64,000 nt of DNA from Lacrimispora sphenoides JCM 1415. GTDB lineage: Bacteria; Bacillota; Clostridia; Lachnospirales; Lachnospiraceae. The stretch spans positions 496,001 through 560,000 of the forward strand of contig NZ_LT630003.1 in assembly GCF_900105615.1 (NCBI RefSeq). The letters run 5' to 3'. The notes under the pieces were generated by a model. That model saw only the letters and a program-made list of their open reading frames with translations. It made no database searches and had not been told where the DNA came from. Shown piece after piece: positions 1 through 64,000 of this stretch; position 1 is the stretch's first letter; the number at the start of each line of letters is the position of its first letter. The position numbers were made by a program, and so were the translations under genes.

Positions 1-1
1 T

Positions 2-1459
2 CCTCTGTTGGAAGGGGAAAAGGTGAGGATCGAAAAGATTCTTTATACGGAAGCGGTTCTGGTGGATTCGGAAACGTTCCCCCAAGGCGGGCAGGACTTG
101 CGCCCTCATGTCATAAACCGTTCTTTTGCGGAACTGCTAAAAGACAGCGAAGGGGCCTGGAAATCCCGCTGGGACCAGGCCGACATAGAGATTACCCAAA
201 AAGGAAACGACAGCACCATTCAGTCCGCCCTGCGGTACAATTTATTTCAGCTTATTCAAAATTGCCCCTTTGAGGACGCGACAGTCAGCATTGGCGCAAG
301 GGGCCTGACCCATGGACGGTATAAGGGCTGCTGTTTTTGGGATACGGATATTTTCCTGCTGCCGTTTTACCTGTATACGGACCCGCAGGCCGCAAGAAAT
401 TTAATCCTGTTTCGCTTAAATACTCTGCCGGACGCAAAGAAGAACGCAAAGGCGCTGAATCTGCCGGGGGCAAGGTATCCGTGGATGTGTGCCATAGGAG
501 GAATAGAACAGTGCCAGAGCTGGGACATCGGGCGTTGTGAGATTCACATTACCGCAGACGTAGCCTATGCGGTTGATAACTACTTAAAGGTTTCAGGAGA
601 TGAAACCCTGGATAGCCAGTCAGCGCAGCTGTATGTGGAAACCGCAAGATATTGGGCCGGAAGATTTTCCTATGACCAAAGAAAGGATGTATATAACCTG
701 CTCTTTGTGAAAGGACCCGACGAATACTGCGGCGTTTCGGGAAACAACGCCTATACAGTACTTTTAGCCCGCCATAATCTCCGGCTGGCTTTGCAGGCGG
801 TCCAGAGGAAAAAAGCGGCAGCTAAGGCTTCGGAAATGAAAACATGGCGGGACATCATAGAAAAAAGCCGGATTGAGTATGATTCAGACAGGGACTTGTA
901 CATTCAGGATGATAATTTCCTCCGGCTGGAAGCATTTCCGGGGCAGAAGGCCGGGGATGGAAGCGCAGCTTACCATCAGTACGATTTTGACTGGCTCCAA
1001 AGGTATCAGGTGTTAAAGCAGGCGGATCTGGTACTGCTCATGGTACTGAAGCCAGAATTGTTTACGGACCGGGAGCAAAAAGCGATCTGGGATTTTTATG
1101 AACCGCTGACACTTCATGATTCCAGCCTAAGCTTTGGGATTCACGCATGGGCGGCGGCATATTTGGGCCTGGAGCAGAAGGCTTGTGAATATTTTGATAA
1201 AAGCCTGTTTCTGGATCTGGAAAACCGGATGAAGAATACGGGGCGGGAAGGCATTCATTTGGCTGCGGCAGGGGCCACCTGGCAGTCGGTGGTTTTTGGA
1301 TTCGCAGGTCTGGCACTGGGAACCGACGGCAAGCCGGAGTTATCTCCAAAGCTTCCAAAGGACTGGGAACGTTTATCTTTTCACTTTTATATCAAAGGAA
1401 AGCGGTACCTTGCGGTGATTGACGGAGAAGGCGGTAAGATAGAAGCGGAAGAGGATTAA
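2..1459 (+). CDS. GH65 family glycoside phosphorylase, C-terminal part (cut by window edge)
   Basis: A GH65 enzyme, most likely an inverting disaccharide phosphorylase acting on an alpha-glucoside such as nigerose, kojibiose or maltose in the cytoplasm. The frame is open from the first complete codon. Members are usually about 750 residues, so the N-terminal beta-sandwich is missing to the left. Counting from the TTG codon at 8, visible barrel motifs are FWDTD (110-114), the conserved GPDEY block (236-240), whose Glu sits where the general acid is expected, and GIHLAAAGATWQ near 415, which resembles the family's phosphate-site segment. No signal peptide can be judged. It lies 26 bp upstream of a LacI regulator and probably shares its operon. 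Next to alpha-1,3/alpha-1,6 glucan genes, an alpha-1,3-linked (nigerose-type) substrate is my preferred guess. A hydrolytic GH65 trehalase-like role cannot be excluded. Confidence 0.85.
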   Translation, partial: PLLEGEKVRIEKILYTEAVLVDSETFPQGGQDLRPHVINRSFAELLKDSEGAWKSRWDQADIEITQKGNDSTIQSALRYNLFQLIQNCPFEDATVSIGARGLTHGRYKGCCFWDTDIFLLPFYLYTDPQAARNLILFRLNTLPDAKKNAKALNLPGARYPWMCAIGGIEQCQSWDIGRCEIHITADVAYAVDNYLKVSGDETLDSQSAQLYVETARYWAGRFSYDQRKDVYNLLFVKGPDEYCGVSGNNAYTVLLARHNLRLALQAVQRKKAAAKASEMKTWRDIIEKSRIEYDSDRDLYIQDDNFLRLEAFPGQKAGDGSAAYHQYDFDWLQRYQVLKQADLVLLMVLKPELFTDREQKAIWDFYEPLTLHDSSLSFGIHAWAAAYLGLEQKACEYFDKSLFLDLENRMKNTGREGIHLAAAGATWQSVVFGFAGLALGTDGKPELSPKLPKDWERLSFHFYIKGKRYLAVIDGEGGKIEAEED

Positions 1460-1485
1460 AAAATAATAAGAAGGAAGGTGATTTT

Positions 1486-2490
1486 ATGAAGCGGCCTGGT
1501 TTAAAGGATGTGGCAGAAAAGGCGGGGGTTTCCATAGCCACGGTGTCTTATGTGATCAATAATACGCCCTCGCAAAGCTTAAGTCCTGAAACAATTAAGC
1601 GGGTGAATGATGCCATAAAGGAACTGGGATACATCCCCAATCTGGCAGCCCGCACCCTGGTAAACAACAAAAGCAATTTATTAGGGGTGCTGATTCCCCA
1701 GACGGAATCAGGAAAAGAATTAATGTTCTCCAATCCCTTTTACGGCGATTTCATGTCGGCGGCAGAGTATACAGCCCGCAAAAGCGGTTATCACATCATG
1801 ATTTCCGGAGCCGATTCCGGCCAGACTTATGCGGAAGTGGCAAGGACCCGGGGACTGGATGGAGTGATCGTGGTGGGGATGAATGACGACGAGGAATGCC
1901 GTCAGTTAAAAACCTTGAACATTCCAGTGGTATTGGTGGACAGTTACTGCGAAGCTGCCGGCTTTCACAGGGTCAGCGTGGATGATATGCAGGGCGGGTA
2001 CATGGCGACGAAGTACCTGTTGGAAAAGGGACTTAGAAAGATTGCCCATGTGACAGGGCATGTCAATGACAGGGGCGTGAATTTCCTGCGCCATAAGGGG
2101 TATGAAAAGGCACTGGGAGAGTACGGATTGAATCCGGAGAAATCCTTGTTATTGTCGGGGGAAGTGTCCTTTGAATACGGCTGTGAAATGGGTGAATATC
2201 TGGCTGGGATGGCCGAACGGCCCGACGGGGTGTTTGTTTCCGCAGACATTCTGGCGGTGGGCTTATGTATGGGACTGCGCGGGAGGGGCGTTAAGGTTCC
2301 AAAGGACATTTCCGTCATAGGTTTTGACGATTCGCTGCTTTCCAAAACCTGTGATCCGCCCCTTACCACCATACATCAGGATGTAGCGGCAAAGGGTACG
2401 GAAGCGGTGAAACTTCTGATAAATGAGAACCACACACTACAGAACAAGGTATTTCCATTAACTTTGGTAGAAAGGGGATCAGTGCGCTGA
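1486..2490 (+). CDS. LacI family transcriptional regulator of the alpha-glucan locus
   Basis: Sugar-responsive DNA-binding repressor of the LacI/GalR family, 334 residues, the usual length. The N-terminus carries the helix-turn-helix LKDVAEKAGVSIATVSYVIN (residues 5-24) followed by the hinge-helix segment with NLAARTLVNNKSN. The rest is a periplasmic-binding-protein-like effector domain ending in the typical GFDDSLLSKTCDPPLTTIHQD block. The ATG at 1486 follows AAGGAAGGTGA at good distance. It sits between the GH65 gene and the ABC importer, so it presumably senses an imported alpha-gluco-oligosaccharide and controls this locus. A hairpin overlaps its stop codon (2472-2497). The effector is not readable from sequence. 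Confidence 0.93.
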   Translation: MKRPGLKDVAEKAGVSIATVSYVINNTPSQSLSPETIKRVNDAIKELGYIPNLAARTLVNNKSNLLGVLIPQTESGKELMFSNPFYGDFMSAAEYTARKSGYHIMISGADSGQTYAEVARTRGLDGVIVVGMNDDEECRQLKTLNIPVVLVDSYCEAAGFHRVSVDDMQGGYMATKYLLEKGLRKIAHVTGHVNDRGVNFLRHKGYEKALGEYGLNPEKSLLLSGEVSFEYGCEMGEYLAGMAERPDGVFVSADILAVGLCMGLRGRGVKVPKDISVIGFDDSLLSKTCDPPLTTIHQDVAAKGTEAVKLLINENHTLQNKVFPLTLVERGSVR

Positions 2491-2497
2491 TCCTTTT
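2472..2497 (+). terminator. Hairpin with T-run overlapping the lacI stop codon
   Basis: GGATCAG (2476-2482) pairs perfectly with CTGATCC (2487-2493) around a TGCG loop; flanking A and T runs extend the stem, and TTTT follows. It spans the regulator's stop codon and lies 48 bp before the binding-protein gene. It could be a weak terminator that separates regulator and transporter expression, or an mRNA-stabilising hairpin. Confidence 0.5.
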
Positions 2498-2545
2498 ACG
2501 AAAACAAAGCAACATCCATTCTTTCTATTAAGGAGACAGTTTATT

Positions 2546-3817
2546 ATGATGAAGTTAGCAAAAAAATGTAGATGGGCCGCAAGTGCAATGGTATGTACCG
2601 CAGTTTTACTTTCAGGCTGCAGTTCCAAAACTGCTGAAAAACCTGGAGCAGGAGAGGCGGTCACAATCCGCCTGGACCAGTTTTCAGGCAGCGGTGCATC
2701 TGAGGGGGCACTGAAAGAAATGATAGCAAAATTCAACGAGCAGTATCCAGGCATCAAGGTAGAACTGCAAAGCTTTGGTTATGACGATTATTTTACTCAG
2801 TTGCAGTCTAAAATCGTCGGCGGCAGCGCGGCAGACGTATTTGAATTGAATTTTGAGAATTTTGTAGCCTATGCGTCGGAAGATGTACTTTTGGACATCG
2901 GGGCTCTGATGGGGGATACTTCAGGCTTTAACCAGACGGCTTTGGAAGCCTTTCAGTACGGGGGAAAACAATTTGGAATTCCCAATTCCTTTTCTAACGT
3001 GGTGCTTGTATACAACAAAGATTTATTTGACAAGGCAGGAGCCGCCTATCCCACCGACGACTGGACCTGGACGGAAATGTTAGAAGCTGCAAAGAAAATC
3101 CGCTCCCTTTCCGGGGACACCTACGGCTTATACCGCCCCGTAAGTTTCCATGAATTTTACAAAGGAGTAAAGCAGAACGGCGGAAGCTTATTAAGCGGGG
3201 ATGGTGGGAAGTTTACGGTTAATTTACCGCAGAATGTGGAAACCCTGGAAATCATGTCCGGTTGGGTGACTGACAGCAATGTTATGCCTTCAGATGCACA
3301 GATGGGCGGCATGGGCGACTGGGATTTGTTTAAATCCGGACGCCTTGGCATGATTATAACCGGAATCTGGGCCTTCAGCGACTTTACAGACAACTGCGAT
3401 TTTGCCTGGGATGTGGCGGTGGAGCCGGGAAATACCGCGAAAGCCACTCATTTCTTCTCAAATGCCTACGTGGTTAACAAAGAAACCGCCAATCCTGAAG
3501 CCGCCGCTGCTCTGGCCGCCTTCCTGGCAGGAAGCAGGGAAGCCGCACAAATCCGAGTGGATTCAAGCTGGGAACTTCCGCCAGTTATCTATCAGGACGT
3601 ACTTGATTCCTATCTAAAGGTAACCCCGCCGGAGAACCGGGAAGCTGTATTTAAATCTCTGGATTATCTTGTAACACCGCCGGTGGTGAAACAGCAGTCT
3701 GAAATGCAGGAGATCATCACCAAGCACTTAAACAACGCCATTTCCGGGAACGTTACCGCTAAAGATGCTCTTGATGACTGTCAGGCGGAACTGGAACAGA
3801 AAATCAAATTAAACTGA
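2546..3817 (+). CDS. Sugar ABC transporter substrate-binding lipoprotein
   Basis: Extracellular solute-binding protein of the carbohydrate type (cluster B, CUT1 system), 423 residues. A basic N-terminus, a hydrophobic stretch and the lipobox LLSGC place the lipidated cysteine at residue 25, so the protein is anchored on the outer face of the membrane. The mature part begins with VTIRLDQFSGSG and has the usual two-lobed pattern rich in aromatic residues (DDWTWTEML, GIWAFSDF). AAGGAGA precedes ATGATG, so the start could be 2546 or 2549. Two permease genes follow directly. Given the flanking GH31 transferases, the ligand is probably cycloalternan or a linear alpha-1,3/1,6-gluco-oligosaccharide; this is inference from context. 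Confidence 0.92.
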   Translation: MMKLAKKCRWAASAMVCTAVLLSGCSSKTAEKPGAGEAVTIRLDQFSGSGASEGALKEMIAKFNEQYPGIKVELQSFGYDDYFTQLQSKIVGGSAADVFELNFENFVAYASEDVLLDIGALMGDTSGFNQTALEAFQYGGKQFGIPNSFSNVVLVYNKDLFDKAGAAYPTDDWTWTEMLEAAKKIRSLSGDTYGLYRPVSFHEFYKGVKQNGGSLLSGDGGKFTVNLPQNVETLEIMSGWVTDSNVMPSDAQMGGMGDWDLFKSGRLGMIITGIWAFSDFTDNCDFAWDVAVEPGNTAKATHFFSNAYVVNKETANPEAAAALAAFLAGSREAAQIRVDSSWELPPVIYQDVLDSYLKVTPPENREAVFKSLDYLVTPPVVKQQSEMQEIITKHLNNAISGNVTAKDALDDCQAELEQKIKLN

Positions 3818-3847
3818 CATTATCGAGCCTGACAGGAGGGAACTGCT

Positions 3848-4765
3848 ATGTATAAAAAACAGGGGGTAAGAGCCTTTATCTTTCTTTTGCCAAGTATGGC
3901 CGGACTTGTGTTATTTAATTTGATTCCTATTTTTGCCTCGCTGCTGCTCAGCCTCACCGATTGGTCGGGGTTAAGCAGAGTAAGGCTGTTCCACGGTTTT
4001 TTTCAATTTGTCGGCGACAAGTTCGTGGGGTTTTCCAATTACTCCCAACTTATCAAAGATCCTGAGTTTTGGGTGGTTTTGGGGCATAATGCCTATTTTA
4101 TTCTGCTGTACCTTCCACTGGTCCTGCTGTTTTCCTTAATGGTTGCCCTGATCATTCAGAGGAAGAGCCGCATGGCCTCTGTCTACCGGATGCTTTACTA
4201 CATACCGGTACTGACCAGCTGGGTGGCTGGAGCCTTGATCTGGAAATGGATGTTAAGTCCGGAATACGGGCCGATTAACAATGCCTTATCTGCCATAGGG
4301 ATCAAAGGGCCTTTATGGCTCCAAAGCGAGAGTTGGGCAATGCCCTCCATCGTCCTCGCCAGCGTGTGGAAGGATATGGGTTTTTATGGAATGATACTCC
4401 TTAGCGGCCTTTTGGCCATAAATCCGGAGTACTACGAGGCTGCCGAGATTGACGGGGCGGGTTATTTTCAAAAGTTTAAAAGCATCACTCTGCCCCTGCT
4501 GTCACCGATTTTGTTCTATGTCATTATGTTGTCCCTGATCAATGCCTTTCAGCTTTTTCCGCAGATCATGGTCATGACCAAGAACGGCGACGCAGGACCC
4601 AACGGGGCCACCATGGTCATGGTGGAGCGGATTTACAAATACGCCTTTAAATTTGGCCGTATGGGCTATGCGGCGGCCTGGTCCTGGGTGTTGTTTATCA
4701 TTATTTTTGGCTTTACCGTACTGCAAAACGTGCTGCAAAGAAAGTGGGTGTACTATGAGTCGTAA
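3848..4765 (+). CDS. Sugar ABC transporter permease (MalF-like)
   Basis: Inner-membrane permease of a CUT1 importer, 305 residues with about six hydrophobic segments. The cytoplasmic EAA loop EAAEIDGAGYFQKFKSI, which docks the ATPase, is near residue 200. It follows the binding protein by 30 bp with an AGGAGGG ribosome site, and its last 11 bp overlap the next permease. No ATPase gene is present in this locus, so a shared MsmX/UgpC-type ATPase encoded elsewhere is expected, as is common in Firmicutes CUT1 systems. Confidence 0.93.
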   Translation: MYKKQGVRAFIFLLPSMAGLVLFNLIPIFASLLLSLTDWSGLSRVRLFHGFFQFVGDKFVGFSNYSQLIKDPEFWVVLGHNAYFILLYLPLVLLFSLMVALIIQRKSRMASVYRMLYYIPVLTSWVAGALIWKWMLSPEYGPINNALSAIGIKGPLWLQSESWAMPSIVLASVWKDMGFYGMILLSGLLAINPEYYEAAEIDGAGYFQKFKSITLPLLSPILFYVIMLSLINAFQLFPQIMVMTKNGDAGPNGATMVMVERIYKYAFKFGRMGYAAAWSWVLFIIIFGFTVLQNVLQRKWVYYES

Positions 4766-5579
4766 AGCGGCATCCGGAGTTTTATACCATTTGACGGCTG
4801 TTTTGCTATCGGTCGTAACCTTGCTTCCGTTTTTCTGGATGCTGTCCACTTCTTTTAAGAACTACGGTGCAATCATGGCCCTGCCCATACAGTGGATACC
4901 CAAAAACCCGACCCTTAAGAATTTCTCGGATTTGTTCAGCAAAGAGGGAATGACCGTTTCTATGTTTAATTCCCTTGTGGTCTCCATCAGTTCCGTAGCC
5001 GTGACGATCATCAGTTCCGCCATGGCCGCCTTTGCCTTTGCGAAACTGGATTTTAAGGGGAAGAACACCATTTTTCTTGTTTACCTGGCAACCATGATGA
5101 TCCCTTCCCAGGTGCTGTTCATCCCCCTTTACTTACTTATGGGAGAGCTGAAACTGGTGGATAGTCTGGGAGCTTTGGTACTGCCCAGTATATTCAAGGT
5201 GTTTGCAGTGTTTATGCTGCGCCAGCGCATGATGACGATTCCTAATGTCTATATGGAAGCGCCCGCGATTGACGGCGCGGGAATTTTTACTGTCTTTATA
5301 CGGATCATATGTCCCATGTGCAAGTCCAGCCTTGCCACTCTGGCAATTATCTGCTTTATGGACGCATGGAATGACTACTTACTGCCATTGGTCATGCTGA
5401 CTACAAAGACAAAGTTTACCCTGCCCATTATTCTAAGTTCCTTAAACGGGCAGTACAAAAGCGAATACAACTTACTTATGGCGGGAGCATTGGTCTCCAT
5501 GCTGCCGATTCTGGCGGTATATGCTATGGCGCAGAAGTATTTTGCAGCAGGATTACAGGTAGGAGGTGTGAAAGGATGA
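4755..5579 (+). CDS. Sugar ABC transporter permease (MalG-like)
   Basis: Second permease of the importer, 274 residues, about six transmembrane segments with the EAA-type loop MEAPAIDGAG. The frame is open further upstream, but I place the start at the ATG at 4755 (MSRKAASGV): the preceding permease ends at 4765, so the two overlap by 11 bp, which is typical of coupled translation, and upstream codons would give a very unlikely cysteine-rich N-terminus. The C-terminal FAAGLQVGGVKG is a family hallmark. Its TGA overlaps the ATG of the following GH31 gene. Confidence 0.93.
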   Translation: MSRKAASGVLYHLTAVLLSVVTLLPFFWMLSTSFKNYGAIMALPIQWIPKNPTLKNFSDLFSKEGMTVSMFNSLVVSISSVAVTIISSAMAAFAFAKLDFKGKNTIFLVYLATMMIPSQVLFIPLYLLMGELKLVDSLGALVLPSIFKVFAVFMLRQRMMTIPNVYMEAPAIDGAGIFTVFIRIICPMCKSSLATLAIICFMDAWNDYLLPLVMLTTKTKFTLPIILSSLNGQYKSEYNLLMAGALVSMLPILAVYAMAQKYFAAGLQVGGVKG

Positions 5580-7186
5580 AATGTTTGCTTGCTGGTCAGG
5601 CCGTTTACGGATTTGGAGAACGGTTTGACGCATTGAATCAGGAGGGGCTTGTCCGTGAAAATCATGTATACGAAACCTTTACCAATCAGGGGGCTTCCAC
5701 CTATTTGCCCATTCCCTTTGCATTGACAGACGGGGGAGGGGGTCTTTATGTGGACACAATGGAGAAGTTTACCATATTCACGGAAAAAACCGCTGACGGG
5801 ATCGTCTTTACGCTTCCGGACCAATATGATGTGCGGACATTTACGGGAAAGCCCTTGGAGGTTCTTAAAGAGTTTACGGCACTTACGGGGCGGCCCAGAG
5901 TGCCGCCGGACTGGGCTTTTGGCCTTTGGATGTCCGCCAACCGCTGGGATAGGCAGGAGGTGATAGAAGAAGTGGTGGAGGAAGCCGTCAGGCAGGGGAT
6001 GAAACCTTCTGTGGTGGTAATCGAAGCCTGGAGCGATGAAGCCACCTTTTACCGCTTTGACAAAGAACGTTTTCCCGATCCGGAAGGGATGATCCGGGAC
6101 CTTCACGAAAAGGGAATCCGTCTGATTCTATGGCAGATTCCGGTTTTGAAAAAGCTGGAGCCTTGGCGCACTTGCCCGGAACACGAGGCAGACTGTGCCG
6201 AAGCGGTCCAAAAGGGCTTTGTCGTTACCAATGCCGACGGATCTCCCTATCTGATTCCGGAAGGGCGCTGGTTCGGCGGTTCCATGATACCGGATTTCAC
6301 CAATCCGGCGGCCTGTGACTGGTGGTTTGGGAAACGGCAATATCTGCTTGATATGGGAGTGGACGGCTTTAAGACCGACGGCGGGGAGTTTGTATACGAC
6401 GACGGCGCCCGCTTTTTTGACGGTCGGACCGGTGCCCAAATGAAAAATGGTTATGCCATGGTTTATACCAGAGCCTATACGGACTTTATAAAAGATGACC
6501 GTATGCTTTTTTCCAGGGCCGGATATACGGGAGCTCAGACCACGCCTATGCACTGGGCCGGGGATCAGCAGTCCACTTGGGAAGAACTGCGCCATGTGGT
6601 GACGGCGGGTTTAAACGCCGGATTGTCAGGTCTGCCCTTCTGGGGCTTTGACCTGGCGGGCTTTGCGGGAAAAATGCCTTCCGCCGAATTGTATCTGCGA
6701 TCCTTCTGCCTAGCCTGCTTTGCACCGGTCATGCAGTGGCACTCGGAACCGGCTTCCGGCCAGTTTTCTGAGCTTCTGGCGGCTTCAGAAGAAGAAATCA
6801 ACGACAGAAGTCCATGGAATATGGCTAAGGTGACAGGCAGGCAGGAAATCATTGACATTTGCCGGAAATTTACAAAAGAAAGGGAGAGGCTGCTGCCTTA
6901 TATTCTTAAGGAAGCAGGCGTAAGTGCAGACACGGGCCGCCCCCTGATGGCCGCATTGGTGATTGACTGGCCGGAGGATAAGGAAGCTTGCGCAGTGGAC
7001 GACGAGTATATGTTCGGTTCGCAGCTTTTAGTGGCTCCGGTTTTAGAGGAAGGAGTGGTAGGACGGCAGGTATATCTGCCAAAAGGAAATTGGAACGATT
7101 ATTGGACAGGAGAACAAACTACGGGTCCATGCCGTTTGTACAAAGAATGCCGGGCGGGAGAACTATTGGTCTGGCGTTTGAACTAG
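5576..7186 (+). CDS. Short cytoplasmic GH31 glycosidase, candidate cycloalternan-degrading enzyme
   Basis: Family GH31 alpha-glycosidase, 536 residues, no signal peptide, so it acts on imported sugar. The retaining nucleophile is Asp268 in KTDGGE and the acid/base is Asp330 in WAGDQ. Sequence blocks closely parallel the secreted 1079-residue enzyme at 7246 (YGFGE, FGLWMSAN, LPFWGFDLAGF against IPFWSWDLAGF). The protein starts almost directly at the YGFGE segment, so most of the usual GH31 N-terminal beta-sandwich is absent; the start is fixed by the ATGA overlap with the permease. Intracellular GH31 enzymes that open cycloalternan to isomaltose are known from Listeria and Trueperella (from memory). 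That is my best assignment. An alpha-xylosidase or plain alpha-glucosidase is the alternative. Confidence 0.85.
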   Translation: MKCLLAGQAVYGFGERFDALNQEGLVRENHVYETFTNQGASTYLPIPFALTDGGGGLYVDTMEKFTIFTEKTADGIVFTLPDQYDVRTFTGKPLEVLKEFTALTGRPRVPPDWAFGLWMSANRWDRQEVIEEVVEEAVRQGMKPSVVVIEAWSDEATFYRFDKERFPDPEGMIRDLHEKGIRLILWQIPVLKKLEPWRTCPEHEADCAEAVQKGFVVTNADGSPYLIPEGRWFGGSMIPDFTNPAACDWWFGKRQYLLDMGVDGFKTDGGEFVYDDGARFFDGRTGAQMKNGYAMVYTRAYTDFIKDDRMLFSRAGYTGAQTTPMHWAGDQQSTWEELRHVVTAGLNAGLSGLPFWGFDLAGFAGKMPSAELYLRSFCLACFAPVMQWHSEPASGQFSELLAASEEEINDRSPWNMAKVTGRQEIIDICRKFTKERERLLPYILKEAGVSADTGRPLMAALVIDWPEDKEACAVDDEYMFGSQLLVAPVLEEGVVGRQVYLPKGNWNDYWTGEQTTGPCRLYKECRAGELLVWRLN

Positions 7187-7245
7187 TTTAACAAAAAGAA
7201 ACCATTTCACAAGGAAATAATACTTATGAAAAATGGAGGGGACAT

Positions 7246-10200
7246 ATGAGAAAGAAGCTAATGGCCATTTTACTGAGCATATGCTGTATTTTGCTCAACG
7301 TTTCACCAGCCTTTGCGCTTGAAGGAACGTGGCACAATCCTTATGGATTAAATGATATTTATGAAATAGAACCTACCGAGCGTTCACCCAGGAATCCAAT
7401 AGCAGGCCAGTCCGTGCGGATACACAGCACCACCTGGCCTGTGGAATCCGGCCAGACGGTTTGGATTTCCTACACCGTAAACGGTGTCAGAAAGGCGGAC
7501 GTAGGCGCAGGCTGGTCCTATAACAGCGGGAACAATTCTTATTGGGAGGCGGATTTGGGCTCCTTTGCAAAAGGAGATACAGTGGAGTATACGGTCCACG
7601 GGGACGTAAATGGCACGAACGCCAAATCCATCGGTCCCTTTACCTTTCACGTGACCGACTGGGAAAAAGTGAAATCCGTATCTTTAAATTCCTATAACAA
7701 CGGAACCGTCCTTTTTGACGTGACGGCAGATACGGGGAATTTCTCCCCTAAGCTGGCTCTTAGCTTTACGGACGAGGAGACGGTGCGTTTCCAGCTTTCC
7801 CCAAAGGGAAACGGAAAATTTGCTACCGGTATTTCCGGTTACACCGTGACAGATAATGCCCAAAAGGTGGAGATAGATACCGGAAAACTGCGGGTTACCG
7901 TTACAAAGAACCCATACGCCTTAGAGGTGTTCAGTTACGAACACAACAGGGTTTTGACTTCTAACGGCGGAATGGGCAAAGAGATGTCCTGGCTGACCGA
8001 CGGAAAGGACGTGATCGGGCAGTTCCGGGACGGATACTTCTCCCCTTTCGATGAGCGGTTCTATGGTTTCGGAGAGCACTATGACGGTGCGGAGAAACGG
8101 GGAGAGGTGGTTGAAACCTACATTTATAATCAATATCAGAACCAGGGCAGTAAAACCTATTTGTCGGTTCCCTTTTTCGTTACCAGCAAAGGCTACGGAA
8201 TTTACTTAAATACCACCTGTTACTCCAGGTTCGATATGGCAGCAGCCGATGGGGACCGGTATGTGTTTGAAGCTGACACGGAACATGTGGATTCGCCCCT
8301 TTTGGATTACTATCTGATCAGCGCAAGTACGGCTGCGAAAGTGGTGGGAAAATACAACACAATTTCCGGATTGCCCCAGGAACTTCCCAAATGGGCCTTC
8401 GGTTTGTGGATGTCAGCCAATGAATGGGATACCCAGTCAGAAGCGCTGGAAGCCATGAACCAGTCTAAGAACAACGACATTCCGGCTACGGTTTTAGTGC
8501 TGGAACAGTGGAGCGACGAAAACACATTCTACGTCTGGAATGAAGCTACCTATACGCCGATTCAAGGCTCGGCTGCTTTCCGCAATTCGGATTTTACCTA
8601 TGGCTCTAAATGGCCCAATCCAAAGGCGATGACAGACACTCTTCATGAAAATGGCATGAAACTGGTGCTGTGGCAGATACCCGTATTAAAATACACGCCT
8701 TACTCCTATGCGCAAAAGGACAATGACGAGGCCTATATGCTCCAGAAGGGATACGCCGTTTCCGACGGGCATGGAGGGCCCTACCGCATACCCGAATCAG
8801 GATGGTTCGGAAACAGTCTGCTTTTGGATTTCACCAATCCTGAGGCAGTCGATTGGTGGATGAATAAGCGCTCCTATCTTTTTGACGACATAAAGATAGA
8901 CGGCGTAAAAACAGACGGCGGGGAAATGGTCTGGCGTAAGGATACTTCCTTCCATGACGGCAGTACCGACCTTTCCATGCGAAATGCATATCCCAACGCC
9001 TACATAAAGGGATATAACGACTTTGTGAAGAAAAAGACAGGGGAAGGAATTACCTTCAGCCGGTCGGGAACCGCAGGCGTTCAGTCCTCCGGAGCCTTTT
9101 GGGCAGGAGATCAGACCTCCAGCTTTTCCGCTTTCCGGGACGCTTTGAGTGCCGGTTTGAGTGCCGGAATTTCAGGGATCCCTTTCTGGAGCTGGGATTT
9201 GGCCGGGTTTACGGGGAACTTCCCTTCGGCTGAGCTCTATAAGCGCAGTACCCAGATGGCTGCTTTTGCCCCGGTTATGCAGTTCCACTCCGAGAAGGCC
9301 AACCCCTCTCCCAGTGAGGAACGCTCCCCCTGGAACGTTCAGAGCCGCACAGGTGACAGCAGTATCGTTCCCATGTTCCGCAAATACATCAACACCCGTA
9401 TGAACCTGCTTCCCTATATTTTCAGCGAGGCGCAAAACAGTGCAAAGGGCGGAACACCCATGATGAGGGCCATGTTCTTAGACAATCCGGAAGATGCCAA
9501 TACCTATGACCTGGAAGAACAGTATATGTTCGGGCGCAGTCTTTTGGTGGCGCCTGTGGTCCAGGAGGGACAGACAGTAAAGAGCGTTTACTTACCCGAA
9601 GGGGAATGGATCGATTTCTGGCACAACGCCCTGACCGCGGGCGGCATGAAGAAAGACTATTATGCGGATGTGAACTCGATCCCCGTTTACGTGAAATCCG
9701 GCAGTATTCTGCCCCTTAATTTAAATAAAAACTATGAGATCGGCGGTTCCATCGGCAATGATGTGGAGAATTACGAAAACCTTACGTTCCGTATCTATCC
9801 GGAAGGGGAAAGTACCTATACCTTGTCCCATAGTGACCGGAGTACCATGACGGTCCGGGCTACCGAGAATTTTGCGGCTGGTACTGTAACTGTTCATCTG
9901 CCTTCCTGCCAGATTCCAATCACCACGCAAGTCTTTGGAACCAGACCCGGCAGTGTAAATGCAGACGGTCAAACATTACAGGAAGTGAAAACTCTGGATG
10001 ACTTAATAAAGGCGCAGAGTGCGTACTACTACAACGAAAATGAAAAGCTTACCTATATCAAAACACCGTCCGGTCCGGCTAAGAAGATCGAATTAAACGA
10101 CGTAAACAAAGCGCCTTATGAAGCCGAACACGCATCCCTGCATCAGGTTTCCACCAACACGGATTACAGCGGCTATTATGGGGAAGGCTTTGTGGATCAG

Positions 10201-10485
10201 TTTGCGGATAAAGGCGACTGGGTGGAATTTGAGGTATATTCAAAAGAAAAACGCACGGCTTCCCTGTCAGTCCGTTATTCTGCCGGAGTGACCGCAGGAC
10301 AGCGTTCCGTAAGGGTCAACGGGGGAAACATCAGCGCTTTGGCCCTGCCGGCTACTTCCGGCTGGGGTGCCTGGAATACCGCAGACATTCCTATTAACTT
10401 AAACAGCGGCAGAAACACGATCCGGATCTCCTATGAAGACGGAGATTTTGCCGGTATTAATCTGGACTGTATTCTGGTTAAATAA
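7246..10485 (+). CDS. ctsY: Secreted GH31 with C-terminal CBM35-like module; likely isomaltosyltransferase (cycloalternan-forming)
   Basis: Large extracellular GH31 enzyme, 1079 residues. A signal peptide ends near PAFA|LEG (about residue 25). An N-terminal beta-rich region (about 25-260) precedes the catalytic barrel, with nucleophile Asp557 in KTDGGE and acid/base Asp622 in WAGDQ. Proximal and distal beta domains follow, and a CBM35-like module fills about 955-1079 (EAEHA at its start, NLDCILVK at its end). Size and architecture match, as I recall, the CtsY alpha-isomaltosyltransferase of Bacillus globisporus and Listeria Lmo2446, which transfer isomaltosyl units to alpha-1,3 positions and cyclise them into the tetrasaccharide cycloalternan. 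The partner gene 11 bp downstream is the matching 6-glucosyltransferase candidate. The GH31 assignment is firm; the transferase specificity is inferred from architecture and neighbours. The gene symbol is tentative. Confidence 0.82.
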   Translation: MRKKLMAILLSICCILLNVSPAFALEGTWHNPYGLNDIYEIEPTERSPRNPIAGQSVRIHSTTWPVESGQTVWISYTVNGVRKADVGAGWSYNSGNNSYWEADLGSFAKGDTVEYTVHGDVNGTNAKSIGPFTFHVTDWEKVKSVSLNSYNNGTVLFDVTADTGNFSPKLALSFTDEETVRFQLSPKGNGKFATGISGYTVTDNAQKVEIDTGKLRVTVTKNPYALEVFSYEHNRVLTSNGGMGKEMSWLTDGKDVIGQFRDGYFSPFDERFYGFGEHYDGAEKRGEVVETYIYNQYQNQGSKTYLSVPFFVTSKGYGIYLNTTCYSRFDMAAADGDRYVFEADTEHVDSPLLDYYLISASTAAKVVGKYNTISGLPQELPKWAFGLWMSANEWDTQSEALEAMNQSKNNDIPATVLVLEQWSDENTFYVWNEATYTPIQGSAAFRNSDFTYGSKWPNPKAMTDTLHENGMKLVLWQIPVLKYTPYSYAQKDNDEAYMLQKGYAVSDGHGGPYRIPESGWFGNSLLLDFTNPEAVDWWMNKRSYLFDDIKIDGVKTDGGEMVWRKDTSFHDGSTDLSMRNAYPNAYIKGYNDFVKKKTGEGITFSRSGTAGVQSSGAFWAGDQTSSFSAFRDALSAGLSAGISGIPFWSWDLAGFTGNFPSAELYKRSTQMAAFAPVMQFHSEKANPSPSEERSPWNVQSRTGDSSIVPMFRKYINTRMNLLPYIFSEAQNSAKGGTPMMRAMFLDNPEDANTYDLEEQYMFGRSLLVAPVVQEGQTVKSVYLPEGEWIDFWHNALTAGGMKKDYYADVNSIPVYVKSGSILPLNLNKNYEIGGSIGNDVENYENLTFRIYPEGESTYTLSHSDRSTMTVRATENFAAGTVTVHLPSCQIPITTQVFGTRPGSVNADGQTLQEVKTLDDLIKAQSAYYYNENEKLTYIKTPSGPAKKIELNDVNKAPYEAEHASLHQVSTNTDYSGYYGEGFVDQFADKGDWVEFEVYSKEKRTASLSVRYSAGVTAGQRSVRVNGGNISALALPATSGWGAWNTADIPINLNSGRNTIRISYEDGDFAGINLDCILVK

Positions 10486-10496
10486 GGGGGAGCAGT

Positions 10497-13400
10497 ATGA
10501 AACAGAAAAAACGTTTTCTATCTTTAAGTTTAGTATTTACCTTATTGTTCACCGCTCTGTGGCCGGCCTTTGTGCCGGCCCCGGCCAGGGCGGCCGTATC
10601 TGCTTTAGGTGACGTAATTAGTACGCAGGTCAATGGAACCACACTGGTCCTCACCGTGGACAGCGGTTCCTCTCCTTCGGATAAATTAACGCTGGAAGTT
10701 TGTGACGAGGATATTCTGCGGGTGAATTACCAGCCTGATGGAGTAGTTTCCAGTGAGCGGACCCCCATGATCGATCCAGGTCTGAAATGGGATGCAAGTG
10801 CCGCCGTCATTAATACAACTTCCGATCCCATGACCATAAAGACGGACGAAATGCAGGTTGAAATTAACAAAAAGCCCTGCCGGATGACGGTGAAGAAAGC
10901 CGATGGCACGACCTTGTTTTGGGAACCTCAAAGCGGTGGAGTTTTCCACGATGGCGTTCGCTTTGTCCGCCAGGATTCCACGAACCTGTACGGAATCCAC
11001 AGCTTTGACTGTTTTGATGAAAACGGTAATCTGCTGCGAAATGACAACACCCAGGCTGCCAGGGCAGGCCAGCAGGGCAATTCTGGCGGTCCCTTCCTCT
11101 GGTCCACAGCAGGCTATGGTTTACTGGTGGATTCGGATGGCGGCTACCCCTATACCAATTCCAGGGATAAGAAAATGGAATTTTACTATGGGGGAACTCC
11201 GGTGGAAGGCCGCAGGTATGAAAAAGATAATGTAGAATATTTCATTTTGCTGGGAGAGCCAAAAGAGATTATGAAAGGCTATTCCAAAATTACAGGAACT
11301 TCCCCCATGCTCCCCAAGTGGGCGCAGGGCTTTTCCAATTTTGAGTGGGGGATCAACGAACAGGAATTGATGGAAATGATTGATACCTACCGGGCAAAAA
11401 ACATTCCCTTGGACAGCTACGCGTTTGACTATGACTGGAAGCTTTACGGACAGGACAACTATGGGGAATTTAAGTGGAATACGGGGAATTTCCCCTCTGC
11501 AGGAAGCGGTGCCTTAAAAAACACCATGGACGCAAAGGGCGTGAAAATGATCGGAATTACCAAGCCCCGGATCGTAACAAAGATTTCCGGCGGTACAACT
11601 ACCGCACAGGGACAGGAAGCGGCAAATAACGGATATTTCTATCCGGGACACAATGAATACGTGGATTATTTCTATCCTGTCACGGTACGCAGCATTGACC
11701 CTTACAAATCCGGAGAGCGGGCCTGGTGGTGGAACCACTCCATTGATGCATTTACAAAGGGGATCGTGGGCTGGTGGAATGATGAAACAGATAAGGTTTC
11801 CTCCAATGGGGCTGAGTACTGGTTCGGAAACTATAACACCTTGCATCTTGCCCAGTCTATTTATGAAGGACAGCGGGACTATTCCAAGAATAATACCCGT
11901 GTGTGGCAGACGGGCAGAAACTACTATCCAGGTACCCAGCGCTTTGCCACCAGTATATGGTCAGGAGACGTTGCCACTCAGTTTTATAAAGGTGAGCGGG
12001 TTTCCTGGGCTGCCGGCTTAAACGAACAGAAGGCTGCCCTGCTTTCTACCGTAAATAACGGACAGCCGAAATGGGGTTCAGACGGAGGGGGCTTTAATCA
12101 AAATTCAGGAACCATTGAAAACCCCAGTCCGGAGCTTTACACCCGCTGGCTCCAGTTTGAATCCGTTGTGCCTGTGTTCCGGGTGCACGGAAACTTAAAC
12201 CAACAGCGCCAGCCCTGGTATTACGGCTATACGGCAGAGGAAAATGTAAAAGCAGCCATTCACTTGCGCTACTCCCTGATGCCTTATTTCTATGCCTATG
12301 AAAGAGAGGCTTACGAAAGCGGCTTGGGCCTGGTGCGTCCTCTGCTGTTTGATTATCCTCAGGACGACAAGGTAAAGGATTACTCGGACGCATGGATGCT
12401 GGGAGACTGGCTTCTTGCGGCTCCGGTTACGGAGCGGGGGCAGTCCTGCAAATGGATTTACCTCCCAGAGGGAAACTGGATTGACTACAACAGGGGAACC
12501 GCATATAACGGTGGAGAATATATTCCTTACAGCCTGGACACCCAGTCCTGGTCCGACCTGCCACTCTTTGTGAAGGAAGGGGCCATAATCCCCTCACAGG
12601 ATGTAGAGGATTACGTAGGTCAGAAGGAAACGGAACGCATTTTTGTAGACATTTTCCCTTCATCCCAGAAGACGGAGTTTCAATATTATGACGATGATGG
12701 CATTACCTATGATTACGAAAACGGAACGTATTTCTCTCAGACCATATCCGGTCAGAAAAGTTCCGGACAGGTTAACGTCGGCATATCGGCCAAATCCGGA
12801 AGCTACAAAAACGGTGTGGATTACTATTACCTGGCTGTTCATGGCAGCGCCGCCGGACAGGTGAAGAAAAATGCCTCCCAGTTACAGGAATACACCGACT
12901 TAAATGCCCTATTTGCCGCAAACGGCGGGGGATTTGCAAATTCCAGGGACATTTACGGGGAAGTTACTTATATAAAAACCCAAGCGGGCTTGTCAAATGC
13001 GGATACACTGGTGTTAACCGGTAACCCGGCAGTCACACTTTCCGATCAGAAGTACGAAGCGGAATACGCCTCCCTTTCCGGTAAAACAGTGGCCGGCCAG
13101 CCCCAGGTGGGCAGGGACCATACAGGATTTTCCGGCACTGGTTTTGTGAACGGTATGGAAACAGAGCAGGCGGCAGTGACTTTCTATGCAAAAACCGCAA
13201 ATCCGGGGGATTATGAGGTAACCTTGCGCTGTTCCAACGGTGCAAAGACCGCAAAAACCTTATCCGCATACGTTAACGGCACATACAGCGGCCAGGCGGA
13301 CATCGCTTCTACCGGAAACTGGGATTCCTGGGGAGATGTGAAAATACTCCTTCCCCTCACCGCGGGCAGTAACAGCATCACGTTCAAATACGATCCGAAG

Positions 13401-14327
13401 GCAGGGGATACAGGTTTTGTAAATATTGATTATCTGTCGGTTCCCTTTGAACCGGAACGCATGGTAATAGAAGCGGAGAATGCTCCTCTTTACGGGACTG
13501 CAAAAACGAACCAGGATCATTGGTTCTACAGCGGCAGCGGTTTTGTGGATACCATGGTTTCACAGAATGCGGAAGTAGCCTTTGAGGTCGATATGGAACA
13601 AGGCGGAGCCTATACCGCAGATTTCCGCTACAGCAACGGAAACCAAAGCACGAAGGATTTAAACTTATATGTAAATGGAAGTTATGCAGGCAATCTGCAA
13701 TTTGCCGCTTCAGGCGGAAATTGGAACATCTGGAAGACCGTGAGCACCAATCTGGCGCTTTCAAAGGGAAGAAACCGGATTTCCCTTCGCTACGACGCGG
13801 GCAATTCCGGCAACATTAACCTTGACAAATTGACCCTGTCTGGTGCCGGTTCCGGTACTTATCGGGAAAACCTTTTGGACAATGGGGATTTCGAGCGTTC
13901 CACTTCCTTTAATTCCAACTGGACAGAGTGGCATCCCAGCGGCCAGGGGTTAGCTTACGGCATTGATTCCGGTTCCGGCACAAATAAGCCGGAATCTCCG
14001 GTGGAAGGCGACAAGCGGGCGTATTTCTACCATGCAGCCGCTTATGAGCAAAGCATTCATCAGGGGCTTAACGTGGAAAACGGAAGCTACCGGGTGGAAG
14101 CCTTTGTAAAGGTGGTAAATACTTCTCCGGGAGTTAGCCGCATGGAGATCACAAACTACGGCGGCAATGCGGTTTACGTGGATATGCCAAAGTCGGGAAG
14201 CGGGTGGCACAAAATAGAGGCGGACAATGTATTGGTCACAAATGGTACCATTGACGTTGGATTCTATTGTTCTTCCAGCGGTGGGACCACGGTACATATT
14301 GATGATGTGAGATTGTATAGGAATTAA
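10497..14327 (+). CDS. ctsZ: Secreted multimodular GH31, likely 6-alpha-glucosyltransferase, with two CBM35-like modules
   Basis: Extracellular enzyme of 1276 residues. A signal peptide ends near ARA|AVS (about residue 33). The GH31 catalytic domain carries the nucleophile Asp429 in WWNDE and the acid/base Asp491 in WSGD, a motif variant different from the neighbour's KTDGGE. C-terminal modules: CBM35-like at about 851-980 and 988-1114 (both open with an EAE motif), then a jelly-roll carbohydrate-binding domain at about 1121-1276 starting NLLDNGDFE. Size and layout resemble CtsZ/Lmo2444-type enzymes (from memory), which transfer glucose from maltodextrin ends to 6-OH and create the isomaltosyl ends used by the partner enzyme. 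GGGGGAG precedes the ATG. The gene ends the operon, before a hairpin terminator. Specificity is inferred; the gene symbol is tentative. Confidence 0.82.
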   Translation: MKQKKRFLSLSLVFTLLFTALWPAFVPAPARAAVSALGDVISTQVNGTTLVLTVDSGSSPSDKLTLEVCDEDILRVNYQPDGVVSSERTPMIDPGLKWDASAAVINTTSDPMTIKTDEMQVEINKKPCRMTVKKADGTTLFWEPQSGGVFHDGVRFVRQDSTNLYGIHSFDCFDENGNLLRNDNTQAARAGQQGNSGGPFLWSTAGYGLLVDSDGGYPYTNSRDKKMEFYYGGTPVEGRRYEKDNVEYFILLGEPKEIMKGYSKITGTSPMLPKWAQGFSNFEWGINEQELMEMIDTYRAKNIPLDSYAFDYDWKLYGQDNYGEFKWNTGNFPSAGSGALKNTMDAKGVKMIGITKPRIVTKISGGTTTAQGQEAANNGYFYPGHNEYVDYFYPVTVRSIDPYKSGERAWWWNHSIDAFTKGIVGWWNDETDKVSSNGAEYWFGNYNTLHLAQSIYEGQRDYSKNNTRVWQTGRNYYPGTQRFATSIWSGDVATQFYKGERVSWAAGLNEQKAALLSTVNNGQPKWGSDGGGFNQNSGTIENPSPELYTRWLQFESVVPVFRVHGNLNQQRQPWYYGYTAEENVKAAIHLRYSLMPYFYAYEREAYESGLGLVRPLLFDYPQDDKVKDYSDAWMLGDWLLAAPVTERGQSCKWIYLPEGNWIDYNRGTAYNGGEYIPYSLDTQSWSDLPLFVKEGAIIPSQDVEDYVGQKETERIFVDIFPSSQKTEFQYYDDDGITYDYENGTYFSQTISGQKSSGQVNVGISAKSGSYKNGVDYYYLAVHGSAAGQVKKNASQLQEYTDLNALFAANGGGFANSRDIYGEVTYIKTQAGLSNADTLVLTGNPAVTLSDQKYEAEYASLSGKTVAGQPQVGRDHTGFSGTGFVNGMETEQAAVTFYAKTANPGDYEVTLRCSNGAKTAKTLSAYVNGTYSGQADIASTGNWDSWGDVKILLPLTAGSNSITFKYDPKAGDTGFVNIDYLSVPFEPERMVIEAENAPLYGTAKTNQDHWFYSGSGFVDTMVSQNAEVAFEVDMEQGGAYTADFRYSNGNQSTKDLNLYVNGSYAGNLQFAASGGNWNIWKTVSTNLALSKGRNRISLRYDAGNSGNINLDKLTLSGAGSGTYRENLLDNGDFERSTSFNSNWTEWHPSGQGLAYGIDSGSGTNKPESPVEGDKRAYFYHAAAYEQSIHQGLNVENGSYRVEAFVKVVNTSPGVSRMEITNYGGNAVYVDMPKSGSGWHKIEADNVLVTNGTIDVGFYCSSSGGTTVHIDDVRLYRN

Positions 14328-14341
14328 CAATTTACCTGCAG

Positions 14342-14394
14342 CGGCACATGGAGAAGGTCTTGTGAAAAGTCTTCCGATGTGCCGTTGCTTTTGC
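14342..14394 (+). terminator. Terminator of the alpha-glucan operon
   Basis: CGGCACAT (14342-14349) pairs with ATGTGCCG (14377-14384); an inner GAAG/CTTC pair extends the stem, and TTGCTTTTGCTCTT follows. It sits 15 bp after the stop of the last gene of the operon. Confidence 0.7.
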
Positions 14395-14651
14395 TCTTCC
14401 AGCAGAAACGCACGGTTTATATTGAAGCGAATCGGATACGGAGATTTTTTTGATACGGTTGTTGGCTGCTATGATGAAGCAAAAGAGGAGTGGTGAAAAG
14501 TAAATGCTGATGAACAATGAATATGCACATGTTGTAACCTTACAATAAAAGCTGATATTTTTAATATGAAGAAAATAAAGGAAAAATATACTAAAATGTA
14601 AGTTGGAAATTATTCAAATAAAACAAAAAAATATATAAAACAAAAATATAA
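14395..14651. other. Intergenic stretch without a recognisable gene
   Basis: No supported gene between the terminator and the next promoter. The first 130 bp are of mixed composition with only short open frames. From about 14530 the DNA becomes strongly A/T-rich, as expected upstream of a promoter. Confidence 0.6.
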
Positions 14652-14680
14652 TTGACAAATCATACAAAAATGTGTTAAGT
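14652..14680 (+). promoter_or_regulatory. Probable sigma-A promoter of the mannoside locus
   Basis: TTGACA at 14652-14657 is a perfect -35. With 17 bp spacing the -10 would be TTAAGT at 14675-14680, a weak match; TACAAT at 14681-14686 is a better hexamer but too far. The -35 and the operator just downstream support a promoter here. Confidence 0.5.
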
Positions 14681-14685
14681 TACAA

Positions 14686-14703
14686 TTAGTTAAAGTTAAC
14701 TAA
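14686..14703. promoter_or_regulatory. 18-bp palindromic operator in front of lacI
   Basis: TTAGTTAA and TTAACTAA form a perfect 8-bp inverted repeat around AG. The site lies just downstream of the -35/-10 region and 22 bp before the LacI start codon, the expected place for autorepression by the adjacent regulator. Confidence 0.6.
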
Positions 14704-14725
14704 AGTAAAGGTTTTGGAGAAAAAG

Positions 14726-15781
14726 ATGATGAAAAAACGTAAGGTTTCCATGCAAAGTATAGCAGATGAACTGAAAATCAGTAAGGTAACGGTGTCCAAA
14801 GCTCTGAATGATAAAGAAGGAGTGGGCGAGGAATTAAAGAATAAGATTAAAGAGGCTGCTGCCAGACAGGGATATATTATGCCGGTCCAAGAGGAAACTG
14901 AACGAAAGAAGATTGGCATCATTATGAATGGCCGCTTTATCTCAGAAGGTGGCGGCGGGGCTATTTATATGCGCATGTATGAGAAAATTGTCAGAGAGCT
15001 TGGCCGCTATAATTATTCCACCATGATGCTCACACCCAGCCCTGCGACTATTTGCGATGATATTTCTATGATAAAGAACGAGAATCTTTTTAAGGGGATT
15101 CTCGTCTTGGGTCTTTTAGATCAAGAGGTACGTGAACAGGTTAAGGAAATTGATATTCCCAAGGTTTACGTGGATATCTATGACCGGACGCACCGTTCAG
15201 ATTCGGTGGTGTCCGAGAATATTTACAGTATGTACGACATGACCCGGTATCTTATCCGGATGGGTCACAGAAAGATTGGATTTGTAGGAACCATTAATTC
15301 CACTACAAGTATTACCGACCGTTATCTTGGCTTTTTGCGGGCTATGTTGGAAAAAAACATGCAGTTAAGAGACGATTGGGTAATTCCTGACCGGAGTCTG
15401 GAGGGAAAAGCTGTTGATATAGAGCTGCCAAAAGAGATGCCCACTGCTTTTATTTGTAACTGTGATGAAACGGCCTTCCGGCTGACACGAACTCTGAATA
15501 ATCATGGGTATACAGTGCCGGATGATATTTCCATAGGAAGTTTTGATGATGATATTTATGCCAAGCTGACGGATCCCCAGCTTACTACCGTAGCAGTGAA
15601 TGCTTCATTAATTGGAAAAGTATCTGTCAGGCAGATAATCGAAAACATTGAAAAACCTGATAAGAAACCCGAGACAAGACGGATTGAAGGCGAAATCATT
15701 TATCGGAATTCAGTGAAAAATCTGAATTTGGAAGATGAGGAACGAATTGAAAAGAGGGATAAGGTTGAAAACATTAAATAG
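14726..15781 (+). CDS. LacI family transcriptional regulator of the mannoside locus
   Basis: LacI/GalR repressor of about 351 residues. The DNA-binding segment is VSMQSIADELKISKVTVSKA, followed by a sugar-sensing domain ending in SIGSFDDDIYAKLTDPQLTTV. I choose the ATG at 14726 because TTTTGGAGA (14714-14720) is then a well-spaced ribosome site; a TTG at 14714 would lie inside that site, and an ATG at 14729 is equally possible. The C-terminus has an unusual charged tail. The gene overlaps the first permease of the transporter it presumably controls, and a palindromic operator stands just upstream. Confidence 0.9.
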   Translation: MMKKRKVSMQSIADELKISKVTVSKALNDKEGVGEELKNKIKEAAARQGYIMPVQEETERKKIGIIMNGRFISEGGGGAIYMRMYEKIVRELGRYNYSTMMLTPSPATICDDISMIKNENLFKGILVLGLLDQEVREQVKEIDIPKVYVDIYDRTHRSDSVVSENIYSMYDMTRYLIRMGHRKIGFVGTINSTTSITDRYLGFLRAMLEKNMQLRDDWVIPDRSLEGKAVDIELPKEMPTAFICNCDETAFRLTRTLNNHGYTVPDDISIGSFDDDIYAKLTDPQLTTVAVNASLIGKVSVRQIIENIEKPDKKPETRRIEGEIIYRNSVKNLNLEDEERIEKRDKVENIK

Positions 15782-16724
15782 TAACACAAAGGCAAAAAAG
15801 AGAAAGGCTACAAAAGGTGACTGGGAACTTACCCTGATGGCGGTGCCCACAACCGTTTGGTATATTTTGTTTTGCTTTATGCCCATGTTTGGACTTATTA
15901 TCGCTTTTAAGGATTATAAAATTCAGCCTGGGAAAGGTTTCATCTATAATGTTATCCATAGCGAATGGTCGGGATTTAAGAATTTTGAGTTTCTGATTAA
16001 ATCCAATGATTTGTATGTGATATTAAGAAACACGATTGTTTACAATCTGATTTTTATTGTTATGGGCACTGCACTTGCAGTAATACTTGCCATTATGATG
16101 AATATGCTCCATAGCAGAAAAAGATCCAAAGTCTATCAAACGCTGATGTTTTTCCCTTATTTTATGTCCTGGGTTGTTGCAGCATATTTTCTGGATGCGT
16201 TTTTAAATTATGACAACGGTCTGATTAATAATATGATGCGAGATGTAGGAAAAACGGCAAATCAGTGGTACATGAACAAAAATGTATGGCCATTTATTCT
16301 GGTTATTATGTATTTGTGGAAGAGTACAGGATATAACATGGTTATTTATTTGTCCAGTATTTCGGGAATTGACCAGACGCTCTATGAAGCGGCGGTGATT
16401 GATGGTGCAGGCAAATGGCAGCAGACCAGATATATTACGCTTCCCAGCCTAAAAAATGTAATTATTATGATGTTCATTTTGAATGTGGGCAAGATTTTCT
16501 ATTCTGATTTCGGACTTTTTTACCAGTTGTCACAGGGGGCTAAGGGCTCGATTTTCAATTCGGTTGCAACCATTGACACCTATGTGTTTAATGCATTGAA
16601 GTCAGCAACTCCAATCGGGATGACATCGGCGGCATCCTTCTTCCAGTCGGTGGCATGTTGTATTACCATTCTTGCGGCAAATGCGATTGTGAAAAAGATT
16701 GATAACGAAAGTTCAATCATTTAG
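15765..16724 (+). CDS. LplB-type sugar ABC transporter permease
   Basis: Permease of a polysaccharide-type CUT1 importer, about 319 residues. It opens with the LplB signature KGDWELTLMAVPTTVWYILF, has about six membrane segments, and carries the ATPase-docking loop YEAAVIDGAG. The frame is open to an ATG at 15735, but that codon has no properly spaced ribosome site. TTG at 15765 follows AGAGGGATAAGG and overlaps the lacI end by 17 bp, so I prefer it, with some doubt. No ATPase gene is nearby. Confidence 0.9.
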   Translation: MKTLNSNTKAKKRKATKGDWELTLMAVPTTVWYILFCFMPMFGLIIAFKDYKIQPGKGFIYNVIHSEWSGFKNFEFLIKSNDLYVILRNTIVYNLIFIVMGTALAVILAIMMNMLHSRKRSKVYQTLMFFPYFMSWVVAAYFLDAFLNYDNGLINNMMRDVGKTANQWYMNKNVWPFILVIMYLWKSTGYNMVIYLSSISGIDQTLYEAAVIDGAGKWQQTRYITLPSLKNVIIMMFILNVGKIFYSDFGLFYQLSQGAKGSIFNSVATIDTYVFNALKSATPIGMTSAASFFQSVACCITILAANAIVKKIDNESSII

Positions 16725-16738
16725 AAAGGAAAACTGAA

Positions 16739-17674
16739 ATGAGAAAAAGAGCAGTAAAAGATATGGATATGGCCGACAGCTCAACACTTAACCGCATATC
16801 ACCCGCAATCAACATCAGCTTTAACGTTCTTTTCATTCTGTTTGCGTTGATTTGTATTATCCCGGTTGTTTTTGTGTTTATTATTTCTATCTCATCTGAG
16901 CAGTCTATAAAATTGAACGGATACCGTTTCTGGCCTCAAGAGTTTTCGTTGGAATCCTACCTCTTTTTGTGGAAGGAAGGAAAGATGATCATAAGGGCAC
17001 TGGGCATATCGGCAGCAGTAACGGTGGCAGGAACAGCTTTTGGGGTTATTCTGACCACTCTTATGGGTTATGTGCTGTCAATCCGAAAATTTAAATTTAA
17101 CTCATTTTTTACCATGGTTGTATTCATTCCCATGATTTTTAATGGGGGTATGATTTCCTCTTATGTAATCAACACCCAGTTTCTACATCTGAAAAATACA
17201 CTGTGGGCGCTTATTCTGCCCCTGTGTGTCAGTTCGTTTCATGTAATTATCTGTAAAACATTTTTTAAGCTGAATATTCCGGAATCCATTGTAGAATCCG
17301 CCCAGATAGACGGAGCCAGTCATTTCACCATCTTTGCACGGATTGCATTCCCGCTGTCCAAGCCCATTGTTGCCACCATTGCATTGTTTTTGTCTTTCGC
17401 TTATTGGAATGACTGGTTTCAGTCTTCTCTGTACATAACAGATACCAAATTATTTTCCATCCAATCCTTACTGGATCATATTCAGAGAAATATGGAGATG
17501 ATGGCAAAGAACCCTTCGTTAGGTGTGACTTTACAGCAGTATATGAATAACATGCCTAAAGAAGGGGCGAGAATGGCGATGGCGATTATAATTATTGTAC
17601 CAATTGCCTGCACCTATCCGTTCTTCCAGAGATATTTTATTTCAGGACTTACGGTTGGTGCAGTGAAAGGATAG
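16739..17674 (+). CDS. LplC/YtcP-type sugar ABC transporter permease
   Basis: Partner permease, 311 residues, six predicted membrane segments, docking loop VESAQIDGAS, and the C-terminal GLTVGAVKG typical of these proteins. It starts 14 bp after the LplB-type gene behind AGAAAGGAAAACTG. The pair forms the membrane channel for the oligosaccharide bound by the following lipoprotein and used by the mannosidases. Confidence 0.92.
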   Translation: MRKRAVKDMDMADSSTLNRISPAINISFNVLFILFALICIIPVVFVFIISISSEQSIKLNGYRFWPQEFSLESYLFLWKEGKMIIRALGISAAVTVAGTAFGVILTTLMGYVLSIRKFKFNSFFTMVVFIPMIFNGGMISSYVINTQFLHLKNTLWALILPLCVSSFHVIICKTFFKLNIPESIVESAQIDGASHFTIFARIAFPLSKPIVATIALFLSFAYWNDWFQSSLYITDTKLFSIQSLLDHIQRNMEMMAKNPSLGVTLQQYMNNMPKEGARMAMAIIIIVPIACTYPFFQRYFISGLTVGAVKG

Positions 17675-17705
17675 AACTTATTCAAAAAAAGAAGGGAGAG
17701 GTATT

Positions 17706-19178
17706 ATGAATAAGAAAAAAATATTGGGGCTTTTTACAGTATCGGTTTTGGGGCTATCCATGCTGGCCGGATGCGGTGGAAACAGTGCGGTAATGAGCAA
17801 CAAAGAGACAAAAGTAACGGAAGCGAAAGAAGGAACGGCTGATGGCGAAGTGGTAACGATTAAATGGATTCAGGTTGGAAATGGAATGCCGGAAAATTAT
17901 GACTCTTGGCTTCAACAGTTGAATCCTTACCTGGAAGAAAAAATCGGTGTAAATGTTGAGATGGAGATTGTTCCTTGGGGTGACTGGGATAAACGGCGAA
18001 GCGTAATCGTCAACTCGGGCGAGAAGTTTGATATTCTTTTTACGGATATGAATCGTTATAATTCAGAGGTAAATACCGGAGCATTTCTGGATATTACAGA
18101 TTTGCTAAAGGAAAAGACTCCTGACCTGTATCAAATGGTGCCGGAGGATTACTGGAAGGCGACCTCCATCGGCGGCAGGGTTTATGCAGTGCCAACCTAC
18201 AAAGACAGCTCGTCTTCCCAGTATTTTATCTGGGATAAAGCCATTGCAGATAAATATAAGATTGATTTTGAACATGTAACAGATTATGAGAAGCTGTATG
18301 AAGCCTTAAAGGCGGTCAAGACTGGTGAGGGTTCTGCCCCCTATTATATGTCCAAAAACGGAGCAGAATTCCTTGCTACCAACTTCTTCGATCAGATAGG
18401 TGCAGGCCTTGTACCTTTGGGTGTAAAGTACAATGATGAGACCAGGACTGTGGTAAATCCGCTGGAGGATGAAGAGGTACTGAAAGAACTGGATATTATC
18501 CATAAGATGTACATAGAAGGCATCATCAATGGTGATGCGCCAAATGCGGATGATGCAAACAAATACAGAACATTTTTTACCGCTCAGGGCTGGAGCGGTG
18601 CTGCTAAGAACATATGGGGTCCTCAGAATGGCATTGATGACTGTGTGGCAGTAAAATTTGGCGAAACCGTTGTGTCCAACACCACTGTTAGAGGATCATT
18701 AAACGGCATTTCTGCAGGTTGTGAAAATCCGGAGAAAGCGCTGCAGCTTCTTAATCTTGTGAACACGGATCCAAAGGTAAGAAACTGGTTCTTCTATGGT
18801 GTGGAAGGTGAAAACTTTGTCTATGAAGGTGAAAAGATAAACAAACTGAATTCAAATTGGGGCATGGCCGGGTATACTCAGGGAACCTTCTTTATTGTGG
18901 GTCAGCTTATTAGTGATGAATTTAACCAGTGGGATGAGGTAAAGGAATTAAATGCTGAAGCGGCTCCTTCGGTTATGCTTGGATTTGATATGGATACCAG
19001 TGAGGTAAAAACAGAAATTGCAAATTGTACGGCAGTATATGAGAAGTATAAGGCTGAACTCTGGACGGGTGCCAGAGAACCCCGAGAATTGGTAAAGACC
19101 ATGAGGGAGGAGCTGAATAAAGCAGGATATGAAAAGATTCTTGCTACAGCTCAGGCACAGGTGAATGCCGCAAAATAA
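17706..19178 (+). CDS. Large substrate-binding lipoprotein (LplA-like)
   Basis: Extracellular solute-binding protein of 490 residues with lipobox SMLAGC (Cys23) and a charged linker. Its length, the MEIVPWGDWDKRRS region and a C-terminal part like DUF3502 of LplA-type proteins indicate an oligosaccharide binder paired with LplB/LplC permeases. It follows the permeases by 31 bp behind AAGAAGGGAGAGG. A strong hairpin after the gene (19186-19213) probably raises its transcript relative to the enzymes downstream. The ligand is likely a mannose-containing glycan, judged only from the two mannosidases that follow. Confidence 0.92.
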   Translation: MNKKKILGLFTVSVLGLSMLAGCGGNSAVMSNKETKVTEAKEGTADGEVVTIKWIQVGNGMPENYDSWLQQLNPYLEEKIGVNVEMEIVPWGDWDKRRSVIVNSGEKFDILFTDMNRYNSEVNTGAFLDITDLLKEKTPDLYQMVPEDYWKATSIGGRVYAVPTYKDSSSSQYFIWDKAIADKYKIDFEHVTDYEKLYEALKAVKTGEGSAPYYMSKNGAEFLATNFFDQIGAGLVPLGVKYNDETRTVVNPLEDEEVLKELDIIHKMYIEGIINGDAPNADDANKYRTFFTAQGWSGAAKNIWGPQNGIDDCVAVKFGETVVSNTTVRGSLNGISAGCENPEKALQLLNLVNTDPKVRNWFFYGVEGENFVYEGEKINKLNSNWGMAGYTQGTFFIVGQLISDEFNQWDEVKELNAEAAPSVMLGFDMDTSEVKTEIANCTAVYEKYKAELWTGAREPRELVKTMREELNKAGYEKILATAQAQVNAAK

Positions 19179-19185
19179 AGAGATG

Positions 19186-19213
19186 AAAGGGGCATGTGGA
19201 ATATGCCCCTTTT
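19186..19213 (+). terminator. Intra-operon hairpin terminator between binding protein and mannosidase
   Basis: AAAGGGGCAT (19186-19195) pairs perfectly with ATGCCCCTTT (19203-19212) around a 7-nt loop, with a short T-run. Partial termination here would give more binding protein than enzyme. Confidence 0.7.
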
Positions 19214-19258
19214 GTAAAATAATAAAGCTGATAATGAGCGAAGATGCAGGGAGACATT

Positions 19259-22200
19259 ATGTGGTTTATTGATAAACGGATTGAGGTTATTTGCAATCAG
19301 CTGAAAGAGCTGGCAATTGTAAAAAAAGAGCGTATCAAAGAGATTGAATTTAAAAAAGGGAGATTTTTCTACCCGGAGGATGCGGATGCAAATGTGCAGC
19401 CATGGGAGAAATTTGACCAGCAGAAAATGAAATGGTATGGCCCCGACGCCCATTACTGGTTCAGGGCAAATTATCAGGTGGAAGATGAACAGGAAGGAAA
19501 GACTCTTCGGCTGGGGGTAAAAACCCAGGTTGACGAGTGGGATGACGGGAAAAACCCTCAGTTTTTGTTGTTTCTGAATAAAACAGCGATCCAGGGGCTG
19601 GATATGAATCACCGGGTCGTTCATCTTACCGATCATGCCATGCGGGGAGAAAACTACATCTTTGATTTACAGGCGTATACAGGTACACTTCATTCGGAAT
19701 TTAACCTGTTTCTTGAGATGCAGCAGGTTGATTTGCTAATTGAGCAGTTGTATTTTGATCTTTTAGTTCCGCTGCAGGCGTTTACCCGGATGGACAAGGA
19801 TGACAAAATACGGCTCGACCTTGAGACGGTTTTAAACAACACCATCAACCTGCTGGATTTAAGGACGCCTTATTCCGCGGAATTTTATACTTCTGTACAC
19901 AAGGCAGTCAATTATATTGAACAGGCTCTGTATGTTAAGATGTCGGGTTATCATGATGTGATTGCAAGTTGCATCGGACATACCCACATTGACGTTGCCT
20001 GGTGGTGGACGGTGGAGCAGACCAGAGAAAAGGTGGCAAGAAGTTTTTCTACTGTTCTTAAATTAATGGACGAATATCCAAACTATAAATTTATGTCCAG
20101 CCAGCCTCAGCTTTATGTGTTTTTAAAAGAGCGGTATCCGGATTTGTATGAAAAGGTGAAAGCCAAAGTAAAGGAGGGGCGCTGGGAAGTGGAGGGCGGC
20201 ATGTGGGTGGAAGCCGACACAAATCTTACCTCCGGCGAATCTCTGGTCCGTCAGTTTCTGTATGGGAAGCGTTTCTTTCGGGAAGAGTTCGGCATTGAAT
20301 GCCGGGAACTGTGGCTGCCGGATGTGTTTGGGTACTCTGGTTCCCTGCCTCAGATTATGAAGAAGAGCGGTATTGATTATTTTATGACCACAAAGCTTTC
20401 CTGGAATCAGGTGGATAAGGTTCCCAATGATACCTTTATGTGGAGAGGAATTGACGGAAGCGAGGTATTTACCCACCTCATTACAACCCTCGGTGTGGGC
20501 CAGAGTGAAGACGACTTTTTTACTACCTACAATGGGATTTTGCATCCTGATGCCATTATGGGCGGGTGGAAACGTTATCAAAATAAGGAATTCAACAATG
20601 ATATTCTGATTTCTTATGGCTACGGAGACGGAGGAGGAGGCCCCACAAGGGAAATGTTAGAAACCTCTAAGCGCATGGAAAAAGGTATCAGAGGAATTCC
20701 CAAAGTGGAACAGAAATTTACCAGACAGTACTTTGATGAGCTGTATGAGCGGGTAAAAGATAACTGCCGTCTGGAGACCTGGGAAGGAGAACTTTATTTT
20801 GAGTATCACCGGGGAACCTACACCTCCATGGCACGAAACAAGCGGGCTAACCGCAAAAGCGAAGTGATGATGATGGATGCTGAATTTTTCCTGACTTTAT
20901 GCGCTATGAAAGGGTGTAACTATCCGTCTGAAGAGCTGGATCAGTTGTGGAAGACAATACTTTTGAATCAGTTCCATGATATTTTACCGGGAACTTCCAT
21001 TAAGGAAGTGTACGAAGTAACCCGGAAAGAGTATGAGGAAATTAATCACATTGGTGGTCAATTGATTCAGCAGAGCCTTGATTCGTTGTGCAGGCAAAAA
21101 GGTAAAATAACCGTGTTTAATACGCTGTCCTTTGACCGCAGTGATGTAGTAAGTCTGCCAAAAGAGGTGACAGGAAGCCTTAAGGATGCAAAGGGACATA
21201 CTTATCCCATTCAGGAAGGAGAAAGTACCAACTTCGTATATCTGGAGCGTCTTAGCTCCAAAGGGTATAACACCTATACGAATGAGCCGGAAAAAAGCGG
21301 GGACGTTACCGCTCGGATTTCCGGTGATGGTTCCCGTTTTGAAACGCCATTTTACCGGGTGGAGATGGATCAGGCGGGAATGTTTACCTCCATATATGAC
21401 AAAGCTGCCGGGCGTGAGCTGGTCCAGGAGGGCAGGTGCGCAAATCAGTTCCGGATGTTTGAAGATAAGCCTATCTATTATGATAACTGGGATATTGACA
21501 TATTCCATACGGAAAAAAGCTGGATTGCTGATGAGGTGGATAAGTTTGAATGGATGACCAACGGTCCGGTAAGTGCGGTGCTTAAGATAAAGAGAAGAAT
21601 AAGCAATTCATTGATTGTACAAAAGATAAGCTTTTACAGACATGCAAAGCGTATAGACTTTGATACTTATGTGGACTGGAAGGACAGCCAGTGTCTGCTG
21701 AAGGTAGAGTTCTCTCTGGATATTCATTCGGATGAAGCGGCATTTGACATTCAGTTTGGAAACCTGAAGCGCAAAGTGCATCAAAATACCAGCTGGGATA
21801 AGGCGCGATTTGAAAGCTGCGGACATAAGTGGGTGGATTTATCCGAAGGCCATTATGGCGTCAGCGTATTAAATGACTGTAAATATGGACATTCGGTAAA
21901 GAATGGCTGTGTATCCCTGACGCTGATTAAATCCGGTATTGAGCCGAATAAGACCACCGATCAGGAGGGGCATTTCTTTACCTACTCGCTCTATCCCCAT
22001 GAGGGAAGCCTTTACGACGGAGATACCATTCGAGAGGGCTATAAACTGAATTATCCTTCTCACGTTGTACTTGCAGGAGCACCAAAGGAACAGGACAGCT
22101 TTTTATGGACAGACCGGAAAAATGTGATTGTGGAGACGGTGAAGATGGCGGAAGATAAAAATGGAATCATCATCCGGCTGTACGAAAGCGAAAACACAAA

Positions 22201-22369
22201 GACTACGGCAACGCTTACCTTTGGCATGGATAGCAGGTTGCTGACGGTGACCGAGTGCAATCTCATGGAGGAACCGGTTGAAGGTGAGGTAGAGAAAACA
22301 GAGGATGGATTTACCTTTACCATCAAGCCCTTTGAGGTTAAGACATACAGAGTGAATCTGGATAAGTGA
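19259..22369 (+). CDS. GH38 alpha-mannosidase
   Basis: Retaining, metal-dependent alpha-mannosidase of family GH38, 1036 residues, no signal peptide, so it trims imported glycans in the cytoplasm. The HTHIDVAWWW block (His241, His243, Asp245) is the metal site. Asp355 in WLPDVFGYSG is the expected nucleophile, followed by a central helical domain (NQFHDILPGTSI) and the long beta-rich C-terminal region. I start at the ATG at 19259 because AGGGAG (19248-19253) precedes it; the ATG at 19244 has no such site. The next gene is a beta-mannosidase, so together they could take apart the mannose part of N-glycan fragments. Confidence 0.93.
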   Translation: MWFIDKRIEVICNQLKELAIVKKERIKEIEFKKGRFFYPEDADANVQPWEKFDQQKMKWYGPDAHYWFRANYQVEDEQEGKTLRLGVKTQVDEWDDGKNPQFLLFLNKTAIQGLDMNHRVVHLTDHAMRGENYIFDLQAYTGTLHSEFNLFLEMQQVDLLIEQLYFDLLVPLQAFTRMDKDDKIRLDLETVLNNTINLLDLRTPYSAEFYTSVHKAVNYIEQALYVKMSGYHDVIASCIGHTHIDVAWWWTVEQTREKVARSFSTVLKLMDEYPNYKFMSSQPQLYVFLKERYPDLYEKVKAKVKEGRWEVEGGMWVEADTNLTSGESLVRQFLYGKRFFREEFGIECRELWLPDVFGYSGSLPQIMKKSGIDYFMTTKLSWNQVDKVPNDTFMWRGIDGSEVFTHLITTLGVGQSEDDFFTTYNGILHPDAIMGGWKRYQNKEFNNDILISYGYGDGGGGPTREMLETSKRMEKGIRGIPKVEQKFTRQYFDELYERVKDNCRLETWEGELYFEYHRGTYTSMARNKRANRKSEVMMMDAEFFLTLCAMKGCNYPSEELDQLWKTILLNQFHDILPGTSIKEVYEVTRKEYEEINHIGGQLIQQSLDSLCRQKGKITVFNTLSFDRSDVVSLPKEVTGSLKDAKGHTYPIQEGESTNFVYLERLSSKGYNTYTNEPEKSGDVTARISGDGSRFETPFYRVEMDQAGMFTSIYDKAAGRELVQEGRCANQFRMFEDKPIYYDNWDIDIFHTEKSWIADEVDKFEWMTNGPVSAVLKIKRRISNSLIVQKISFYRHAKRIDFDTYVDWKDSQCLLKVEFSLDIHSDEAAFDIQFGNLKRKVHQNTSWDKARFESCGHKWVDLSEGHYGVSVLNDCKYGHSVKNGCVSLTLIKSGIEPNKTTDQEGHFFTYSLYPHEGSLYDGDTIREGYKLNYPSHVVLAGAPKEQDSFLWTDRKNVIVETVKMAEDKNGIIIRLYESENTKTTATLTFGMDSRLLTVTECNLMEEPVEGEVEKTEDGFTFTIKPFEVKTYRVNLDK

Positions 22370-22438
22370 GGAAGAAAACATGAACAAGTCCTTTCAAAAT
22401 CAGAGCCTTGTGCCTATAAGGATGGGGAGGCAGTTTCG

Positions 22439-24892
22439 ATGAATAAAATATTATTAAATCAGGGGTGGAGACTGGATTATGAAGGAGAGACATTAAATAC
22501 GCAGATTCCTTTTTCCCTCTATTACGATTTGCTGAACCATAAGCGTATTGATGATCCCTTTTACCGGGATAATGCAACCCTTCTGACAAGCTTGTCGGAA
22601 AAGGATTATACCTATCGGAATGACTTTGCATTTATAGAAGAAATCGACGAGAGAAAGCAGTACTTTTTGCATTTCGACCGGGTAGACACCATTTCTAACG
22701 TTTACCTGAATGATATCCATGTAGGATATACCGACAATATGTTCTATACCTTTGAGTTTCCTGTGAATCACGCATTGAAAAAGGGAACGAACCATCTGCG
22801 GGTGGAATTTGAATCCCCCATTCACTATATGAATGAGCAGATTGAAAAAAATGGAAGAATCCCCTGCAATACCGATACTTTGGACGGATTTCCCTATCTG
22901 AGAAAATCCAGCTGCATGTCCGGATGGGACTGGGCACCCCGCCTGCCAGACATGGGGATTTATAAGGAAGCATCTATTGTGGTGGTGGAAAAGGGACGTC
23001 TATCCAATGTTCATATCCGCCAGCAGCATATGGATGGGCGGGTTACCTTAAACCTGGTTACCGAGCGTGAAATCAATGGAGCGATGGCCGGAGATGCAGA
23101 AAAGATAGAGACGATAGTACGGATTACCGACCCTGAGGGCAGGTTGAATATCTATGAGAACAGCCCGGAAAACATAGAAATTGAAAATCCCAGACTTTGG
23201 TGGCCCAACGGTCTTGGGGATCAGCCTCTTTATCAGGTGGAGGTTGAGTTTTATATTGGAGGCGACCTCCAGGATGTGTATAGCGCACGCATTGGTCTTC
23301 GCACCATGACCATGGCGGTTGAAAAGGATGAGTGGGGGGAGAGCTTTGCCCATGAAGTAAATGGAGTTAAGGTTTTTGCCATGGGGGCGGATTATATTCC
23401 CGAAGACTGTCTGGTTCCCCGGGTAAGCAGGGAGACAACAAAAAAATTGCTGACTCAGTGTATACTAGCCAACTACAATGCAGTCCGGGTATGGGGCGGA
23501 GGTTACTATCCGGATGATTACTTTTTTGATCTTTGTGATGAGATGGGATTGATCATTTGGCAGGATGGCATGTTCTGCTGTTCTACCTATCTGCTGACTC
23601 CGGAATTTGAGGAGAATATTACAAAAGAATTGGTTCAAAATGTGAGAAGGCTGCGCCATCACGCCTGTCTGGGGCTCTGGAGCGGAAATAATGAGCTGGA
23701 AGAGCTGATCCTTGCAGGAGAGTATGGAAGCTTTGAAGAAACTGTGTCTCTGCGCGCAGATTATATTAAGATATTTGAATATATCATTCCCAAAATCATT
23801 AAGAGTGAAGATCCGGACACCTTCTACTGGCCTTCAAGCCCTTCCTCAGGAGGCGGTTATGATTTTCCCAATGACCCAAATCGGGGAGATGCACACTACT
23901 GGGCGGTATGGCACGGGTTCAAGCCATTTACGGAATACCGCAAACAGATGTTCCGCTATGCTTCGGAATTCGGATTTGAAGCAATGCCGGCGTATAAGAC
24001 CATCGAAAGCTTTACCGGCGAGGATGACCGGAATTTGTTCTCTTATGTGATGGAGCGCCACCAGAGAAGCAATATGGGCTATGCCAAGATGATGAACTAC
24101 ATGGCTCAGACCTTTTTATATCCAACTGATTTAAAAACATTGGTATATGTATCCCAGTTAATGCAGGGAGAAGCCATGAAGTATGCGGTGGAACATTGGC
24201 GGCGTCACCGGGGACGTTGTATGGGAGCTATTGTATGGCAGTTAAATGATTGCTGGCCAGTGACTTCCTGGTCATCCATTGACTATTTCGGACGCTGGAA
24301 AGCGCTTCATTATTATGAGAAAAGGTTTTTTGCTCCGATTATGATTTCCTGTGAAGAGGAGGGGCAGCTTTCCCAGAATCCAAATATTAACACACGTCCT
24401 TATCCGTTAGAGAAAAGCTTTCGCTTAAATGTGGCCAATGAGACGATGAATGAGCAGTTGGTGAAAGTGCGATATTCTCTGCGCAATGCCAAATCAGAAA
24501 TAATTGGAAAAGAAATGATCGTTGAAAGAAAGGTCTCTGCAATGAGCACCATATGGCTGGATAAGGTAGATTGTTCGGAGGCCAGCCTTTATGAGGATCA
24601 TGTACACTTTGCCTGTGAACAGGACGGAGTGGTGATTTCTGAGGGAACAGCCATTTTTACCATGCCCAAATTCTACCGCTACGAACAACCGGAGCTTTCA
24701 TGGCGCATGGAGGGGGCAGACATCATCATTACGGCAGAGGCATATGCCAAATCGGTTGAGATTCTCAATGAGAATGAGGATCTGGTTCTTACCGATAATT
24801 ATTTTGATATGGAGGCGGGGGAAAAGCGGGTGAGCATTATCAGCGGTTTGCCTCAGGGACTGCATTTAAGAAGTGTCTTTGATATCCGGTAA
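22439..24892 (+). CDS. GH2 beta-mannosidase
   Basis: Family GH2 exo-beta-mannosidase, 817 residues, cytoplasmic (no signal peptide). N-terminal jelly-roll and immunoglobulin-like domains lead to the catalytic barrel: acid/base Glu419 in WSGNNE, nucleophile Glu510 in SEFGFEAMP, plus family features SCMSGWDWAPRLPDMGIY and RVWGGGYYPDDYFFDLCDEM. These fit mannosidase-type GH2 rather than beta-galactosidase. GGGGAGGCAG precedes the ATG. It lies 69 bp after the alpha-mannosidase and is the last gene before a long terminator. Removing the beta-linked core mannose from GlcNAc after the alpha-mannosidase has acted is the natural role. Confidence 0.92.
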   Translation: MNKILLNQGWRLDYEGETLNTQIPFSLYYDLLNHKRIDDPFYRDNATLLTSLSEKDYTYRNDFAFIEEIDERKQYFLHFDRVDTISNVYLNDIHVGYTDNMFYTFEFPVNHALKKGTNHLRVEFESPIHYMNEQIEKNGRIPCNTDTLDGFPYLRKSSCMSGWDWAPRLPDMGIYKEASIVVVEKGRLSNVHIRQQHMDGRVTLNLVTEREINGAMAGDAEKIETIVRITDPEGRLNIYENSPENIEIENPRLWWPNGLGDQPLYQVEVEFYIGGDLQDVYSARIGLRTMTMAVEKDEWGESFAHEVNGVKVFAMGADYIPEDCLVPRVSRETTKKLLTQCILANYNAVRVWGGGYYPDDYFFDLCDEMGLIIWQDGMFCCSTYLLTPEFEENITKELVQNVRRLRHHACLGLWSGNNELEELILAGEYGSFEETVSLRADYIKIFEYIIPKIIKSEDPDTFYWPSSPSSGGGYDFPNDPNRGDAHYWAVWHGFKPFTEYRKQMFRYASEFGFEAMPAYKTIESFTGEDDRNLFSYVMERHQRSNMGYAKMMNYMAQTFLYPTDLKTLVYVSQLMQGEAMKYAVEHWRRHRGRCMGAIVWQLNDCWPVTSWSSIDYFGRWKALHYYEKRFFAPIMISCEEEGQLSQNPNINTRPYPLEKSFRLNVANETMNEQLVKVRYSLRNAKSEIIGKEMIVERKVSAMSTIWLDKVDCSEASLYEDHVHFACEQDGVVISEGTAIFTMPKFYRYEQPELSWRMEGADIIITAEAYAKSVEILNENEDLVLTDNYFDMEAGEKRVSIISGLPQGLHLRSVFDIR

Positions 24893-24970
24893 ATAACACT
24901 TGTTTAGAGGGCGCCTGGATTGCTTCGAATGAGAGGATAAAGATTGGGCCTGAGTCAAAGATGATTATTA

Positions 24971-25028
24971 AAAAGGCAGAGCCGGATGAGACGTTTTTAT
25001 AACGTTTCATCCGGCTCTGCCTTTTAGC
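24971..25028. terminator. Long bidirectional hairpin terminator
   Basis: A 25-bp inverted repeat (24971-24995 with 25001-25025, one mismatch) around TTTAT, bounded by A4 and T4. It closes the mannoside operon. The rest of the gap 24893-25142 shows no gene. Confidence 0.85.
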
Positions 25029-25142
25029 TGAAATTGTAAATGATAAACAGAAGAAAAAGATATTAGCAATAAAAGGCATGATACACATTACACATGGGAA
25101 TAATACGTTCGTATGCGCCTAAGATCAAACCCAAACGATATA

Positions 25143-25160
25143 CTTAAGAAAATCTTAATG
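25143..25160 (+). promoter_or_regulatory. Candidate OmpR-type response regulator site upstream of vanR
   Basis: Two CTTAA half-sites start 11 bp apart (25143 and 25154) in an A/T-rich stretch about 90 bp before the response regulator. Direct repeats with one-turn spacing are typical of OmpR/VanR-type binding, suggesting autoregulation. Inference only. Confidence 0.35.
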
Positions 25161-25246
25161 ATTTATCATGGAAAAAATCAAAATCAGCCCCATACAAAAT
25201 GGTAAAATCATACATAACTGACGTTCAGGGAAAGGAATTAAAATCG

Positions 25247-25948
25247 ATGCAGGAAAAAATACTTGTCGTAGATGACGAGCACGAGATTTCAGATTTGGTA
25301 GAACTCTATTTACAAAATGAAAATTATTCGGTATTTAAGTTTTATACGGCAAAAGAGGCTCTTGCTTGCATTGAGACTACGGAGCTTGATATTGCAATTT
25401 TGGACATCATGCTGCCGGATATGAGCGGTTTTACACTCTGCCAGAAGATTAGGGAGAAGCATGCTTACCCTATCATCATGCTGACAGCCAAGGACCAGGA
25501 GATTGATAAGATTACCGGGCTCACCCTGGGAGCCGATGATTATATTACTAAACCATTTCGTCCGTTGGAGCTGGTAGCTCGGGTAAAGGCACAGCTTCGG
25601 CGTTATAAAAAGTATAATTCAGCTCAGGCAAATACCACCGAAGAAAGTATCATCGTGCATTCCGGTTTGGTGTTGAATAGCAGCACCCATGAATGCCTTT
25701 TGAATGAAAAACCACTGGATCTTACGCCCACCGAGTTTTACATTCTTCGTATTCTCTTAGAACGAAAAGGAAAAGTGGTCAGCGCGGAAGAACTTTTCCG
25801 CGAAATCTGGAAAGACGAGTATTATACGAAAAGCAATAACACCATTACCGTCCATATCCGCCATTTACGGGAAAAAATGGGGGATACTGTAGAGAATCCG
25901 CAATATATTAAGACAATCTGGGGAGTGGGGTATAAAATTGAACTATAA
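25247..25948 (+). CDS. vanR: VanR-like OmpR family response regulator
   Basis: Two-component response regulator, 233 residues from the ATG at 25247, chosen because the receiver domain begins right there (MQEKILVVDDEHEIS) and AAGGA stands 10 bp upstream; the frame is open to an earlier ATG at 25199. The receiver has the acidic pair Asp9/Asp10, the phospho-acceptor Asp53 (AILDIMLPD) and Lys in ITKPFRPLE. A winged-helix effector domain follows (LTPTEFYILRILLERKGKVV, VWGVGYKIEL-type end). The sequence closely resembles VanR of clostridial and enterococcal VanG-type systems. Together with VanS and VanY downstream it probably senses cell-wall or glycopeptide stress. Confidence 0.88.
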   Translation: MQEKILVVDDEHEISDLVELYLQNENYSVFKFYTAKEALACIETTELDIAILDIMLPDMSGFTLCQKIREKHAYPIIMLTAKDQEIDKITGLTLGADDYITKPFRPLELVARVKAQLRRYKKYNSAQANTTEESIIVHSGLVLNSSTHECLLNEKPLDLTPTEFYILRILLERKGKVVSAEELFREIWKDEYYTKSNNTITVHIRHLREKMGDTVENPQYIKTIWGVGYKIEL

Positions 25949-27071
25949 TATGCAGGAAGCATCTGGATACAGAAAGTTCAGGCAAAAGATGCTTTGGCAG
26001 CTGATAATTATGGCAGTTATATCATTTTCCGTGATTGTAGTCATCTATATGATGGTTTGGAAAGGCAAAGTAGGCAACCTTCTGGTAAAGTTTTTCCAAA
26101 GGTTCCTGCACATGACGCAAGAAGAAGCATTTACCGCTTATCACTATGTGTTCCGCTATAATTTTGGACTCTTTTTCCTTGGTGCTGCGCTTATCGTATT
26201 TTTTCTGTTATTGTTCATTTTTATCCAGCGGTTCACCCGGTATTTCGATATAATCAATCATGGGATTGATGCTCTGGTATCAGAACAGGATGAGTTCATT
26301 CAACTCGTTCCTGAAATGGCCGCCATTGAGGAGAAGCTGAACACTGTCCGCAAGACTTTGGCTGACCGTGCTTACCGTGCCCAGGAAGCAGAGCAGAGGA
26401 AAAGCGACCTCATCATGTATCTGGCTCATGATATACGGACGCCGCTCACTTCTGTGATTGGTTATCTAAGCCTGTTGGACGAGGCTCCGGACATGCCGTT
26501 GGAGCAAAGGGCAAAATATGTCCATATTACATTGGAGAAAGCATACCGGCTGGAAAATCTGGTAAATGAGTTCTTTGAGATCACCCGCTATAACTCGCAG
26601 CAGATCAAGCTTGAAAAACAAGTAGTTGATTTATACTATATGCTGGTTCAAATGGCGGACGAATTTTATCCGGTTCTCGCCACTAAGGGAAATACCATTG
26701 CGGTCCACGCGGATGAAAACCTGACCGCTTATGGAGATCCCACACAGCTGGCCCGTGTATTCAATAATATTCTGAAAAACGCGGTGGCTTACAGCAATCC
26801 CCATTCGGAAATCTCCATTTCCGCGGGAGAATGGGATCATAAGGTGGTGATTACGTTTCGAAATCAGGGAACGACGATCCCCGGGGAAGAATTATCCTCT
26901 ATTTTCGAGAAATTCTACCGGCTGGACAAAGCCCGCGCTTCCAATACAGGTGGAGCTGGCTTGGGATTGGCCATTGCAAAGGAAATCATAACCATGCACG
27001 AAGGAACGATAATGGCGGATAGCAAAGATGGTATTACGGCCTTTACGGTATCTCTTCCGGTTACGAATTAG
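25938..27071 (+). CDS. vanS: VanS-like sensor histidine kinase
   Basis: Membrane sensor kinase, 377 residues. Two hydrophobic segments (about 19-40 and 75-97) enclose a short extracellular loop. The phosphorylated His164 sits in YLAHDIRTPLTSVIGYLSLL. The N box is NNILKNAVAYSN, and the ATP lid is GGAGLGLAIAKEI. I use the TTG at 25938, which follows GGGAGTGGGG by 7 bp and overlaps the regulator by 11 bp; the ATG at 25950 lacks a spaced ribosome site. The small sensor loop is typical of VanS. It phosphorylates the regulator next to it. Confidence 0.87.
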   Translation: MNYNMQEASGYRKFRQKMLWQLIIMAVISFSVIVVIYMMVWKGKVGNLLVKFFQRFLHMTQEEAFTAYHYVFRYNFGLFFLGAALIVFFLLLFIFIQRFTRYFDIINHGIDALVSEQDEFIQLVPEMAAIEEKLNTVRKTLADRAYRAQEAEQRKSDLIMYLAHDIRTPLTSVIGYLSLLDEAPDMPLEQRAKYVHITLEKAYRLENLVNEFFEITRYNSQQIKLEKQVVDLYYMLVQMADEFYPVLATKGNTIAVHADENLTAYGDPTQLARVFNNILKNAVAYSNPHSEISISAGEWDHKVVITFRNQGTTIPGEELSSIFEKFYRLDKARASNTGGAGLGLAIAKEIITMHEGTIMADSKDGITAFTVSLPVTN

Positions 27072-27127
27072 TAAGATATCAATCGTATATTAGGCTTTTC
27101 TTAGGAATTTAACAACTCCATATTAAA

Positions 27128-27179
27128 ATGCAGGAAGCTCCTGTCTGGTAAGATATTTACCAGCAGGAGCTTCCTGCAT
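27128..27179 (+). other. Strong hairpin between vanS and vanY
   Basis: ATGCAGGAAGCTCCTG (27128-27143) pairs with CAGGAGCTTCCTGCAT (27164-27179), and CTGGTAA (27145-27151) with TTACCAG (27157-27163), leaving one bulged T. About 23 pairs, without a following T-run. It may be a processing or stability element, or a target for an antitermination control before vanY. Confidence 0.6.
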
Positions 27180-27208
27180 CCCAGCCATTTAAAGGAGAGA
27201 ACTTAATT

Positions 27209-28003
27209 ATGATGGTTAATAAAAATAATAATTTTAGCGGCTATGAAAGGAAAAGAGCATTGAAACAACATTCACACAAGAGAAGGAACCATATGATATT
27301 GCGGTTGATCTCAGTGGCAGCGGTCATCGGCCTGCTCTGGTACTGCATCAATGGTTTGAACTTGAAAGAAGTTTCGCCTGAACCCATATTATCCGTTGGG
27401 ACAGGCAGTTTCAACGTTCGTTCATCCGACTCCGAAAAAAGTGATACCGATGAGACTTCGTGGAGCCTTATTTTAGTCAACCGCTGGAAGGCGATTCCGG
27501 AGGATTACGACGTAGATTTGACCGAATTATCGAATGGACAAACTGTTGATACACGGATATACCCAGCACTTCAGAAACTGTTTGATGCAGCAAGGTCTGA
27601 CGGTGTTTATCCCGTGGTCGTTTCAGGATACCGAACGGCTGAGAAACAGAAGAGCCTGATGGATGAAAAAATTGCCGCATATAAAGCGGAAGGATATTCC
27701 GCTTCCCAGGCAAAAGCCGAAGCAGAAACATGGGTCGCCATTCCCGGTACAAGCGAACATCAATTGGGAATTGCAGTGGATATCAACGCGGATGGGGTTC
27801 AATCAAGCGGAAGTGAAGTTTATAAATGGCTGAATCAAAACGGTTACCGTTATGGATTTATCCTCCGCTATCCGCCGGATAAAACAGAAATCACTGGTGT
27901 CAGCAATGAGCCGTGGCACTATCGCTATGTAGGAATTAAGGCTGCCACCGATATGCAGGATCAAAACCTCTGCCTTGAGGAATATTTGAGAGAAAAAAAT
28001 TGA
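27209..28003 (+). CDS. vanY: VanY-type D-alanyl-D-alanine carboxypeptidase
   Basis: Membrane-anchored zinc DD-carboxypeptidase of the VanY/M15B family, 264 residues. One transmembrane anchor lies at about 29-47 after a basic N-terminus, so the catalytic part is outside. Motifs: VVSGYRTAEKQ, the zinc ligands His184 and Asp191 in SEHQLGIAVDIN, and Glu234 and His237 in EPWHYRYVG. It removes the terminal D-Ala from wall precursor pentapeptides. AAAGGAGAGA precedes ATGATG (start 27209 or 27212). It lies 137 bp after vanS behind a strong hairpin. No VanA/G-type ligase, VanX, VanH or VanT is present, so this set alone should give at most low-level glycopeptide tolerance. Confidence 0.9.
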   Translation: MMVNKNNNFSGYERKRALKQHSHKRRNHMILRLISVAAVIGLLWYCINGLNLKEVSPEPILSVGTGSFNVRSSDSEKSDTDETSWSLILVNRWKAIPEDYDVDLTELSNGQTVDTRIYPALQKLFDAARSDGVYPVVVSGYRTAEKQKSLMDEKIAAYKAEGYSASQAKAEAETWVAIPGTSEHQLGIAVDINADGVQSSGSEVYKWLNQNGYRYGFILRYPPDKTEITGVSNEPWHYRYVGIKAATDMQDQNLCLEEYLREKN

Positions 28004-28116
28004 AAAAAGGATTAAGAGCATACCAAAGATTGTGTCAGCCTCCAAACTGATGTGAGATTAAATTATTTAGTTTAGCTCATTAAATTCGAGAAAGCAGCAG
28101 AAGAGGTCAGATTCTA

Positions 28117-28130
28117 TGATACCGGTACCA
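28117..28130. promoter_or_regulatory. Candidate operator 1 of the downstream LacI regulator
   Basis: TGATACC and GGTACCA form a near-perfect 14-bp inverted repeat with a central CG, as LacI-family sites have. It shares ACCGGTACCA with the site at 28259. Confidence 0.5.
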
Positions 28131-28214
28131 TAAAATTAGTAAATAAGTGGGGAAAAGTTTTATATTAATAACGATAAAAGTAAAAAAGTAACCAAAAATA
28201 TTGAAAAAATAGAG

Positions 28215-28243
28215 TTGACATGTAAAAAGTGCTGTGATAATAT
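28215..28243 (+). promoter_or_regulatory. Sigma-A promoter of the lacI gene
   Basis: TTGACA at 28215-28220. A -10 overlaps 28236-28243: GATAAT with an extended TGT at 15 bp spacing, or TAATAT at 17 bp. Confidence 0.6.
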
Positions 28244-28258
28244 GGGATTAAAATATGA

Positions 28259-28273
28259 GGGACCGGTACCACA
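28259..28273. promoter_or_regulatory. Candidate operator 2, between promoter and start codon
   Basis: GGGACCGGTACCACA lies downstream of the -10 and upstream of the ribosome site. Its right half GGTACCACA matches GGTTCCACA in the operator at 29339. Position suits roadblock autorepression. Confidence 0.5.
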
Positions 28274-28301
28274 CCCGAAAAAGAAGTGCAAGGAGAATGA
28301 T

Positions 28302-29321
28302 ATGCTGACAATTCATGAAGTGGCAGAACTGGCAGGTGTTTCGAAATCAACTGTATCCAGAGTTTTGAATAATAATGGCTATGTAAATGAGGAGACCAGG
28401 CGCAGGATTGAGAAAATCATACAGGAACATCAATATAAGCCATCTGCAGCAGCAGTCAGCCTTTCCAAACAAATCGGGAGCACAATCGGTGTGGTTATCC
28501 CTGAGATCGACAATTCATTTTTTGGAGAAGTCTTAAAGGGAATTAATGAAGTAGCGGATCAGAATGGTTTTTCTATCATCTACTGTGACACGCAAAATAA
28601 TGGGGATAAAGAATTAAAGGCGTTATCAGCCTTAGAACAGCAGAGGGTCCGGGGAGTTATTATTACACCGGCCATGGGCTACGGCGATAGAGAGTCTGTG
28701 GATAAATTAAAGAATGCTTTGGCGAAGCTGGATGTACCAGTGGTAATTGTAGACAGGGATTTTGATTATTCTCAGTGGGATACCATCTATTTTCAAAATT
28801 ACGAGAGCGGTTATATTGCAACGGAAAGCATGATTAAGGCTGGGAATACCAAAATCGGCATTATCCAGGGTGATATGCAGCTTAAAATAGCGAGAGAGAG
28901 GTTTCGGGGATATCAGGATGCCATGGCGGCAAATGGACTGGAGATTCCGGAGCAGTATGTGCTGAAGGGGGATTTTACCATAGATACGGCATATGCACTT
29001 ACCAAAAGCATGATAGACAGCAAAGAACTTCCTGAAGGCATGGTTACTTGCAATAACCGTACCAGTATAGGTTTTATTAAAGCTATGATAGAGAGCGGTA
29101 TTACCATTGGGAGTGATATTGCAGTAGTAGGAATTGATAATGTTCCCATGCTGGACGTGCTGGGTTTTCCATTCAGCTGCGTATCCAGGGATACGATCGA
29201 GATGGGGCGCATGAGTATGAAGCTTCTTATGGAACGGATGAATAAGCCGGATGTACAAAGAAGCATCTGGGTGGCCCCCTGCAGGCTTGAGCTGAACGGC
29301 TCAGAAAAAACAAACCGATAA
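28302..29321 (+). CDS. LacI family transcriptional regulator of the ribose-type ABC locus
   Basis: LacI/GalR regulator, 339 residues from the ATG at 28302, which follows AAGGAGA (28290-28296). The frame is open further upstream, but those codons overlap the promoter and operator. HTH: TIHEVAELAGVSKSTVSRVL. The effector domain resembles ribose/galactose binding proteins (VVIPEIDNSFFGEVLKGI) and ends with the VGIDNVPMLDVLGFP block. It precedes a ribose-type ABC importer whose binding protein has a matching operator in front, so it is very likely the local repressor. The effector sugar is unknown. Confidence 0.92.
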   Translation: MLTIHEVAELAGVSKSTVSRVLNNNGYVNEETRRRIEKIIQEHQYKPSAAAVSLSKQIGSTIGVVIPEIDNSFFGEVLKGINEVADQNGFSIIYCDTQNNGDKELKALSALEQQRVRGVIITPAMGYGDRESVDKLKNALAKLDVPVVIVDRDFDYSQWDTIYFQNYESGYIATESMIKAGNTKIGIIQGDMQLKIARERFRGYQDAMAANGLEIPEQYVLKGDFTIDTAYALTKSMIDSKELPEGMVTCNNRTSIGFIKAMIESGITIGSDIAVVGIDNVPMLDVLGFPFSCVSRDTIEMGRMSMKLLMERMNKPDVQRSIWVAPCRLELNGSEKTNR

Positions 29322-29335
29322 CGTTTGTTTTTTTT
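29305..29335 (+). terminator. Terminator overlapping the lacI stop codon
   Basis: A6CAAAC (29305-29315) pairs with GTTTGT6 (29323-29333) around a 7-nt loop that contains the TAA stop. A run of eight Ts follows the G/T arm. Confidence 0.65.
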
Positions 29336-29338
29336 ACC

Positions 29339-29362
29339 AAATGTGGGAGCGGTTCCACATTT
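29339..29362. promoter_or_regulatory. Candidate operator 3, in front of the binding-protein gene
   Basis: AAATGTGG and CCACATTT form perfect 8-bp arms around GAGCGGTT, with CG at the centre. It lies about 80 bp upstream of the transporter start and resembles the sites near the lacI promoter. Confidence 0.6.
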
Positions 29363-29440
29363 GAATGACAACGTATATGCACGGGAGAGACGTCCTCCCG
29401 GATATATAAAAAAACCATATATGAATGAGAGGGATTTATT

Positions 29441-30514
29441 ATGAAGAAACGAGCTTTAGCACTGATGATGACGGTCATGATGGCAGGAACACTGACTGCA
29501 TGCGGCGGAAATTCAACCGCAAAGTCCGCGGAAACGACTCAGGCGGCGGCAACAACGGCAGCAACAACGGCGGCGGAAAGTGAAAAGCCGGCAAAACCAG
29601 AGGCAAAATCAGGTCCTTACAAAGTAACGGTGATTATCAAAGCAACAGACTCCTCCTACTGGCAGACGGTATTGCTTGGGGCGAAGGCAGCAGCTGCTGA
29701 GAGCAATGGGGAGATTGAAGTGACGACTGCCGGCCCGGCATCTGAGACAGGAATTGATGAGCAGGTTACAATTCTTGAAAATGCAATTTCCGCAAAGCCA
29801 GATGGCATAGTCATTGCCTCCATCAGCTCTGAGGCAACCGTTCCGGCTGTAGAAGAGGCGGTAGCAGCAGGGATACCCGTTGTAACTGTTGATAATAAAT
29901 TAGCAACCAATGTTTATACCCAGCATCTGGCAACCGACCATTACGCAGCTGCATCAACGGCAGCTGAGAAAATGGTGGAGCAGTGGAAGGAAGCAGGAGT
30001 CGATCCAGCCGGTAAAAAGGTTGCTGTGATCAGTGCGGACTCCGGTTCTGCTGTAAATCAGGCTCGTTGTGAGGGATTTGCAGATAAGGTGAAAGAACTG
30101 GTTCCTGATATTACATTAATAGAGACTCAGTATTGTGACAACGATATTGCAAAAGCACAGGATGCAGTTGACAACCTGATTCTTGCAAACGCAGATTTAA
30201 TCGGAATCTTCGGAGATAATAACCACATGGGAGATGGCATTGCGAATTCGATTGCCCAGAATGAGAAGTCCGGAAGTATCATTGCCTATGCATTTGATTC
30301 TGATGATACGGAAATCGAAGCAATTAAAAATGGTGCATTAACTGGAATCGTTGTTCAGGATCCATACGGAATGGGATATGAAGGGGTACTTTCCGTAATT
30401 GCATCTTTAAAAGGCAAGAATGTTGAACATGATGTTGTAGCAGCTACGACTCTGGTAACCAAAGACAATTTGGATGTGCCGGAAGTGCAGAAGCTGCTGT
30501 ACCCGGGCAAATAA
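29441..30514 (+). CDS. RbsB-type sugar-binding lipoprotein
   Basis: Extracellular binding protein of the CUT2 (ribose/galactose/xylose) class, 357 residues. Lipobox TLTAC puts the lipidated cysteine at residue 21; an Ala/Thr-rich linker to about residue 50 follows. The mature domain reads like the periplasmic-binding family 4: VTVIIKATDSSYWQTVLLGA, a KPDGIVIASISS strand, VVTVDNKL, and IFGDNNHMGDGI. It heads an operon with an RbsA-like ATPase and an RbsC-like permease. A pentose, galactose-like sugar or polyol would fit; the ligand is not readable. Confidence 0.93.
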   Translation: MKKRALALMMTVMMAGTLTACGGNSTAKSAETTQAAATTAATTAAESEKPAKPEAKSGPYKVTVIIKATDSSYWQTVLLGAKAAAAESNGEIEVTTAGPASETGIDEQVTILENAISAKPDGIVIASISSEATVPAVEEAVAAGIPVVTVDNKLATNVYTQHLATDHYAAASTAAEKMVEQWKEAGVDPAGKKVAVISADSGSAVNQARCEGFADKVKELVPDITLIETQYCDNDIAKAQDAVDNLILANADLIGIFGDNNHMGDGIANSIAQNEKSGSIIAYAFDSDDTEIEAIKNGALTGIVVQDPYGMGYEGVLSVIASLKGKNVEHDVVAATTLVTKDNLDVPEVQKLLYPGK

Positions 30515-30551
30515 TAAAAGTCAATTGCCTAAAGTTTATGGAGGTTGGCAA

Positions 30552-32063
30552 ATGCAGGAACAAATAACACCCATTGTCTCCATGAAAGGAATTGTAAAGG
30601 AGTTTCCAGGTGTACGGGCGCTTTCCGGCGTAGACCTGGAGCTCCTTCCAGGAGAAGTGCATGCGCTAGTAGGTGAAAATGGCGCGGGTAAATCCACAAT
30701 TATTAAAATACTGATGGGAGTCTATGCCAAAACTGAGGGAGAAATCTATTTAAACGGGGAGAAAAAGGACATCAAATCCCCGTTTCATGCACAATCTCTG
30801 GGATTGGGGGCAGTGTATCAGGATGTAAATCTGGCGCAGCATCTTTCTGTCGCTGAGAACTTCTTTATGGGGCAGCTGCCCAGAACAAAATTCGGTACCG
30901 TAGATTATACCCGCATGTATAGGGAAACAAAAGAAACACTGGACTCCATCGAAGTGCATGTAGATCCGAAAGCGATTATCAGAACGCTGTCAGTGGCACA
31001 GCAGGAGATGGTAGCTATTGGAAAAACCATGCATCAAAAGGCAAAGGCAGTCATTTTTGATGAGCCGACAGCACTGCTGACGGCGGATGAGACAAAACAG
31101 CTGTTTGGAATCATCCAGAAGCTGAAACAGGACGGCGTAGGGGTTTTGTATATCTCACACCGTATGGAAGAAATATTCCGTATTTGTGACCGGGCAACTG
31201 TTTTAAAGGACGGCTGTCTGGTAGGAACCGTTGAAATCGAAAATACGGATGAAGACCGCCTGATTTCCATGATGGTGGGAAGAAATGTAAATGATATGTA
31301 TCAGATTGAGCATGTGGAACCGGGTGAGACGATTCTAAAGGTAGAAGATATCTCCAGGGGCACAACCTTTCAACATATCAGCTTTGAAGTAAAACGGGGC
31401 GAGATCTTTGGCATGTTTGGTTTAGTGGGTTCCGGTCGGACTGAAATTGCAAGAGCGATTTTCGGAGCCGATGCCAAGAATTCGGGTAAGGTGACCTTTT
31501 TGGGAAAACCGGCAGATTTTACCAGGCCGGTTCAAGGAATCCAGGCCGGAATCGCACTGCTCCCGGAAGACAGGCGGGCTCAGGGCCTGGCACTGGGAAT
31601 GTCGGTTGCAGACAATACCAATATGGTTGCAGTACGCCAAATCACTCGTCTGGGAGTCATGAATAAAGGCAAAGGCGAGCAAATTGCCCGGCATTATGCA
31701 GAAAAACTCAGGACAAAGACACCTACGGTTTACCAGCGGGTAAAGAATCTGTCCGGTGGGAATCAGCAGAAGGTAGTTATATCAAAATGGCTGGCCCAGG
31801 ACAGTGATTTGTTTATCTTTGATGAGCCCACAGTCGGCGTTGATGTGGGGGCAAAGCTTGAAATCTATAAAGTATTTGAATCACTGATTAAGGAAGGAAA
31901 GACCATAATCATTATATCCTCCTATCTTCCGGAGGTAATGGGACTTGCAGACAGAATGATGGTGATGTATGAAGGACGTCAGATGGGAATCATTACCCGG
32001 GAAGAGTTTACCGATGAAAACATCATGCGTTATGCTTCGGGTATGAAAGGAAAGGAGTCATAG
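30552..32063 (+). CDS. RbsA/MglA-type sugar ABC transporter ATPase
   Basis: Double-domain ATPase of a CUT2 importer, 503 residues. The first half has Walker A GENGAGKST (41-49), signature LSVAQQEMVAIGK and Walker B VIFDEPTALL. The second half has the usual degenerate Walker A (GLVGSGRTEIARAI), LSGGNQQKVVISKWL and LFIFDEPTVGVD. I start at the ATG at 30552, behind GGAGG (30540-30544); earlier codons in this frame overlap the binding-protein gene and give an improbable cysteine-rich leader. Cytoplasmic face, energising import. Confidence 0.94.
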   Translation: MQEQITPIVSMKGIVKEFPGVRALSGVDLELLPGEVHALVGENGAGKSTIIKILMGVYAKTEGEIYLNGEKKDIKSPFHAQSLGLGAVYQDVNLAQHLSVAENFFMGQLPRTKFGTVDYTRMYRETKETLDSIEVHVDPKAIIRTLSVAQQEMVAIGKTMHQKAKAVIFDEPTALLTADETKQLFGIIQKLKQDGVGVLYISHRMEEIFRICDRATVLKDGCLVGTVEIENTDEDRLISMMVGRNVNDMYQIEHVEPGETILKVEDISRGTTFQHISFEVKRGEIFGMFGLVGSGRTEIARAIFGADAKNSGKVTFLGKPADFTRPVQGIQAGIALLPEDRRAQGLALGMSVADNTNMVAVRQITRLGVMNKGKGEQIARHYAEKLRTKTPTVYQRVKNLSGGNQQKVVISKWLAQDSDLFIFDEPTVGVDVGAKLEIYKVFESLIKEGKTIIIISSYLPEVMGLADRMMVMYEGRQMGIITREEFTDENIMRYASGMKGKES

Positions 32064-32068
32064 AGGCT

Positions 32069-33019
32069 ATGGCAGAGAAGAAAAAACAAAATCTGTTCCT
32101 GTCTCGTTTTCAGACAGAGCTGCTCTTAGTTGGAATTTTAATTGTATTATTTTTGTTCTTCGGTGTGAAGTCACCGGTATTTTTAAAGGTGGATACACTG
32201 ATGAAGCTGTTAAAGCAGGCTTCTATCTATGGAATTATAGCAATCGGTATGACCTTTGTCATTACGTCATCCGGTATTGATTTGTCTGTTGGCTCAGTCG
32301 TCGGTTTGTCGGGGATTGTGGTTTCCATGTGTATGGTAAACGGGATCCCGGTCATTCTATCAATCCTGTTTGCCATCGGTGCAAGTATATTCGTTGGATT
32401 GTTTAACGGAGTCCTGGTACATAATGCTAAAGTGCCGCCGTTCATTGCGACCATGGCATCCATGACGGTTGTCAGGAATGTGATTCTGCTAATGACAGGG
32501 GCCAAAACCATATCCAACCTTCCCCAGAGCTTTACGTCATTTGCATCAGGATCTGTATTTGGAATCCCCAATATGTTTCTGACCTGGCTCGCGATTATTT
32601 TTCTGGGTATTTTCATTACAGGAAGAACTGTATTTGGAAGGAATATCTATGCTTATGGAAGTAATAAAGAATCCGCAAGGTTAAGCGGAATCAATATTTC
32701 TACAACGGTGTATGGAGTGTATATATTCTCTTCGATTGTCTGTGGAATTGCGGGCATTCTGATGGCAGCCCGTCTTGGCAATGGGGTACCAACCTCTGGT
32801 GTTGGTTATGAGCTTGATGCAATCGCCGCTTCTGTTGTAGGTGGTGCGAGTTTAGATGGTGGAGAAGGTTCCGTGATCGGTACTGTTCTTGGCGCTATGA
32901 TTATGGCTACGCTGCGTCAGGGCGGAACATTGCTTGGAATCAATTCGTTTATCATGGAAATTATAATAGGCTCGTTAATAGCAATAGCAGTTGTGATTGA
33001 TAAAATGCGAAAAAGCTGA
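32069..33019 (+). CDS. RbsC-type sugar ABC transporter permease
   Basis: Membrane permease of the CUT2 importer, 316 residues with eight to ten hydrophobic segments. Family hallmarks: GIIAIGMTFVITSSGIDLSV, a NAKVPPFIATMASM segment, YAYGSNKESARLSGI and AASVVGGASLDGGEGSV. It starts 5 bp after the ATPase stop and is followed after 18 bp by the aldo/keto reductase, all in one operon. Confidence 0.94.
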   Translation: MAEKKKQNLFLSRFQTELLLVGILIVLFLFFGVKSPVFLKVDTLMKLLKQASIYGIIAIGMTFVITSSGIDLSVGSVVGLSGIVVSMCMVNGIPVILSILFAIGASIFVGLFNGVLVHNAKVPPFIATMASMTVVRNVILLMTGAKTISNLPQSFTSFASGSVFGIPNMFLTWLAIIFLGIFITGRTVFGRNIYAYGSNKESARLSGINISTTVYGVYIFSSIVCGIAGILMAARLGNGVPTSGVGYELDAIAASVVGGASLDGGEGSVIGTVLGAMIMATLRQGGTLLGINSFIMEIIIGSLIAIAVVIDKMRKS

Positions 33020-33037
33020 TAGATGGAGGAAGAGGCT

Positions 33038-34021
33038 ATGATTTACAAGAAGGTTGGAAAAATTGCAGAAAAAATCTCGGTAGTTGGAATTGGGTGCTGG
33101 AATTTTGGAGGCGATTGGGATTCCATGGATGATAAGAAATCATCCCGGATTGTTCATGCAGCTATTGAAATGGGAGTAAATTTCTTCGATGTGGCACCGG
33201 TTTATGGCTGGGGGCATTCGGAGACAGTTCTGGGAGCAGCACTTAAGGAAGGCGGTCACAGAAACAATGTACTGATTGCTTCCAAAGGCGGTCTGCTATG
33301 GAATGAGAAGCATGAGACAACAAATAATCTCTCAAAAGTGAGCCTGCTAAAAGAGATTGATGAAACTTTGACCAGACTTCAGACGGACCATGTGGATATC
33401 TATCAGATGCATTGGCCGGATCCCAATGTGCCATTGGAGGAAACCGCAGAGGCCCTGGAAGAGATGAAGAGGGCCGGAAAAATCCGTTATATAGGATTGA
33501 GTAATTTTTCACAAACAGATGTAGAAAAGATGATGGAATATACGGATGTTCATTGCCAGCAGAGCCTTTACAATATGCTGGAACGGAATACAGAGAGCTA
33601 TCACAGCATCCCTTTGGATTATAAGACAGAAAAAGAGGTACTTCCTAATGTGAGGAAGTTCGGTCAGGCATTTCTGCCGTACAGCCCGCTGTTCCAGGGA
33701 CTTCTGGCCGGTAAATTCCATTCAGGGTTAAACTTTTCTGAAAATGATATCAGAAATGCAAATCCCAAGCTGGCAGGACCGGCATTCCGGCAGTATTTTG
33801 ATGGTGCGGAACAGATTAAGAAGATTGCAGAAGCATATGGGAAACCAATGAATGAGGTCGCTTTGAACTGGCTGAGGCAGAAGGAGGAGGTTACTTCTAT
33901 TATTGGAGGAGCTTCTACTGTGGAGCAGCTGGAACAGAATATCCAATGTACCACCTGGGATATTGATGATGAAATGATGGATAAGATTGATAAAGTGCTG
34001 GAACCATTTGAGAATTTGTGA
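33038..34021 (+). CDS. Aldo/keto reductase
   Basis: NADP(H)-dependent aldo/keto reductase, 327 residues. The complete catalytic tetrad is visible: Asp51 and Tyr56 in FFDVAPVYGWG, Lys83 in ASKGGL, His125 in QMHWPDP. A C-terminal cofactor segment reads SIIGGASTVEQLEQNI. GGAGG at 33025-33029 fixes the ATG at 33038 rather than the in-frame ATG at 33023. It ends the transporter operon, so it probably oxidises or reduces the imported sugar or its aldose/lactone form. No kinase accompanies it, which is unusual for a CUT2 sugar locus. Confidence 0.92.
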   Translation: MIYKKVGKIAEKISVVGIGCWNFGGDWDSMDDKKSSRIVHAAIEMGVNFFDVAPVYGWGHSETVLGAALKEGGHRNNVLIASKGGLLWNEKHETTNNLSKVSLLKEIDETLTRLQTDHVDIYQMHWPDPNVPLEETAEALEEMKRAGKIRYIGLSNFSQTDVEKMMEYTDVHCQQSLYNMLERNTESYHSIPLDYKTEKEVLPNVRKFGQAFLPYSPLFQGLLAGKFHSGLNFSENDIRNANPKLAGPAFRQYFDGAEQIKKIAEAYGKPMNEVALNWLRQKEEVTSIIGGASTVEQLEQNIQCTTWDIDDEMMDKIDKVLEPFENL

Positions 34022-34081
34022 ACAGGTGCTATAAAATAGCAGAGCTATATCATTAATTATGAAGCTGAAGCGTTGATCAGG

Positions 34082-34127
34082 AGCGGTAGTCTTGAAAGAT
34101 CATTTCTTAAGACTGCTGCTTTTTTAT
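34082..34127 (+). terminator. Terminator of the ribose-type ABC operon
   Basis: AGCGGTAGTCTT (34082-34093) pairs with AAGACTGCTGCT (34109-34120), with two G:T pairs, and six Ts follow. Confidence 0.85.
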
Positions 34128-34136
34128 ATAGTAGAA

Positions 34137-34406
34137 TTAGGGGGTAAAATGATCAATCACTGCATGAGAAGTGAGAGAGACCAGCAAAGCCGTGAAATTC
34201 TGAAAGGATTTCGTGGCTTTGTCGATTCCAAAATCACCTACTGGAAATATACCGGAATCACATAGGCCCAGTGCCCGTTTTGCTGTGACACCTCCATAAA
34301 AGTCCCTGTAGCCTTCTGCTGTGTCTGTAAAGGTATCCTCTGCCATGTACTGGGAAGCGCTGATGGCCGTATGGATCTTATAAGCCTGGCTGTGGTATGG
34401 CTTCAT
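34137..34406 (-). pseudogene. Possible gene remnant, minus strand
   Basis: An 89-codon minus-strand frame in an otherwise gene-free gap. It stays open about 18 codons upstream of its ATG until a stop inside the 20-bp tandem repeat at 34437-34490. The composition (mixed, few rare residues; for example HTAISASQYMAEDTF and VSLTSHAVIDHFTP) looks more protein-like than the A/T-rich flank. I do not recognise a family. No ribosome site precedes the ATG and the upstream part is disrupted by the repeat, so a decaying gene fragment is the best reading. Confidence 0.25.
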
Positions 34407-34436
34407 ATGGGAGCTGCAGTCTCCCTCTACAGTTTG

Positions 34437-34490
34437 AGGATCAGTGTTAAAGTCTAAGGATCAGTGTTAAAGTCTAAGGATCAGCGTTAA
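34437..34490. repeat. 20-bp tandem repeat, about 2.7 copies
   Basis: Unit AGGATCAGTGTTAAAGTCTA repeats exactly at 34437 and 34457 and partially (one change) at 34477-34490. It lies at the edge of the possible gene remnant. Confidence 0.9.
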
Positions 34491-34829
34491 GTTGCTTCAC
34501 GACCTTATTAAAAGTACTAAATAAACGATTAAAACTGATTTGATATAACTAATTAATAATATAAAAAAGATTTTACATAACTATATAATTATGCGAATGT
34601 CATGCTAAATGGGCATAAAGCAAAAATGTACAATAATTGCTGCTGAAGTAAATAATTACTTTGAATCGGTGAAGGCATCCATACTGCTTCATTAATTCGA
34701 TTTTTAGATATAGGAAAAGCCTGTCTCCCCTGGTAAGCCGAGAATAAATTAGATTCTATAAAAAACTTCTGCTTGCGCTTAAAGGATTTAAAGTTGTAAT
34801 TATTAGTTATAAAAAATATGAAATATATC
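34491..34829. other. A/T-rich intergenic DNA
   Basis: No supported gene. The stretch is strongly A/T-rich with only short or low-complexity frames on both strands and ends at the tetR promoter. Confidence 0.6.
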
Positions 34830-34858
34830 TTGACACTCAATATAAAATAAAATATAAT
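34830..34858 (+). promoter_or_regulatory. Consensus sigma-A promoter of tetR
   Basis: TTGACA (34830-34835), 17 bp, TATAAT (34853-34858): a perfect match at both hexamers and spacing. Confidence 0.9.
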
Positions 34859-34871
34859 GAGTACATACTCA
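34858..34871. promoter_or_regulatory. Palindromic operator overlapping the transcription start
   Basis: TGAGTA and TACTCA form a perfect 6-bp inverted repeat around CA. It begins at the last base of the -10, the ideal place for repression by the TetR protein encoded next. Confidence 0.7.
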
Positions 34872-34890
34872 CTGAGTTGGAGGTCATTGT

Positions 34891-35466
34891 TTGAAATCAA
34901 AAAGGCAATTGCAAAAAGAAAATACTAGAAAAAAGATACTTGAAACAGCATATCAGATTTATTCCCAACAAGGCTTTTCAGCTACAACGGCTGTTATAGC
35001 AAAGGAAGCGGGCGTATCTCACGGCACAATATTCGTCCATTTCTCATCATTGGATGAACTGCTTTGCTGTCTGATACAGGATTTCGGTGATGCTTTGGGA
35101 TCGGAGATACACCGTCTTGCGGAAACAAAAGATAATATGGAAGAGTTGTTGAAGGCTCATTTAGATGTTTTAGCCAGACATGAGAAGTTTTATATCCGAA
35201 TGATCGCGGAAAGGAGTTTATTGCCGGAGGAGGCAAGATTAACGTTTTCCAATATTCAATCCATTGTTGCCTACCATTTTAACAAGGTATTTGAGCGCGA
35301 AAACAATACATGTAAGGACATCCCTGTGTACCTGTTGTTTAATACATGGGTGGGTCTGATCCATTATTATTTATTAAACAAAGATTTGTTTTCACCGGAT
35401 ACGCCGATTGTAGAGCGGTATGGCTCTGAACTTACGGAAACATTTTTAAAATTAATTAAAAAATAA
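34891..35466 (+). CDS. TetR/AcrR family transcriptional regulator
   Basis: TetR-type repressor, 191 residues. The DNA-binding domain is N-terminal: TRKKILETAYQIYSQQGFSA then VIAKEAGVSHGTIFVHFSSL. The C-terminal ligand-binding part is helical and not conserved. The start is a TTG at 34891 with TGGAGGT at proper distance. It leads a small operon with a zinc-ribbon protein (14 bp downstream) and a carboxymuconolactone-decarboxylase-like protein, and a palindrome at its own promoter implies autorepression. The inducer is unknown. Confidence 0.92.
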   Translation: MKSKRQLQKENTRKKILETAYQIYSQQGFSATTAVIAKEAGVSHGTIFVHFSSLDELLCCLIQDFGDALGSEIHRLAETKDNMEELLKAHLDVLARHEKFYIRMIAERSLLPEEARLTFSNIQSIVAYHFNKVFERENNTCKDIPVYLLFNTWVGLIHYYLLNKDLFSPDTPIVERYGSELTETFLKLIKK

Positions 35467-35480
35467 AAGGAGGATTTAAA

Positions 35481-35729
35481 ATGAAAGTTTGTATTGCTTG
35501 CGGTATGCCAATGGCAGATGCTTCTGAATTTGCCTGCGGTGACACAACGAAGGATTATTGTGTACACTGCGCCCGACCTGACGGCTCTATGCAGTCGTTT
35601 GAAGAGAAGAAGGCAGGTATGACTAACTTTATCATCAAAACACAGGGGTTTGATGAAAAGGCTGCGGCCCAAATGGCCGAAAGCAGCATGAAAAAGCTTC
35701 CGGCATGGAAGGGATATTTCAATAGTTAA
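35481..35729 (+). CDS. Small zinc-ribbon protein
   Basis: Eighty-two residues with an N-terminal metal-binding knuckle: Cys4 and Cys7 (CIACGMPM), Cys19, Cys27 and Cys30 (CVHC). It resembles the 'putative zinc ribbon' family (Pfam Zn_ribbon_2 by memory), often stand-alone or fused to regulators. The C-terminal half is helical (FIIKTQGFDEKAAAQMAESS). AAAGGAGGA precedes the ATG. It lies between tetR and the carboxymuconolactone-decarboxylase-like gene and is probably co-transcribed. Its function is unknown; a small metal- or redox-responsive accessory is possible. Confidence 0.8.
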   Translation: MKVCIACGMPMADASEFACGDTTKDYCVHCARPDGSMQSFEEKKAGMTNFIIKTQGFDEKAAAQMAESSMKKLPAWKGYFNS

Positions 35730-35747
35730 AAAAGGAGAGGTGATGAT

Positions 35748-36059
35748 ATGAAGGTTAGTCCAGCGTTTCAGGCATTTGCAAAAGAAGCTCCTGAGGTACA
35801 AGAGGCTTGGATGGAAATGGTACAAAAAGTGGACGGTGCAAGCGCACTGGATAAAAAGACGAAAGAACTTGCCTATCTTGCGGTGATGGCTGCCGTTGGT
35901 CTTGAAAGTGGATTGCCGTTCCATGTTAAGATGGCAAAATCCAAAGGCGCAACAAGAGAAGAAATTATTAGCAGTATTCTGGTGGGATTACCCGCTGTTG
36001 GGAATACAATAGTTAAGTCCTTACCCATAGCTTTGGAAGCATATGATGAGGAAGCGTGA
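35748..36059 (+). CDS. Carboxymuconolactone decarboxylase-like (AhpD-fold) protein without cysteines
   Basis: A 103-residue all-helical protein of the CMD/AhpD fold: LDKKTKELAYLAVMAAVG, then a His in the position following the usual redox pair, and ATREEIISSILVGLPAVGN. AhpD-type members carry CxxC four residues before that His; here the segment is GLESGLPFH (51-59) and the whole protein has no cysteine. It therefore cannot be a thiol peroxidase partner of the AhpD kind. A decarboxylase-like or structural role is possible. AAAGGAGAGGTG precedes the start. It ends the TetR operon. Confidence 0.82.
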   Translation: MKVSPAFQAFAKEAPEVQEAWMEMVQKVDGASALDKKTKELAYLAVMAAVGLESGLPFHVKMAKSKGATREEIISSILVGLPAVGNTIVKSLPIALEAYDEEA

Positions 36060-36244
36060 ATACGGCCAGATATGGAGGGAGCCGGCAAGATGGGGGGATC
36101 CTGCCGGCTGGTATGAAAAAAAGTTTGATTTAAAAGGTTTTGCCCTTTGTAATTATTAATATACCGGGGAAATATGATAAAACTTTGATAGAACTGTGAA
36201 CACTTTGTGAAGATGTACACTGTGTATATCATTGGCTTAAAAAG

Positions 36245-36904
36245 TCAGGCATTGGGAGAGCCTTCTTGAAAAGGAAAGAGAAATTCCGGGATTCCTCTTA
36301 CATAGGGAGCGATATCATACTGCTGATAGTAGATGACAATCCCCGATGGCTTAATAAAGAATCCATTGATGTTAAAGTTACCCCGCAGAAGAGATGCATA
36401 GTCATCAAAATACTGCGAGGGGGTTGTTTTCATCTGTTCTTCTATCTGCTGTTGTATCCCTTTAAAAATATATTCCGTAAATTGGGGATTGTTAGGGAAA
36501 AAGTCCTCGAGGCTCAGCTGCTTGCCGGTATTAAAGTCCCATGTTTGGGAATCCCGGGTCGTATTTCCATGGGCTCCTCCCAGATACATATATTGATCGG
36601 TATAAAGGCTGGTGATGCATTTCTTATTGTATGTTGTCTGAAAAACCGATAAAAATTGATAGCTGTTAAAGGGAAACTGATTTTTTTGTACGTACCTTGC
36701 CTGATCTACAGCCTGAGGATACAGTACGGTTCGGCAGTAGACCTCAGACTGTCTCGACCGGAATTCATAGAATTTATTAATACTCTGCGCTGCGTCGGAA
36801 CTGCATGAGGAGGTAAACTGGGGATAATGAATCGCATAGGTAAACACAGTGATCCCGTTGTATCGCATGATATCCGTCAGCGTTTTTTTAGAGATTATCT
36901 GCAT
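36245..36904 (-). CDS. DUF3298/DUF4163-type protein (RsiV-like C-terminal fold)
   Basis: Minus-strand protein of 219 residues. The layout fits DUF4163 followed by DUF3298, as in the extracytoplasmic part of RsiV anti-sigma factors and of some peptidoglycan deacetylases: Cys-containing start region, then the YLGGAHGN motif (107-114), TWDFNTGKQLSLEDFF and a C-terminal PSGIVIYYQQYDIAPY strand pair. GAGG lies 6 bp before its ATG. I see no signal peptide or anchor, so either it is cytoplasmic or the export signal is lost. It is convergent to the upstream operon and divergent from the PEBP gene. Its role is unknown; lysozyme or wall-fragment binding is conceivable. Confidence 0.78.
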   Translation of the reverse strand: MQIISKKTLTDIMRYNGITVFTYAIHYPQFTSSCSSDAAQSINKFYEFRSRQSEVYCRTVLYPQAVDQARYVQKNQFPFNSYQFLSVFQTTYNKKCITSLYTDQYMYLGGAHGNTTRDSQTWDFNTGKQLSLEDFFPNNPQFTEYIFKGIQQQIEEQMKTTPSQYFDDYASLLRGNFNINGFFIKPSGIVIYYQQYDIAPYVRGIPEFLFPFQEGSPNA

Positions 36905-37004
36905 GGGAGCCTCATAAATGGAAGGTTTGTATAATATATGGATAAATCGATTTAATTATGAGCTTAGTGGATTCACTGAGTTTCACATAGAAAAGGATGA
37001 TTAT

Positions 37005-37469
37005 ATGAAAAAACAACTAACAGTAACCAGTCCGGCTTTTGAAAACGAAGCCGTTATACCGATTCAATACACAGGGCGCGGAGAGGACATTTCACCAGAG
37101 CTGCATCTGTCATCCTTAAATGAAAACGCCAAGTCCCTGGCTATCATAATGGATGATATGGGACACCCAATTCCCGCATATAATCATTGGGTTATCTGGA
37201 ATATTCCCGTCATGGAGACAATCCCCCAAAACATCCCTCATGGATCCCATATTGCAGAACTTAATGGGGCAACTCAGGGACGTGGATACGGAAGAAACAG
37301 ATACCGCGGGCCAAAACCGCCGTTCAACTGGTCCCATCTCTATCAGTTCAATGTATATGCTTTGGATTGCATGTTGGATCTGCCAGGCAAATCCAGAAAG
37401 CGGGATTTATTGGCTGCTATGAAAGGGCATATTTTACAGGAGTGCTGTTTAGTAGGAAGATTTCGGTAA
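37005..37469 (+). CDS. YbhB/YbcL family (PEBP, Raf-kinase-inhibitor-like) protein
   Basis: Phosphatidylethanolamine-binding-protein-like protein, 154 residues. Typical features: FENEAVIPIQYTGRGEDISP, the anion-site stretch AIIMDDMGHP, HWVIWNIP, and the GxGYGRNRYRGPKPP loop. I start at the ATG at 37005 (MKKQLTVTSPAF), because the PEBP fold begins there and AAAGGATGA precedes it, although the frame is open further upstream. No signal peptide. The biochemical role of bacterial members is not established. It stands alone between the DUF3298 gene and the beta-glucoside operon. Confidence 0.88.
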   Translation: MKKQLTVTSPAFENEAVIPIQYTGRGEDISPELHLSSLNENAKSLAIIMDDMGHPIPAYNHWVIWNIPVMETIPQNIPHGSHIAELNGATQGRGYGRNRYRGPKPPFNWSHLYQFNVYALDCMLDLPGKSRKRDLLAAMKGHILQECCLVGRFR

Positions 37470-37547
37470 AACTGCAATAATACTGCAGGTCCAATCATTT
37501 ACTGGATCACGTTTTGTTGAGTTCATTTAAACCTTAGAATCATTCTC

Positions 37548-37576
37548 TTGACAATATGACGGAATAATGCTATATT
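37548..37576 (+). promoter_or_regulatory. Promoter of the beta-glucoside operon
   Basis: TTGACA (37548-37553), 17 bp, TATATT (37571-37576). A ribonucleic antiterminator starts about 18 bp downstream. Confidence 0.85.
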
Positions 37577-37593
37577 GAAGACAAGTTAATAGT

Positions 37594-37673
37594 GAGTGTT
37601 ACTGACTCGATCAGGCATCATCAAATACAAATGTCCGCATAATAGTGGATATTGGTGTTTGATGATTTTTTTT
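37594..37673 (+). promoter_or_regulatory. LicT-type antiterminator (RAT) with overlapping terminator
   Basis: The RAT core GAGTGTTACT...AGGCAT spans 37594-37618. The terminator's left arm (37617-37636, starting ATCATCAAA) overlaps its end and pairs with 37647-37666 (ending TTTGATGAT), followed by eight Ts. The two structures exclude each other: BglG/LicT-type control in front of the antiterminator gene itself. Confidence 0.88.
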
Positions 37674-37732
37674 GTCCTATTTTTATGATTGTTACTAAAA
37701 ACAGTTAATTTTAAAGAGAAAGGAGGTGTTTT

Positions 37733-38575
37733 ATGTTCGAGTTTGTTAAATCACTGAATAATAACATCGTTCTTGCCTACGATGAGAATCATAACGAAGT
37801 CGTGCTGTTTGGAACCGGGATCGGTTTCAACCGGAAGAGGGGAGATATGGTTTCAGAATCTTCTGTCAGTAAGTTTTTTATCAACGGCAGCAATAAACGG
37901 CTGGCTTCCATGGTTCAGAACCTGTCGGAAGACATTGTTTCCGTAACGGAAGAAATCATACAGTATGGTTCCAGGATATTAGAAAAACAACTTCATGCCT
38001 CTATCTTAATCATACTTGCCGACCATCTTTATTTTGCTGTTGAGCGGGCGAAGAAAAATCAGAATGTGGACAATCCGCTGCAATGGGAAGTCCCCCACCT
38101 ATATCCAAGGGAATATGAAATCGGAGGAAAGGGGGTGAAATTAATCGAGGAACGTCTTAAGGTAAAATTGCCGCCCCAGGAGGCATCCTTTATAGCCCTT
38201 CATTTTGTAAATGCACAATTTGAAAGCCAGGATATGAGTGATACCTTAAAAATTACAGAGATCATCAGCCGGATCCTGGATATTGTCAGCTACCATTTTC
38301 AATTGATATTGGATGAAAACTCCTTATACTACTCCAGGTTTATTGTGCATCTGCGGTATTTTATCATACGGCAGGAAACGCATATGAAGGACACCATAGG
38401 ACTAAATGACGAAGATTTATTGGAAACCGTAAAAATCCGTTATAAAAAAAGCTATCAATGCGCCCTTAAGATTGCAAAATATCTTTATGATGCTTATGCC
38501 TGGGATGTTTCCAAGGATGAAATTATTTATTTACTGCTTCACATCGAAAGAATAACAAATGTTACAAACAAGTAA
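37733..38575 (+). CDS. licT: BglG/LicT family transcription antiterminator
   Basis: RNA-binding antiterminator, 280 residues, the family's usual size. The N-terminal 55 residues form the CAT RNA-binding domain (VKSLNNNIVLAYDENHNEVV, GTGIGFNRKRGD). Two PRD domains follow: PRD1 with His in DHLYFAVER and the LPPQEASFIALHFVNAQ block, PRD2 ending in DEIIYLLLHIERI. The PTS phosphorylates these histidines to set activity. AAAGGAGG precedes the ATG. It should bind the RATs at 37594 and 38585 and allow read-through into its own gene and the PTS gene when beta-glucoside is present. Confidence 0.94.
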   Translation: MFEFVKSLNNNIVLAYDENHNEVVLFGTGIGFNRKRGDMVSESSVSKFFINGSNKRLASMVQNLSEDIVSVTEEIIQYGSRILEKQLHASILIILADHLYFAVERAKKNQNVDNPLQWEVPHLYPREYEIGGKGVKLIEERLKVKLPPQEASFIALHFVNAQFESQDMSDTLKITEIISRILDIVSYHFQLILDENSLYYSRFIVHLRYFIIRQETHMKDTIGLNDEDLLETVKIRYKKSYQCALKIAKYLYDAYAWDVSKDEIIYLLLHIERITNVTNK

Positions 38576-38584
38576 TTAAAACAA

Positions 38585-38610
38585 GAGTGTTACTATTCAA
38601 TTAGGCATTG
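38585..38610 (+). promoter_or_regulatory. Second antiterminator (RAT) site before the PTS gene
   Basis: GAGTGTTACT...AATTAGGCATTG repeats the RAT at 37594 (same 10-nt start and AGGCAT end). No ordinary T-run terminator follows; instead comes the structured element at 38633-38796. Confidence 0.72.
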
Positions 38611-38632
38611 TCTGCGAACTGGGGTTTATTTT

Positions 38633-38796
38633 AACCTCATAAAGTAAGTCTCCCATTTCAATACCGGGAAGGCATAAGTGGTGGGTAGGACTTACTTGTG
38701 CCAGAAGTGGTTCAAGTCCCTTCTGACAAGCTGCCATAGCAGCTATGAGGTTATGAGCAGGTAGCAAAGCGGATTGTGAATATCCGATTGACTACC
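38633..38796 (+). ncRNA. Predicted cloverleaf-like leader RNA with a T-loop
   Basis: Several perfect complementary pairs nest into one fold. Closing helix AACCTCATA/TATGAGGTT (38633-38641, 38744-38752). Arm 1 AAGTAAGTC/GACTTACTT (38642-38650, 38689-38697) with inner TCCC/GGGA. Arm 2 CAGAAG(T)GG/CC CTTCTG with the 7-nt loop TTCAAGT (38711-38717), which matches the tRNA T-loop consensus. Arm 3 AGCTGC/GCAGCT (38729-38744). A further hairpin pairs GGTAG with CTACC and CGGAT with ATCCG (38760-38796). It fills the gap between the antiterminator gene and the PTS gene. It is not a tRNA gene I can recognise. Function is unknown; a regulatory leader is likely. Confidence 0.5.
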
Positions 38797-38825
38797 AAAA
38801 ATAAAACGAAAAGGAGACTTTGTGT

Positions 38826-40709
38826 ATGGAACATTTAAAGTTAGCTCAGGAAATCATCCAGTATTGTGGTGGAAAGGATAATATTACCCAGGCCTGGAAC
38901 TGCATTACCAGGCTGCGTTTTCACTTAAAAGACAGGGAAAAAGCAGATGTGAAGGCCATACAAGCTTTAAACGGTGTCTTAGGAGCCCAGTTTCAGGGGG
39001 ATCAATTTCAGGTGATCATCGGTAATGAGGTATTAAAGGTATTTGAAGGAGTTAAGAAAGAATTGGGAGATCTGGTCGTTTCTTCGGAAGAAAAGACTAA
39101 GAAGGATAAGAAAAGAGAAAATCCGATCAACGTAGTGTTTGGTGTGATCTCAGGTATTTTCAATCCCATTTTACCTGCAATAACCGGAGCCGGAATTATA
39201 AAAGGGATCCTGGCGCTGCTGATATTTCTTAAAGTGCTGAATCCGGAATCAGACAATTATTTTGTTTTAGATATGATTTCTAATGCCACCTATTACTTCC
39301 TTCCATTTCTGGTTGCCTTTTCAGCGGGAAAGAAATTCGGAGTGAATGAACATCTGGCTGCGACTCTTGCCGGAATCATCATGTACCCTGCATTTGTGAG
39401 TTTAAGCGGACAGGGGATCAGTACGGTGAAATTCCTGTTTCTGAATATTCCTGTCATGGATTACAATTCCACGGTGATCCCAATTATTTTGGGTGTCCTG
39501 TTACTGAGCATCGTATATAAATTTATAGACCGTTTTGTACCGAGCTTTTTAAAACTGATCGTGACGCCAATGGCTTCCCTTCTGATTACGGCCCCAGTGG
39601 TTCTTGTATTCATCGCTCCTTTGGGAAGTTATGTAGGCAAATATGTGGCAGCCTTTTTCATCTCCTTATTTGGAGTAGCGGGTCCTGTGGCCGGCTTACT
39701 GATGGGAGGACTTATGTCGGTCATCGTAATAACCGGCATGCATTATGCATTTTTCCCGTCTACCTTTGATGGGCTGGGCGGCGTTGGCTACGATATCTTA
39801 CTGCTTCCCATGAGTATTGTAAGTAATATGGGACAGTGTGGTGCTGTACTTGGAGCTGCTTTTAAAATAAAAGATAAAAAGATGAAATCCATAGCATTTT
39901 CCAGTGCGCTTTCCGCATTGTTTGGCATTACGGAACCTGCTATATATGGGGTGAACTTAAAATATAAAAAGCCCTTCTATGCCGCATTGACAGGCGGAGC
40001 TGTGGGAGGAGCTATTTACGGAATCTTTCATGTTAAGGCTTATGCGTTCAGCATTCCGGGAATTACCGCTTTGCCTACTTATTTGAAAGAAGGAGAGTTA
40101 AACAACTTTATCTGGGCGTGTATCGGTGTTGCTGCTTCATTTCTCACTGCTTTTATCATAACGCTGCTGCTTCCTATGGAAGGAAAGGAAAAGACAGAGG
40201 GGAAGGAGAAAGAGGTTGATAAAAACTCCCAGGATCATGAAGGGCAGATGGTAAAAATACCGGTTGCTGCTCCCATGACCGGAAAAGCGGTAGGACTGGA
40301 TCAGGTTCCTGATAAGATGTTTGCGGAAGGTATCCTTGGCAAAGGGATCGCAATCATACCGGATGAAGGGATAGTGAAAGCGCCCTTTCAAGGACAGGTA
40401 AAAATGATAGCACCTACAAAGCATGCCATCGGTCTGATCTCTGACCGGGGAGTAAACATAGTGATCCACATCGGGATCGATACGGTGAATCTACAGGGAA
40501 AGGGCTTTGAAGTCCTCGTAAAAGAAGATCAGTGGGTAGAGAAGGGAGAGCCTTTGATGAAGGTGGATTTAGATTTCATCAGGGAGAACCATTTAAATCC
40601 CATCACTCCCATAATTGTAACAAACTCAGATGAATATGTGAATGTACTGGATATCCCTATGGATATGGCACAGGCGGGAACCAGTGAGATCCTGATCGCA
40701 TTCCAGTAA
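38826..40709 (+). CDS. bglP: PTS beta-glucoside transporter, EIIBCA (BglP-type)
   Basis: Single-chain phosphotransferase permease, 627 residues, order B-C-A. EIIB carries the phosphorylated Cys26 in CITRLRFHLK. EIIC spans about residues 100-455 with some ten membrane segments and the GITEPAIYG motif. EIIA has the active His548 in VNIVIHIGIDTVNL. It imports and phosphorylates beta-glucosides such as salicin, arbutin or cellobiose. I choose the ATG at 38826, 9 bp after AAGGAG; an in-frame TTG at 38820 is too close. It is followed by the phospho-beta-glucosidase, and control by the LicT-type protein is expected. Confidence 0.94.
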   Translation: MEHLKLAQEIIQYCGGKDNITQAWNCITRLRFHLKDREKADVKAIQALNGVLGAQFQGDQFQVIIGNEVLKVFEGVKKELGDLVVSSEEKTKKDKKRENPINVVFGVISGIFNPILPAITGAGIIKGILALLIFLKVLNPESDNYFVLDMISNATYYFLPFLVAFSAGKKFGVNEHLAATLAGIIMYPAFVSLSGQGISTVKFLFLNIPVMDYNSTVIPIILGVLLLSIVYKFIDRFVPSFLKLIVTPMASLLITAPVVLVFIAPLGSYVGKYVAAFFISLFGVAGPVAGLLMGGLMSVIVITGMHYAFFPSTFDGLGGVGYDILLLPMSIVSNMGQCGAVLGAAFKIKDKKMKSIAFSSALSALFGITEPAIYGVNLKYKKPFYAALTGGAVGGAIYGIFHVKAYAFSIPGITALPTYLKEGELNNFIWACIGVAASFLTAFIITLLLPMEGKEKTEGKEKEVDKNSQDHEGQMVKIPVAAPMTGKAVGLDQVPDKMFAEGILGKGIAIIPDEGIVKAPFQGQVKMIAPTKHAIGLISDRGVNIVIHIGIDTVNLQGKGFEVLVKEDQWVEKGEPLMKVDLDFIRENHLNPITPIIVTNSDEYVNVLDIPMDMAQAGTSEILIAFQ

Positions 40710-42239
<1,530 letters not shown>

Positions 42240-42270
42240 GATCAGAGAATGTATCAGGCTATTATAATAT

Positions 42271-42310
42271 AGAAAGAATGGCATAGCGTAAAGGCTGTGC
42301 CATTCTTTCT
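42271..42310. terminator. Bidirectional terminator between convergent genes
   Basis: AGAAAGAATGGCATAG (42271-42286) pairs with CTGTGCCATTCTTTCT (42295-42310), one G:T pair. It serves the beta-glucoside operon and the convergent minus-strand gene ending at 42327. Confidence 0.85.
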
Positions 42311-42326
42311 ATATTTATGCTCATGA

Positions 42327-42749
42327 TCAGTCGTCTAAATCGTATGTCTCTATGTTCTCAAAATCTAAGGTGACAACAGCTGAGTCAAAGGAAATTTCAT
42401 AGAGGATTAAGTAATCTCCGGCTTGTTCTATCATATCTTTGTAGCCGGGGATTTTTTTAATGAAATGTTCCGCTTTGTCAAATACAGTGCTGCTGCTTTT
42501 TTTAACAGTGCCTTTCGCCTTAATATGCTCATTGCCTGCGTGGGGAATGGTTGTAAATGCTACCTTATGATTGTGTTCCAATTCCTTTACTTTCTCATTA
42601 TCCTCAAACGTGGTAAAGAGTAACACTTTGGCGGCTTCGTCAAAGCAGAAATTTACAATCCTCACATTGGGCTGGCCGTCAGTACAAGTAGCCAGAGCAA
42701 TTTCAGTTTGTGTGTTGATCATTCGGGTGAATTCTTGTTTTGCGTTCAT
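42327..42749 (-). CDS. Pyridoxamine 5'-phosphate oxidase-like flavin-binding protein
   Basis: Minus-strand split-barrel protein, 140 residues: IALATCTDGQPNVRIVNFCF, LLFTTFEDNEKVKELEHNHKVAF, and KAKGTVKKSS are typical of the PNPOx-like flavoprotein family. Members bind FMN or F420/haem and often reduce small compounds; the substrate is unknown. AAGGAG precedes its ATG on the minus strand. It is divergent from the WYL regulator across a 97-bp region holding a perfect palindrome, so the regulator probably controls it. Confidence 0.9.
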   Translation of the reverse strand: MNAKQEFTRMINTQTEIALATCTDGQPNVRIVNFCFDEAAKVLLFTTFEDNEKVKELEHNHKVAFTTIPHAGNEHIKAKGTVKKSSSTVFDKAEHFIKKIPGYKDMIEQAGDYLILYEISFDSAVVTLDFENIETYDLDD

Positions 42750-42800
42750 AATTAATTCTCCTTTGCTTTATTTATTGCTATGTTTGCAGTATAATATATA

Positions 42801-42823
42801 ATGGTTTCAATTTGTGAAACCAT
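42801..42823. promoter_or_regulatory. Palindromic operator in the divergent intergenic region
   Basis: ATGGTTTCA and TGAAACCAT form a perfect 9-bp inverted repeat around ATTTG, directly beside TATAATATATAAT (42790-42802), which can serve as a -10. A likely binding site of the WYL regulator, placed to control both directions. Confidence 0.65.
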
Positions 42824-42846
42824 TTAAACAGAAAGAGGAAAAATCC

Positions 42847-43788
42847 ATGAAAAAATCAGAACGGCTGAATGATATGATGATATACCTAAACGATAAAAAG
42901 TTTTTCAGTCTCAAAAGCATAATGGACAGATATTCTATTTCCAAAAGTACAGCACTTCGGGATATTCAGTCTTTAGAAGAAATCGGCATGCCGATATACT
43001 CTAAGACTGGGCGGAACGGATGTTATGGTATCCTTTCCAATCGATTATTATCCCCCATTGTCTTTACGGTTGACGAGGTTCAGGCGTTGTATTTTGCCAT
43101 GCAAACGCTTAACGCCTATCAATCGACGCCTTTTCATTTGAACGTCCAAAAGCTAAAGCATAAGTTTGAAGGGTGTATATCAGAAGAACGAATAAAAAAA
43201 CTACGGAAAATGGAATTGATTTTTCGCTTAGGGAGTTACAAAAATAAGAATGAATGTAACTGCCTGCAGGATATTCTGCGCATGGCGGTTGATGAAAACG
43301 TGTGTGAAATCCTCTATACAAAGGGAGAGCTTAAGAAGCAGTATGATGTTCAGTTCTTTGATATTACCTCCGCCTATGGTCAGTGGTATGCAACGGCGTA
43401 TAATTTCCAGACGAAAAAACCCCAAGTGTTCCGCTGCGATAAAATTCATTTTGTACAGCCTAGCGATAAGTATATAGCAAAACCGCTTTCTGAATTTCTT
43501 ATTTCCCCGAAAGAAATGTTTCGGGATCATGATTCCATTGACTTTGAGGTCGGTGTTACTGCCAAAGGAGTGGATCTTTTCTATAAAGAGCATTATCCGT
43601 CAATGGAGCTATATCAGGAAAATGGGAAATATTATATAAGAGGCTTTTATAACAAAGGGGAAGAACCGTTTATCGCCGATTATTTCACTATTTACGGAGA
43701 ACGGATCATCTCGATCAGTCCAGCCGGCTTGAAAAACCTAATTCTTGATCGGTTAGATACAATAAAGAATCATTTAATTTCATTATAA
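42847..43788 (+). CDS. HTH/WYL-domain transcriptional regulator (YafY type)
   Basis: Regulator of 313 residues from the ATG at 42847 (behind AAAGAGG). The frame opens at 42814, but that part overlaps the operator. N-terminal winged helix: LKSIMDRYSISKSTALRDIQ, then a WYL domain (about residues 145-215, DVQFFDITSAYGQWYATAYN) and a C-terminal WCX-like extension ending in ISPAGLKNLILDRLDTI. WYL proteins sense small ligands or nucleic acids. Divergent to the flavin-binding gene, which is its probable target. Confidence 0.88.
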   Translation: MKKSERLNDMMIYLNDKKFFSLKSIMDRYSISKSTALRDIQSLEEIGMPIYSKTGRNGCYGILSNRLLSPIVFTVDEVQALYFAMQTLNAYQSTPFHLNVQKLKHKFEGCISEERIKKLRKMELIFRLGSYKNKNECNCLQDILRMAVDENVCEILYTKGELKKQYDVQFFDITSAYGQWYATAYNFQTKKPQVFRCDKIHFVQPSDKYIAKPLSEFLISPKEMFRDHDSIDFEVGVTAKGVDLFYKEHYPSMELYQENGKYYIRGFYNKGEEPFIADYFTIYGERIISISPAGLKNLILDRLDTIKNHLISL

Positions 43789-43810
43789 GGTTAAGGAAAG
43801 TTGAACAAAA

Positions 43811-43849
43811 TTAAAAAAGTATCGGCCCAGTCAGCCGATACTTTTTTAA
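43811..43849 (+). terminator. Terminator of the WYL regulator gene
   Basis: TTAAAAAAGTATCGGC (43811-43826) pairs perfectly with GCCGATACTTTTTTAA (43834-43849) around a 7-nt loop. Confidence 0.88.
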
Positions 43850-43955
43850 CTTCCTACATGGTGATGCCCATAAACATTTTGTTTTATCCTGCTCCGGAAA
43901 GGAGGTTCTAATAAGCCCTTTTGTACCCTAATAGAGCAAATTCCTTTATTGTATT

Positions 43956-43972
43956 ATGTAATATAATTACAT
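43956..43972. promoter_or_regulatory. Operator copy 1 upstream of the mannose-family PTS
   Basis: ATGTAAT-ATA-ATTACAT, a perfect 7-bp inverted repeat. A second, slightly diverged copy stands 40 bp downstream at 43996. Confidence 0.6.
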
Positions 43973-43995
43973 TTAAAACTAATTTAATTAATATA

Positions 43996-44024
43996 TTGTA
44001 AAATGATTACATACATGCTATAAT
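43996..44024 (+). promoter_or_regulatory. Promoter of the PTS-murQ operon with overlapping operator copy 2
   Basis: -35 TTGTAA (43996-44001), 17 bp, extended -10 TGC-TATAAT (44016-44024). Operator copy 2, TTGTAAAATGATTACAT (43996-44012), covers the -35 and spacer, as expected for repression. Its start is exactly 40 bp from copy 1, close to four helical turns, which allows looping or cooperative binding. Confidence 0.72.
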
Positions 44025-44030
44025 ACTAAA

Positions 44031-44044
44031 TATAAGCGCTTATA
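44031..44044. promoter_or_regulatory. 14-bp perfect palindrome near the transcription start
   Basis: TATAAGCGCTTATA is its own complement and begins 7 bp after the -10. It may be another protein site at the transcription start, with a central CGCG-like step similar to LacI-family or catabolite operators. Confidence 0.45.
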
Positions 44045-44109
44045 CTATAAAAAACCATACACATTGCCTATGGAGTGAAAAGGCATGAGGCATGAAAAGG
44101 AGGTAAAAC

Positions 44110-44898
44110 ATGCAGGGAGTTTCTTTGTTGGTTGTTATTGGATTGATTCTGTATACCGTGATTGCAGTGGTTGATCAGATTTCCATTCAATGCGGATTGT
44201 ATACCCCGTTGTTCGCGGCTGTGATTACCGGGGCATTATTGGGGGATTTGCCAACAGGTCTGGTAGTTGGTGCGACATTACAGCTCATGACATTGGGAGT
44301 TGCTACTTATGGAGGTGCTACGGTTCCGGATTATTTATCAGGAGCGATTATGGGTACCGCTTATGCAATTATTTCCGGACAGGGGGCAGAATACGGAATC
44401 GGTCTGGCTATTCCCATCGGATTGCTGTTAACTCAGATGGACATTCTGGGAAGGATGACCAACTCATTCTTTCAGCATTACGCAGACCGTTGTGCAGAAA
44501 ATGCGGATTACAAAGGAGTGGAGCGGGCAAATTTACTGGGACTGCTGCCCTGGGTCCTTTCCAGGGTGATTCCGGTCGCATTGGGACTGTTTTTTGGAGA
44601 GGCAGTGGTGAACGGAGTAAATGCCATTATCCCGGCCTGGTTTATGACAGGACTTAAAACCGCAGGCGCCATTCTTCCTGCAATGGGTATGGCCATACTG
44701 ATGCGCTATCTGCCCATTAAAAAATACTATCCGTATTTTATCATCGGATTCGTGCTGATTGCCTTTGGAGGCGCTACGTTTACCGTTATGGCGGCCGCAT
44801 TGATCGGCCTCGCACTGGCTGCTCTTCATCTTTCGAGAGTTAGAGAGCGGGTGGCAGTGCAGACTTTGGATGATGAGGAGGTTGAAATCGATGGCTGA
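44110..44898 (+). CDS. Mannose/sorbose-family PTS, EIIC
   Basis: Membrane component EIIC of a mannose-class phosphotransferase system, 262 residues. Family features: VVDQISIQCGLYTPLFAAVI near the start, GDLPTGLVVGATLQLMTLGV, and many hydrophobic segments. AAAAGGAGG precedes the ATG. Component order here is C-D-A-B, all as separate chains. The substrate is probably an amino sugar acid such as N-acetylmuramic acid, because the next genes are rpiR-like and murQ; known MurP transporters belong to the glucose class, so this would be a different solution. Confidence 0.93.
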   Translation: MQGVSLLVVIGLILYTVIAVVDQISIQCGLYTPLFAAVITGALLGDLPTGLVVGATLQLMTLGVATYGGATVPDYLSGAIMGTAYAIISGQGAEYGIGLAIPIGLLLTQMDILGRMTNSFFQHYADRCAENADYKGVERANLLGLLPWVLSRVIPVALGLFFGEAVVNGVNAIIPAWFMTGLKTAGAILPAMGMAILMRYLPIKKYYPYFIIGFVLIAFGGATFTVMAAALIGLALAALHLSRVRERVAVQTLDDEEVEIDG

Positions 44899-45730
44899 CA
44901 AAAACCAGACAGGAAGCGTGAAATTGGAAAAAAGCGATATCAATAAAGTATATCTGCGTAATCTGTTTACTTTACAGTTTGGCTGGAATTACGAAAAGAT
45001 GCAGGGTCTTGGATATGCCTATGTCATCATGCCGGTTTTAAAGCGGCTGTATTCCAATGATCCCGAGAAGATGAAACGCGCACTGAAGATGCACCTGGGT
45101 TATTTTAACACGACTCCGGCAATGTCTCATCTGATCGTCGGTGCCGATATGGCGCTGGAGGAAGAACTGGGAATTGAGGCGGAGGAGGCCATTACCGGTT
45201 TAAAGACCGGACTTATGGGACCGTTTGCAGGAGTCGGTGATACGTTGTTCATCGCCATTTACCGGGCCATTGTGTTCTCCATTGCGTCCTATATCGCCAT
45301 GCAGGGGAATCCAATTGGACTTATCATACCTCTCATTGCATGTGCCGGGGTATTATGGATACGATATAAATTTACCACCATCGGCTATCAGTCCGGACGA
45401 AAGCTTGCAACCGGGTTTGCGGATAAAATTTCTCCTATTACAGAGGCGGCCAGCATCCTGGGTCTGACTGTAGTAGGGGCACTGATCCCTTCTGTAATCA
45501 AATACCGTACGGATCTGCAGTTTACCATGGGAGAAGTAACCTTCGCCCTTCAGGATATGCTGGATAAAATTATGCCATCCCTGCTTCCTCTTGGTATCGT
45601 TGTATTTTCATACTGGCTCCTTGGGAAGAAAAAGGTGAACTCTACAAAATTAATTTTTATTCTCATCGGTTTGGGTATGGTACTTGGCAATCTGCAATCC
45701 ATGCTGACCTTTGTGGCTGGTTTATTTTAG
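44891..45730 (+). CDS. Mannose-family PTS, EIID
   Basis: Membrane component EIID, 279 residues from the ATG at 44891, which follows GAGGAGG and overlaps EIIC by 8 bp; the frame is open to 44870, inside EIIC. Family motifs: NLFTLQFGWNYEKMQGLGYA, a GYFNTTPAMSHLIVGADMAL block and GLMGPFAGVGDTLF. It forms the channel with EIIC. Confidence 0.93.
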   Translation: MADKNQTGSVKLEKSDINKVYLRNLFTLQFGWNYEKMQGLGYAYVIMPVLKRLYSNDPEKMKRALKMHLGYFNTTPAMSHLIVGADMALEEELGIEAEEAITGLKTGLMGPFAGVGDTLFIAIYRAIVFSIASYIAMQGNPIGLIIPLIACAGVLWIRYKFTTIGYQSGRKLATGFADKISPITEAASILGLTVVGALIPSVIKYRTDLQFTMGEVTFALQDMLDKIMPSLLPLGIVVFSYWLLGKKKVNSTKLIFILIGLGMVLGNLQSMLTFVAGLF

Positions 45731-45766
45731 AAAAAAGGAAGTTGAAACAGGAAAGGAAATAGTGGT

Positions 45767-46192
45767 ATGATTGGAATCATAGTAACCGGCCATGGTGAAT
45801 TTGCCTCTGGTTTAACCAGCGGGTTAAAGCTGCTGGCTGGAGAGACGGAATATTATGAAGCTATTGATTTTAAAGCGGAGGATTCCACGGAAGATCTGAC
45901 AGAAAAACTGAGGTCAGCGATCCGGAGGCTTAAGGACTGTGAAGCAGTGGCAGTGCTTGCGGATCTGACAGGAGGCTCCCCCTTTAATATGGCTTCCAGA
46001 CTTAAAATGTCCGGTATCCATGAAAATATGGAGGTAATCGGAGGCATCAACCTTCCTCTGGTCCTTCATGCCTATATGTCCAGGGGAATGATTTCGGATA
46101 TCCGGGAGCTTCTGGATGCCTCCCTGGAGATGGGAAAACAGCATATGATGTATTTTCAGACATCGGATGATGCATGTGAACTGGAAGAATAG
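45767..46192 (+). CDS. Mannose-family PTS, EIIA
   Basis: Cytoplasmic phosphocarrier domain, 141 residues. The active His9 sits in IIVTGHGEFASGL at the N-terminus; LADLTGGSPFNMASRL is the second family block. It takes phosphate from HPr and passes it to the EIIB encoded next. GAAAGGAAA precedes the start. Confidence 0.94.
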   Translation: MIGIIVTGHGEFASGLTSGLKLLAGETEYYEAIDFKAEDSTEDLTEKLRSAIRRLKDCEAVAVLADLTGGSPFNMASRLKMSGIHENMEVIGGINLPLVLHAYMSRGMISDIRELLDASLEMGKQHMMYFQTSDDACELEE

Positions 46193-46215
46193 GAAGAAGA
46201 AAAGGAGAAAGATTC

Positions 46216-46689
46216 ATGGCAATTGTTCATGCGAGAGTAGATGAGAGACTGATTCATGGTCAGGTAGCTATGGTTTGGACCAATACCGTAGGGGCGTCCC
46301 GGATCATTGTGGTTAACGATGAAGCGGTAAAGGATGAACTGATCATTGCAGGCCTTAAGATGGCAAAACCGGCAGGAGTAAAGCTTTCCATCCTGTCTTT
46401 AAAACGGGCTGCTGAAAAATTTGCAGAAAAGGCTTACGAAGAGGATAAGGTATTTCTGATAACAAAGAACGTGACGGATATGGCAGCGCTGATCCGTTCT
46501 GAAGTTCCGATCAAGGCTTTTAACGTAGGAAATGTGGCAAAAAGAGAAGGAAGCAGACCCATTAAAAAATCAGTGAATCTGACGGCAGACGATGAAAAGG
46601 ATATCCGGGAAATGGTACAGCTGGGAGTGAGTGTAACAGCTCAGATGCTGCCCAATGAGTCGGACCAGTCGATATTAAACATGCTGTAA
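46216..46689 (+). CDS. Mannose-family PTS, EIIB
   Basis: Phosphotransfer domain, 157 residues, with the active His14 in ARVDERLIHGQVAMVW and the NDEAVKDELIIAGLKMAKP block. It phosphorylates the incoming sugar at the membrane complex. AAAGGAGAAAG precedes the ATG, and the rpiR-like gene follows after 27 bp. Confidence 0.94.
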   Translation: MAIVHARVDERLIHGQVAMVWTNTVGASRIIVVNDEAVKDELIIAGLKMAKPAGVKLSILSLKRAAEKFAEKAYEEDKVFLITKNVTDMAALIRSEVPIKAFNVGNVAKREGSRPIKKSVNLTADDEKDIREMVQLGVSVTAQMLPNESDQSILNML

Positions 46690-46716
46690 AATAAATCGGA
46701 TGCAGGAGGAGGCGGA

Positions 46717-47571
46717 ATGGAATCAGTACGGTTAAAGATAAGAGAACAATACAATGAAATGAGTAAGGCAGAGAAGAAACTCTCGGATTTTGTATTGTCA
46801 GATACCAAAAACTGTCTTGGGATGACGGCAGTGGATATTGCAGGAAAAAGCGGGGTATCCTCCGCCTCTGTGATCCGTTATGTTCAAAAACTTGGTTTTG
46901 ATGGGTTGGAAGGTTTTAAGCTGGCACTTGCTGCAACTGATGCCCAAAATGACAAGGAAGATATGGTAGACCCCATTATTTCCAAAGAAGATGATTTAGA
47001 TACGCTGTGCCGGAAAATGGATGCCCTGGTGGATGCGGCATTTCAGGATTTTTTCTATCAGCTGAATAAAGATGCATTAAAAAAAGCAATCAACAAAATC
47101 AAGAAAGCCCGACGCATTTATCTGGTGGGGATCGGAAGTTCCTCGCTGCCTGCTTATGATCTGTTCCATAAATTAAAGCGGGCCGACCTCAATGCAAATT
47201 TTTACCAGGATATTAATATGATGGTGGAATTTTTCAACTACATTGATAAACGGGATGTGGTGATCGCATTTTCCTATAGCGGGCAGTCCCAGGAAGTCCT
47301 TTATGCCTGCGGGATTGCAGAAAAACAGGGAGCATCGATTATAGCGGTTACACGCAGAAGAGATTCTCCCCTTCAGGATCTTGCAGATATATGCCTCCAT
47401 GTGCCGGACAACGAAAAGGTCATGAGGATCGGTGCATTTACCTCTCTTCATACCTCCATCATGATGGCGGATCTTCTGTATATGGGAGTGATCCAGGAGA
47501 ATTTAGAGCATTATGAGGTGGAGCTGATCAAAACCAGGAAGATGGTAGCAGGGCTCAAAATTAAAAAATAG
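46717..47571 (+). CDS. RpiR/MurR family transcriptional regulator
   Basis: Regulator of 284 residues: N-terminal RpiR helix-turn-helix (MTAVDIAGKSGVSSASVIRY, then VQKLGFDGLEGFKLAL) and a C-terminal SIS sugar-phosphate domain (RRIYLVGIGSSSLPAYDLFH, VVIAFSYSGQSQEV). In E. coli MurR, the same architecture represses murQP and responds to MurNAc 6-phosphate. Here it lies directly before murQ inside the PTS operon. The double ATGTAAT palindrome upstream is a candidate site for it. AGGAGGAGG precedes the ATG. Confidence 0.92.
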   Translation: MESVRLKIREQYNEMSKAEKKLSDFVLSDTKNCLGMTAVDIAGKSGVSSASVIRYVQKLGFDGLEGFKLALAATDAQNDKEDMVDPIISKEDDLDTLCRKMDALVDAAFQDFFYQLNKDALKKAINKIKKARRIYLVGIGSSSLPAYDLFHKLKRADLNANFYQDINMMVEFFNYIDKRDVVIAFSYSGQSQEVLYACGIAEKQGASIIAVTRRRDSPLQDLADICLHVPDNEKVMRIGAFTSLHTSIMMADLLYMGVIQENLEHYEVELIKTRKMVAGLKIKK

Positions 47572-47580
47572 AGGAGTTTT

Positions 47581-48492
47581 ATGTGCAATATAGAAAAGCT
47601 TACAACGGAATCTACCAATGAAGCTACCCGGAACATTGACAGGCTGGAATCATTGGAAATCGTTACATTAATAAATAATGAAGACAAAAAAGTGGCTGAA
47701 GCCATAGAAAAGGTGCTTCCCCAAATCGCGGAAGCAGTGGAGTCAATTGTAGAGCGTTTCAAAAAAGGCGGACGGATCATTTACTGCGGTGCAGGATCGT
47801 CCGGCCGTATGGGCACTCTGGATGCAGTAGAACTGACTCCCACTTACAGCGTATCCCCGACCCGGGCCTTTGGCCTTCTTGCAGGCGGTGATAAGGCCAT
47901 GTATACAGCGGTGGAGGGGGCAGAGGATTCAGAAGAACTGGCAGTGGAGGACTTAAAACGGGTGAAGCTTACGGCCGATGATTGTGTGATCGGCATTGCT
48001 GCCAGCGGAAGGACTCCTTACACAAAGGCGGCATTGGAATTCGGAAAACAAACTGGTGCCTTTACCATTTCCGTAACCTGCAATCAGGACAGCGCCATGG
48101 CAAAGATCGCGGATATATCCATTGCTCCGGTAGTGGGACCAGAAGTAATTAACGGATCCACCAGGATGAAGGCAGGTACCGCTCAGAAAATGGTAGTTAA
48201 TATGCTTTCCACAGGAGCCATGATAAGGCTTGGAAAGGTATACCGGAACTATATGGTTCATGTACAGCCTACCAATGAAAAGCTTGTGAAGCGGGCGGTA
48301 AAGATGATCGTAGACTTAACCGGTGCGAAAGAGGAGCTGGCTCTTCACGTGCTTTATGAGGCAGATAAGGATGTAGCTGCTGCCATCGTGATGATCGAAT
48401 GCGGCTGCAAAAAAGATCAGGCAAGGGAAGCCCTTTTAGAATCCGGCGGTCAGGTGAGGAAAGCCATTGCAGCTGTGAAAAACGGAGTTTAG
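47581..48492 (+). CDS. murQ: N-acetylmuramic acid 6-phosphate etherase
   Basis: MurQ, 303 residues, the usual length. It cleaves the lactyl ether of MurNAc 6-phosphate to give GlcNAc 6-phosphate and D-lactate. Signatures: LTTESTNEATRNIDRL at the start, IIYCGAGSSGRMGTLDAVEL (SIS fold), LLAGGDKAMYTAVEGAEDSE, and VGPEVINGSTRMKAGTAQKM. The ATG follows GAGGAGTTTT. It lies 9 bp after the RpiR-like regulator and 4 bp before the serine hydrolase. NagA and NagB are not in the window. Confidence 0.97.
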   Translation: MCNIEKLTTESTNEATRNIDRLESLEIVTLINNEDKKVAEAIEKVLPQIAEAVESIVERFKKGGRIIYCGAGSSGRMGTLDAVELTPTYSVSPTRAFGLLAGGDKAMYTAVEGAEDSEELAVEDLKRVKLTADDCVIGIAASGRTPYTKAALEFGKQTGAFTISVTCNQDSAMAKIADISIAPVVGPEVINGSTRMKAGTAQKMVVNMLSTGAMIRLGKVYRNYMVHVQPTNEKLVKRAVKMIVDLTGAKEELALHVLYEADKDVAAAIVMIECGCKKDQAREALLESGGQVRKAIAAVKNGV

Positions 48493-48496
48493 TCAG

Positions 48497-49501
48497 ATGA
48501 TAAGAGCCTGGAATGATAAAAATGAGACGATTTTGGATGAAATGGCAGAGCAGCTTGTTCGGGACCATGTGATCTGGGGAGCCAGCTGGGGCTTTGTCAG
48601 TGATCAGGGGATCCGCTTAAAGTACGCCGGAAAGCAGGGGGCTGTGGTTCCCTATTGTGACCGGAACGTGGAAGCAGGTATGTATTATGACCTTGCTTCG
48701 CTGTCTAAGGTGATTGGGACGACCACCCGGGTCCTTCAGCTGGTGGAAAAAGGAGTGATAAGCCTTTCTACTCCGGTAAAAGAGATCCTGGGCCGGTTTT
48801 CCTATGAGGATGTCACGGTGGAGCACCTGCTGCTTCATTCAAGCGGCCTTCCTGCCGAGATTCGGAACAAAGAGAGCTGGAGCCGGGAAAATCTTCTGGA
48901 ATATCTCTATACCACACCAAGGGAAAGAGAGGCCGGAGTAGGCTTCCTGTATTCGGATGTGGGTTTTATCCTGCTGGGAAAGATCATTGAGAATCTGGAT
49001 GAAACAACTCTTGAGGAGACCTTCCGGGAGAATATTTTTAATCCCCTTGGGTTGAAGGATACCTCCTATTTGGTTCAGGGCAGCAGGGAACGCTGCATCC
49101 CTACGGAATGCACGGAGCTAAGAGGCTGTATCTGTGGAGAAGTTCATGACTCGAAAGCCTATTTTCTGGGGCAATGCGGAAGCGCCGGCTTGTTTTCTAC
49201 ATTGGAAGATATGGTGAAATTTGTCAAGGCTTATCTGGAACATTCCCGGCTTTTATTTGGAGAAGAGATGTTTGAAAAACTTTGCAGTACGATTAAGTTT
49301 GAACGCACTCTGGGCTGGAGCAAAGAGTATGGAAGGGATACGCTTTATCATACCGGCTTTACAGGAACCTCAGTCTTGATGGATTTGAAGGGCAGAAAGG
49401 GTTTTGTTCTGCTGACAAACAGGACCCATCCCAGCCGGGACAATGAGGAGTTCTTAAAGATGAGAAAGAAGATGAATGAAGTTTATTTAAAGATGGTTTA
49501 A
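48497..49501 (+). CDS. Serine hydrolase of the beta-lactamase/penicillin-binding fold
   Basis: Beta-lactamase-superfamily protein, 334 residues. Catalytic SLSK (Ser68, Lys71) and the YSD triad (152-154, FLYSDVGF) are present; HTGFTGTSV near residue 292 fits the KTG-like third motif. No signal peptide or anchor is visible, so it acts in the cytoplasm. It starts 4 bp after murQ and is clearly in the operon. Esterase-like members beside murQ are known in Firmicutes and may remove peptide or acyl groups from recovered cell-wall sugars; this is inference. A true beta-lactamase is unlikely without export. Confidence 0.87.
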   Translation: MIRAWNDKNETILDEMAEQLVRDHVIWGASWGFVSDQGIRLKYAGKQGAVVPYCDRNVEAGMYYDLASLSKVIGTTTRVLQLVEKGVISLSTPVKEILGRFSYEDVTVEHLLLHSSGLPAEIRNKESWSRENLLEYLYTTPREREAGVGFLYSDVGFILLGKIIENLDETTLEETFRENIFNPLGLKDTSYLVQGSRERCIPTECTELRGCICGEVHDSKAYFLGQCGSAGLFSTLEDMVKFVKAYLEHSRLLFGEEMFEKLCSTIKFERTLGWSKEYGRDTLYHTGFTGTSVLMDLKGRKGFVLLTNRTHPSRDNEEFLKMRKKMNEVYLKMV

Positions 49502-49514
49502 AAGATATATAAAA

Positions 49515-49616
49515 ATGGGGGCAGCTTTTTCTCAAAAGGCTGACGGAAAAGATGAGAGAACGTATATGGAGTATTGGGATAAGTACGCGGATCATTTTGT
49601 GGAACAAAAACTATAA
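49515..49616 (+). pseudogene. Possible N-terminal remnant of a SAM methyltransferase
   Basis: A 33-codon frame directly after the PTS-murQ operon. Its end, TYMEYWDKYADHFVEQK, resembles the opening of class I SAM methyltransferases (YWDKYA..F), but a stop follows before any SAM-binding motif. No clear ribosome site. Either a decayed gene start or chance. Confidence 0.25.
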
Positions 49617-49632
49617 ATGCAGGAAAAGTGAT

Positions 49633-49678
49633 AAAACGGCGATCGGCTACCTTTTTATGGAGTCTGTCGCCGTTTTTT
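49633..49678 (+). terminator. Terminator of the PTS-murQ operon
   Basis: AACGGCGA (49635-49642) pairs with TCGCCGTT (49667-49674), followed by T4G; the loop is long (24 nt). Downstream, TTATTTCA/TGAAATAA (49749-49773) forms a smaller A/T-rich inverted repeat before the next gene. Confidence 0.7.
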
Positions 49679-49832
49679 GTCAGCAATTTGTTTTATGGTC
49701 TGCATGTGGAAGGATCTCATCTGCCGCTTCCGTAAGTGAGAATGTTGTTTATTTCAGTAATTATTTGAAATAATAGATATTAGCGTAAACTGGATATTTC
49801 AATCGTAATCAATAGAAAGAAAGGCAGATGTT

Positions 49833-50456
49833 ATGGCAGAGGAAAATAATAATATGGAAGAACTATTCCGGCAGATGGATCATCACTTGCTTCATGATGA
49901 ACGTCCATCAGAATATCTGGAGCAAATCAGCAGGGAACCATGGTTTTTGGATTACCCGTTTTCTATGCTTGGCAAGATGAAGGAAACCCCGCAGTCAAAA
50001 CGGTTTCATCCGGAAGGAAGCGTATGGAACCATACGATGATGGTAGTAGATCAGGCAGCGGAACAGAAGGCAAAGAGTAAAGATGCCCGGACTTTGATGT
50101 GGGCGGCACTGCTTCATGATATCGGCAAACCGGTAGTGACGAAGATCCGAAAGGAGAAAATTACCGCATATAATCATGATGCTGAGGGAGAACATCTCAC
50201 GGAGGACTTTTTGTCCTGTTTTTCCGACGATGCCAATTGGATCAGGGCAGTCGCAAAATTGGTCCGGTATCATATGCACATTCTGTATGTGACAGACGGG
50301 CTTCCTTTTGGGGATGTCGATGGCATGAAGCGGGAGACCGATATCAGTGAAGTTGCACTGCTTGGGCTCTGCGACCGGATCGGAAGAGGCGGAAGCGTTC
50401 CGGAAGATGAGATAAAGGCGGTCAGATTATTTTTAAAGAAAATGCGGAGCATGTGA
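49833..50456 (+). CDS. HD-domain phosphohydrolase
   Basis: Cytoplasmic HD-superfamily metal hydrolase, 207 residues: metal ligands His67 in WNHTMMVVDQ, the HD pair His95-Asp96 in LLHDIGKP, and a later His in LVRYHMHILY. The HDIGKP context resembles the HD part of CCA-adding enzymes and small nucleotidases. Ends in a polar helix. AGAAAGAAAGGCAG precedes the start. No operon partners; substrate unknown, a nucleotide or phosphate ester is expected. Confidence 0.88.
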   Translation: MAEENNNMEELFRQMDHHLLHDERPSEYLEQISREPWFLDYPFSMLGKMKETPQSKRFHPEGSVWNHTMMVVDQAAEQKAKSKDARTLMWAALLHDIGKPVVTKIRKEKITAYNHDAEGEHLTEDFLSCFSDDANWIRAVAKLVRYHMHILYVTDGLPFGDVDGMKRETDISEVALLGLCDRIGRGGSVPEDEIKAVRLFLKKMRSM

Positions 50457-50657
50457 TTCTTGATACCTCACGCTGTCCCAATTGCCCGAGCAAACGGTAT
50501 TCTCCCTGACCTGCCCCGGTTAATAATCTCCACAATAGAATGGCAGATATTCCCTGATTGTGGTAGAATGAGGACAAGAGTAAACATCGGATCGCACGAT
50601 GCAGATAAATGCAATAGGTAAATAAGTGGAACGGAGCAAAAGTGAGAGGGGATAAGT

Positions 50658-51509
50658 ATGGACCGGTTCGAAAACATCATTAACAACTTCGTACTCTGGG
50701 GCAATAAAAGTGACGGATTATATGCAGCTATGATTATTGGTTCCTGGACTAGAAACGATCACCCGGCAGACGAGTTTTCCGATCTTGATATTGTTATGAT
50801 TGTCGATAATCCCGACCCTTTCCTGCAATCCAATCAATGGCTTGAGCAGATTGGCTGTTTCCATATTTCTTTTATTGAGAATACAATAGGCGGCGCGAAA
50901 GAAAGAAGGATACTTTTTGATGATGCGCTTGACGTTGATTTTGTTATTCTTTCAAAGAGCCAATTGGAAAACGCTGTAAAAAGTGGTGAGGTTGACATAC
51001 TGAAGAGTGGCTATCGCATTTTAATTGATAAGATTGACCTGGAACATACTTTATCACCGCTTTCTGTAGAAAATTCGCTTTACACTCTATTATCGGAACA
51101 TGAATTTAGCAATGTGGTAAACGATTTTTGGTATCATGCCGTCTGGTCAGCAAAGAAATTAATGCGTGGTGAATTATGGACGGCGAAATCATGTGTTGAT
51201 AACTATATGATGTGCAAACTATTAACCATTATTGAGTGCCATGCCCACGCTTTCAATGGTCTGAAATATAATACTTGGCACAATGGCCGTTTCATCGAGG
51301 AATGGGCGGAAGATTGGATCATTCAAAAACTTTCGGACTGCTACGCTCATTATGAAAGAAATGACATTAAAAATTCACTGTTAGCAACTATGGATTTATT
51401 CAGGTCAATAGCTGTAGTAATTGCAGAAAAATTGGATTATAAATACCCAGCCGAGGCTGATAACTATTCGACCGATTGGGTTTTAAAAGCACTGTCAGCA
51501 GAAAAATGA
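50658..51509 (+). CDS. ANT(6)/AadE-like aminoglycoside nucleotidyltransferase family protein
   Basis: Nucleotidyltransferase, 283 residues, of the family that includes streptomycin 6-adenylyltransferase. The active-site stretch GSWTRNDHPADEFSDLDIV (residues 28-46) contains the metal-binding Asp pair SDLDIV, and a further acidic pair lies at DALDVDFVIL. A long helical C-terminal domain with YNTWHNGRFIEEWAED is typical. GAGAGGGGATAAGT precedes the ATG. Chromosomal relatives are common in clostridia and many have no proven resistance role; no other resistance gene or mobile element is next to it. Confidence 0.85.
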   Translation: MDRFENIINNFVLWGNKSDGLYAAMIIGSWTRNDHPADEFSDLDIVMIVDNPDPFLQSNQWLEQIGCFHISFIENTIGGAKERRILFDDALDVDFVILSKSQLENAVKSGEVDILKSGYRILIDKIDLEHTLSPLSVENSLYTLLSEHEFSNVVNDFWYHAVWSAKKLMRGELWTAKSCVDNYMMCKLLTIIECHAHAFNGLKYNTWHNGRFIEEWAEDWIIQKLSDCYAHYERNDIKNSLLATMDLFRSIAVVIAEKLDYKYPAEADNYSTDWVLKALSAEK

Positions 51510-51567
51510 TGTTTACATTCTTAGTACACGGCGCAAGTGGAGTAAAAGTACGAGGGAGGGAACCTCT

Positions 51568-51978
51568 ATGATAATGCCGAAAGAAGATATTGAAACAACG
51601 ATGTTTGCTCCTTGCGGAATGAATTGCATGGTTTGTTATAAACATTGCTACCACAAAAAGCCGTGTAACGGATGCTTGAAGAGTGATGACGGAAAACCGG
51701 ATCATTGCAGCAAGTGCAAGATAAAAGATTGTGTAAAGACAAAAGGATTTTCCTATTGCTATGAGTGTACTGACTATCCCTGCAAGCAAATGAAAAGGCT
51801 TGAAAAAAGCTATAACACCCGTTATGGTGCTAGCCTAATCGAAAATAGTTTGCTTGTAAAAGAACATGGTTTAACCGAATTTATGAAGCAACAAAAAGAA
51901 AAATACACCTGTCCCACTTGTGGCGGTATTATCTCAATGCATGACAATGAATGCAGCGAGTGTCAGACAAAGCTTTAA
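51568..51978 (+). CDS. Cysteine-rich DUF3795 protein
   Basis: A 136-residue protein with many cysteines in CxxC-like pairs: CGMNCMVCYKHC, CNGC, CSKCKIKDC, CYECTDYPC and a C-terminal zinc-ribbon (CPTCGG, CSECQ). This fits DUF3795 with an added zinc ribbon. It probably binds zinc or an iron-sulfur cluster; function is not established. GAGGGAGG precedes the start. A candidate structured RNA begins 13 bp after its stop. Confidence 0.85.
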   Translation: MIMPKEDIETTMFAPCGMNCMVCYKHCYHKKPCNGCLKSDDGKPDHCSKCKIKDCVKTKGFSYCYECTDYPCKQMKRLEKSYNTRYGASLIENSLLVKEHGLTEFMKQQKEKYTCPTCGGIISMHDNECSECQTKL

Positions 51979-51990
51979 AAATAGATTTTT

Positions 51991-52079
51991 GCCTGATAGC
52001 CTGCAACAAAATACAGGGTGTGGCTACAGCTTCGGGCCAACTTGTTGCGAAGTTCAGAGAGTTGGCGAGGGCTAGAGGC
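51991..52079 (+). ncRNA. Predicted H-type pseudoknot RNA element
   Basis: Three perfect helices are readable. Outer helix: GCCT/AGGC (51991-51994, 52076-52079) and TAGCC/GGCTA (51997-52001, 52070-52074). Helix 1: GCAACAA/TTGTTGC (52003-52009, 52042-52048). Helix 2: GCCAAC/GTTGGC (52036-52041, 52061-52066). Helices 1 and 2 interleave, and their inner strands touch with no gap, so they can stack as an H-type pseudoknot inside the outer helix. The element lies 30 bp before the start of the oxidoreductase gene. I match it to no known riboswitch or ribozyme. Confidence 0.5.
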
Positions 52080-52109
52080 TTAAAATTAATGAATCCAGGG
52101 GGGCATACT

Positions 52110-53054
52110 ATGAAAATAAATTATGGAATTATATCAACGGCTGCCATCGGAAAACGGTTTATCGGTGCAGTAAAGGCCAATGGAGGATCGGTGGTTACGG
52201 TGGCGTCAAGGTCACTTGACAGAGCCAGGGCATTCTGCCAGGAAAACAATATCGAAAAGGCTTATGGCTCTTATGAAGAACTTTATCAGGACCCGGAGAT
52301 CACGGCTGTGTATATTACCACAATAAACCGGGAGCATTTTCATGAAATGAAACAAGCATTGAATTACGGAAAGCACGTGCTTTGTGAGAAACCGTTTACG
52401 CTGTCAAAACCGCAGGCAAAAGAAATCTTTCAGCTGGCTAAGGAAAAAGGGCTGTTTGTGATGGAGATGCAAAAGAGCCTTTTTCTTCCTGTCACTGATT
52501 TGATTAAAACATATATCGATTCAGGAATGTTAGGAAAACTCCATCAAGTGAATATGAGTGCATCCTTTCAAAGCCCAAAGGCTTCATGGATGCATGAAAA
52601 GGATCAGGGTGGAGTTGTTTATGGAAGTGCTTCCTATACCTTTGAATATCTTGATTATCTGCTGGAGCCTGCCGAAGTATTCGTGCAGGCACTGGGGACC
52701 AGGGGGAAAACAGGAGTCCAGGACTCTGTCAGCCTTAATATAAAAATGGATGATGTTCTGATCAGCAGCCGTATATCCATGCGGGCACCGGCAGAAAGTT
52801 TTGCTGTTTTTTATTTTGAAAATGGGTTTATAAAGACCAAGGAATACTGGAAAGCGGACCGCTGCGAAATACATACCGGCAAGGACGTTGAGCTGATTGA
52901 GAGAACGGTAGATTTTGAAATGAAATATGAAGTGGTACATGCGGAAGAATGCATCAGACAGGGCCTAACAGAAAGCCCGGTTATGAGAGCGGAAAGAACA
53001 CTACGCTGCTGCGGTCTTGTGGATCAGGTAGTGGAATCGTTAGACAGGCAGTAG
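52110..53054 (+). CDS. Gfo/Idh/MocA family oxidoreductase
   Basis: NAD(P)-dependent sugar or inositol oxidoreductase, 314 residues. N-terminal Rossmann segment INYGIISTAAIGKRFIGAV; the family's catalytic lysine is Lys94 in VLCEKPFTL; the C-terminal beta-sheet domain follows. The frame is open upstream through the pseudoknot element, but the fold begins at the ATG at 52110, which has AGGGGGG in front. Compared with classical members the dinucleotide loop lacks the GxGxxG pattern (GIISTAAIG), as in some dihydrodiol-dehydrogenase-like proteins. It stands alone; substrate unknown. Confidence 0.9.
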   Translation: MKINYGIISTAAIGKRFIGAVKANGGSVVTVASRSLDRARAFCQENNIEKAYGSYEELYQDPEITAVYITTINREHFHEMKQALNYGKHVLCEKPFTLSKPQAKEIFQLAKEKGLFVMEMQKSLFLPVTDLIKTYIDSGMLGKLHQVNMSASFQSPKASWMHEKDQGGVVYGSASYTFEYLDYLLEPAEVFVQALGTRGKTGVQDSVSLNIKMDDVLISSRISMRAPAESFAVFYFENGFIKTKEYWKADRCEIHTGKDVELIERTVDFEMKYEVVHAEECIRQGLTESPVMRAERTLRCCGLVDQVVESLDRQ

Positions 53055-53100
53055 TGAAAGCAGCCTTTTTGGCATTTTCTGATTAATTTAATGATACAAC

Positions 53101-53157
53101 AAAATACCCTGATGGTTATACACAGTCTTTTTTTCTGTGTTCAACCATCAGGGTTTT
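53101..53157 (+). terminator. Strong terminator after the oxidoreductase gene
   Basis: ACCCTGATGGTT (53106-53117) and ACACAG (53120-53125) pair with CTGTGT (53135-53140) and AACCATCAGGGT (53143-53154), with a 2-nt internal loop and a following T-run. Confidence 0.9.
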
Positions 53158-53201
53158 GTTTCCCCTTTTTTTGTTTGTACAAAGTGTATATAGAAGTTTT
53201 A

Positions 53202-53230
53202 TTGTGTTTAATTATGATAAATGCTATGAT
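53202..53230 (+). promoter_or_regulatory. Promoter of the histidine phosphatase gene
   Basis: -35 TTGTGT (53202-53207), 17 bp, extended -10 TGC-TATGAT (53222-53230). Confidence 0.55.
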
Positions 53231-53267
53231 AAAAAGGACTATCATAAGTACAGAAAAGAGGACAGGT

Positions 53268-53966
53268 ATGAAGCTAATTCTAATAAGGCACGGAGAACCA
53301 GACTATTCCATTGACTCTCTCACAGAAAAAGGCTGGAAAGAGGCAGATTTGCTTTCCGAAAGGATCAGTAAGCTTTCAGTTTCCGCTTTTTACTGCTCAC
53401 CTCTTGGAAGGGCAAAAGATACTGCAAAAGCAACAATTCAGGCGCTCCATGCTGAGGCAGAGATTCTGCCCTGGCTCAGAGAATTTAATGCGCCGGTTGA
53501 TAACGGGGCCGGTGAGACCAAAACCATACCCTGGGATTTTATGCCCGGTTACTGGACAAACCAGAAGGAACTTTATGACAGAGATTTATGGTTTGAAAAT
53601 GAGAGGATGAAAACAGGGCCTGTAAAAGAAGAATATGAAAAAGTAGCTAACGGGCTTGATGAATTATTAAAGAAGCATGGATATCAGAGGGAAGGCGGAT
53701 TGTACCGGGCGGTTTCGGGGAGTGATGATACCATCGTCCTGTTCTGCCATTTTGGCGTGACCTGTGTTATGCTGTCTCATCTGCTGGGAATCCCGGCCCC
53801 ACTATTGTGGCATGGTTTTTTTCTGGCACCTTCATCGGTCACCACACTTGAAACAGAAGAGAGAATAGACGGTGAGGCTTATTTCCGGTGCAAGGGAATG
53901 GGGGATACGGCTCATTTATATGTGAAAGGCGAACCAGCCTCAAACGCAGGTTTTTTCCCAAGATAG
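53268..53966 (+). CDS. Histidine phosphatase (phosphoglycerate-mutase-like) family protein
   Basis: Branch-1 histidine phosphatase, 232 residues from the ATG at 53268 (behind AGAGGACAGG). The frame is open far upstream through the terminator and promoter, which I do not count. The catalytic RHG with His8 is in LILIRHGEPDY, and the second His is in VLFCHFGVTC. The insert with PWDFMPGYWTNQKELY is longer than in plain mutases. It probably removes phosphate from a small metabolite; substrate unknown. Monocistronic between terminator and deoR promoter. Confidence 0.9.
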   Translation: MKLILIRHGEPDYSIDSLTEKGWKEADLLSERISKLSVSAFYCSPLGRAKDTAKATIQALHAEAEILPWLREFNAPVDNGAGETKTIPWDFMPGYWTNQKELYDRDLWFENERMKTGPVKEEYEKVANGLDELLKKHGYQREGGLYRAVSGSDDTIVLFCHFGVTCVMLSHLLGIPAPLLWHGFFLAPSSVTTLETEERIDGEAYFRCKGMGDTAHLYVKGEPASNAGFFPR

Positions 53967-54005
53967 ACAAATCAGAAAATCCCTGATGCATATCAATAAG
54001 AAATA

Positions 54006-54014
54006 TGATATAAT
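54006..54014 (+). promoter_or_regulatory. Extended -10 promoter of deoR
   Basis: TGA-TATAAT (54006-54014), a consensus extended -10. No good -35 is seen 17 bp upstream. Confidence 0.55.
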
Positions 54015-54043
54015 AGGAAAAAGTAATAAACGGAGGCGGTTGT

Positions 54044-54805
54044 ATGTTTGCAGAAGAAAGGCAGAATCAAATTGTAGCTCTTGTCAACAAAAATGGTTCC
54101 GTGCGTGTAAAAGAACTCAGCGAGAAGTACCAGGTAACGGAAGACAGCATACGGAAAGATCTGACGTTTCTTGAGAAAAAGGGGCTTTTAAAAAAGACAT
54201 ATGGCGGAGCTATGAAAAAAAGGGTCAATGTTCATGACTTAAACGTGTCCCAAAGAAAAGACAAGAACATTGAGGCCAAGCAAAAGATTGCCGCTAAAGT
54301 CATGGAACTGATTAAGGACGGGGATATGGTATTTCTGGATATTTCAACTGCAAATCTGGAACTGGCAAAGCTCATTACGAAATCTTCTTTAAATATCACG
54401 GTCGTTACCAATATGGTGGATATCATGCTGGAATTCATGGTTCCCACCACAGCCAGGCTCATTTTTATCGGAGGAGCCTTCAGTATAGGAAAAGATGGGT
54501 TTGTAGGAAGCTTTACCAATAAGCAGATCTCAGACTTCCGGTTTGATATCGCATTCCTTGGAGCCGTTGGAGTTGATGTGTTTGAAAATAACGTTTCTAC
54601 CTATATGGTGGAAGACGGGCTTACAAAAAGTGCGGTGCTGGAAGTGAGCAAAAATGCTTATATGATGCTGGAGACCAGGAAATTTAATACCGACGGCACT
54701 TATAAATATGCGAGAATTGATAGTTTTACCGGCGCTGTAATGGAAAGTAAGCCGCCTGCCGAAATAGAAGAAAAATTGAAAGAGCATAATATTGAGTGGT
54801 TATAA
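54044..54805 (+). CDS. DeoR family transcriptional regulator
   Basis: DeoR/GlpR-type repressor, 253 residues. N-terminal winged helix: RQNQIVALVNKNGSVRVKEL and YQVTEDSIRKDLTFLEKKG, with the family's KKTYGGAM hinge. The C-terminal DeoRC sugar-phosphate-binding domain includes VFLDISTANLELAKLI and FIGGAFSIGKDGFVGSF. GGAGG precedes the ATG. It stands just upstream of the glycyl radical enzyme operon, separated by a terminator and a strong promoter, and is the obvious regulator of that operon. A phosphorylated sugar intermediate is the likely effector. Confidence 0.93.
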   Translation: MFAEERQNQIVALVNKNGSVRVKELSEKYQVTEDSIRKDLTFLEKKGLLKKTYGGAMKKRVNVHDLNVSQRKDKNIEAKQKIAAKVMELIKDGDMVFLDISTANLELAKLITKSSLNITVVTNMVDIMLEFMVPTTARLIFIGGAFSIGKDGFVGSFTNKQISDFRFDIAFLGAVGVDVFENNVSTYMVEDGLTKSAVLEVSKNAYMMLETRKFNTDGTYKYARIDSFTGAVMESKPPAEIEEKLKEHNIEWL

Positions 54806-55120
54806 GGATAAAAGAAAAAAATAAAAAATAAAAGATAAAAAATAAAAGATAGAAGATAGAAGATAAAAGATTAGGTTAAAAACATGCTTTTCCGTTCTGG
54901 CGTATGGGGAAGCATGTTTTTTATTTTATCCAGGAAAAAACGTACTATCCAATCTCTTCACTTGCAAGGACTTATAATCTCCTGTAAGGAAAAATGGTTG
55001 TTGAAAAAACCCCATACCGGCAAGCCATATGCTCTTGGTACGTTTAATAAGACTTAAAAAATTACTTATTCGTGCACACTTCTAAAAAATAAAAAGTAAT
55101 AAAAAATAATAATGATATCG
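54806..55120. other. Gap between deoR and the glycyl radical enzyme promoter
   Basis: No gene. Contents: low-complexity A/T repeats of the AAAAGATAAAAAATA kind (about 54810-54873), the deoR terminator, about 140 bp of mixed sequence, and another A/T-rich run before the promoter. Confidence 0.6.
54878..54922 (+). terminator. Terminator of deoR
   Basis: AAAAACATGCTTTTCC (near 54878-54893) pairs with GGGGAAGCATGTTTTT (54907-54922), using G:T pairs, with a T-rich tail. Confidence 0.8.
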
Positions 55121-55149
55121 TTGACAAAAACAATATAGAGGAATATACT
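55121..55149 (+). promoter_or_regulatory. Strong promoter of the glycyl radical enzyme operon
   Basis: TTGACA (55121-55126), 17 bp, TATACT (55144-55149). A/T-rich repeats flank it and may hold the DeoR site. Confidence 0.85.
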
Positions 55150-55196
55150 AAAGTAAGAAAAACTAATAATAAAAAATAAAAATAAGGAGAAAGTAC

Positions 55197-57551
55197 ATGG
55201 AAAACCTGATAATGACAGACCGTATCAGTATCCTGAAGAATAAGATGCTGTCAGAGCCAAGATATGCATCGATTGAGCAGGCGAAGATCATCACGGATAC
55301 TTACAAGGCAAATGAAGAAAAACCGAGAATCATCCAGCGGGCATTGTCTTTAAAGGCTGCATTAAAGCAGATGGAAATCCACGCTGAACCGGAAGAACTG
55401 ATTGTGGGCAACCGGACGGCCGGAGTACGGTATGGAGTTGTCTTTCCGGAAAGCGGCAGCACCTGGGTGAACCGGGAATTTGAAACACTGCCGACCAGGC
55501 CTCAGGACAGATTTGAGGTCAGACAGGAAGACATTACATATTTCCGTGAGGTAATCGGGCCCTACTGGAAGGGAAAGTCCTTAGAAGATGTGCTGCGGGA
55601 ACGCTACGGAAAAGAAATCGATCATATTGCAAAGGTGGTTAAAATCAACCAAAAGGACCATGCCCAGGGGCATATATGTCCAAACTGCAAAGAATGGCTT
55701 CGTAAAGGTCCGGCAGGAATCAAACAGGAAGCGGATGACCGTTTAAGGATCGCAGGAGGACAGCAGAGAGAATTCTTTGAAAGCGTGTCGATTGTGATGA
55801 GCGGAACCATTTATTTTATGCAGCGTTATCAAAAGCTTTTGCTGGACATGGCACAAGGGGAAGCAGATGAAGGCAGGCGCTGCAGTATGGAAGAGGTGGC
55901 CCGCATCTGCAAAAAGCTGTCCGAACAGCCGCCGGAAACGTTTCATGAGGCAGTTCAGTCCTTGTGGTTCCTTTTTGTGGTCCTTCATATGGAATCCAAT
56001 GCCTCTTCCTTTTCGCCGGGAAGGATGGATGAATTCCTCTGGGAATATTTTGACCGGGACATAATGGAAGGGCGTCTTAATGAACAGGGAGCATTGGAGA
56101 TCATCGAGTGCCTGTGGCTGAAATTCAATGAGATCGTATATATGCGAAATGCTAACAGCGCCAAGTTTTTCGCAGGCTTTCCCATCGGATTTAACATTGC
56201 CATAGGCGGACAGGACGCCGAGGGAAATGATTTCGTCAATGATCTTTCGTTTCTTCTGTTAAAAGCCCAGGAACACTTAGGACTTCCCCAGCCGAATCTT
56301 TCCGTAAGGCTTCATGAACATACGGGAGATGCTCTTTTAAAACAGGCGGTCAAGGTGGTCTCGATGGGAAGCGGCATGCCACAGTTTTTCAATGATAAGG
56401 CGGTGATTCCGTCCATGGAAGAACTGGGGGTGGCCTCAAAGGATGCCAGGGACTATGCCATTGTAGGCTGTGTGGAGCTAACCACCCAGGGAAATAATCT
56501 GGGTTGGAGCGATGCAGCCATGTTTAACTTAAACAAGGCTTTGGAACTGACTTTGACAGGAGGGAAATGCCTTTTGACCGGAGAACAGCTAGCCCCCAAC
56601 TATGGGGACTTAACCACCTACGAAACCTTTGAAGAGCTGGAAACCGTATTTCAGAGATATTTGGATGAATACATGGATTTAATGGTAAAGGCCTGTGAAG
56701 AGGTGGAAAAGGCCCATATAGACTTGCTGCCTTCCCCATTTCTGTCCTCCGTCATTGATGAATGCATGAAAAAGGGAATGGATGTAACTGCAGGAGGAGC
56801 ACGTTACAACTTCTCCGGAATCCAGATGATTCAGGTGGCCAACTTAGCAGACAGTCTGGCTGCCATAAAGCTTCTTGTATTTGATAAACATAAAGTAGAG
56901 GCCGGAGAGCTGCTGGAAGCGCTTAGAGATGATTTTGAAGGAAAAGAAGTGCTGCGCACCATGCTTTTAAACAAAGTGCCCAAATATGGCAATGATGTGG
57001 ACTGGGTGGACCAGCTGGGGGCCAAGTGGGCGGAATATTTTAAAAAGCGCCTGTCCCGATATACCAATTACAGAGGCGGAAAATACCATACCGGTATGTA
57101 TACGGTTTCTGCTCATGTTCCCATGGGAGAGAATGTAGGAGCTTCACCGGATGGAAGGCATGCAAGACAGCCCCTGGCTGATGGCGGAATGTCTCCTGTA
57201 TATGGAAGGGATATCACGGGACCTACGGCAGTACTGAAGTCCGTATCAAAACTGGATAAAAACCTGACCACAAACGGAGGGCTTCTTAACATGAAGTTTT
57301 TGCCGGAATTTTTCCGGACAGAGCAGGGAATCAATAAGTTTGCCCTGTTTTTGCGAGCCTTTGTGGATCTGGAGATTCCTCATATCCAATTTAATGTGGT
57401 CCGTAAGGAAGATTTGATTGCGGCAAAGAAAAATCCGGAACAGTATCGAAGCCTTACCATCCGGGTAGCCGGGTATACCGCTTATTTTACGGAGCTTGCC
57501 GATGAACTTCAGAATGAAATCATCGCCAGGACCAGTTATGCAGATATCTGA
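55197..57551 (+). CDS. Glycyl radical enzyme, PflD/YbiW-like (candidate 1,5-anhydrohexitol-6-phosphate lyase)
   Basis: Oxygen-sensitive glycyl radical enzyme, 784 residues, cytoplasmic. The thiyl-radical Cys425 is in YAIVGCVELTTQ, and the radical-bearing Gly759 is in the C-terminal RVAGYTAYFTELADELQNEI. The single Cys followed by Val-Glu marks the dehydratase/lyase branch; pyruvate formate-lyase has Cys-Cys. Its neighbours are an activase, an FSA-type aldolase and a fructose-family PTS, the same partners as E. coli PflD and YbiW. Those enzymes were reported (from memory) to open 1,5-anhydromannitol or 1,5-anhydroglucitol 6-phosphate to 1-deoxyfructose 6-phosphate. I infer that role here. Choline lyase is unlikely because no microcompartment genes are present. 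AAGGAGAAAG precedes the ATG. Confidence 0.87.
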   Translation: MENLIMTDRISILKNKMLSEPRYASIEQAKIITDTYKANEEKPRIIQRALSLKAALKQMEIHAEPEELIVGNRTAGVRYGVVFPESGSTWVNREFETLPTRPQDRFEVRQEDITYFREVIGPYWKGKSLEDVLRERYGKEIDHIAKVVKINQKDHAQGHICPNCKEWLRKGPAGIKQEADDRLRIAGGQQREFFESVSIVMSGTIYFMQRYQKLLLDMAQGEADEGRRCSMEEVARICKKLSEQPPETFHEAVQSLWFLFVVLHMESNASSFSPGRMDEFLWEYFDRDIMEGRLNEQGALEIIECLWLKFNEIVYMRNANSAKFFAGFPIGFNIAIGGQDAEGNDFVNDLSFLLLKAQEHLGLPQPNLSVRLHEHTGDALLKQAVKVVSMGSGMPQFFNDKAVIPSMEELGVASKDARDYAIVGCVELTTQGNNLGWSDAAMFNLNKALELTLTGGKCLLTGEQLAPNYGDLTTYETFEELETVFQRYLDEYMDLMVKACEEVEKAHIDLLPSPFLSSVIDECMKKGMDVTAGGARYNFSGIQMIQVANLADSLAAIKLLVFDKHKVEAGELLEALRDDFEGKEVLRTMLLNKVPKYGNDVDWVDQLGAKWAEYFKKRLSRYTNYRGGKYHTGMYTVSAHVPMGENVGASPDGRHARQPLADGGMSPVYGRDITGPTAVLKSVSKLDKNLTTNGGLLNMKFLPEFFRTEQGINKFALFLRAFVDLEIPHIQFNVVRKEDLIAAKKNPEQYRSLTIRVAGYTAYFTELADELQNEIIARTSYADI

Positions 57552-57583
57552 TGAAAAACATAAAAAGTATGGAGGGAATCAAT

Positions 57584-58510
57584 ATGGAGGAGAGGACAGT
57601 AAAAGGGACCGTCTTTGATATCCGCCGTTTTTCCACCCATGACGGCGGAGGAATCCGTACAACTGTATTTTTAAAGGGCTGCCCCCTATCCTGTGTATGG
57701 TGTCATAATCCGGAAGGGATCAGCAGGTTGGTAAGGCCATTGTACTTCCCGAACAAATGCATTGGATGCCAGATCTGTTGCTCTCTTTCTGAAAACAGAG
57801 GAATTTACATGACAGAAAAGGGAATCAGGCTTGATGTTACAAAAACGGAGGACTGGGACCGGATCATAGAGGAGTGCCCTTCCGGGGCAATCCTATGGGA
57901 CAGCACCAGGATGACCGTGGAAGAAGTTGTGGAAGAGATACTTAAGGATGCCCCTTTTTATAAATACGGCGGCGGCGTCACCCTGTCCGGGGGAGAACCG
58001 CTGCTCCAGCCGGAGTTTGTACTCTCCATTTTAAAGGAGATGAAGAAAAGGAACATCCATACGGCGATTGAGACAGCTCTCTATGTGCCAACAGAAACAC
58101 TGGAGGCCGTACTCCCATGGCTGGATATAATTTATGCGGATTTTAAGATTTTTGACCCGGAAGTCCATAAAAAATCTATCGGTGTGACCAATGAGCGGAT
58201 TAAAAAACACATTCGTCTTTTGCTGGAATCTGAGAATAGAGACCATGTTATTATCCGCACCCCAATGATTCCAGGGCTTACCACAGAGGAAGATAACATT
58301 GCAGGAATCAGCCGGTTTATCTCAGAGGTTTACAAGGAAGTGTCTTATGAAATACTGAATTACAACCCCCTGGGGGAAGCTAAGTACCATTTAGTAGATA
58401 AAACTTATTGTTTTAAAGTTAACCCAAAACCCTACTCCCGTCACGACATGGAGCGGTTTGCAGAAATCGCCAGATCTAACGGAGTAAACCATATCATTTT
58501 AGAATCATGA
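57584..58510 (+). CDS. Glycyl radical enzyme activating enzyme (radical SAM)
   Basis: Radical-SAM activase, 308 residues. It installs the glycyl radical on the enzyme encoded just upstream. The SAM cluster motif is Cys33, Cys37, Cys40 in GCPLSCVWCHNPEG. An inserted ferredoxin-like region has CIGCQICC and a later Cys in EECPSGAI, enough for an auxiliary 4Fe-4S cluster. YGGGVTLSGGEPLLQPEF is the conserved GGEP block. I choose the ATG at 57584, 7 bp after GGAGGG; an ATG at 57551 overlapping the previous stop is possible but has no spaced site. Confidence 0.93.
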   Translation: MEERTVKGTVFDIRRFSTHDGGGIRTTVFLKGCPLSCVWCHNPEGISRLVRPLYFPNKCIGCQICCSLSENRGIYMTEKGIRLDVTKTEDWDRIIEECPSGAILWDSTRMTVEEVVEEILKDAPFYKYGGGVTLSGGEPLLQPEFVLSILKEMKKRNIHTAIETALYVPTETLEAVLPWLDIIYADFKIFDPEVHKKSIGVTNERIKKHIRLLLESENRDHVIIRTPMIPGLTTEEDNIAGISRFISEVYKEVSYEILNYNPLGEAKYHLVDKTYCFKVNPKPYSRHDMERFAEIARSNGVNHIILES

Positions 58511-58529
58511 GAAGGAAAGGAGAAGAAGT

Positions 58530-59210
58530 ATGAAATTTATTATTGATGATGCAAACATTGAGAAGATTAAGGAGGTATACGACACATTTGCAGTAGATGG
58601 TGTTACGACCAATCCCACTATTCTGGCGAAAAACGGAAAGCAGCCCTTTGAGACCCTAAGAGAAATCCGTGAATTTATTGGGCCGGAAGCGGAGCTTCAT
58701 GTGCAGGTGGTTGCAGCAGATGCACAGGGGATGGTTGAAGAGGCCCACAGGATCCAAAAGGAACTTGGAATGAATACCTATGTAAAGATCCCTGCCACAA
58801 AAGAAGGATTAAAAGCCATGAAAGCCCTGAAAAAGGAAGGAGCCAATGTGACAGCCACGGCCATCTACACCCAGATGCAGGCATTTTTAGCAGGAAAAGC
58901 CGGGGCAGACTATGCAGCACCATATGTGAACCGGATCGATAACCTTGGAGCAAATGGCGTAAGGACGGCAAAGGACATTCACGACATTTTCAAGAAAAAT
59001 GGGTTAAAGACAGAAGTTCTGGCAGCCAGCTTTAAAAATTCCCAGCAGGTCCTGGAACTTTGCCAGTATGGGGTCGGTGCGTCTACGATTTCTCCGGATG
59101 TCATAGAGGGGCTGATAAAAAATGACTCTGTAACGATGGCGGTAAGCGCTTTTACCAAGGATTTTGAAGGGCTGTGCGGTGCAGGCAGGACCATGAAGGA
59201 CTGCATGTAG
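58530..59210 (+). CDS. fsa: Fructose-6-phosphate aldolase-type (FSA/TalC) enzyme
   Basis: Small class I aldolase of the transaldolase family, 226 residues. The Schiff-base Lys86 is in TYVKIPATKEG. Gln59 (LHVQV) and Tyr132 (AAPYVNRIDN) sit at the positions that separate fructose-6-phosphate aldolase from true transaldolase, which has Glu and Phe there (family knowledge). In the inferred pathway it would split 1-deoxyfructose 6-phosphate into glyceraldehyde 3-phosphate and hydroxyacetone. GAAAGGAGAAG precedes the start, 19 bp after the activase. A dehydrogenase such as GldA is not in the window. Confidence 0.92.
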   Translation: MKFIIDDANIEKIKEVYDTFAVDGVTTNPTILAKNGKQPFETLREIREFIGPEAELHVQVVAADAQGMVEEAHRIQKELGMNTYVKIPATKEGLKAMKALKKEGANVTATAIYTQMQAFLAGKAGADYAAPYVNRIDNLGANGVRTAKDIHDIFKKNGLKTEVLAASFKNSQQVLELCQYGVGASTISPDVIEGLIKNDSVTMAVSAFTKDFEGLCGAGRTMKDCM

Positions 59211-59283
59211 TCATTTATGTAAGCAATGAGCCGGTCGAATACGATTTGCGTGCTTTTCTTTGTAGAAAGGAGAAGATATTTCC

Positions 59284-61233
59284 ATGCTGTCCGATAAAGC
59301 ATTACGGATTATGAAGATTCTTGTACTGAATAGAAACACTCCTATCACTGTAAAGATGCTGTCCGTGATGTTAGACATGTCGGAGCGTACGGTAAACACT
59401 TATTTGAAAGAGGTTGGCAGCTTTTGTGATAAACAGGGAATCAGCTATGTCGGTAGACGGGGAGTAGGTGTTTACCTGGAGCTGGGGCCTGAAGATATGA
59501 ATGGGCTGCCAGAGCTTTTAGTACAGGAAGCCCCTTATTACGATGAACAGGACAGGCAGTTTTATATCCGCCAAATAATGCTTCAGGGCTGGGAGAATTA
59601 TACCATATCCCTTTTTGCAGAAGAACTTTACGTGTCCAGACAGGTCATCGGGGCAGACTTAGACGAAGCGGAGCGCTGGTTTCAGAATTATGAAATTACG
59701 ATCCTTAGAAAATCCCGTACAGGAGTCACCGCCAAAGGAACGGAGGCGGGGTTCCGTTCTGCTTTGGCTGCACTCTTCAGAGAACAGAAGGTTGAACCTG
59801 AGGAAGAAGATCTGTCCTGTGATTACAGGATTGGCATCGAAAAGGCACAGCATTTATACCAGGTTCATGAGAGAAACCTGGTAAAAGGAGTTTGCCGGGC
59901 GCTTCAGCTGTTTGAGGCAAAATCCTATCTGGTTTTTGTGGATTACAGCTTCATTATGATGGTGGAATACCTTTGTGTACAGATAAAGCGTATGGAACGG
60001 GGGTTCATGGTCAAGGAGGAAGAACTGGTCTTACTTTCTCCTGGGAGAGCCGGTAGTGTTCTGTCTGAAAGCCTGGCGGACACCCTGGAATATGTCTGTG
60101 GAATACGCTATCCGGCAAAGGAACGCAGCTATATTTACCTGCTGCTTTCCGGAGCGGAATTTCAGCAGGAAGAGCATGTCCGGCAGGAGGACGAAAGCGC
60201 CAGACAGCAGGTAGAAGAGATCTGCAGTCATATTGTTTCCTATTTGTCTGCTGCAACAGGGTTGGATTTTTACAAGGAGAAACGATTGTTTTCCGGATTG
60301 GAGAGCTTTCTTTATAAATGTATTGTAAGGACCCGGTGCGGATTTGAAATCAGAAATCCTTTTCTTGAAGATGTGAAAACCAATTACGGAATTATCTTTA
60401 ACACATGCTTTGGCATGGGGGCTTATATCCGGGAGGTCATTGGCAGAATTCCTTCTGAGCATGAAATAGCATTTTTAACTCTTTTGATCGGCGGTGCCCT
60501 GATCCGGATTGAAAAAAGAGTAAATGCAGTACTGGTAGGAGCCGGAAGTCTGTTTCTGGCAGAAATGACTACAAAAAAGATTGAGAAAAGGATGGATGGT
60601 CTCAGGATCATTGCGGTTCTTTCCAAGGATGAGCTGGATAAAGCGCAGGCATTATCCTGTGATATGGTGATTACAACGATCCAGGGACTAAAGTGTGAAC
60701 TGCCGGCCGTCTATGTAACACCGGTTGTGGATGACCGGGATGCCCTCCGGCTTCAGAAAGCCTGCAGCGAAGTATTTACTTTAAGACTTGGAAGGCCGGA
60801 ACAGGTCACCCTTAGATCGTACATCCGCCCGGAGTTTATCTTACTGGATGTGGAGACGGTATCAAAAAATAAATTGATTGAAATAGGCTTCCAGGTGTTA
60901 AGGGATTATGGCTGTGTCACCGATCGGTATTATCAAGAGGTCCTTTACCGGGAAACCATCAGTTCTACGGAGATCGGCAATGGTGTTGCAATTCCCCATG
61001 GAATAGAAAACAGTGTTCTGATGCCGGCAGTATGCATGATCCGCCTTAAACAAAAGATAGACTGGGGAAGTGCGCCGGTAGATATTATTTTCATGCTGGC
61101 ACTGAATTTTAACGATGGGGAAACGACACGGCGTTTTTTTAAGTCGTTTTATGAAAAGGCAGGAAATGAGAATATCATAAGGCTGTTGAGGACAGTGCGG
61201 ACAGAAGAAGAGATCATGGAGATCTTGCAGTAA
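59284..61233 (+). CDS. PRD-domain transcriptional activator with EIIA domain (MtlR/BglG type)
   Basis: Large PTS-controlled regulator, 649 residues: N-terminal helix-turn-helix segments (TVKMLSVMLDMSERTVNTYL, LFAEELYVSRQVIGADLDEA), two PRD domains (about 190-400), an EIIB-like region (around 415-500) and a C-terminal EIIA-fructose-type domain with His572 in GNGVAIPHGIENS. Phosphorylation by HPr and the cognate EIIB tunes its activity. AAAGGAGAAG precedes the ATG. It lies between the aldolase and PTS genes and ends in its own terminator, so it probably activates the PTS genes downstream or the whole locus. Confidence 0.91.
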   Translation: MLSDKALRIMKILVLNRNTPITVKMLSVMLDMSERTVNTYLKEVGSFCDKQGISYVGRRGVGVYLELGPEDMNGLPELLVQEAPYYDEQDRQFYIRQIMLQGWENYTISLFAEELYVSRQVIGADLDEAERWFQNYEITILRKSRTGVTAKGTEAGFRSALAALFREQKVEPEEEDLSCDYRIGIEKAQHLYQVHERNLVKGVCRALQLFEAKSYLVFVDYSFIMMVEYLCVQIKRMERGFMVKEEELVLLSPGRAGSVLSESLADTLEYVCGIRYPAKERSYIYLLLSGAEFQQEEHVRQEDESARQQVEEICSHIVSYLSAATGLDFYKEKRLFSGLESFLYKCIVRTRCGFEIRNPFLEDVKTNYGIIFNTCFGMGAYIREVIGRIPSEHEIAFLTLLIGGALIRIEKRVNAVLVGAGSLFLAEMTTKKIEKRMDGLRIIAVLSKDELDKAQALSCDMVITTIQGLKCELPAVYVTPVVDDRDALRLQKACSEVFTLRLGRPEQVTLRSYIRPEFILLDVETVSKNKLIEIGFQVLRDYGCVTDRYYQEVLYRETISSTEIGNGVAIPHGIENSVLMPAVCMIRLKQKIDWGSAPVDIIFMLALNFNDGETTRRFFKSFYEKAGNENIIRLLRTVRTEEEIMEILQ

Positions 61234-61238
61234 GGAGA

Positions 61239-61264
61239 GAAAAGATGGCAATGCCATCTTTTTT
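61239..61264 (+). terminator. Terminator after the PRD regulator
   Basis: AAAAGATGGCA and TGCCATCTTTT form an almost perfect hairpin with a minimal loop and a T-run. A separate promoter for the PTS genes in 61265-61390 is therefore likely, though only A/T-rich sequence is visible. Confidence 0.8.
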
Positions 61265-61390
61265 TCATTTGCTTTAAATTGCAGTTGAGTTTATGCAAAA
61301 AAACGACAATAGGCGTGTTGAAAATAATAGTAAACAGGAATAAAATACAATTAATAAATAACAAGAAATAACAAAGGAGTGTTTTACTGC

Positions 61391-61834
61391 ATGGAAAAGC
61401 CACTGATGTCCAAGGAACTGATTGTATTTGATATGGAGGCAGAAAGCAGAGAAGAGGTGATTGAACAGCTGGCCGCCCTGATGGAACAAAATGACCGTCT
61501 ATTAAATAAGACAGGATATGAACAGGATGTACTGACGAGGGAAGAACAGGCATCTACGGCAGTAGGATTCCTTACGGCAACCCCTCATGCCAGGTCCGGC
61601 CATGTGAAATATCCCTCCTTGACCTTTGCACGGCTGAAAAAGCCTCTTAAATGGGATGATCAGGAAGAGGTAGAGCTGATTTTCCAGGTGGCAGTGCCGT
61701 CTGAGGGGCAAGGAGACCGTCATCTGGAAATATTGGCGGGTTTGTTTCGGAAACTGATTTACGATGAATTCAGAGATGCATTGTTAAAAGCAGACACCAG
61801 CGATAAGGTGTTGGAACTGGTAGGGGAATTATAG
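61391..61834 (+). CDS. Fructose-family PTS, EIIA
   Basis: EIIA of the fructose/mannitol class, 147 residues, active His66 in LTATPHARSGHV, with the IFQVAVPSEGQGDRHLEILA block typical of the class. The start is uncertain: ATG at 61391 lies 11 bp after AAAGGAG; GTG at 61379 overlaps the site and ATG at 61406 has none. It hands phosphate to the EIIB at 62930. Confidence 0.92.
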   Translation: MEKPLMSKELIVFDMEAESREEVIEQLAALMEQNDRLLNKTGYEQDVLTREEQASTAVGFLTATPHARSGHVKYPSLTFARLKKPLKWDDQEEVELIFQVAVPSEGQGDRHLEILAGLFRKLIYDEFRDALLKADTSDKVLELVGEL

Positions 61835-61847
61835 GAGGAGAAGAGGA

Positions 61848-62915
61848 ATGTCTGAATTAACTAAAATTTTAAAAGGAACAAGGACACATCTGATGAACGG
61901 CGTATCTTATATGCTTCCGGTGGTGGTAGGCGGCGGTGTATTGATGGCGGTTGCTGTTATGATGGCAGGGAAAGGGGCGGCCCCGGAGAGCGGTTTGGCA
62001 GGAAGTATCTGGCAGATCGGGGTCAGTGCTTTAGGGCTTATGGTACCAGTGCTGTCTGCCTATATTGCAGTTTCCATTGCCGATCGTCCCGGAATTGCTC
62101 CCGGGCTTGCAGGCGGCGTACTTGCTGGCAGCATTGGAGCGGGTTTTCTGGGAGGAATCGTTTCCGGTCTTTTTGCCGGCATTATTTGTTATTATTTAAA
62201 AAAGATCAAGCTACCTAAAGCTGTTCAGTCCTTAAAGTCCATCATAATAATCCCCATAGTCAGCGTCCTGCTTACGGGTATCCTGATGCTGTTCGTGCTT
62301 GGCGGTCCCATCGCCTCTTTGATGAAGGTGCTTACCGAATTCCTGACTAATATGAACGATGGAAATAAAATCCTTTTAGGTTTGATCGTGGGAGCAATGA
62401 TTGCCTTTGACTTAGGCGGGCCGGTAAACAAAGTTGCATTCAGCTTTATGGTTGCAACAATCAGCATGGGGATCTATACATATGCAGGCCCATGTGCCAT
62501 AGCCATTGCAGTTCCTCCGCTTGGAGCGGGCACTGCCTCTCTGATTCTGAAAAACAAGTTTACAGCAGAGGAACGGGAAGCAGGAATCGGTTCTTTGGCC
62601 ATGGGAGCGGTAGGAATCTCTGAAGGAGCGATTTCCTATACCAGTGCAGACCCTCTTCATATGATTCCTATAAATATGATAAGCACAGCGATTGCTTCTG
62701 CTCTTGCTTATGCCATTGGAGTGACATGTCAGGCAGCCTGGGGAGGCTTGATCGTCCTTCCGGTAGCAGGTAACCGTTTGGGATATGTTGCCTGTATGGC
62801 TGTTGGAGTTGGAATTTATGTGGCTTTGTGCGCAGTGTTTAAAAAGAATGTTTCAGAAGAAAATGAGGCTCTTGCAGCCGGTGATGACGATGATGTGGAT
62901 ATTTCATTTGAATAA
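61848..62915 (+). CDS. Fructose-family PTS, EIIC
   Basis: Membrane transporter EIIC of the fructose class, 355 residues with some nine hydrophobic segments. Family features: MNGVSYMLPVVVGGGVLMAV, a FDLGGPVNKVAFSF block and the GISEGAISYTSADPL motif. It is the counterpart of E. coli FrwC-type permeases. With the locus's enzymes, its substrate is probably a 1,5-anhydrohexitol phosphorylated at C6 during uptake. GGAGGAGAAGAGG precedes the ATG, 13 bp after EIIA. Confidence 0.92.
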   Translation: MSELTKILKGTRTHLMNGVSYMLPVVVGGGVLMAVAVMMAGKGAAPESGLAGSIWQIGVSALGLMVPVLSAYIAVSIADRPGIAPGLAGGVLAGSIGAGFLGGIVSGLFAGIICYYLKKIKLPKAVQSLKSIIIIPIVSVLLTGILMLFVLGGPIASLMKVLTEFLTNMNDGNKILLGLIVGAMIAFDLGGPVNKVAFSFMVATISMGIYTYAGPCAIAIAVPPLGAGTASLILKNKFTAEEREAGIGSLAMGAVGISEGAISYTSADPLHMIPINMISTAIASALAYAIGVTCQAAWGGLIVLPVAGNRLGYVACMAVGVGIYVALCAVFKKNVSEENEALAAGDDDDVDISFE

Positions 62916-62929
62916 AGGAGAGAATTACT

Positions 62930-63241
62930 ATGAAAATTATAGCAGTGACAGCGTGCCCTTCTGGGGTTGCTCATACCTACATGGCTGCCGAAGCCATCAG
63001 TAAAAAGTGTAAGGACAGAGGATGGGAAGTAAAGGTGGAGACACAGGGATCCATTGGTGTGGAAAATGAAATCACGTGTGAGGATGTGTTGAATGCCGAT
63101 GCCGTCATTCTGACAAAGGATATGCCGATTAAGAGGGAAGAACGCTTTAAAGGAAAGCTGATTGCAAGAGTTGCAATTGGAGATGCTATTAAAAAAACAG
63201 ATGCAATTCTCAATAAAATTGAAAGTGCTGTAAATAAATAG
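62930..63241 (+). CDS. Fructose-family PTS, EIIB
   Basis: EIIB of the fructose class, 103 residues, with the phosphorylated Cys9 in AVTACPSGVAHTYMAAEAI, the class signature. GEIIB-like strands and a polar C-terminus follow. AAAGGAGAG precedes the start. Last gene of the operon. Confidence 0.94.
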   Translation: MKIIAVTACPSGVAHTYMAAEAISKKCKDRGWEVKVETQGSIGVENEITCEDVLNADAVILTKDMPIKREERFKGKLIARVAIGDAIKKTDAILNKIESAVNK

Positions 63242-63261
63242 CTGTGGTTTTGGAAATAGTG

Positions 63262-63311
63262 GCCTGGTATGGCGGAGGGAGTGTCCGAATTTTGGATGAG
63301 TTATGCCAGGC
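63262..63311 (+). terminator. Possible terminator after the fructose-family PTS
   Basis: GCCTGGTAT (63262-63270) pairs with ATGCCAGGC (63303-63311, one G:T), with TCC/GGA inside the loop, followed only by TTTAAAA. Weak but well placed. Confidence 0.45.
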
Positions 63312-63479
63312 TTTAAAAGAAGCTTAGGGTGAGTACTGTTTCAATAATTTGCATGGATATAGGGTGGCTTGCACCAAGGCAACAAGATAAAGCCAGAACT
63401 CGATGAATTTACAGAAACGTTCTGAATAACTAAGAATATTAAGTCAAGACCATCAAAAACACAAAGCTGGAAAAAACAC
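63312..63479. other. Intergenic DNA without a recognisable gene
   Basis: Only short frames on both strands; no family recognised. It leads into the promoter at 63480. Confidence 0.5.
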
Positions 63480-63508
63480 TTGAATTTTAAAAATGCAAAT
63501 GCTATAAT
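63480..63508 (+). promoter_or_regulatory. Promoter of the last transcription unit
   Basis: -35 TTGAAT (63480-63485), 17 bp, extended -10 TGC-TATAAT (63500-63508). It implies a leader of about 215 nt before the lipoprotein gene. Confidence 0.7.
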
Positions 63509-63533
63509 CCAACCAATATATGAAACGAGAGAA

Positions 63534-63690
63534 CAAAGGGGTCTCAAGCGTACACAGTACGGTTGCGGCTCCTTTTGCTTTTGGATATTTGCCATGCATG
63601 TGATCAAATGTTCTAAGGCAAAAAAGTCTCTTAAGGAGAACAAGGAGGTTTTCCCTGCATTTTGAGGGAAGCCTCCTTGTTCCGTCTTTA
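63534..63690 (+). promoter_or_regulatory. Hairpin-rich leader with terminator-like stem before the binding-protein gene
   Basis: Hairpin 1 (about 63534-63581) has inner CGTAC/GTACG (63549-63553, 63557-63561) and outer CAAAGG/CCTTTTG-type pairing. Hairpin 2 pairs GAACAAGGAGG...TTTCCCT (63638-63656) with AGGGAAGCCTCCTTGTTC (63665-63682), followed by CGTCTTTATTTT. Its 18-bp stem and T-rich tail look like an attenuator. No T-box sequence is present. Confidence 0.5.
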
Positions 63691-63730
63691 TTTTCGTTTT
63701 GTATGATAATAGATTGAGGAGGAAACGATT

Positions 63731-64000
63731 ATGAAAAAAAGATTATTACCCGTAACTCTTATTACAGCAGTGACGGCAGCGCTTCTTGCCGGCTGCGGCT
63801 CATCTGCACAGCAAAGTGCTGCAGGAGGCAGTACAGCCGCTGCAAGTTCAGCGGCTTCCCAGGATAGAGAGTCTTCCCCTGAAGGCGGAGACGGGAAAAC
63901 CGTTAAGATCGGCGTTTACGGTCCTGTCACAGGGGGGTCTGCTGTTTATGGGGAAGGCGCGCAGAATGCCATTAACATGGCGGTTGAAGAAATCAACGAC
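63731..64000 (+). CDS. Branched-chain amino acid-type substrate-binding lipoprotein, N-terminal part (cut by window edge)
   Basis: The first 90 residues of an extracellular binding protein. Basic start, hydrophobic stretch and lipobox ALLAGC give lipidated Cys22; a Ser/Ala-rich linker runs to about residue 55. The mature domain begins TVKIGVYGPVTGGSAVYGEG and continues QNAINMAVEEIN, the pattern of LivJ/AmiC-type (periplasmic-binding family 6) proteins for branched-chain amino acids, short amides or urea. AGGAGG lies before the ATG. The frame remains open at the window end, so the gene and probably LivHMGF-like partners continue to the right. Confidence 0.88.
   Translation, partial: MKKRLLPVTLITAVTAALLAGCGSSAQQSAAGGSTAAASSAASQDRESSPEGGDGKTVKIGVYGPVTGGSAVYGEGAQNAINMAVEEIND

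What the first reader, a model, noticed from the sequence alone, without database searches (positions are those of the whole stretch)
2..14327. Complete candidate cycloalternan locus in a clostridial genome, with GH65 phosphorylase attached
Seen: secreted GH31 enzymes of 1079 and 1276 residues with CBM35-like modules, a CUT1 importer, a cytoplasmic GH31, LacI and GH65 in one direction with minimal gaps. Known from memory: Bacillus globisporus ctsY/ctsZ and Listeria lmo2446/lmo2444 encode isomaltosyltransferase and 6-glucosyltransferase of very similar size, and an intracellular GH31 opens the ring. Inference: this organism makes cycloalternan from maltodextrin outside, imports it as a private good, and degrades it inside, with the phosphorylase saving ATP.
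Basis: partly seen in the sequence, partly recalled or inferred. Interest (0 to 1): 0.7.

Follow-up and report, generated by a model that had tools for sequence, protein, structure and literature searches.

The report
Clostridial cycloalternan operon with phosphorylase
A clostridium carries a full set of genes predicted to turn starch fragments outside the cell into a small ring sugar, import it and break it down with two uncharacterised inner-cell enzymes that the known versions of this pathway lack; some relatives keep the eating half without the making half.

Summary
Window 1486-14327 carries LacI, a CUT1 importer, a short cytoplasmic GH31 and two secreted GH31 enzymes. The 1079-aa enzyme falls in one clade with Listeria cycloalternan-forming enzyme, the 1276-aa one with 6-glucosyltransferase 5x7o; the lipoprotein's best structural match is Lmo0181. 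Cycloalternan making, import and opening is the best reading; no activity was tested. The locus starts outside the window with a GH125-like protein and a full 717-aa GH65, behind a promoter and LacI-type site identical in 6 of 7 Lacrimispora genomes compared. The GH65 keeps phosphorylase residues, matches none of six printed specificity motifs, and beta-phosphoglucomutase is in 5 of 6 named loci with GH65 against 0 of 25 without. The GH125-like protein joins a GH125-like barrel to a beta-sandwich. Five genomes hold the whole import/degradation set (a sixth part of it) without the ring-forming enzyme; one keeps a deletion scar. So 'private good' is doubtful. Verdict: new variant of a known pathway.

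The parts
2..1459 (+). C-terminal 485 aa of a 717-aa GH65 enzyme (whole gene G000:C1:495306-497459, L009 11306-13459); predicted inverting alpha-glucoside phosphorylase of unknown specificity
   Evidence: PF03636, PF03632, PF03633; kojibiose phosphorylase 320.6 bits, maltose phosphorylase 265.6 bits; motif
1486..2490 (+). LacI-family regulator, 334 aa
   Evidence: PF00356, PF13377; operator-like site before the first gene
2546..3817 (+). Lipoprotein solute-binding protein, 423 aa, predicted cycloalternan binder
   Evidence: Lmo0181 (5f7v) 362.6 bits, next best 105.4; LLSGCSS at residues 21-27
3848..4765 (+). CUT1 permease 1, 305 aa
   Evidence: PF00528
4755..5579 (+). CUT1 permease 2 (listed ORF starts at TTG 4653; ATG 4755 is the likelier start)
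   Evidence: (PF00528)
5576..7186 (+). Cytoplasmic GH31, 536 aa, predicted cycloalternan-opening enzyme (CADE-type), compact form without most of the N-domain and one barrel loop
   Evidence: TpCADE 5f7s 402.6 bits; 40% to TpCADE; motifs DGFKTDGGE, HWAGDQ
7246..10485 (+). [quoted passage not shown]
   Evidence: Lmo2446-like_N PF22681, GH31, CBM35; Lmo2446 1220.8 bits over 23-1079; clade 99*
10497..14327 (+). Secreted GH31, 1276 aa, predicted 6-alpha-glucosyltransferase
   Evidence: 5x7o 1565.5 bits over 29-1275; clade 100*; 61% over residues 29-701
14386..14463 (+). Remnant (26 codons) of a beta-phosphoglucomutase gene; an open gene stands behind the 6-glucosyltransferase in L. xylanisolvens (L030 17174-17836)
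   Evidence: 61.5% over 26 aa, E 2.4e-5

Best explanation
[quoted passage not shown] Outside, the 1276-aa enzyme moves a glucosyl unit onto maltodextrin ends by alpha-1,6 bonds, and the 1079-aa enzyme joins two isomaltosyl units into a ring by alpha-1,3 bonds. The lipoprotein and CUT1 permeases import the ring. Inside, the compact GH31 opens it at an alpha-1,3 bond. The GH125-like protein and the GH65 phosphorylase then finish it; my best guess is that the GH125-like protein hydrolyses alpha-1,6 ends and GH65 phosphorolyses an alpha-glucoside (alpha-1,3 or alpha-1,6) to beta-glucose 1-phosphate, which a mutase encoded elsewhere in this genome converts. LacI represses from a site behind the promoter in front of the GH125-like gene. 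Shown here: gene content, clade placement, conserved residues, synteny, promoter/site conservation, co-occurrence. Inferred: every reaction, the roles of GH125-like and GH65, secretion, and the regulation.
For: Full-length matches to solved relatives (8 for the catalytic part) and clade placement with Listeria CAFE (anchor checked) and 5x7o. Ring-forming enzyme and 6-glucosyltransferase are neighbours in 32 of 32 named loci, 31 distinct, and one 2331-aa reading frame in Fusibacter. GH125-like gene in 8 of 25 same-genus genomes, among them all 6 that hold the ring-forming enzyme. Beta-phosphoglucomutase in 5 of 6 named distinct loci with GH65 and 0 of 25 without (Fisher p 3.5e-5; two of the five are one species). 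GH65 keeps the general acid, two serines and a histidine of the phosphate site (my reading of the alignment). TTGACA-18-TATAAT and CTTAAACGTTTCAG are identical in 6 of 7 Lacrimispora genomes compared. Low pairwise dN/dS of the genes.
Against: No activity data. The compact GH31 lacks a barrel loop that TpCADE, CAFE, CtsX-like and the other clostridial CADEs aligned have, so its ring specificity may differ, and its score to CAFE (391) is near that to CADE (403). The GH65 motif matches none that I could read; three of its six positions equal the trehalose-6-phosphate phosphorylase motif if position 416 is taken as D. The phosphate-site lysine appears to be Arg, as in the phosphorylase BsGGP. The in-operon mutase is decayed here, and 6 of 16 GH65 loci show none in the stretch held. 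Fusibacter has the GH125-like gene without GH65. G008 differs in the -10 box and in one base of the LacI-type site. No transporter ATPase gene in the operon.
Confidence: 0.85

Rival explanations
1. The cycloalternan pathway is real, but GH65 and the GH125-like protein act on another alpha-glucoside (for example nigerose, kojibiose or a trehalose-type sugar) and are only co-regulated with it.
For: The GH65 motif fits none of the six motifs printed in PMC8537180 and shares three positions with that of trehalose-6-phosphate phosphorylase; distant GH125-like relatives sit beside two carbon-nitrogen hydrolase genes in 4 of 5 loci scanned.
Against: The GH125-like + GH65 + CADE-type + importer + LacI set is kept together in genomes of several families, also without the synthesis genes; pairwise dN/dS is low.
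Confidence: 0.25
2. GH65 is an isomaltose (alpha-1,6) phosphorylase that takes the place held by isomaltose hydrolase in Kribbella and perhaps by GH13 in some Bacilli; the GH125-like protein has an accessory role.
For: A GH13 gene stands between the CtsX-like GH31 and the ring-forming gene in Gracilibacillus L042 and Rossellomorea L045; Fusibacter has the GH125-like gene plus another, unidentified 623-aa protein, without GH65; beta-phosphoglucomutase linkage. The paper on the Kribbella pair was seen only as a reference title.
Against: None of the ten GH65 specificities in Table 1 of PMC8537180 acts on alpha-1,6 bonds. The barrel of the GH125-like protein is closest to alpha-1,6-mannosidases and over its whole length it aligns with glucodextranase, which makes it the better alpha-1,6 candidate. 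The GH13 genes score best as alpha,alpha-phosphotrehalase-type, and only 2 of 31 loci have one. The Fusibacter protein matched no relevant solved structure.
Confidence: 0.25
3. The secreted pair makes only linear isomaltosyl- or panose-type oligosaccharides or glucose, and the importer takes up those.
For: GH31 transferases and hydrolases share catalytic residues; no product was measured.
Against: Full-length homology including the Lmo2446-like N domain and CBM35, clade placement, Lmo0181-like binder, CADE-type GH31.
Confidence: 0.06

Closest known systems
Listeria monocytogenes cycloalternan pathway (Lmo2446 CAFE, Lmo0181 binder; Light et al. 2016, known from citations and recall only)
   Same: CAFE homologue (50% to the Listeria cossartiae protein), neighbouring 6-glucosyltransferase, Lmo0181-like binder
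   Different: In the three Listeria loci held (L053, L055, L061) no importer or degradation gene of this set was hit within the stretch; here all are in one operon with GH65 and a GH125-like protein
Kribbella flavida CNN catabolism (Kfla1895 GH31, PDB 5x3i; Kfla1896 GH15 isomaltose glucohydrolase, PDB 5z3a; mostly recall, plus passages and a reference title)
   Same: Cytoplasmic GH31 similar to 5x3i (344.2 bits) plus a barrel enzyme for the next step
   Different: GH125-like + GH65 instead of GH15; synthesis and catabolism in one operon here (two clusters in Kribbella, recalled)
Bacillus/Sporosarcina globispora cts operon (recalled; genome note PMC4616184 seen in listings only) and Paenibacillus/Cohnella loci L036-L041, L043, L044, L046-L048, L050, L056, L058, L059
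   Same: Importer genes, then ring-forming enzyme, then 6-glucosyltransferase
   Different: Different order inside the importer in Paenibacillus, a long CtsX-like GH31 (1238 and 1271 aa in the two Paenibacillus rows; label recalled) in Paenibacillus and none hit in Cohnella; no GH65, GH125-like or beta-phosphoglucomutase hit
GH65 phosphorylases (kojibiose, maltose, nigerose, alpha-1,3-oligoglucan)
   Same: Family domains, general acid, Ser-Ser and His of the phosphate site
   Different: Own motif D-M-[ASV]-[QHEG]-gap-x over this protein and 16 relatives chosen from the 120 listed
GH125 exo-alpha-1,6-mannosidase (CpGH125)
   Different: Extra N-terminal beta-sandwich, 19% identity, alpha-glucan context

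Membership tests
[quoted passage not shown]
[quoted passage not shown]
   SH-aLRT 99; anchor L055 verified against Lmo2446
[quoted passage not shown]
   No assay
6-alpha-glucosyltransferase (GH31, CtsZ/5x7o type) | Full-length homology and clade with 5x7o and the Listeria neighbour gene | tested here: met
6-alpha-glucosyltransferase (GH31, CtsZ/5x7o type) | Transfers glucosyl units by alpha-1,6 bonds | not testable with these tools
   No assay; that 5x7o is such a transferase is recalled (the PDB title says alpha-glucosidase)
Cycloalternan-degrading GH31 (CADE) | Closest solved relative is CADE; both catalytic Asp motifs kept | tested here: met
   (TpCADE 402.6 bits, Lmo2446 390.9 close behind)
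Cycloalternan-degrading GH31 (CADE) | Complete N-domain and barrel loop as in TpCADE | tested here: not met
   alignment starts at TpCADE residue 173, and about 21 loop residues are absent in the Lacrimispora form; the four other clostridial CADE-like rows keep the loop
Cycloalternan-binding protein (Lmo0181 type) | Best match among solved structures is Lmo0181 | tested here: met
Cycloalternan-binding protein (Lmo0181 type) | Binds cycloalternan | not testable with these tools
   No assay
GH65 phosphorylase | Three GH65 domains, general acid Glu, phosphate-site Ser-Ser-His | tested here: met
   E473, S606, S607, H651 by my reading of the alignment
GH65 phosphorylase | Phosphate-site lysine | tested here: inconclusive
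   Aligned residue appears to be R332; BsGGP also has Arg there
Kojibiose phosphorylase | Motif EEAPxx | tested here: not met
Maltose phosphorylase | Motif KV[MF]NES | tested here: not met
   the LbMP control row came out as KMTN-S, one column off at 392/394
Nigerose phosphorylase | Its motif or sequence clade | not tested
   Motif is only in a figure not held; no sequence obtained
GH125 | Pfam PF06824 over cut-off | tested here: met
   83.7 bits against cut-off 23.4, but only profile 207-409 of 414
GH125 | Exo-alpha-1,6-mannosidase activity | not testable with these tools
   Context argues for an alpha-glucoside

The most novel reading that the evidence does not exclude
Clostridia evolved an energy-saving route for cycloalternan: a GH65 phosphorylase of a new specificity (possibly the first acting on an alpha-1,6 bond, i.e. 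isomaltose) and a GH125-barrel protein turned alpha-glucosidase, feeding a dedicated beta-phosphoglucomutase. The degradation half has become a stand-alone module, and at least one non-producing consumer has arisen by deletion of the two secreted enzymes, so the ring is a shared good within Lacrimispora rather than a private one.
Probability: 0.3. Interest if true: 0.75.

Novelty: new variant of a known kind. Interest (0 to 1): 0.5.

Why it matters
It extends the cycloalternan pathway to anaerobic Clostridia and points to two enzymes of untested specificity that can be assayed directly. It also gives a natural producer/consumer pair with a readable deletion scar in one genus, which makes the 'private ring sugar' idea testable in co-culture. 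One mouse feeding study conjectured Bacteroides as the user of this ring sugar (PMC11397466, passages); a clostridial uptake module is another candidate (inference).

Tried and rejected
Rejected: a simple GH31 alpha-glucosidase locus (clade placement). Rejected: GH65 as kojibiose or maltose phosphorylase (motifs). Rejected: that all GH125-like proteins are cycloalternan genes; the 24 distant ones examined form the other side of a branch and none had a CADE or GH65 hit in the stretch held, though 2 of 24 (L138, L145) have importer-type genes near. Of 10 neighbour proteins scanned in 5 loci, chosen because their sizes recurred, 8 (4 loci) are carbon-nitrogen hydrolases; the fifth locus has a patatin and one without a family. 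Tried: terminator scan behind 14327, no hit passed, so no terminator is claimed. Tried: Fusibacter L049 4731-6599 as an isomaltose hydrolase; only a weak TIGR01577 hit (25 bits) and no relevant solved structure. Papers: 'isomaltose phosphorylase' 0 papers; 'GH125' with 'isomaltose' 1 paper, seen in the listing only; a clostridial cycloalternan locus was not seen in the listings (15 of 16 listed; 20 of 42; 12 of 12; 9 of 9), which show titles and abstract starts only. A structure of the compact CADE could not be run.

Limits: the tables share 15 contig lengths among 120 and 120 rows, which suggests linkage but is inferred from lengths. The named loci come from an exact-peptide scan and are close relatives only. 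L032 and L054 are short contigs and count among the 25 without GH65. L034 and L057 are one contig and were counted once. The trees are quick ones with SH-aLRT support; TpCADE is a long branch; the fused Fusibacter frame was entered twice and fell in the CAFE clade. The fold model is of P0001, 99% identical to the locus protein. Foldseek itself ranks GH94 phosphorylases first and GH125 from rank 42; the GH125 order comes from the second aligner. dN/dS is pairwise and includes the producer's lineage.
Full report
What is there. The window is G000:C1:496001-560000 of a 5.3-Mb genome. The nearest named loci are Lacrimispora xylanisolvens (86% for the ring-forming enzyme), and a 98% GH65 match is named Lacrimispora sphenoides MAG by its source, so the genus is Lacrimispora by inference. 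TTGACA-18-TATAAT stands at L009 9421-9450. It and CTTAAACGTTTCAG, a LacI-family-type palindrome just before the first gene, are identical in 6 of 7 Lacrimispora genomes compared; G008, a non-producer, has TATTGT and one changed base in the palindrome (for G002 the script caught an earlier TTGACA, and the alignment shows the promoter). The core AAACGTTT also lies between the GH125-like gene and the divergent LacI gene in two other genomes (L094, L149). The operon therefore most likely starts at the GH125-like gene (inference).

The secreted enzymes. The 1079-aa protein matches Lmo2446/cycloalternan-forming enzyme over residues 23-1079 (1220.8 bits; the next different protein 441.6) and carries the Lmo2446-like N domain and a CBM35. 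The 1276-aa protein matches 5x7o over 29-1275 (1565.5 bits; 61% over residues 29-701). In a 49-row tree both fall in the expected clades with Listeria and 5x7o anchors (99 and 100 SH-aLRT; the Listeria anchor L055 matches Lmo2446 with 2376 bits). The two genes are neighbours in 32 of 32 named loci (31 distinct), and in Fusibacter sp. 3D3 they are a single 2331-aa frame with both sets of domains. Signal peptides were judged by eye only.

The import and ring-opening genes. The lipoprotein's best solved relative is Lmo0181 (362.6 bits, next 105.4), which was solved with this ring sugar (passages of PMC7676653). The cytoplasmic GH31 is closest to TpCADE (402.6 bits) with Lmo2446 just behind (390.9), keeps both catalytic motifs and groups with four clostridial CADE-like proteins (98). 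In Lacrimispora it lacks most of the N-terminal domain and a barrel loop of about 21 residues that TpCADE, CAFE, three CtsX-like and the four other clostridial rows keep. Not all clostridial loci have this short type: L034 and L049 carry the long CtsX-like GH31. [quoted passage not shown]

GH65. All three GH65 domains are present. Against kojibiose phosphorylase I read the general acid as E473 and the phosphate-site Ser-Ser-His as S606, S607, H651 (alignment; site described in PMC8626586, abstract and one section read). At the six specificity positions of PMC8537180 (results and tables read) this protein reads D-M-A-Q-gap-D, and the 16 relatives that I chose among 120 have D-M-[ASV]-[QHEG]. 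That differs from the six motifs printed there: the group motifs of maltose and kojibiose phosphorylases, those of tested trehalose, alpha-1,3-oligoglucan and trehalose-6-phosphate phosphorylases, and that of subgroup 7. If the gap is right-justified, position 416 is D and three of six positions equal the trehalose-6-phosphate phosphorylase motif. Motifs for nigerose and glucosyl-rhamnose phosphorylases are in a figure that is not held.

Beta-phosphoglucomutase. Phosphorolysis by GH65 gives beta-glucose 1-phosphate. Genes over the TIGR01990 cut-off stand inside loci L030, L033, L051, L060 and L095. Among 31 distinct named loci, a mutase gene is found in 5 of 6 with GH65 (two of them one species) and 0 of 25 without (Fisher p 3.5e-5). 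Over the 16 GH65 loci held, it is open in 8 (G002, G003, G023, L033, L051, L060, G084, G844), a remnant in 2 (this window at 14386-14463 and G006), and not seen in 6 (G008, G012, G014, L034, G293, G833, the last on a 9-kb contig). This genome has three mutase genes over the cut-off elsewhere.

Producers and consumers. In 25 same-genus genomes, own included, the full-length ring-forming enzyme is in 6 and the GH125-like gene in 8; G008 and G012 have the import and degradation genes only, all open. G293, G084 and G844, in other families, are alike, and G833 shows the GH125-like, GH65, LacI and a CADE-like gene, its importer not seen. A whole-genome search of these 6 finds no ring-forming enzyme; the best hits are the CADE-like genes, none reaching query residues 1-199 (G833 is 82% complete). 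In G008 the CADE stop is followed, after 11 bases, by the last nine codons and stop of the 6-glucosyltransferase, and both flanks are syntenic (window 7187-14295 missing): the two secreted enzymes were lost by deletion. G012 has other sequence there and no scar. Pairwise dN/dS of six genes of the set against this genome is 0.03-0.10 (G008) and 0.07-0.14 (G012), like the producers. So the ring is at least potentially a shared good.

How it probably works. Maltodextrin is turned into cycloalternan outside, imported, opened at an alpha-1,3 bond, and finished by the GH125-like protein (alpha-1,6 ends, inferred) and GH65 (an alpha-glucoside bond, inferred). A route that uses all three enzymes without redundancy is alternating alpha-1,6 hydrolysis and alpha-1,3 phosphorolysis of the linear tetrasaccharide, saving one ATP per ring; an isomaltose phosphorylase would save two. 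Both are unproven.

Verdict. The finding is right in its core and incomplete at its edges. The pathway is known; the clostridial form with GH65, a GH125-like protein and a linked mutase, and the producer/consumer split, is a new variant in the material that I could search.

Noticed in passing
L049:9989-16984 (Fusibacter sp. 3D3): Ring-forming enzyme and 6-glucosyltransferase are fused in one 2331-aa open frame.
   Followed up: partly
L131, L135, L097, L099 (distant GH125-like relatives): In 4 of 5 loci scanned, two adjacent carbon-nitrogen hydrolase genes follow a GH125-like gene; an unexplained recurring trio.
   Followed up: partly
window 14714-24892: A second LacI/CUT1-like importer unit (by sequence and weak hits) with a GH38 alpha-mannosidase and a GH2-type enzyme directly downstream (Pfam for the two enzymes).
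   Followed up: no
L031 (L. xylanisolvens ASCUSBR21): GH125-like, GH65 and lipoprotein genes each appear in two pieces, while the other genes of the set are whole; sequencing error or decay not resolved.
   Followed up: no
L009:2-3808: A large RHS-repeat protein lies upstream of the operon.
   Followed up: no
L034/L057 (contig DUMB01000040.1): The same 19-kb cycloalternan locus was returned from both ends of one MAG contig, probably a repeated or circular end.
   Followed up: no
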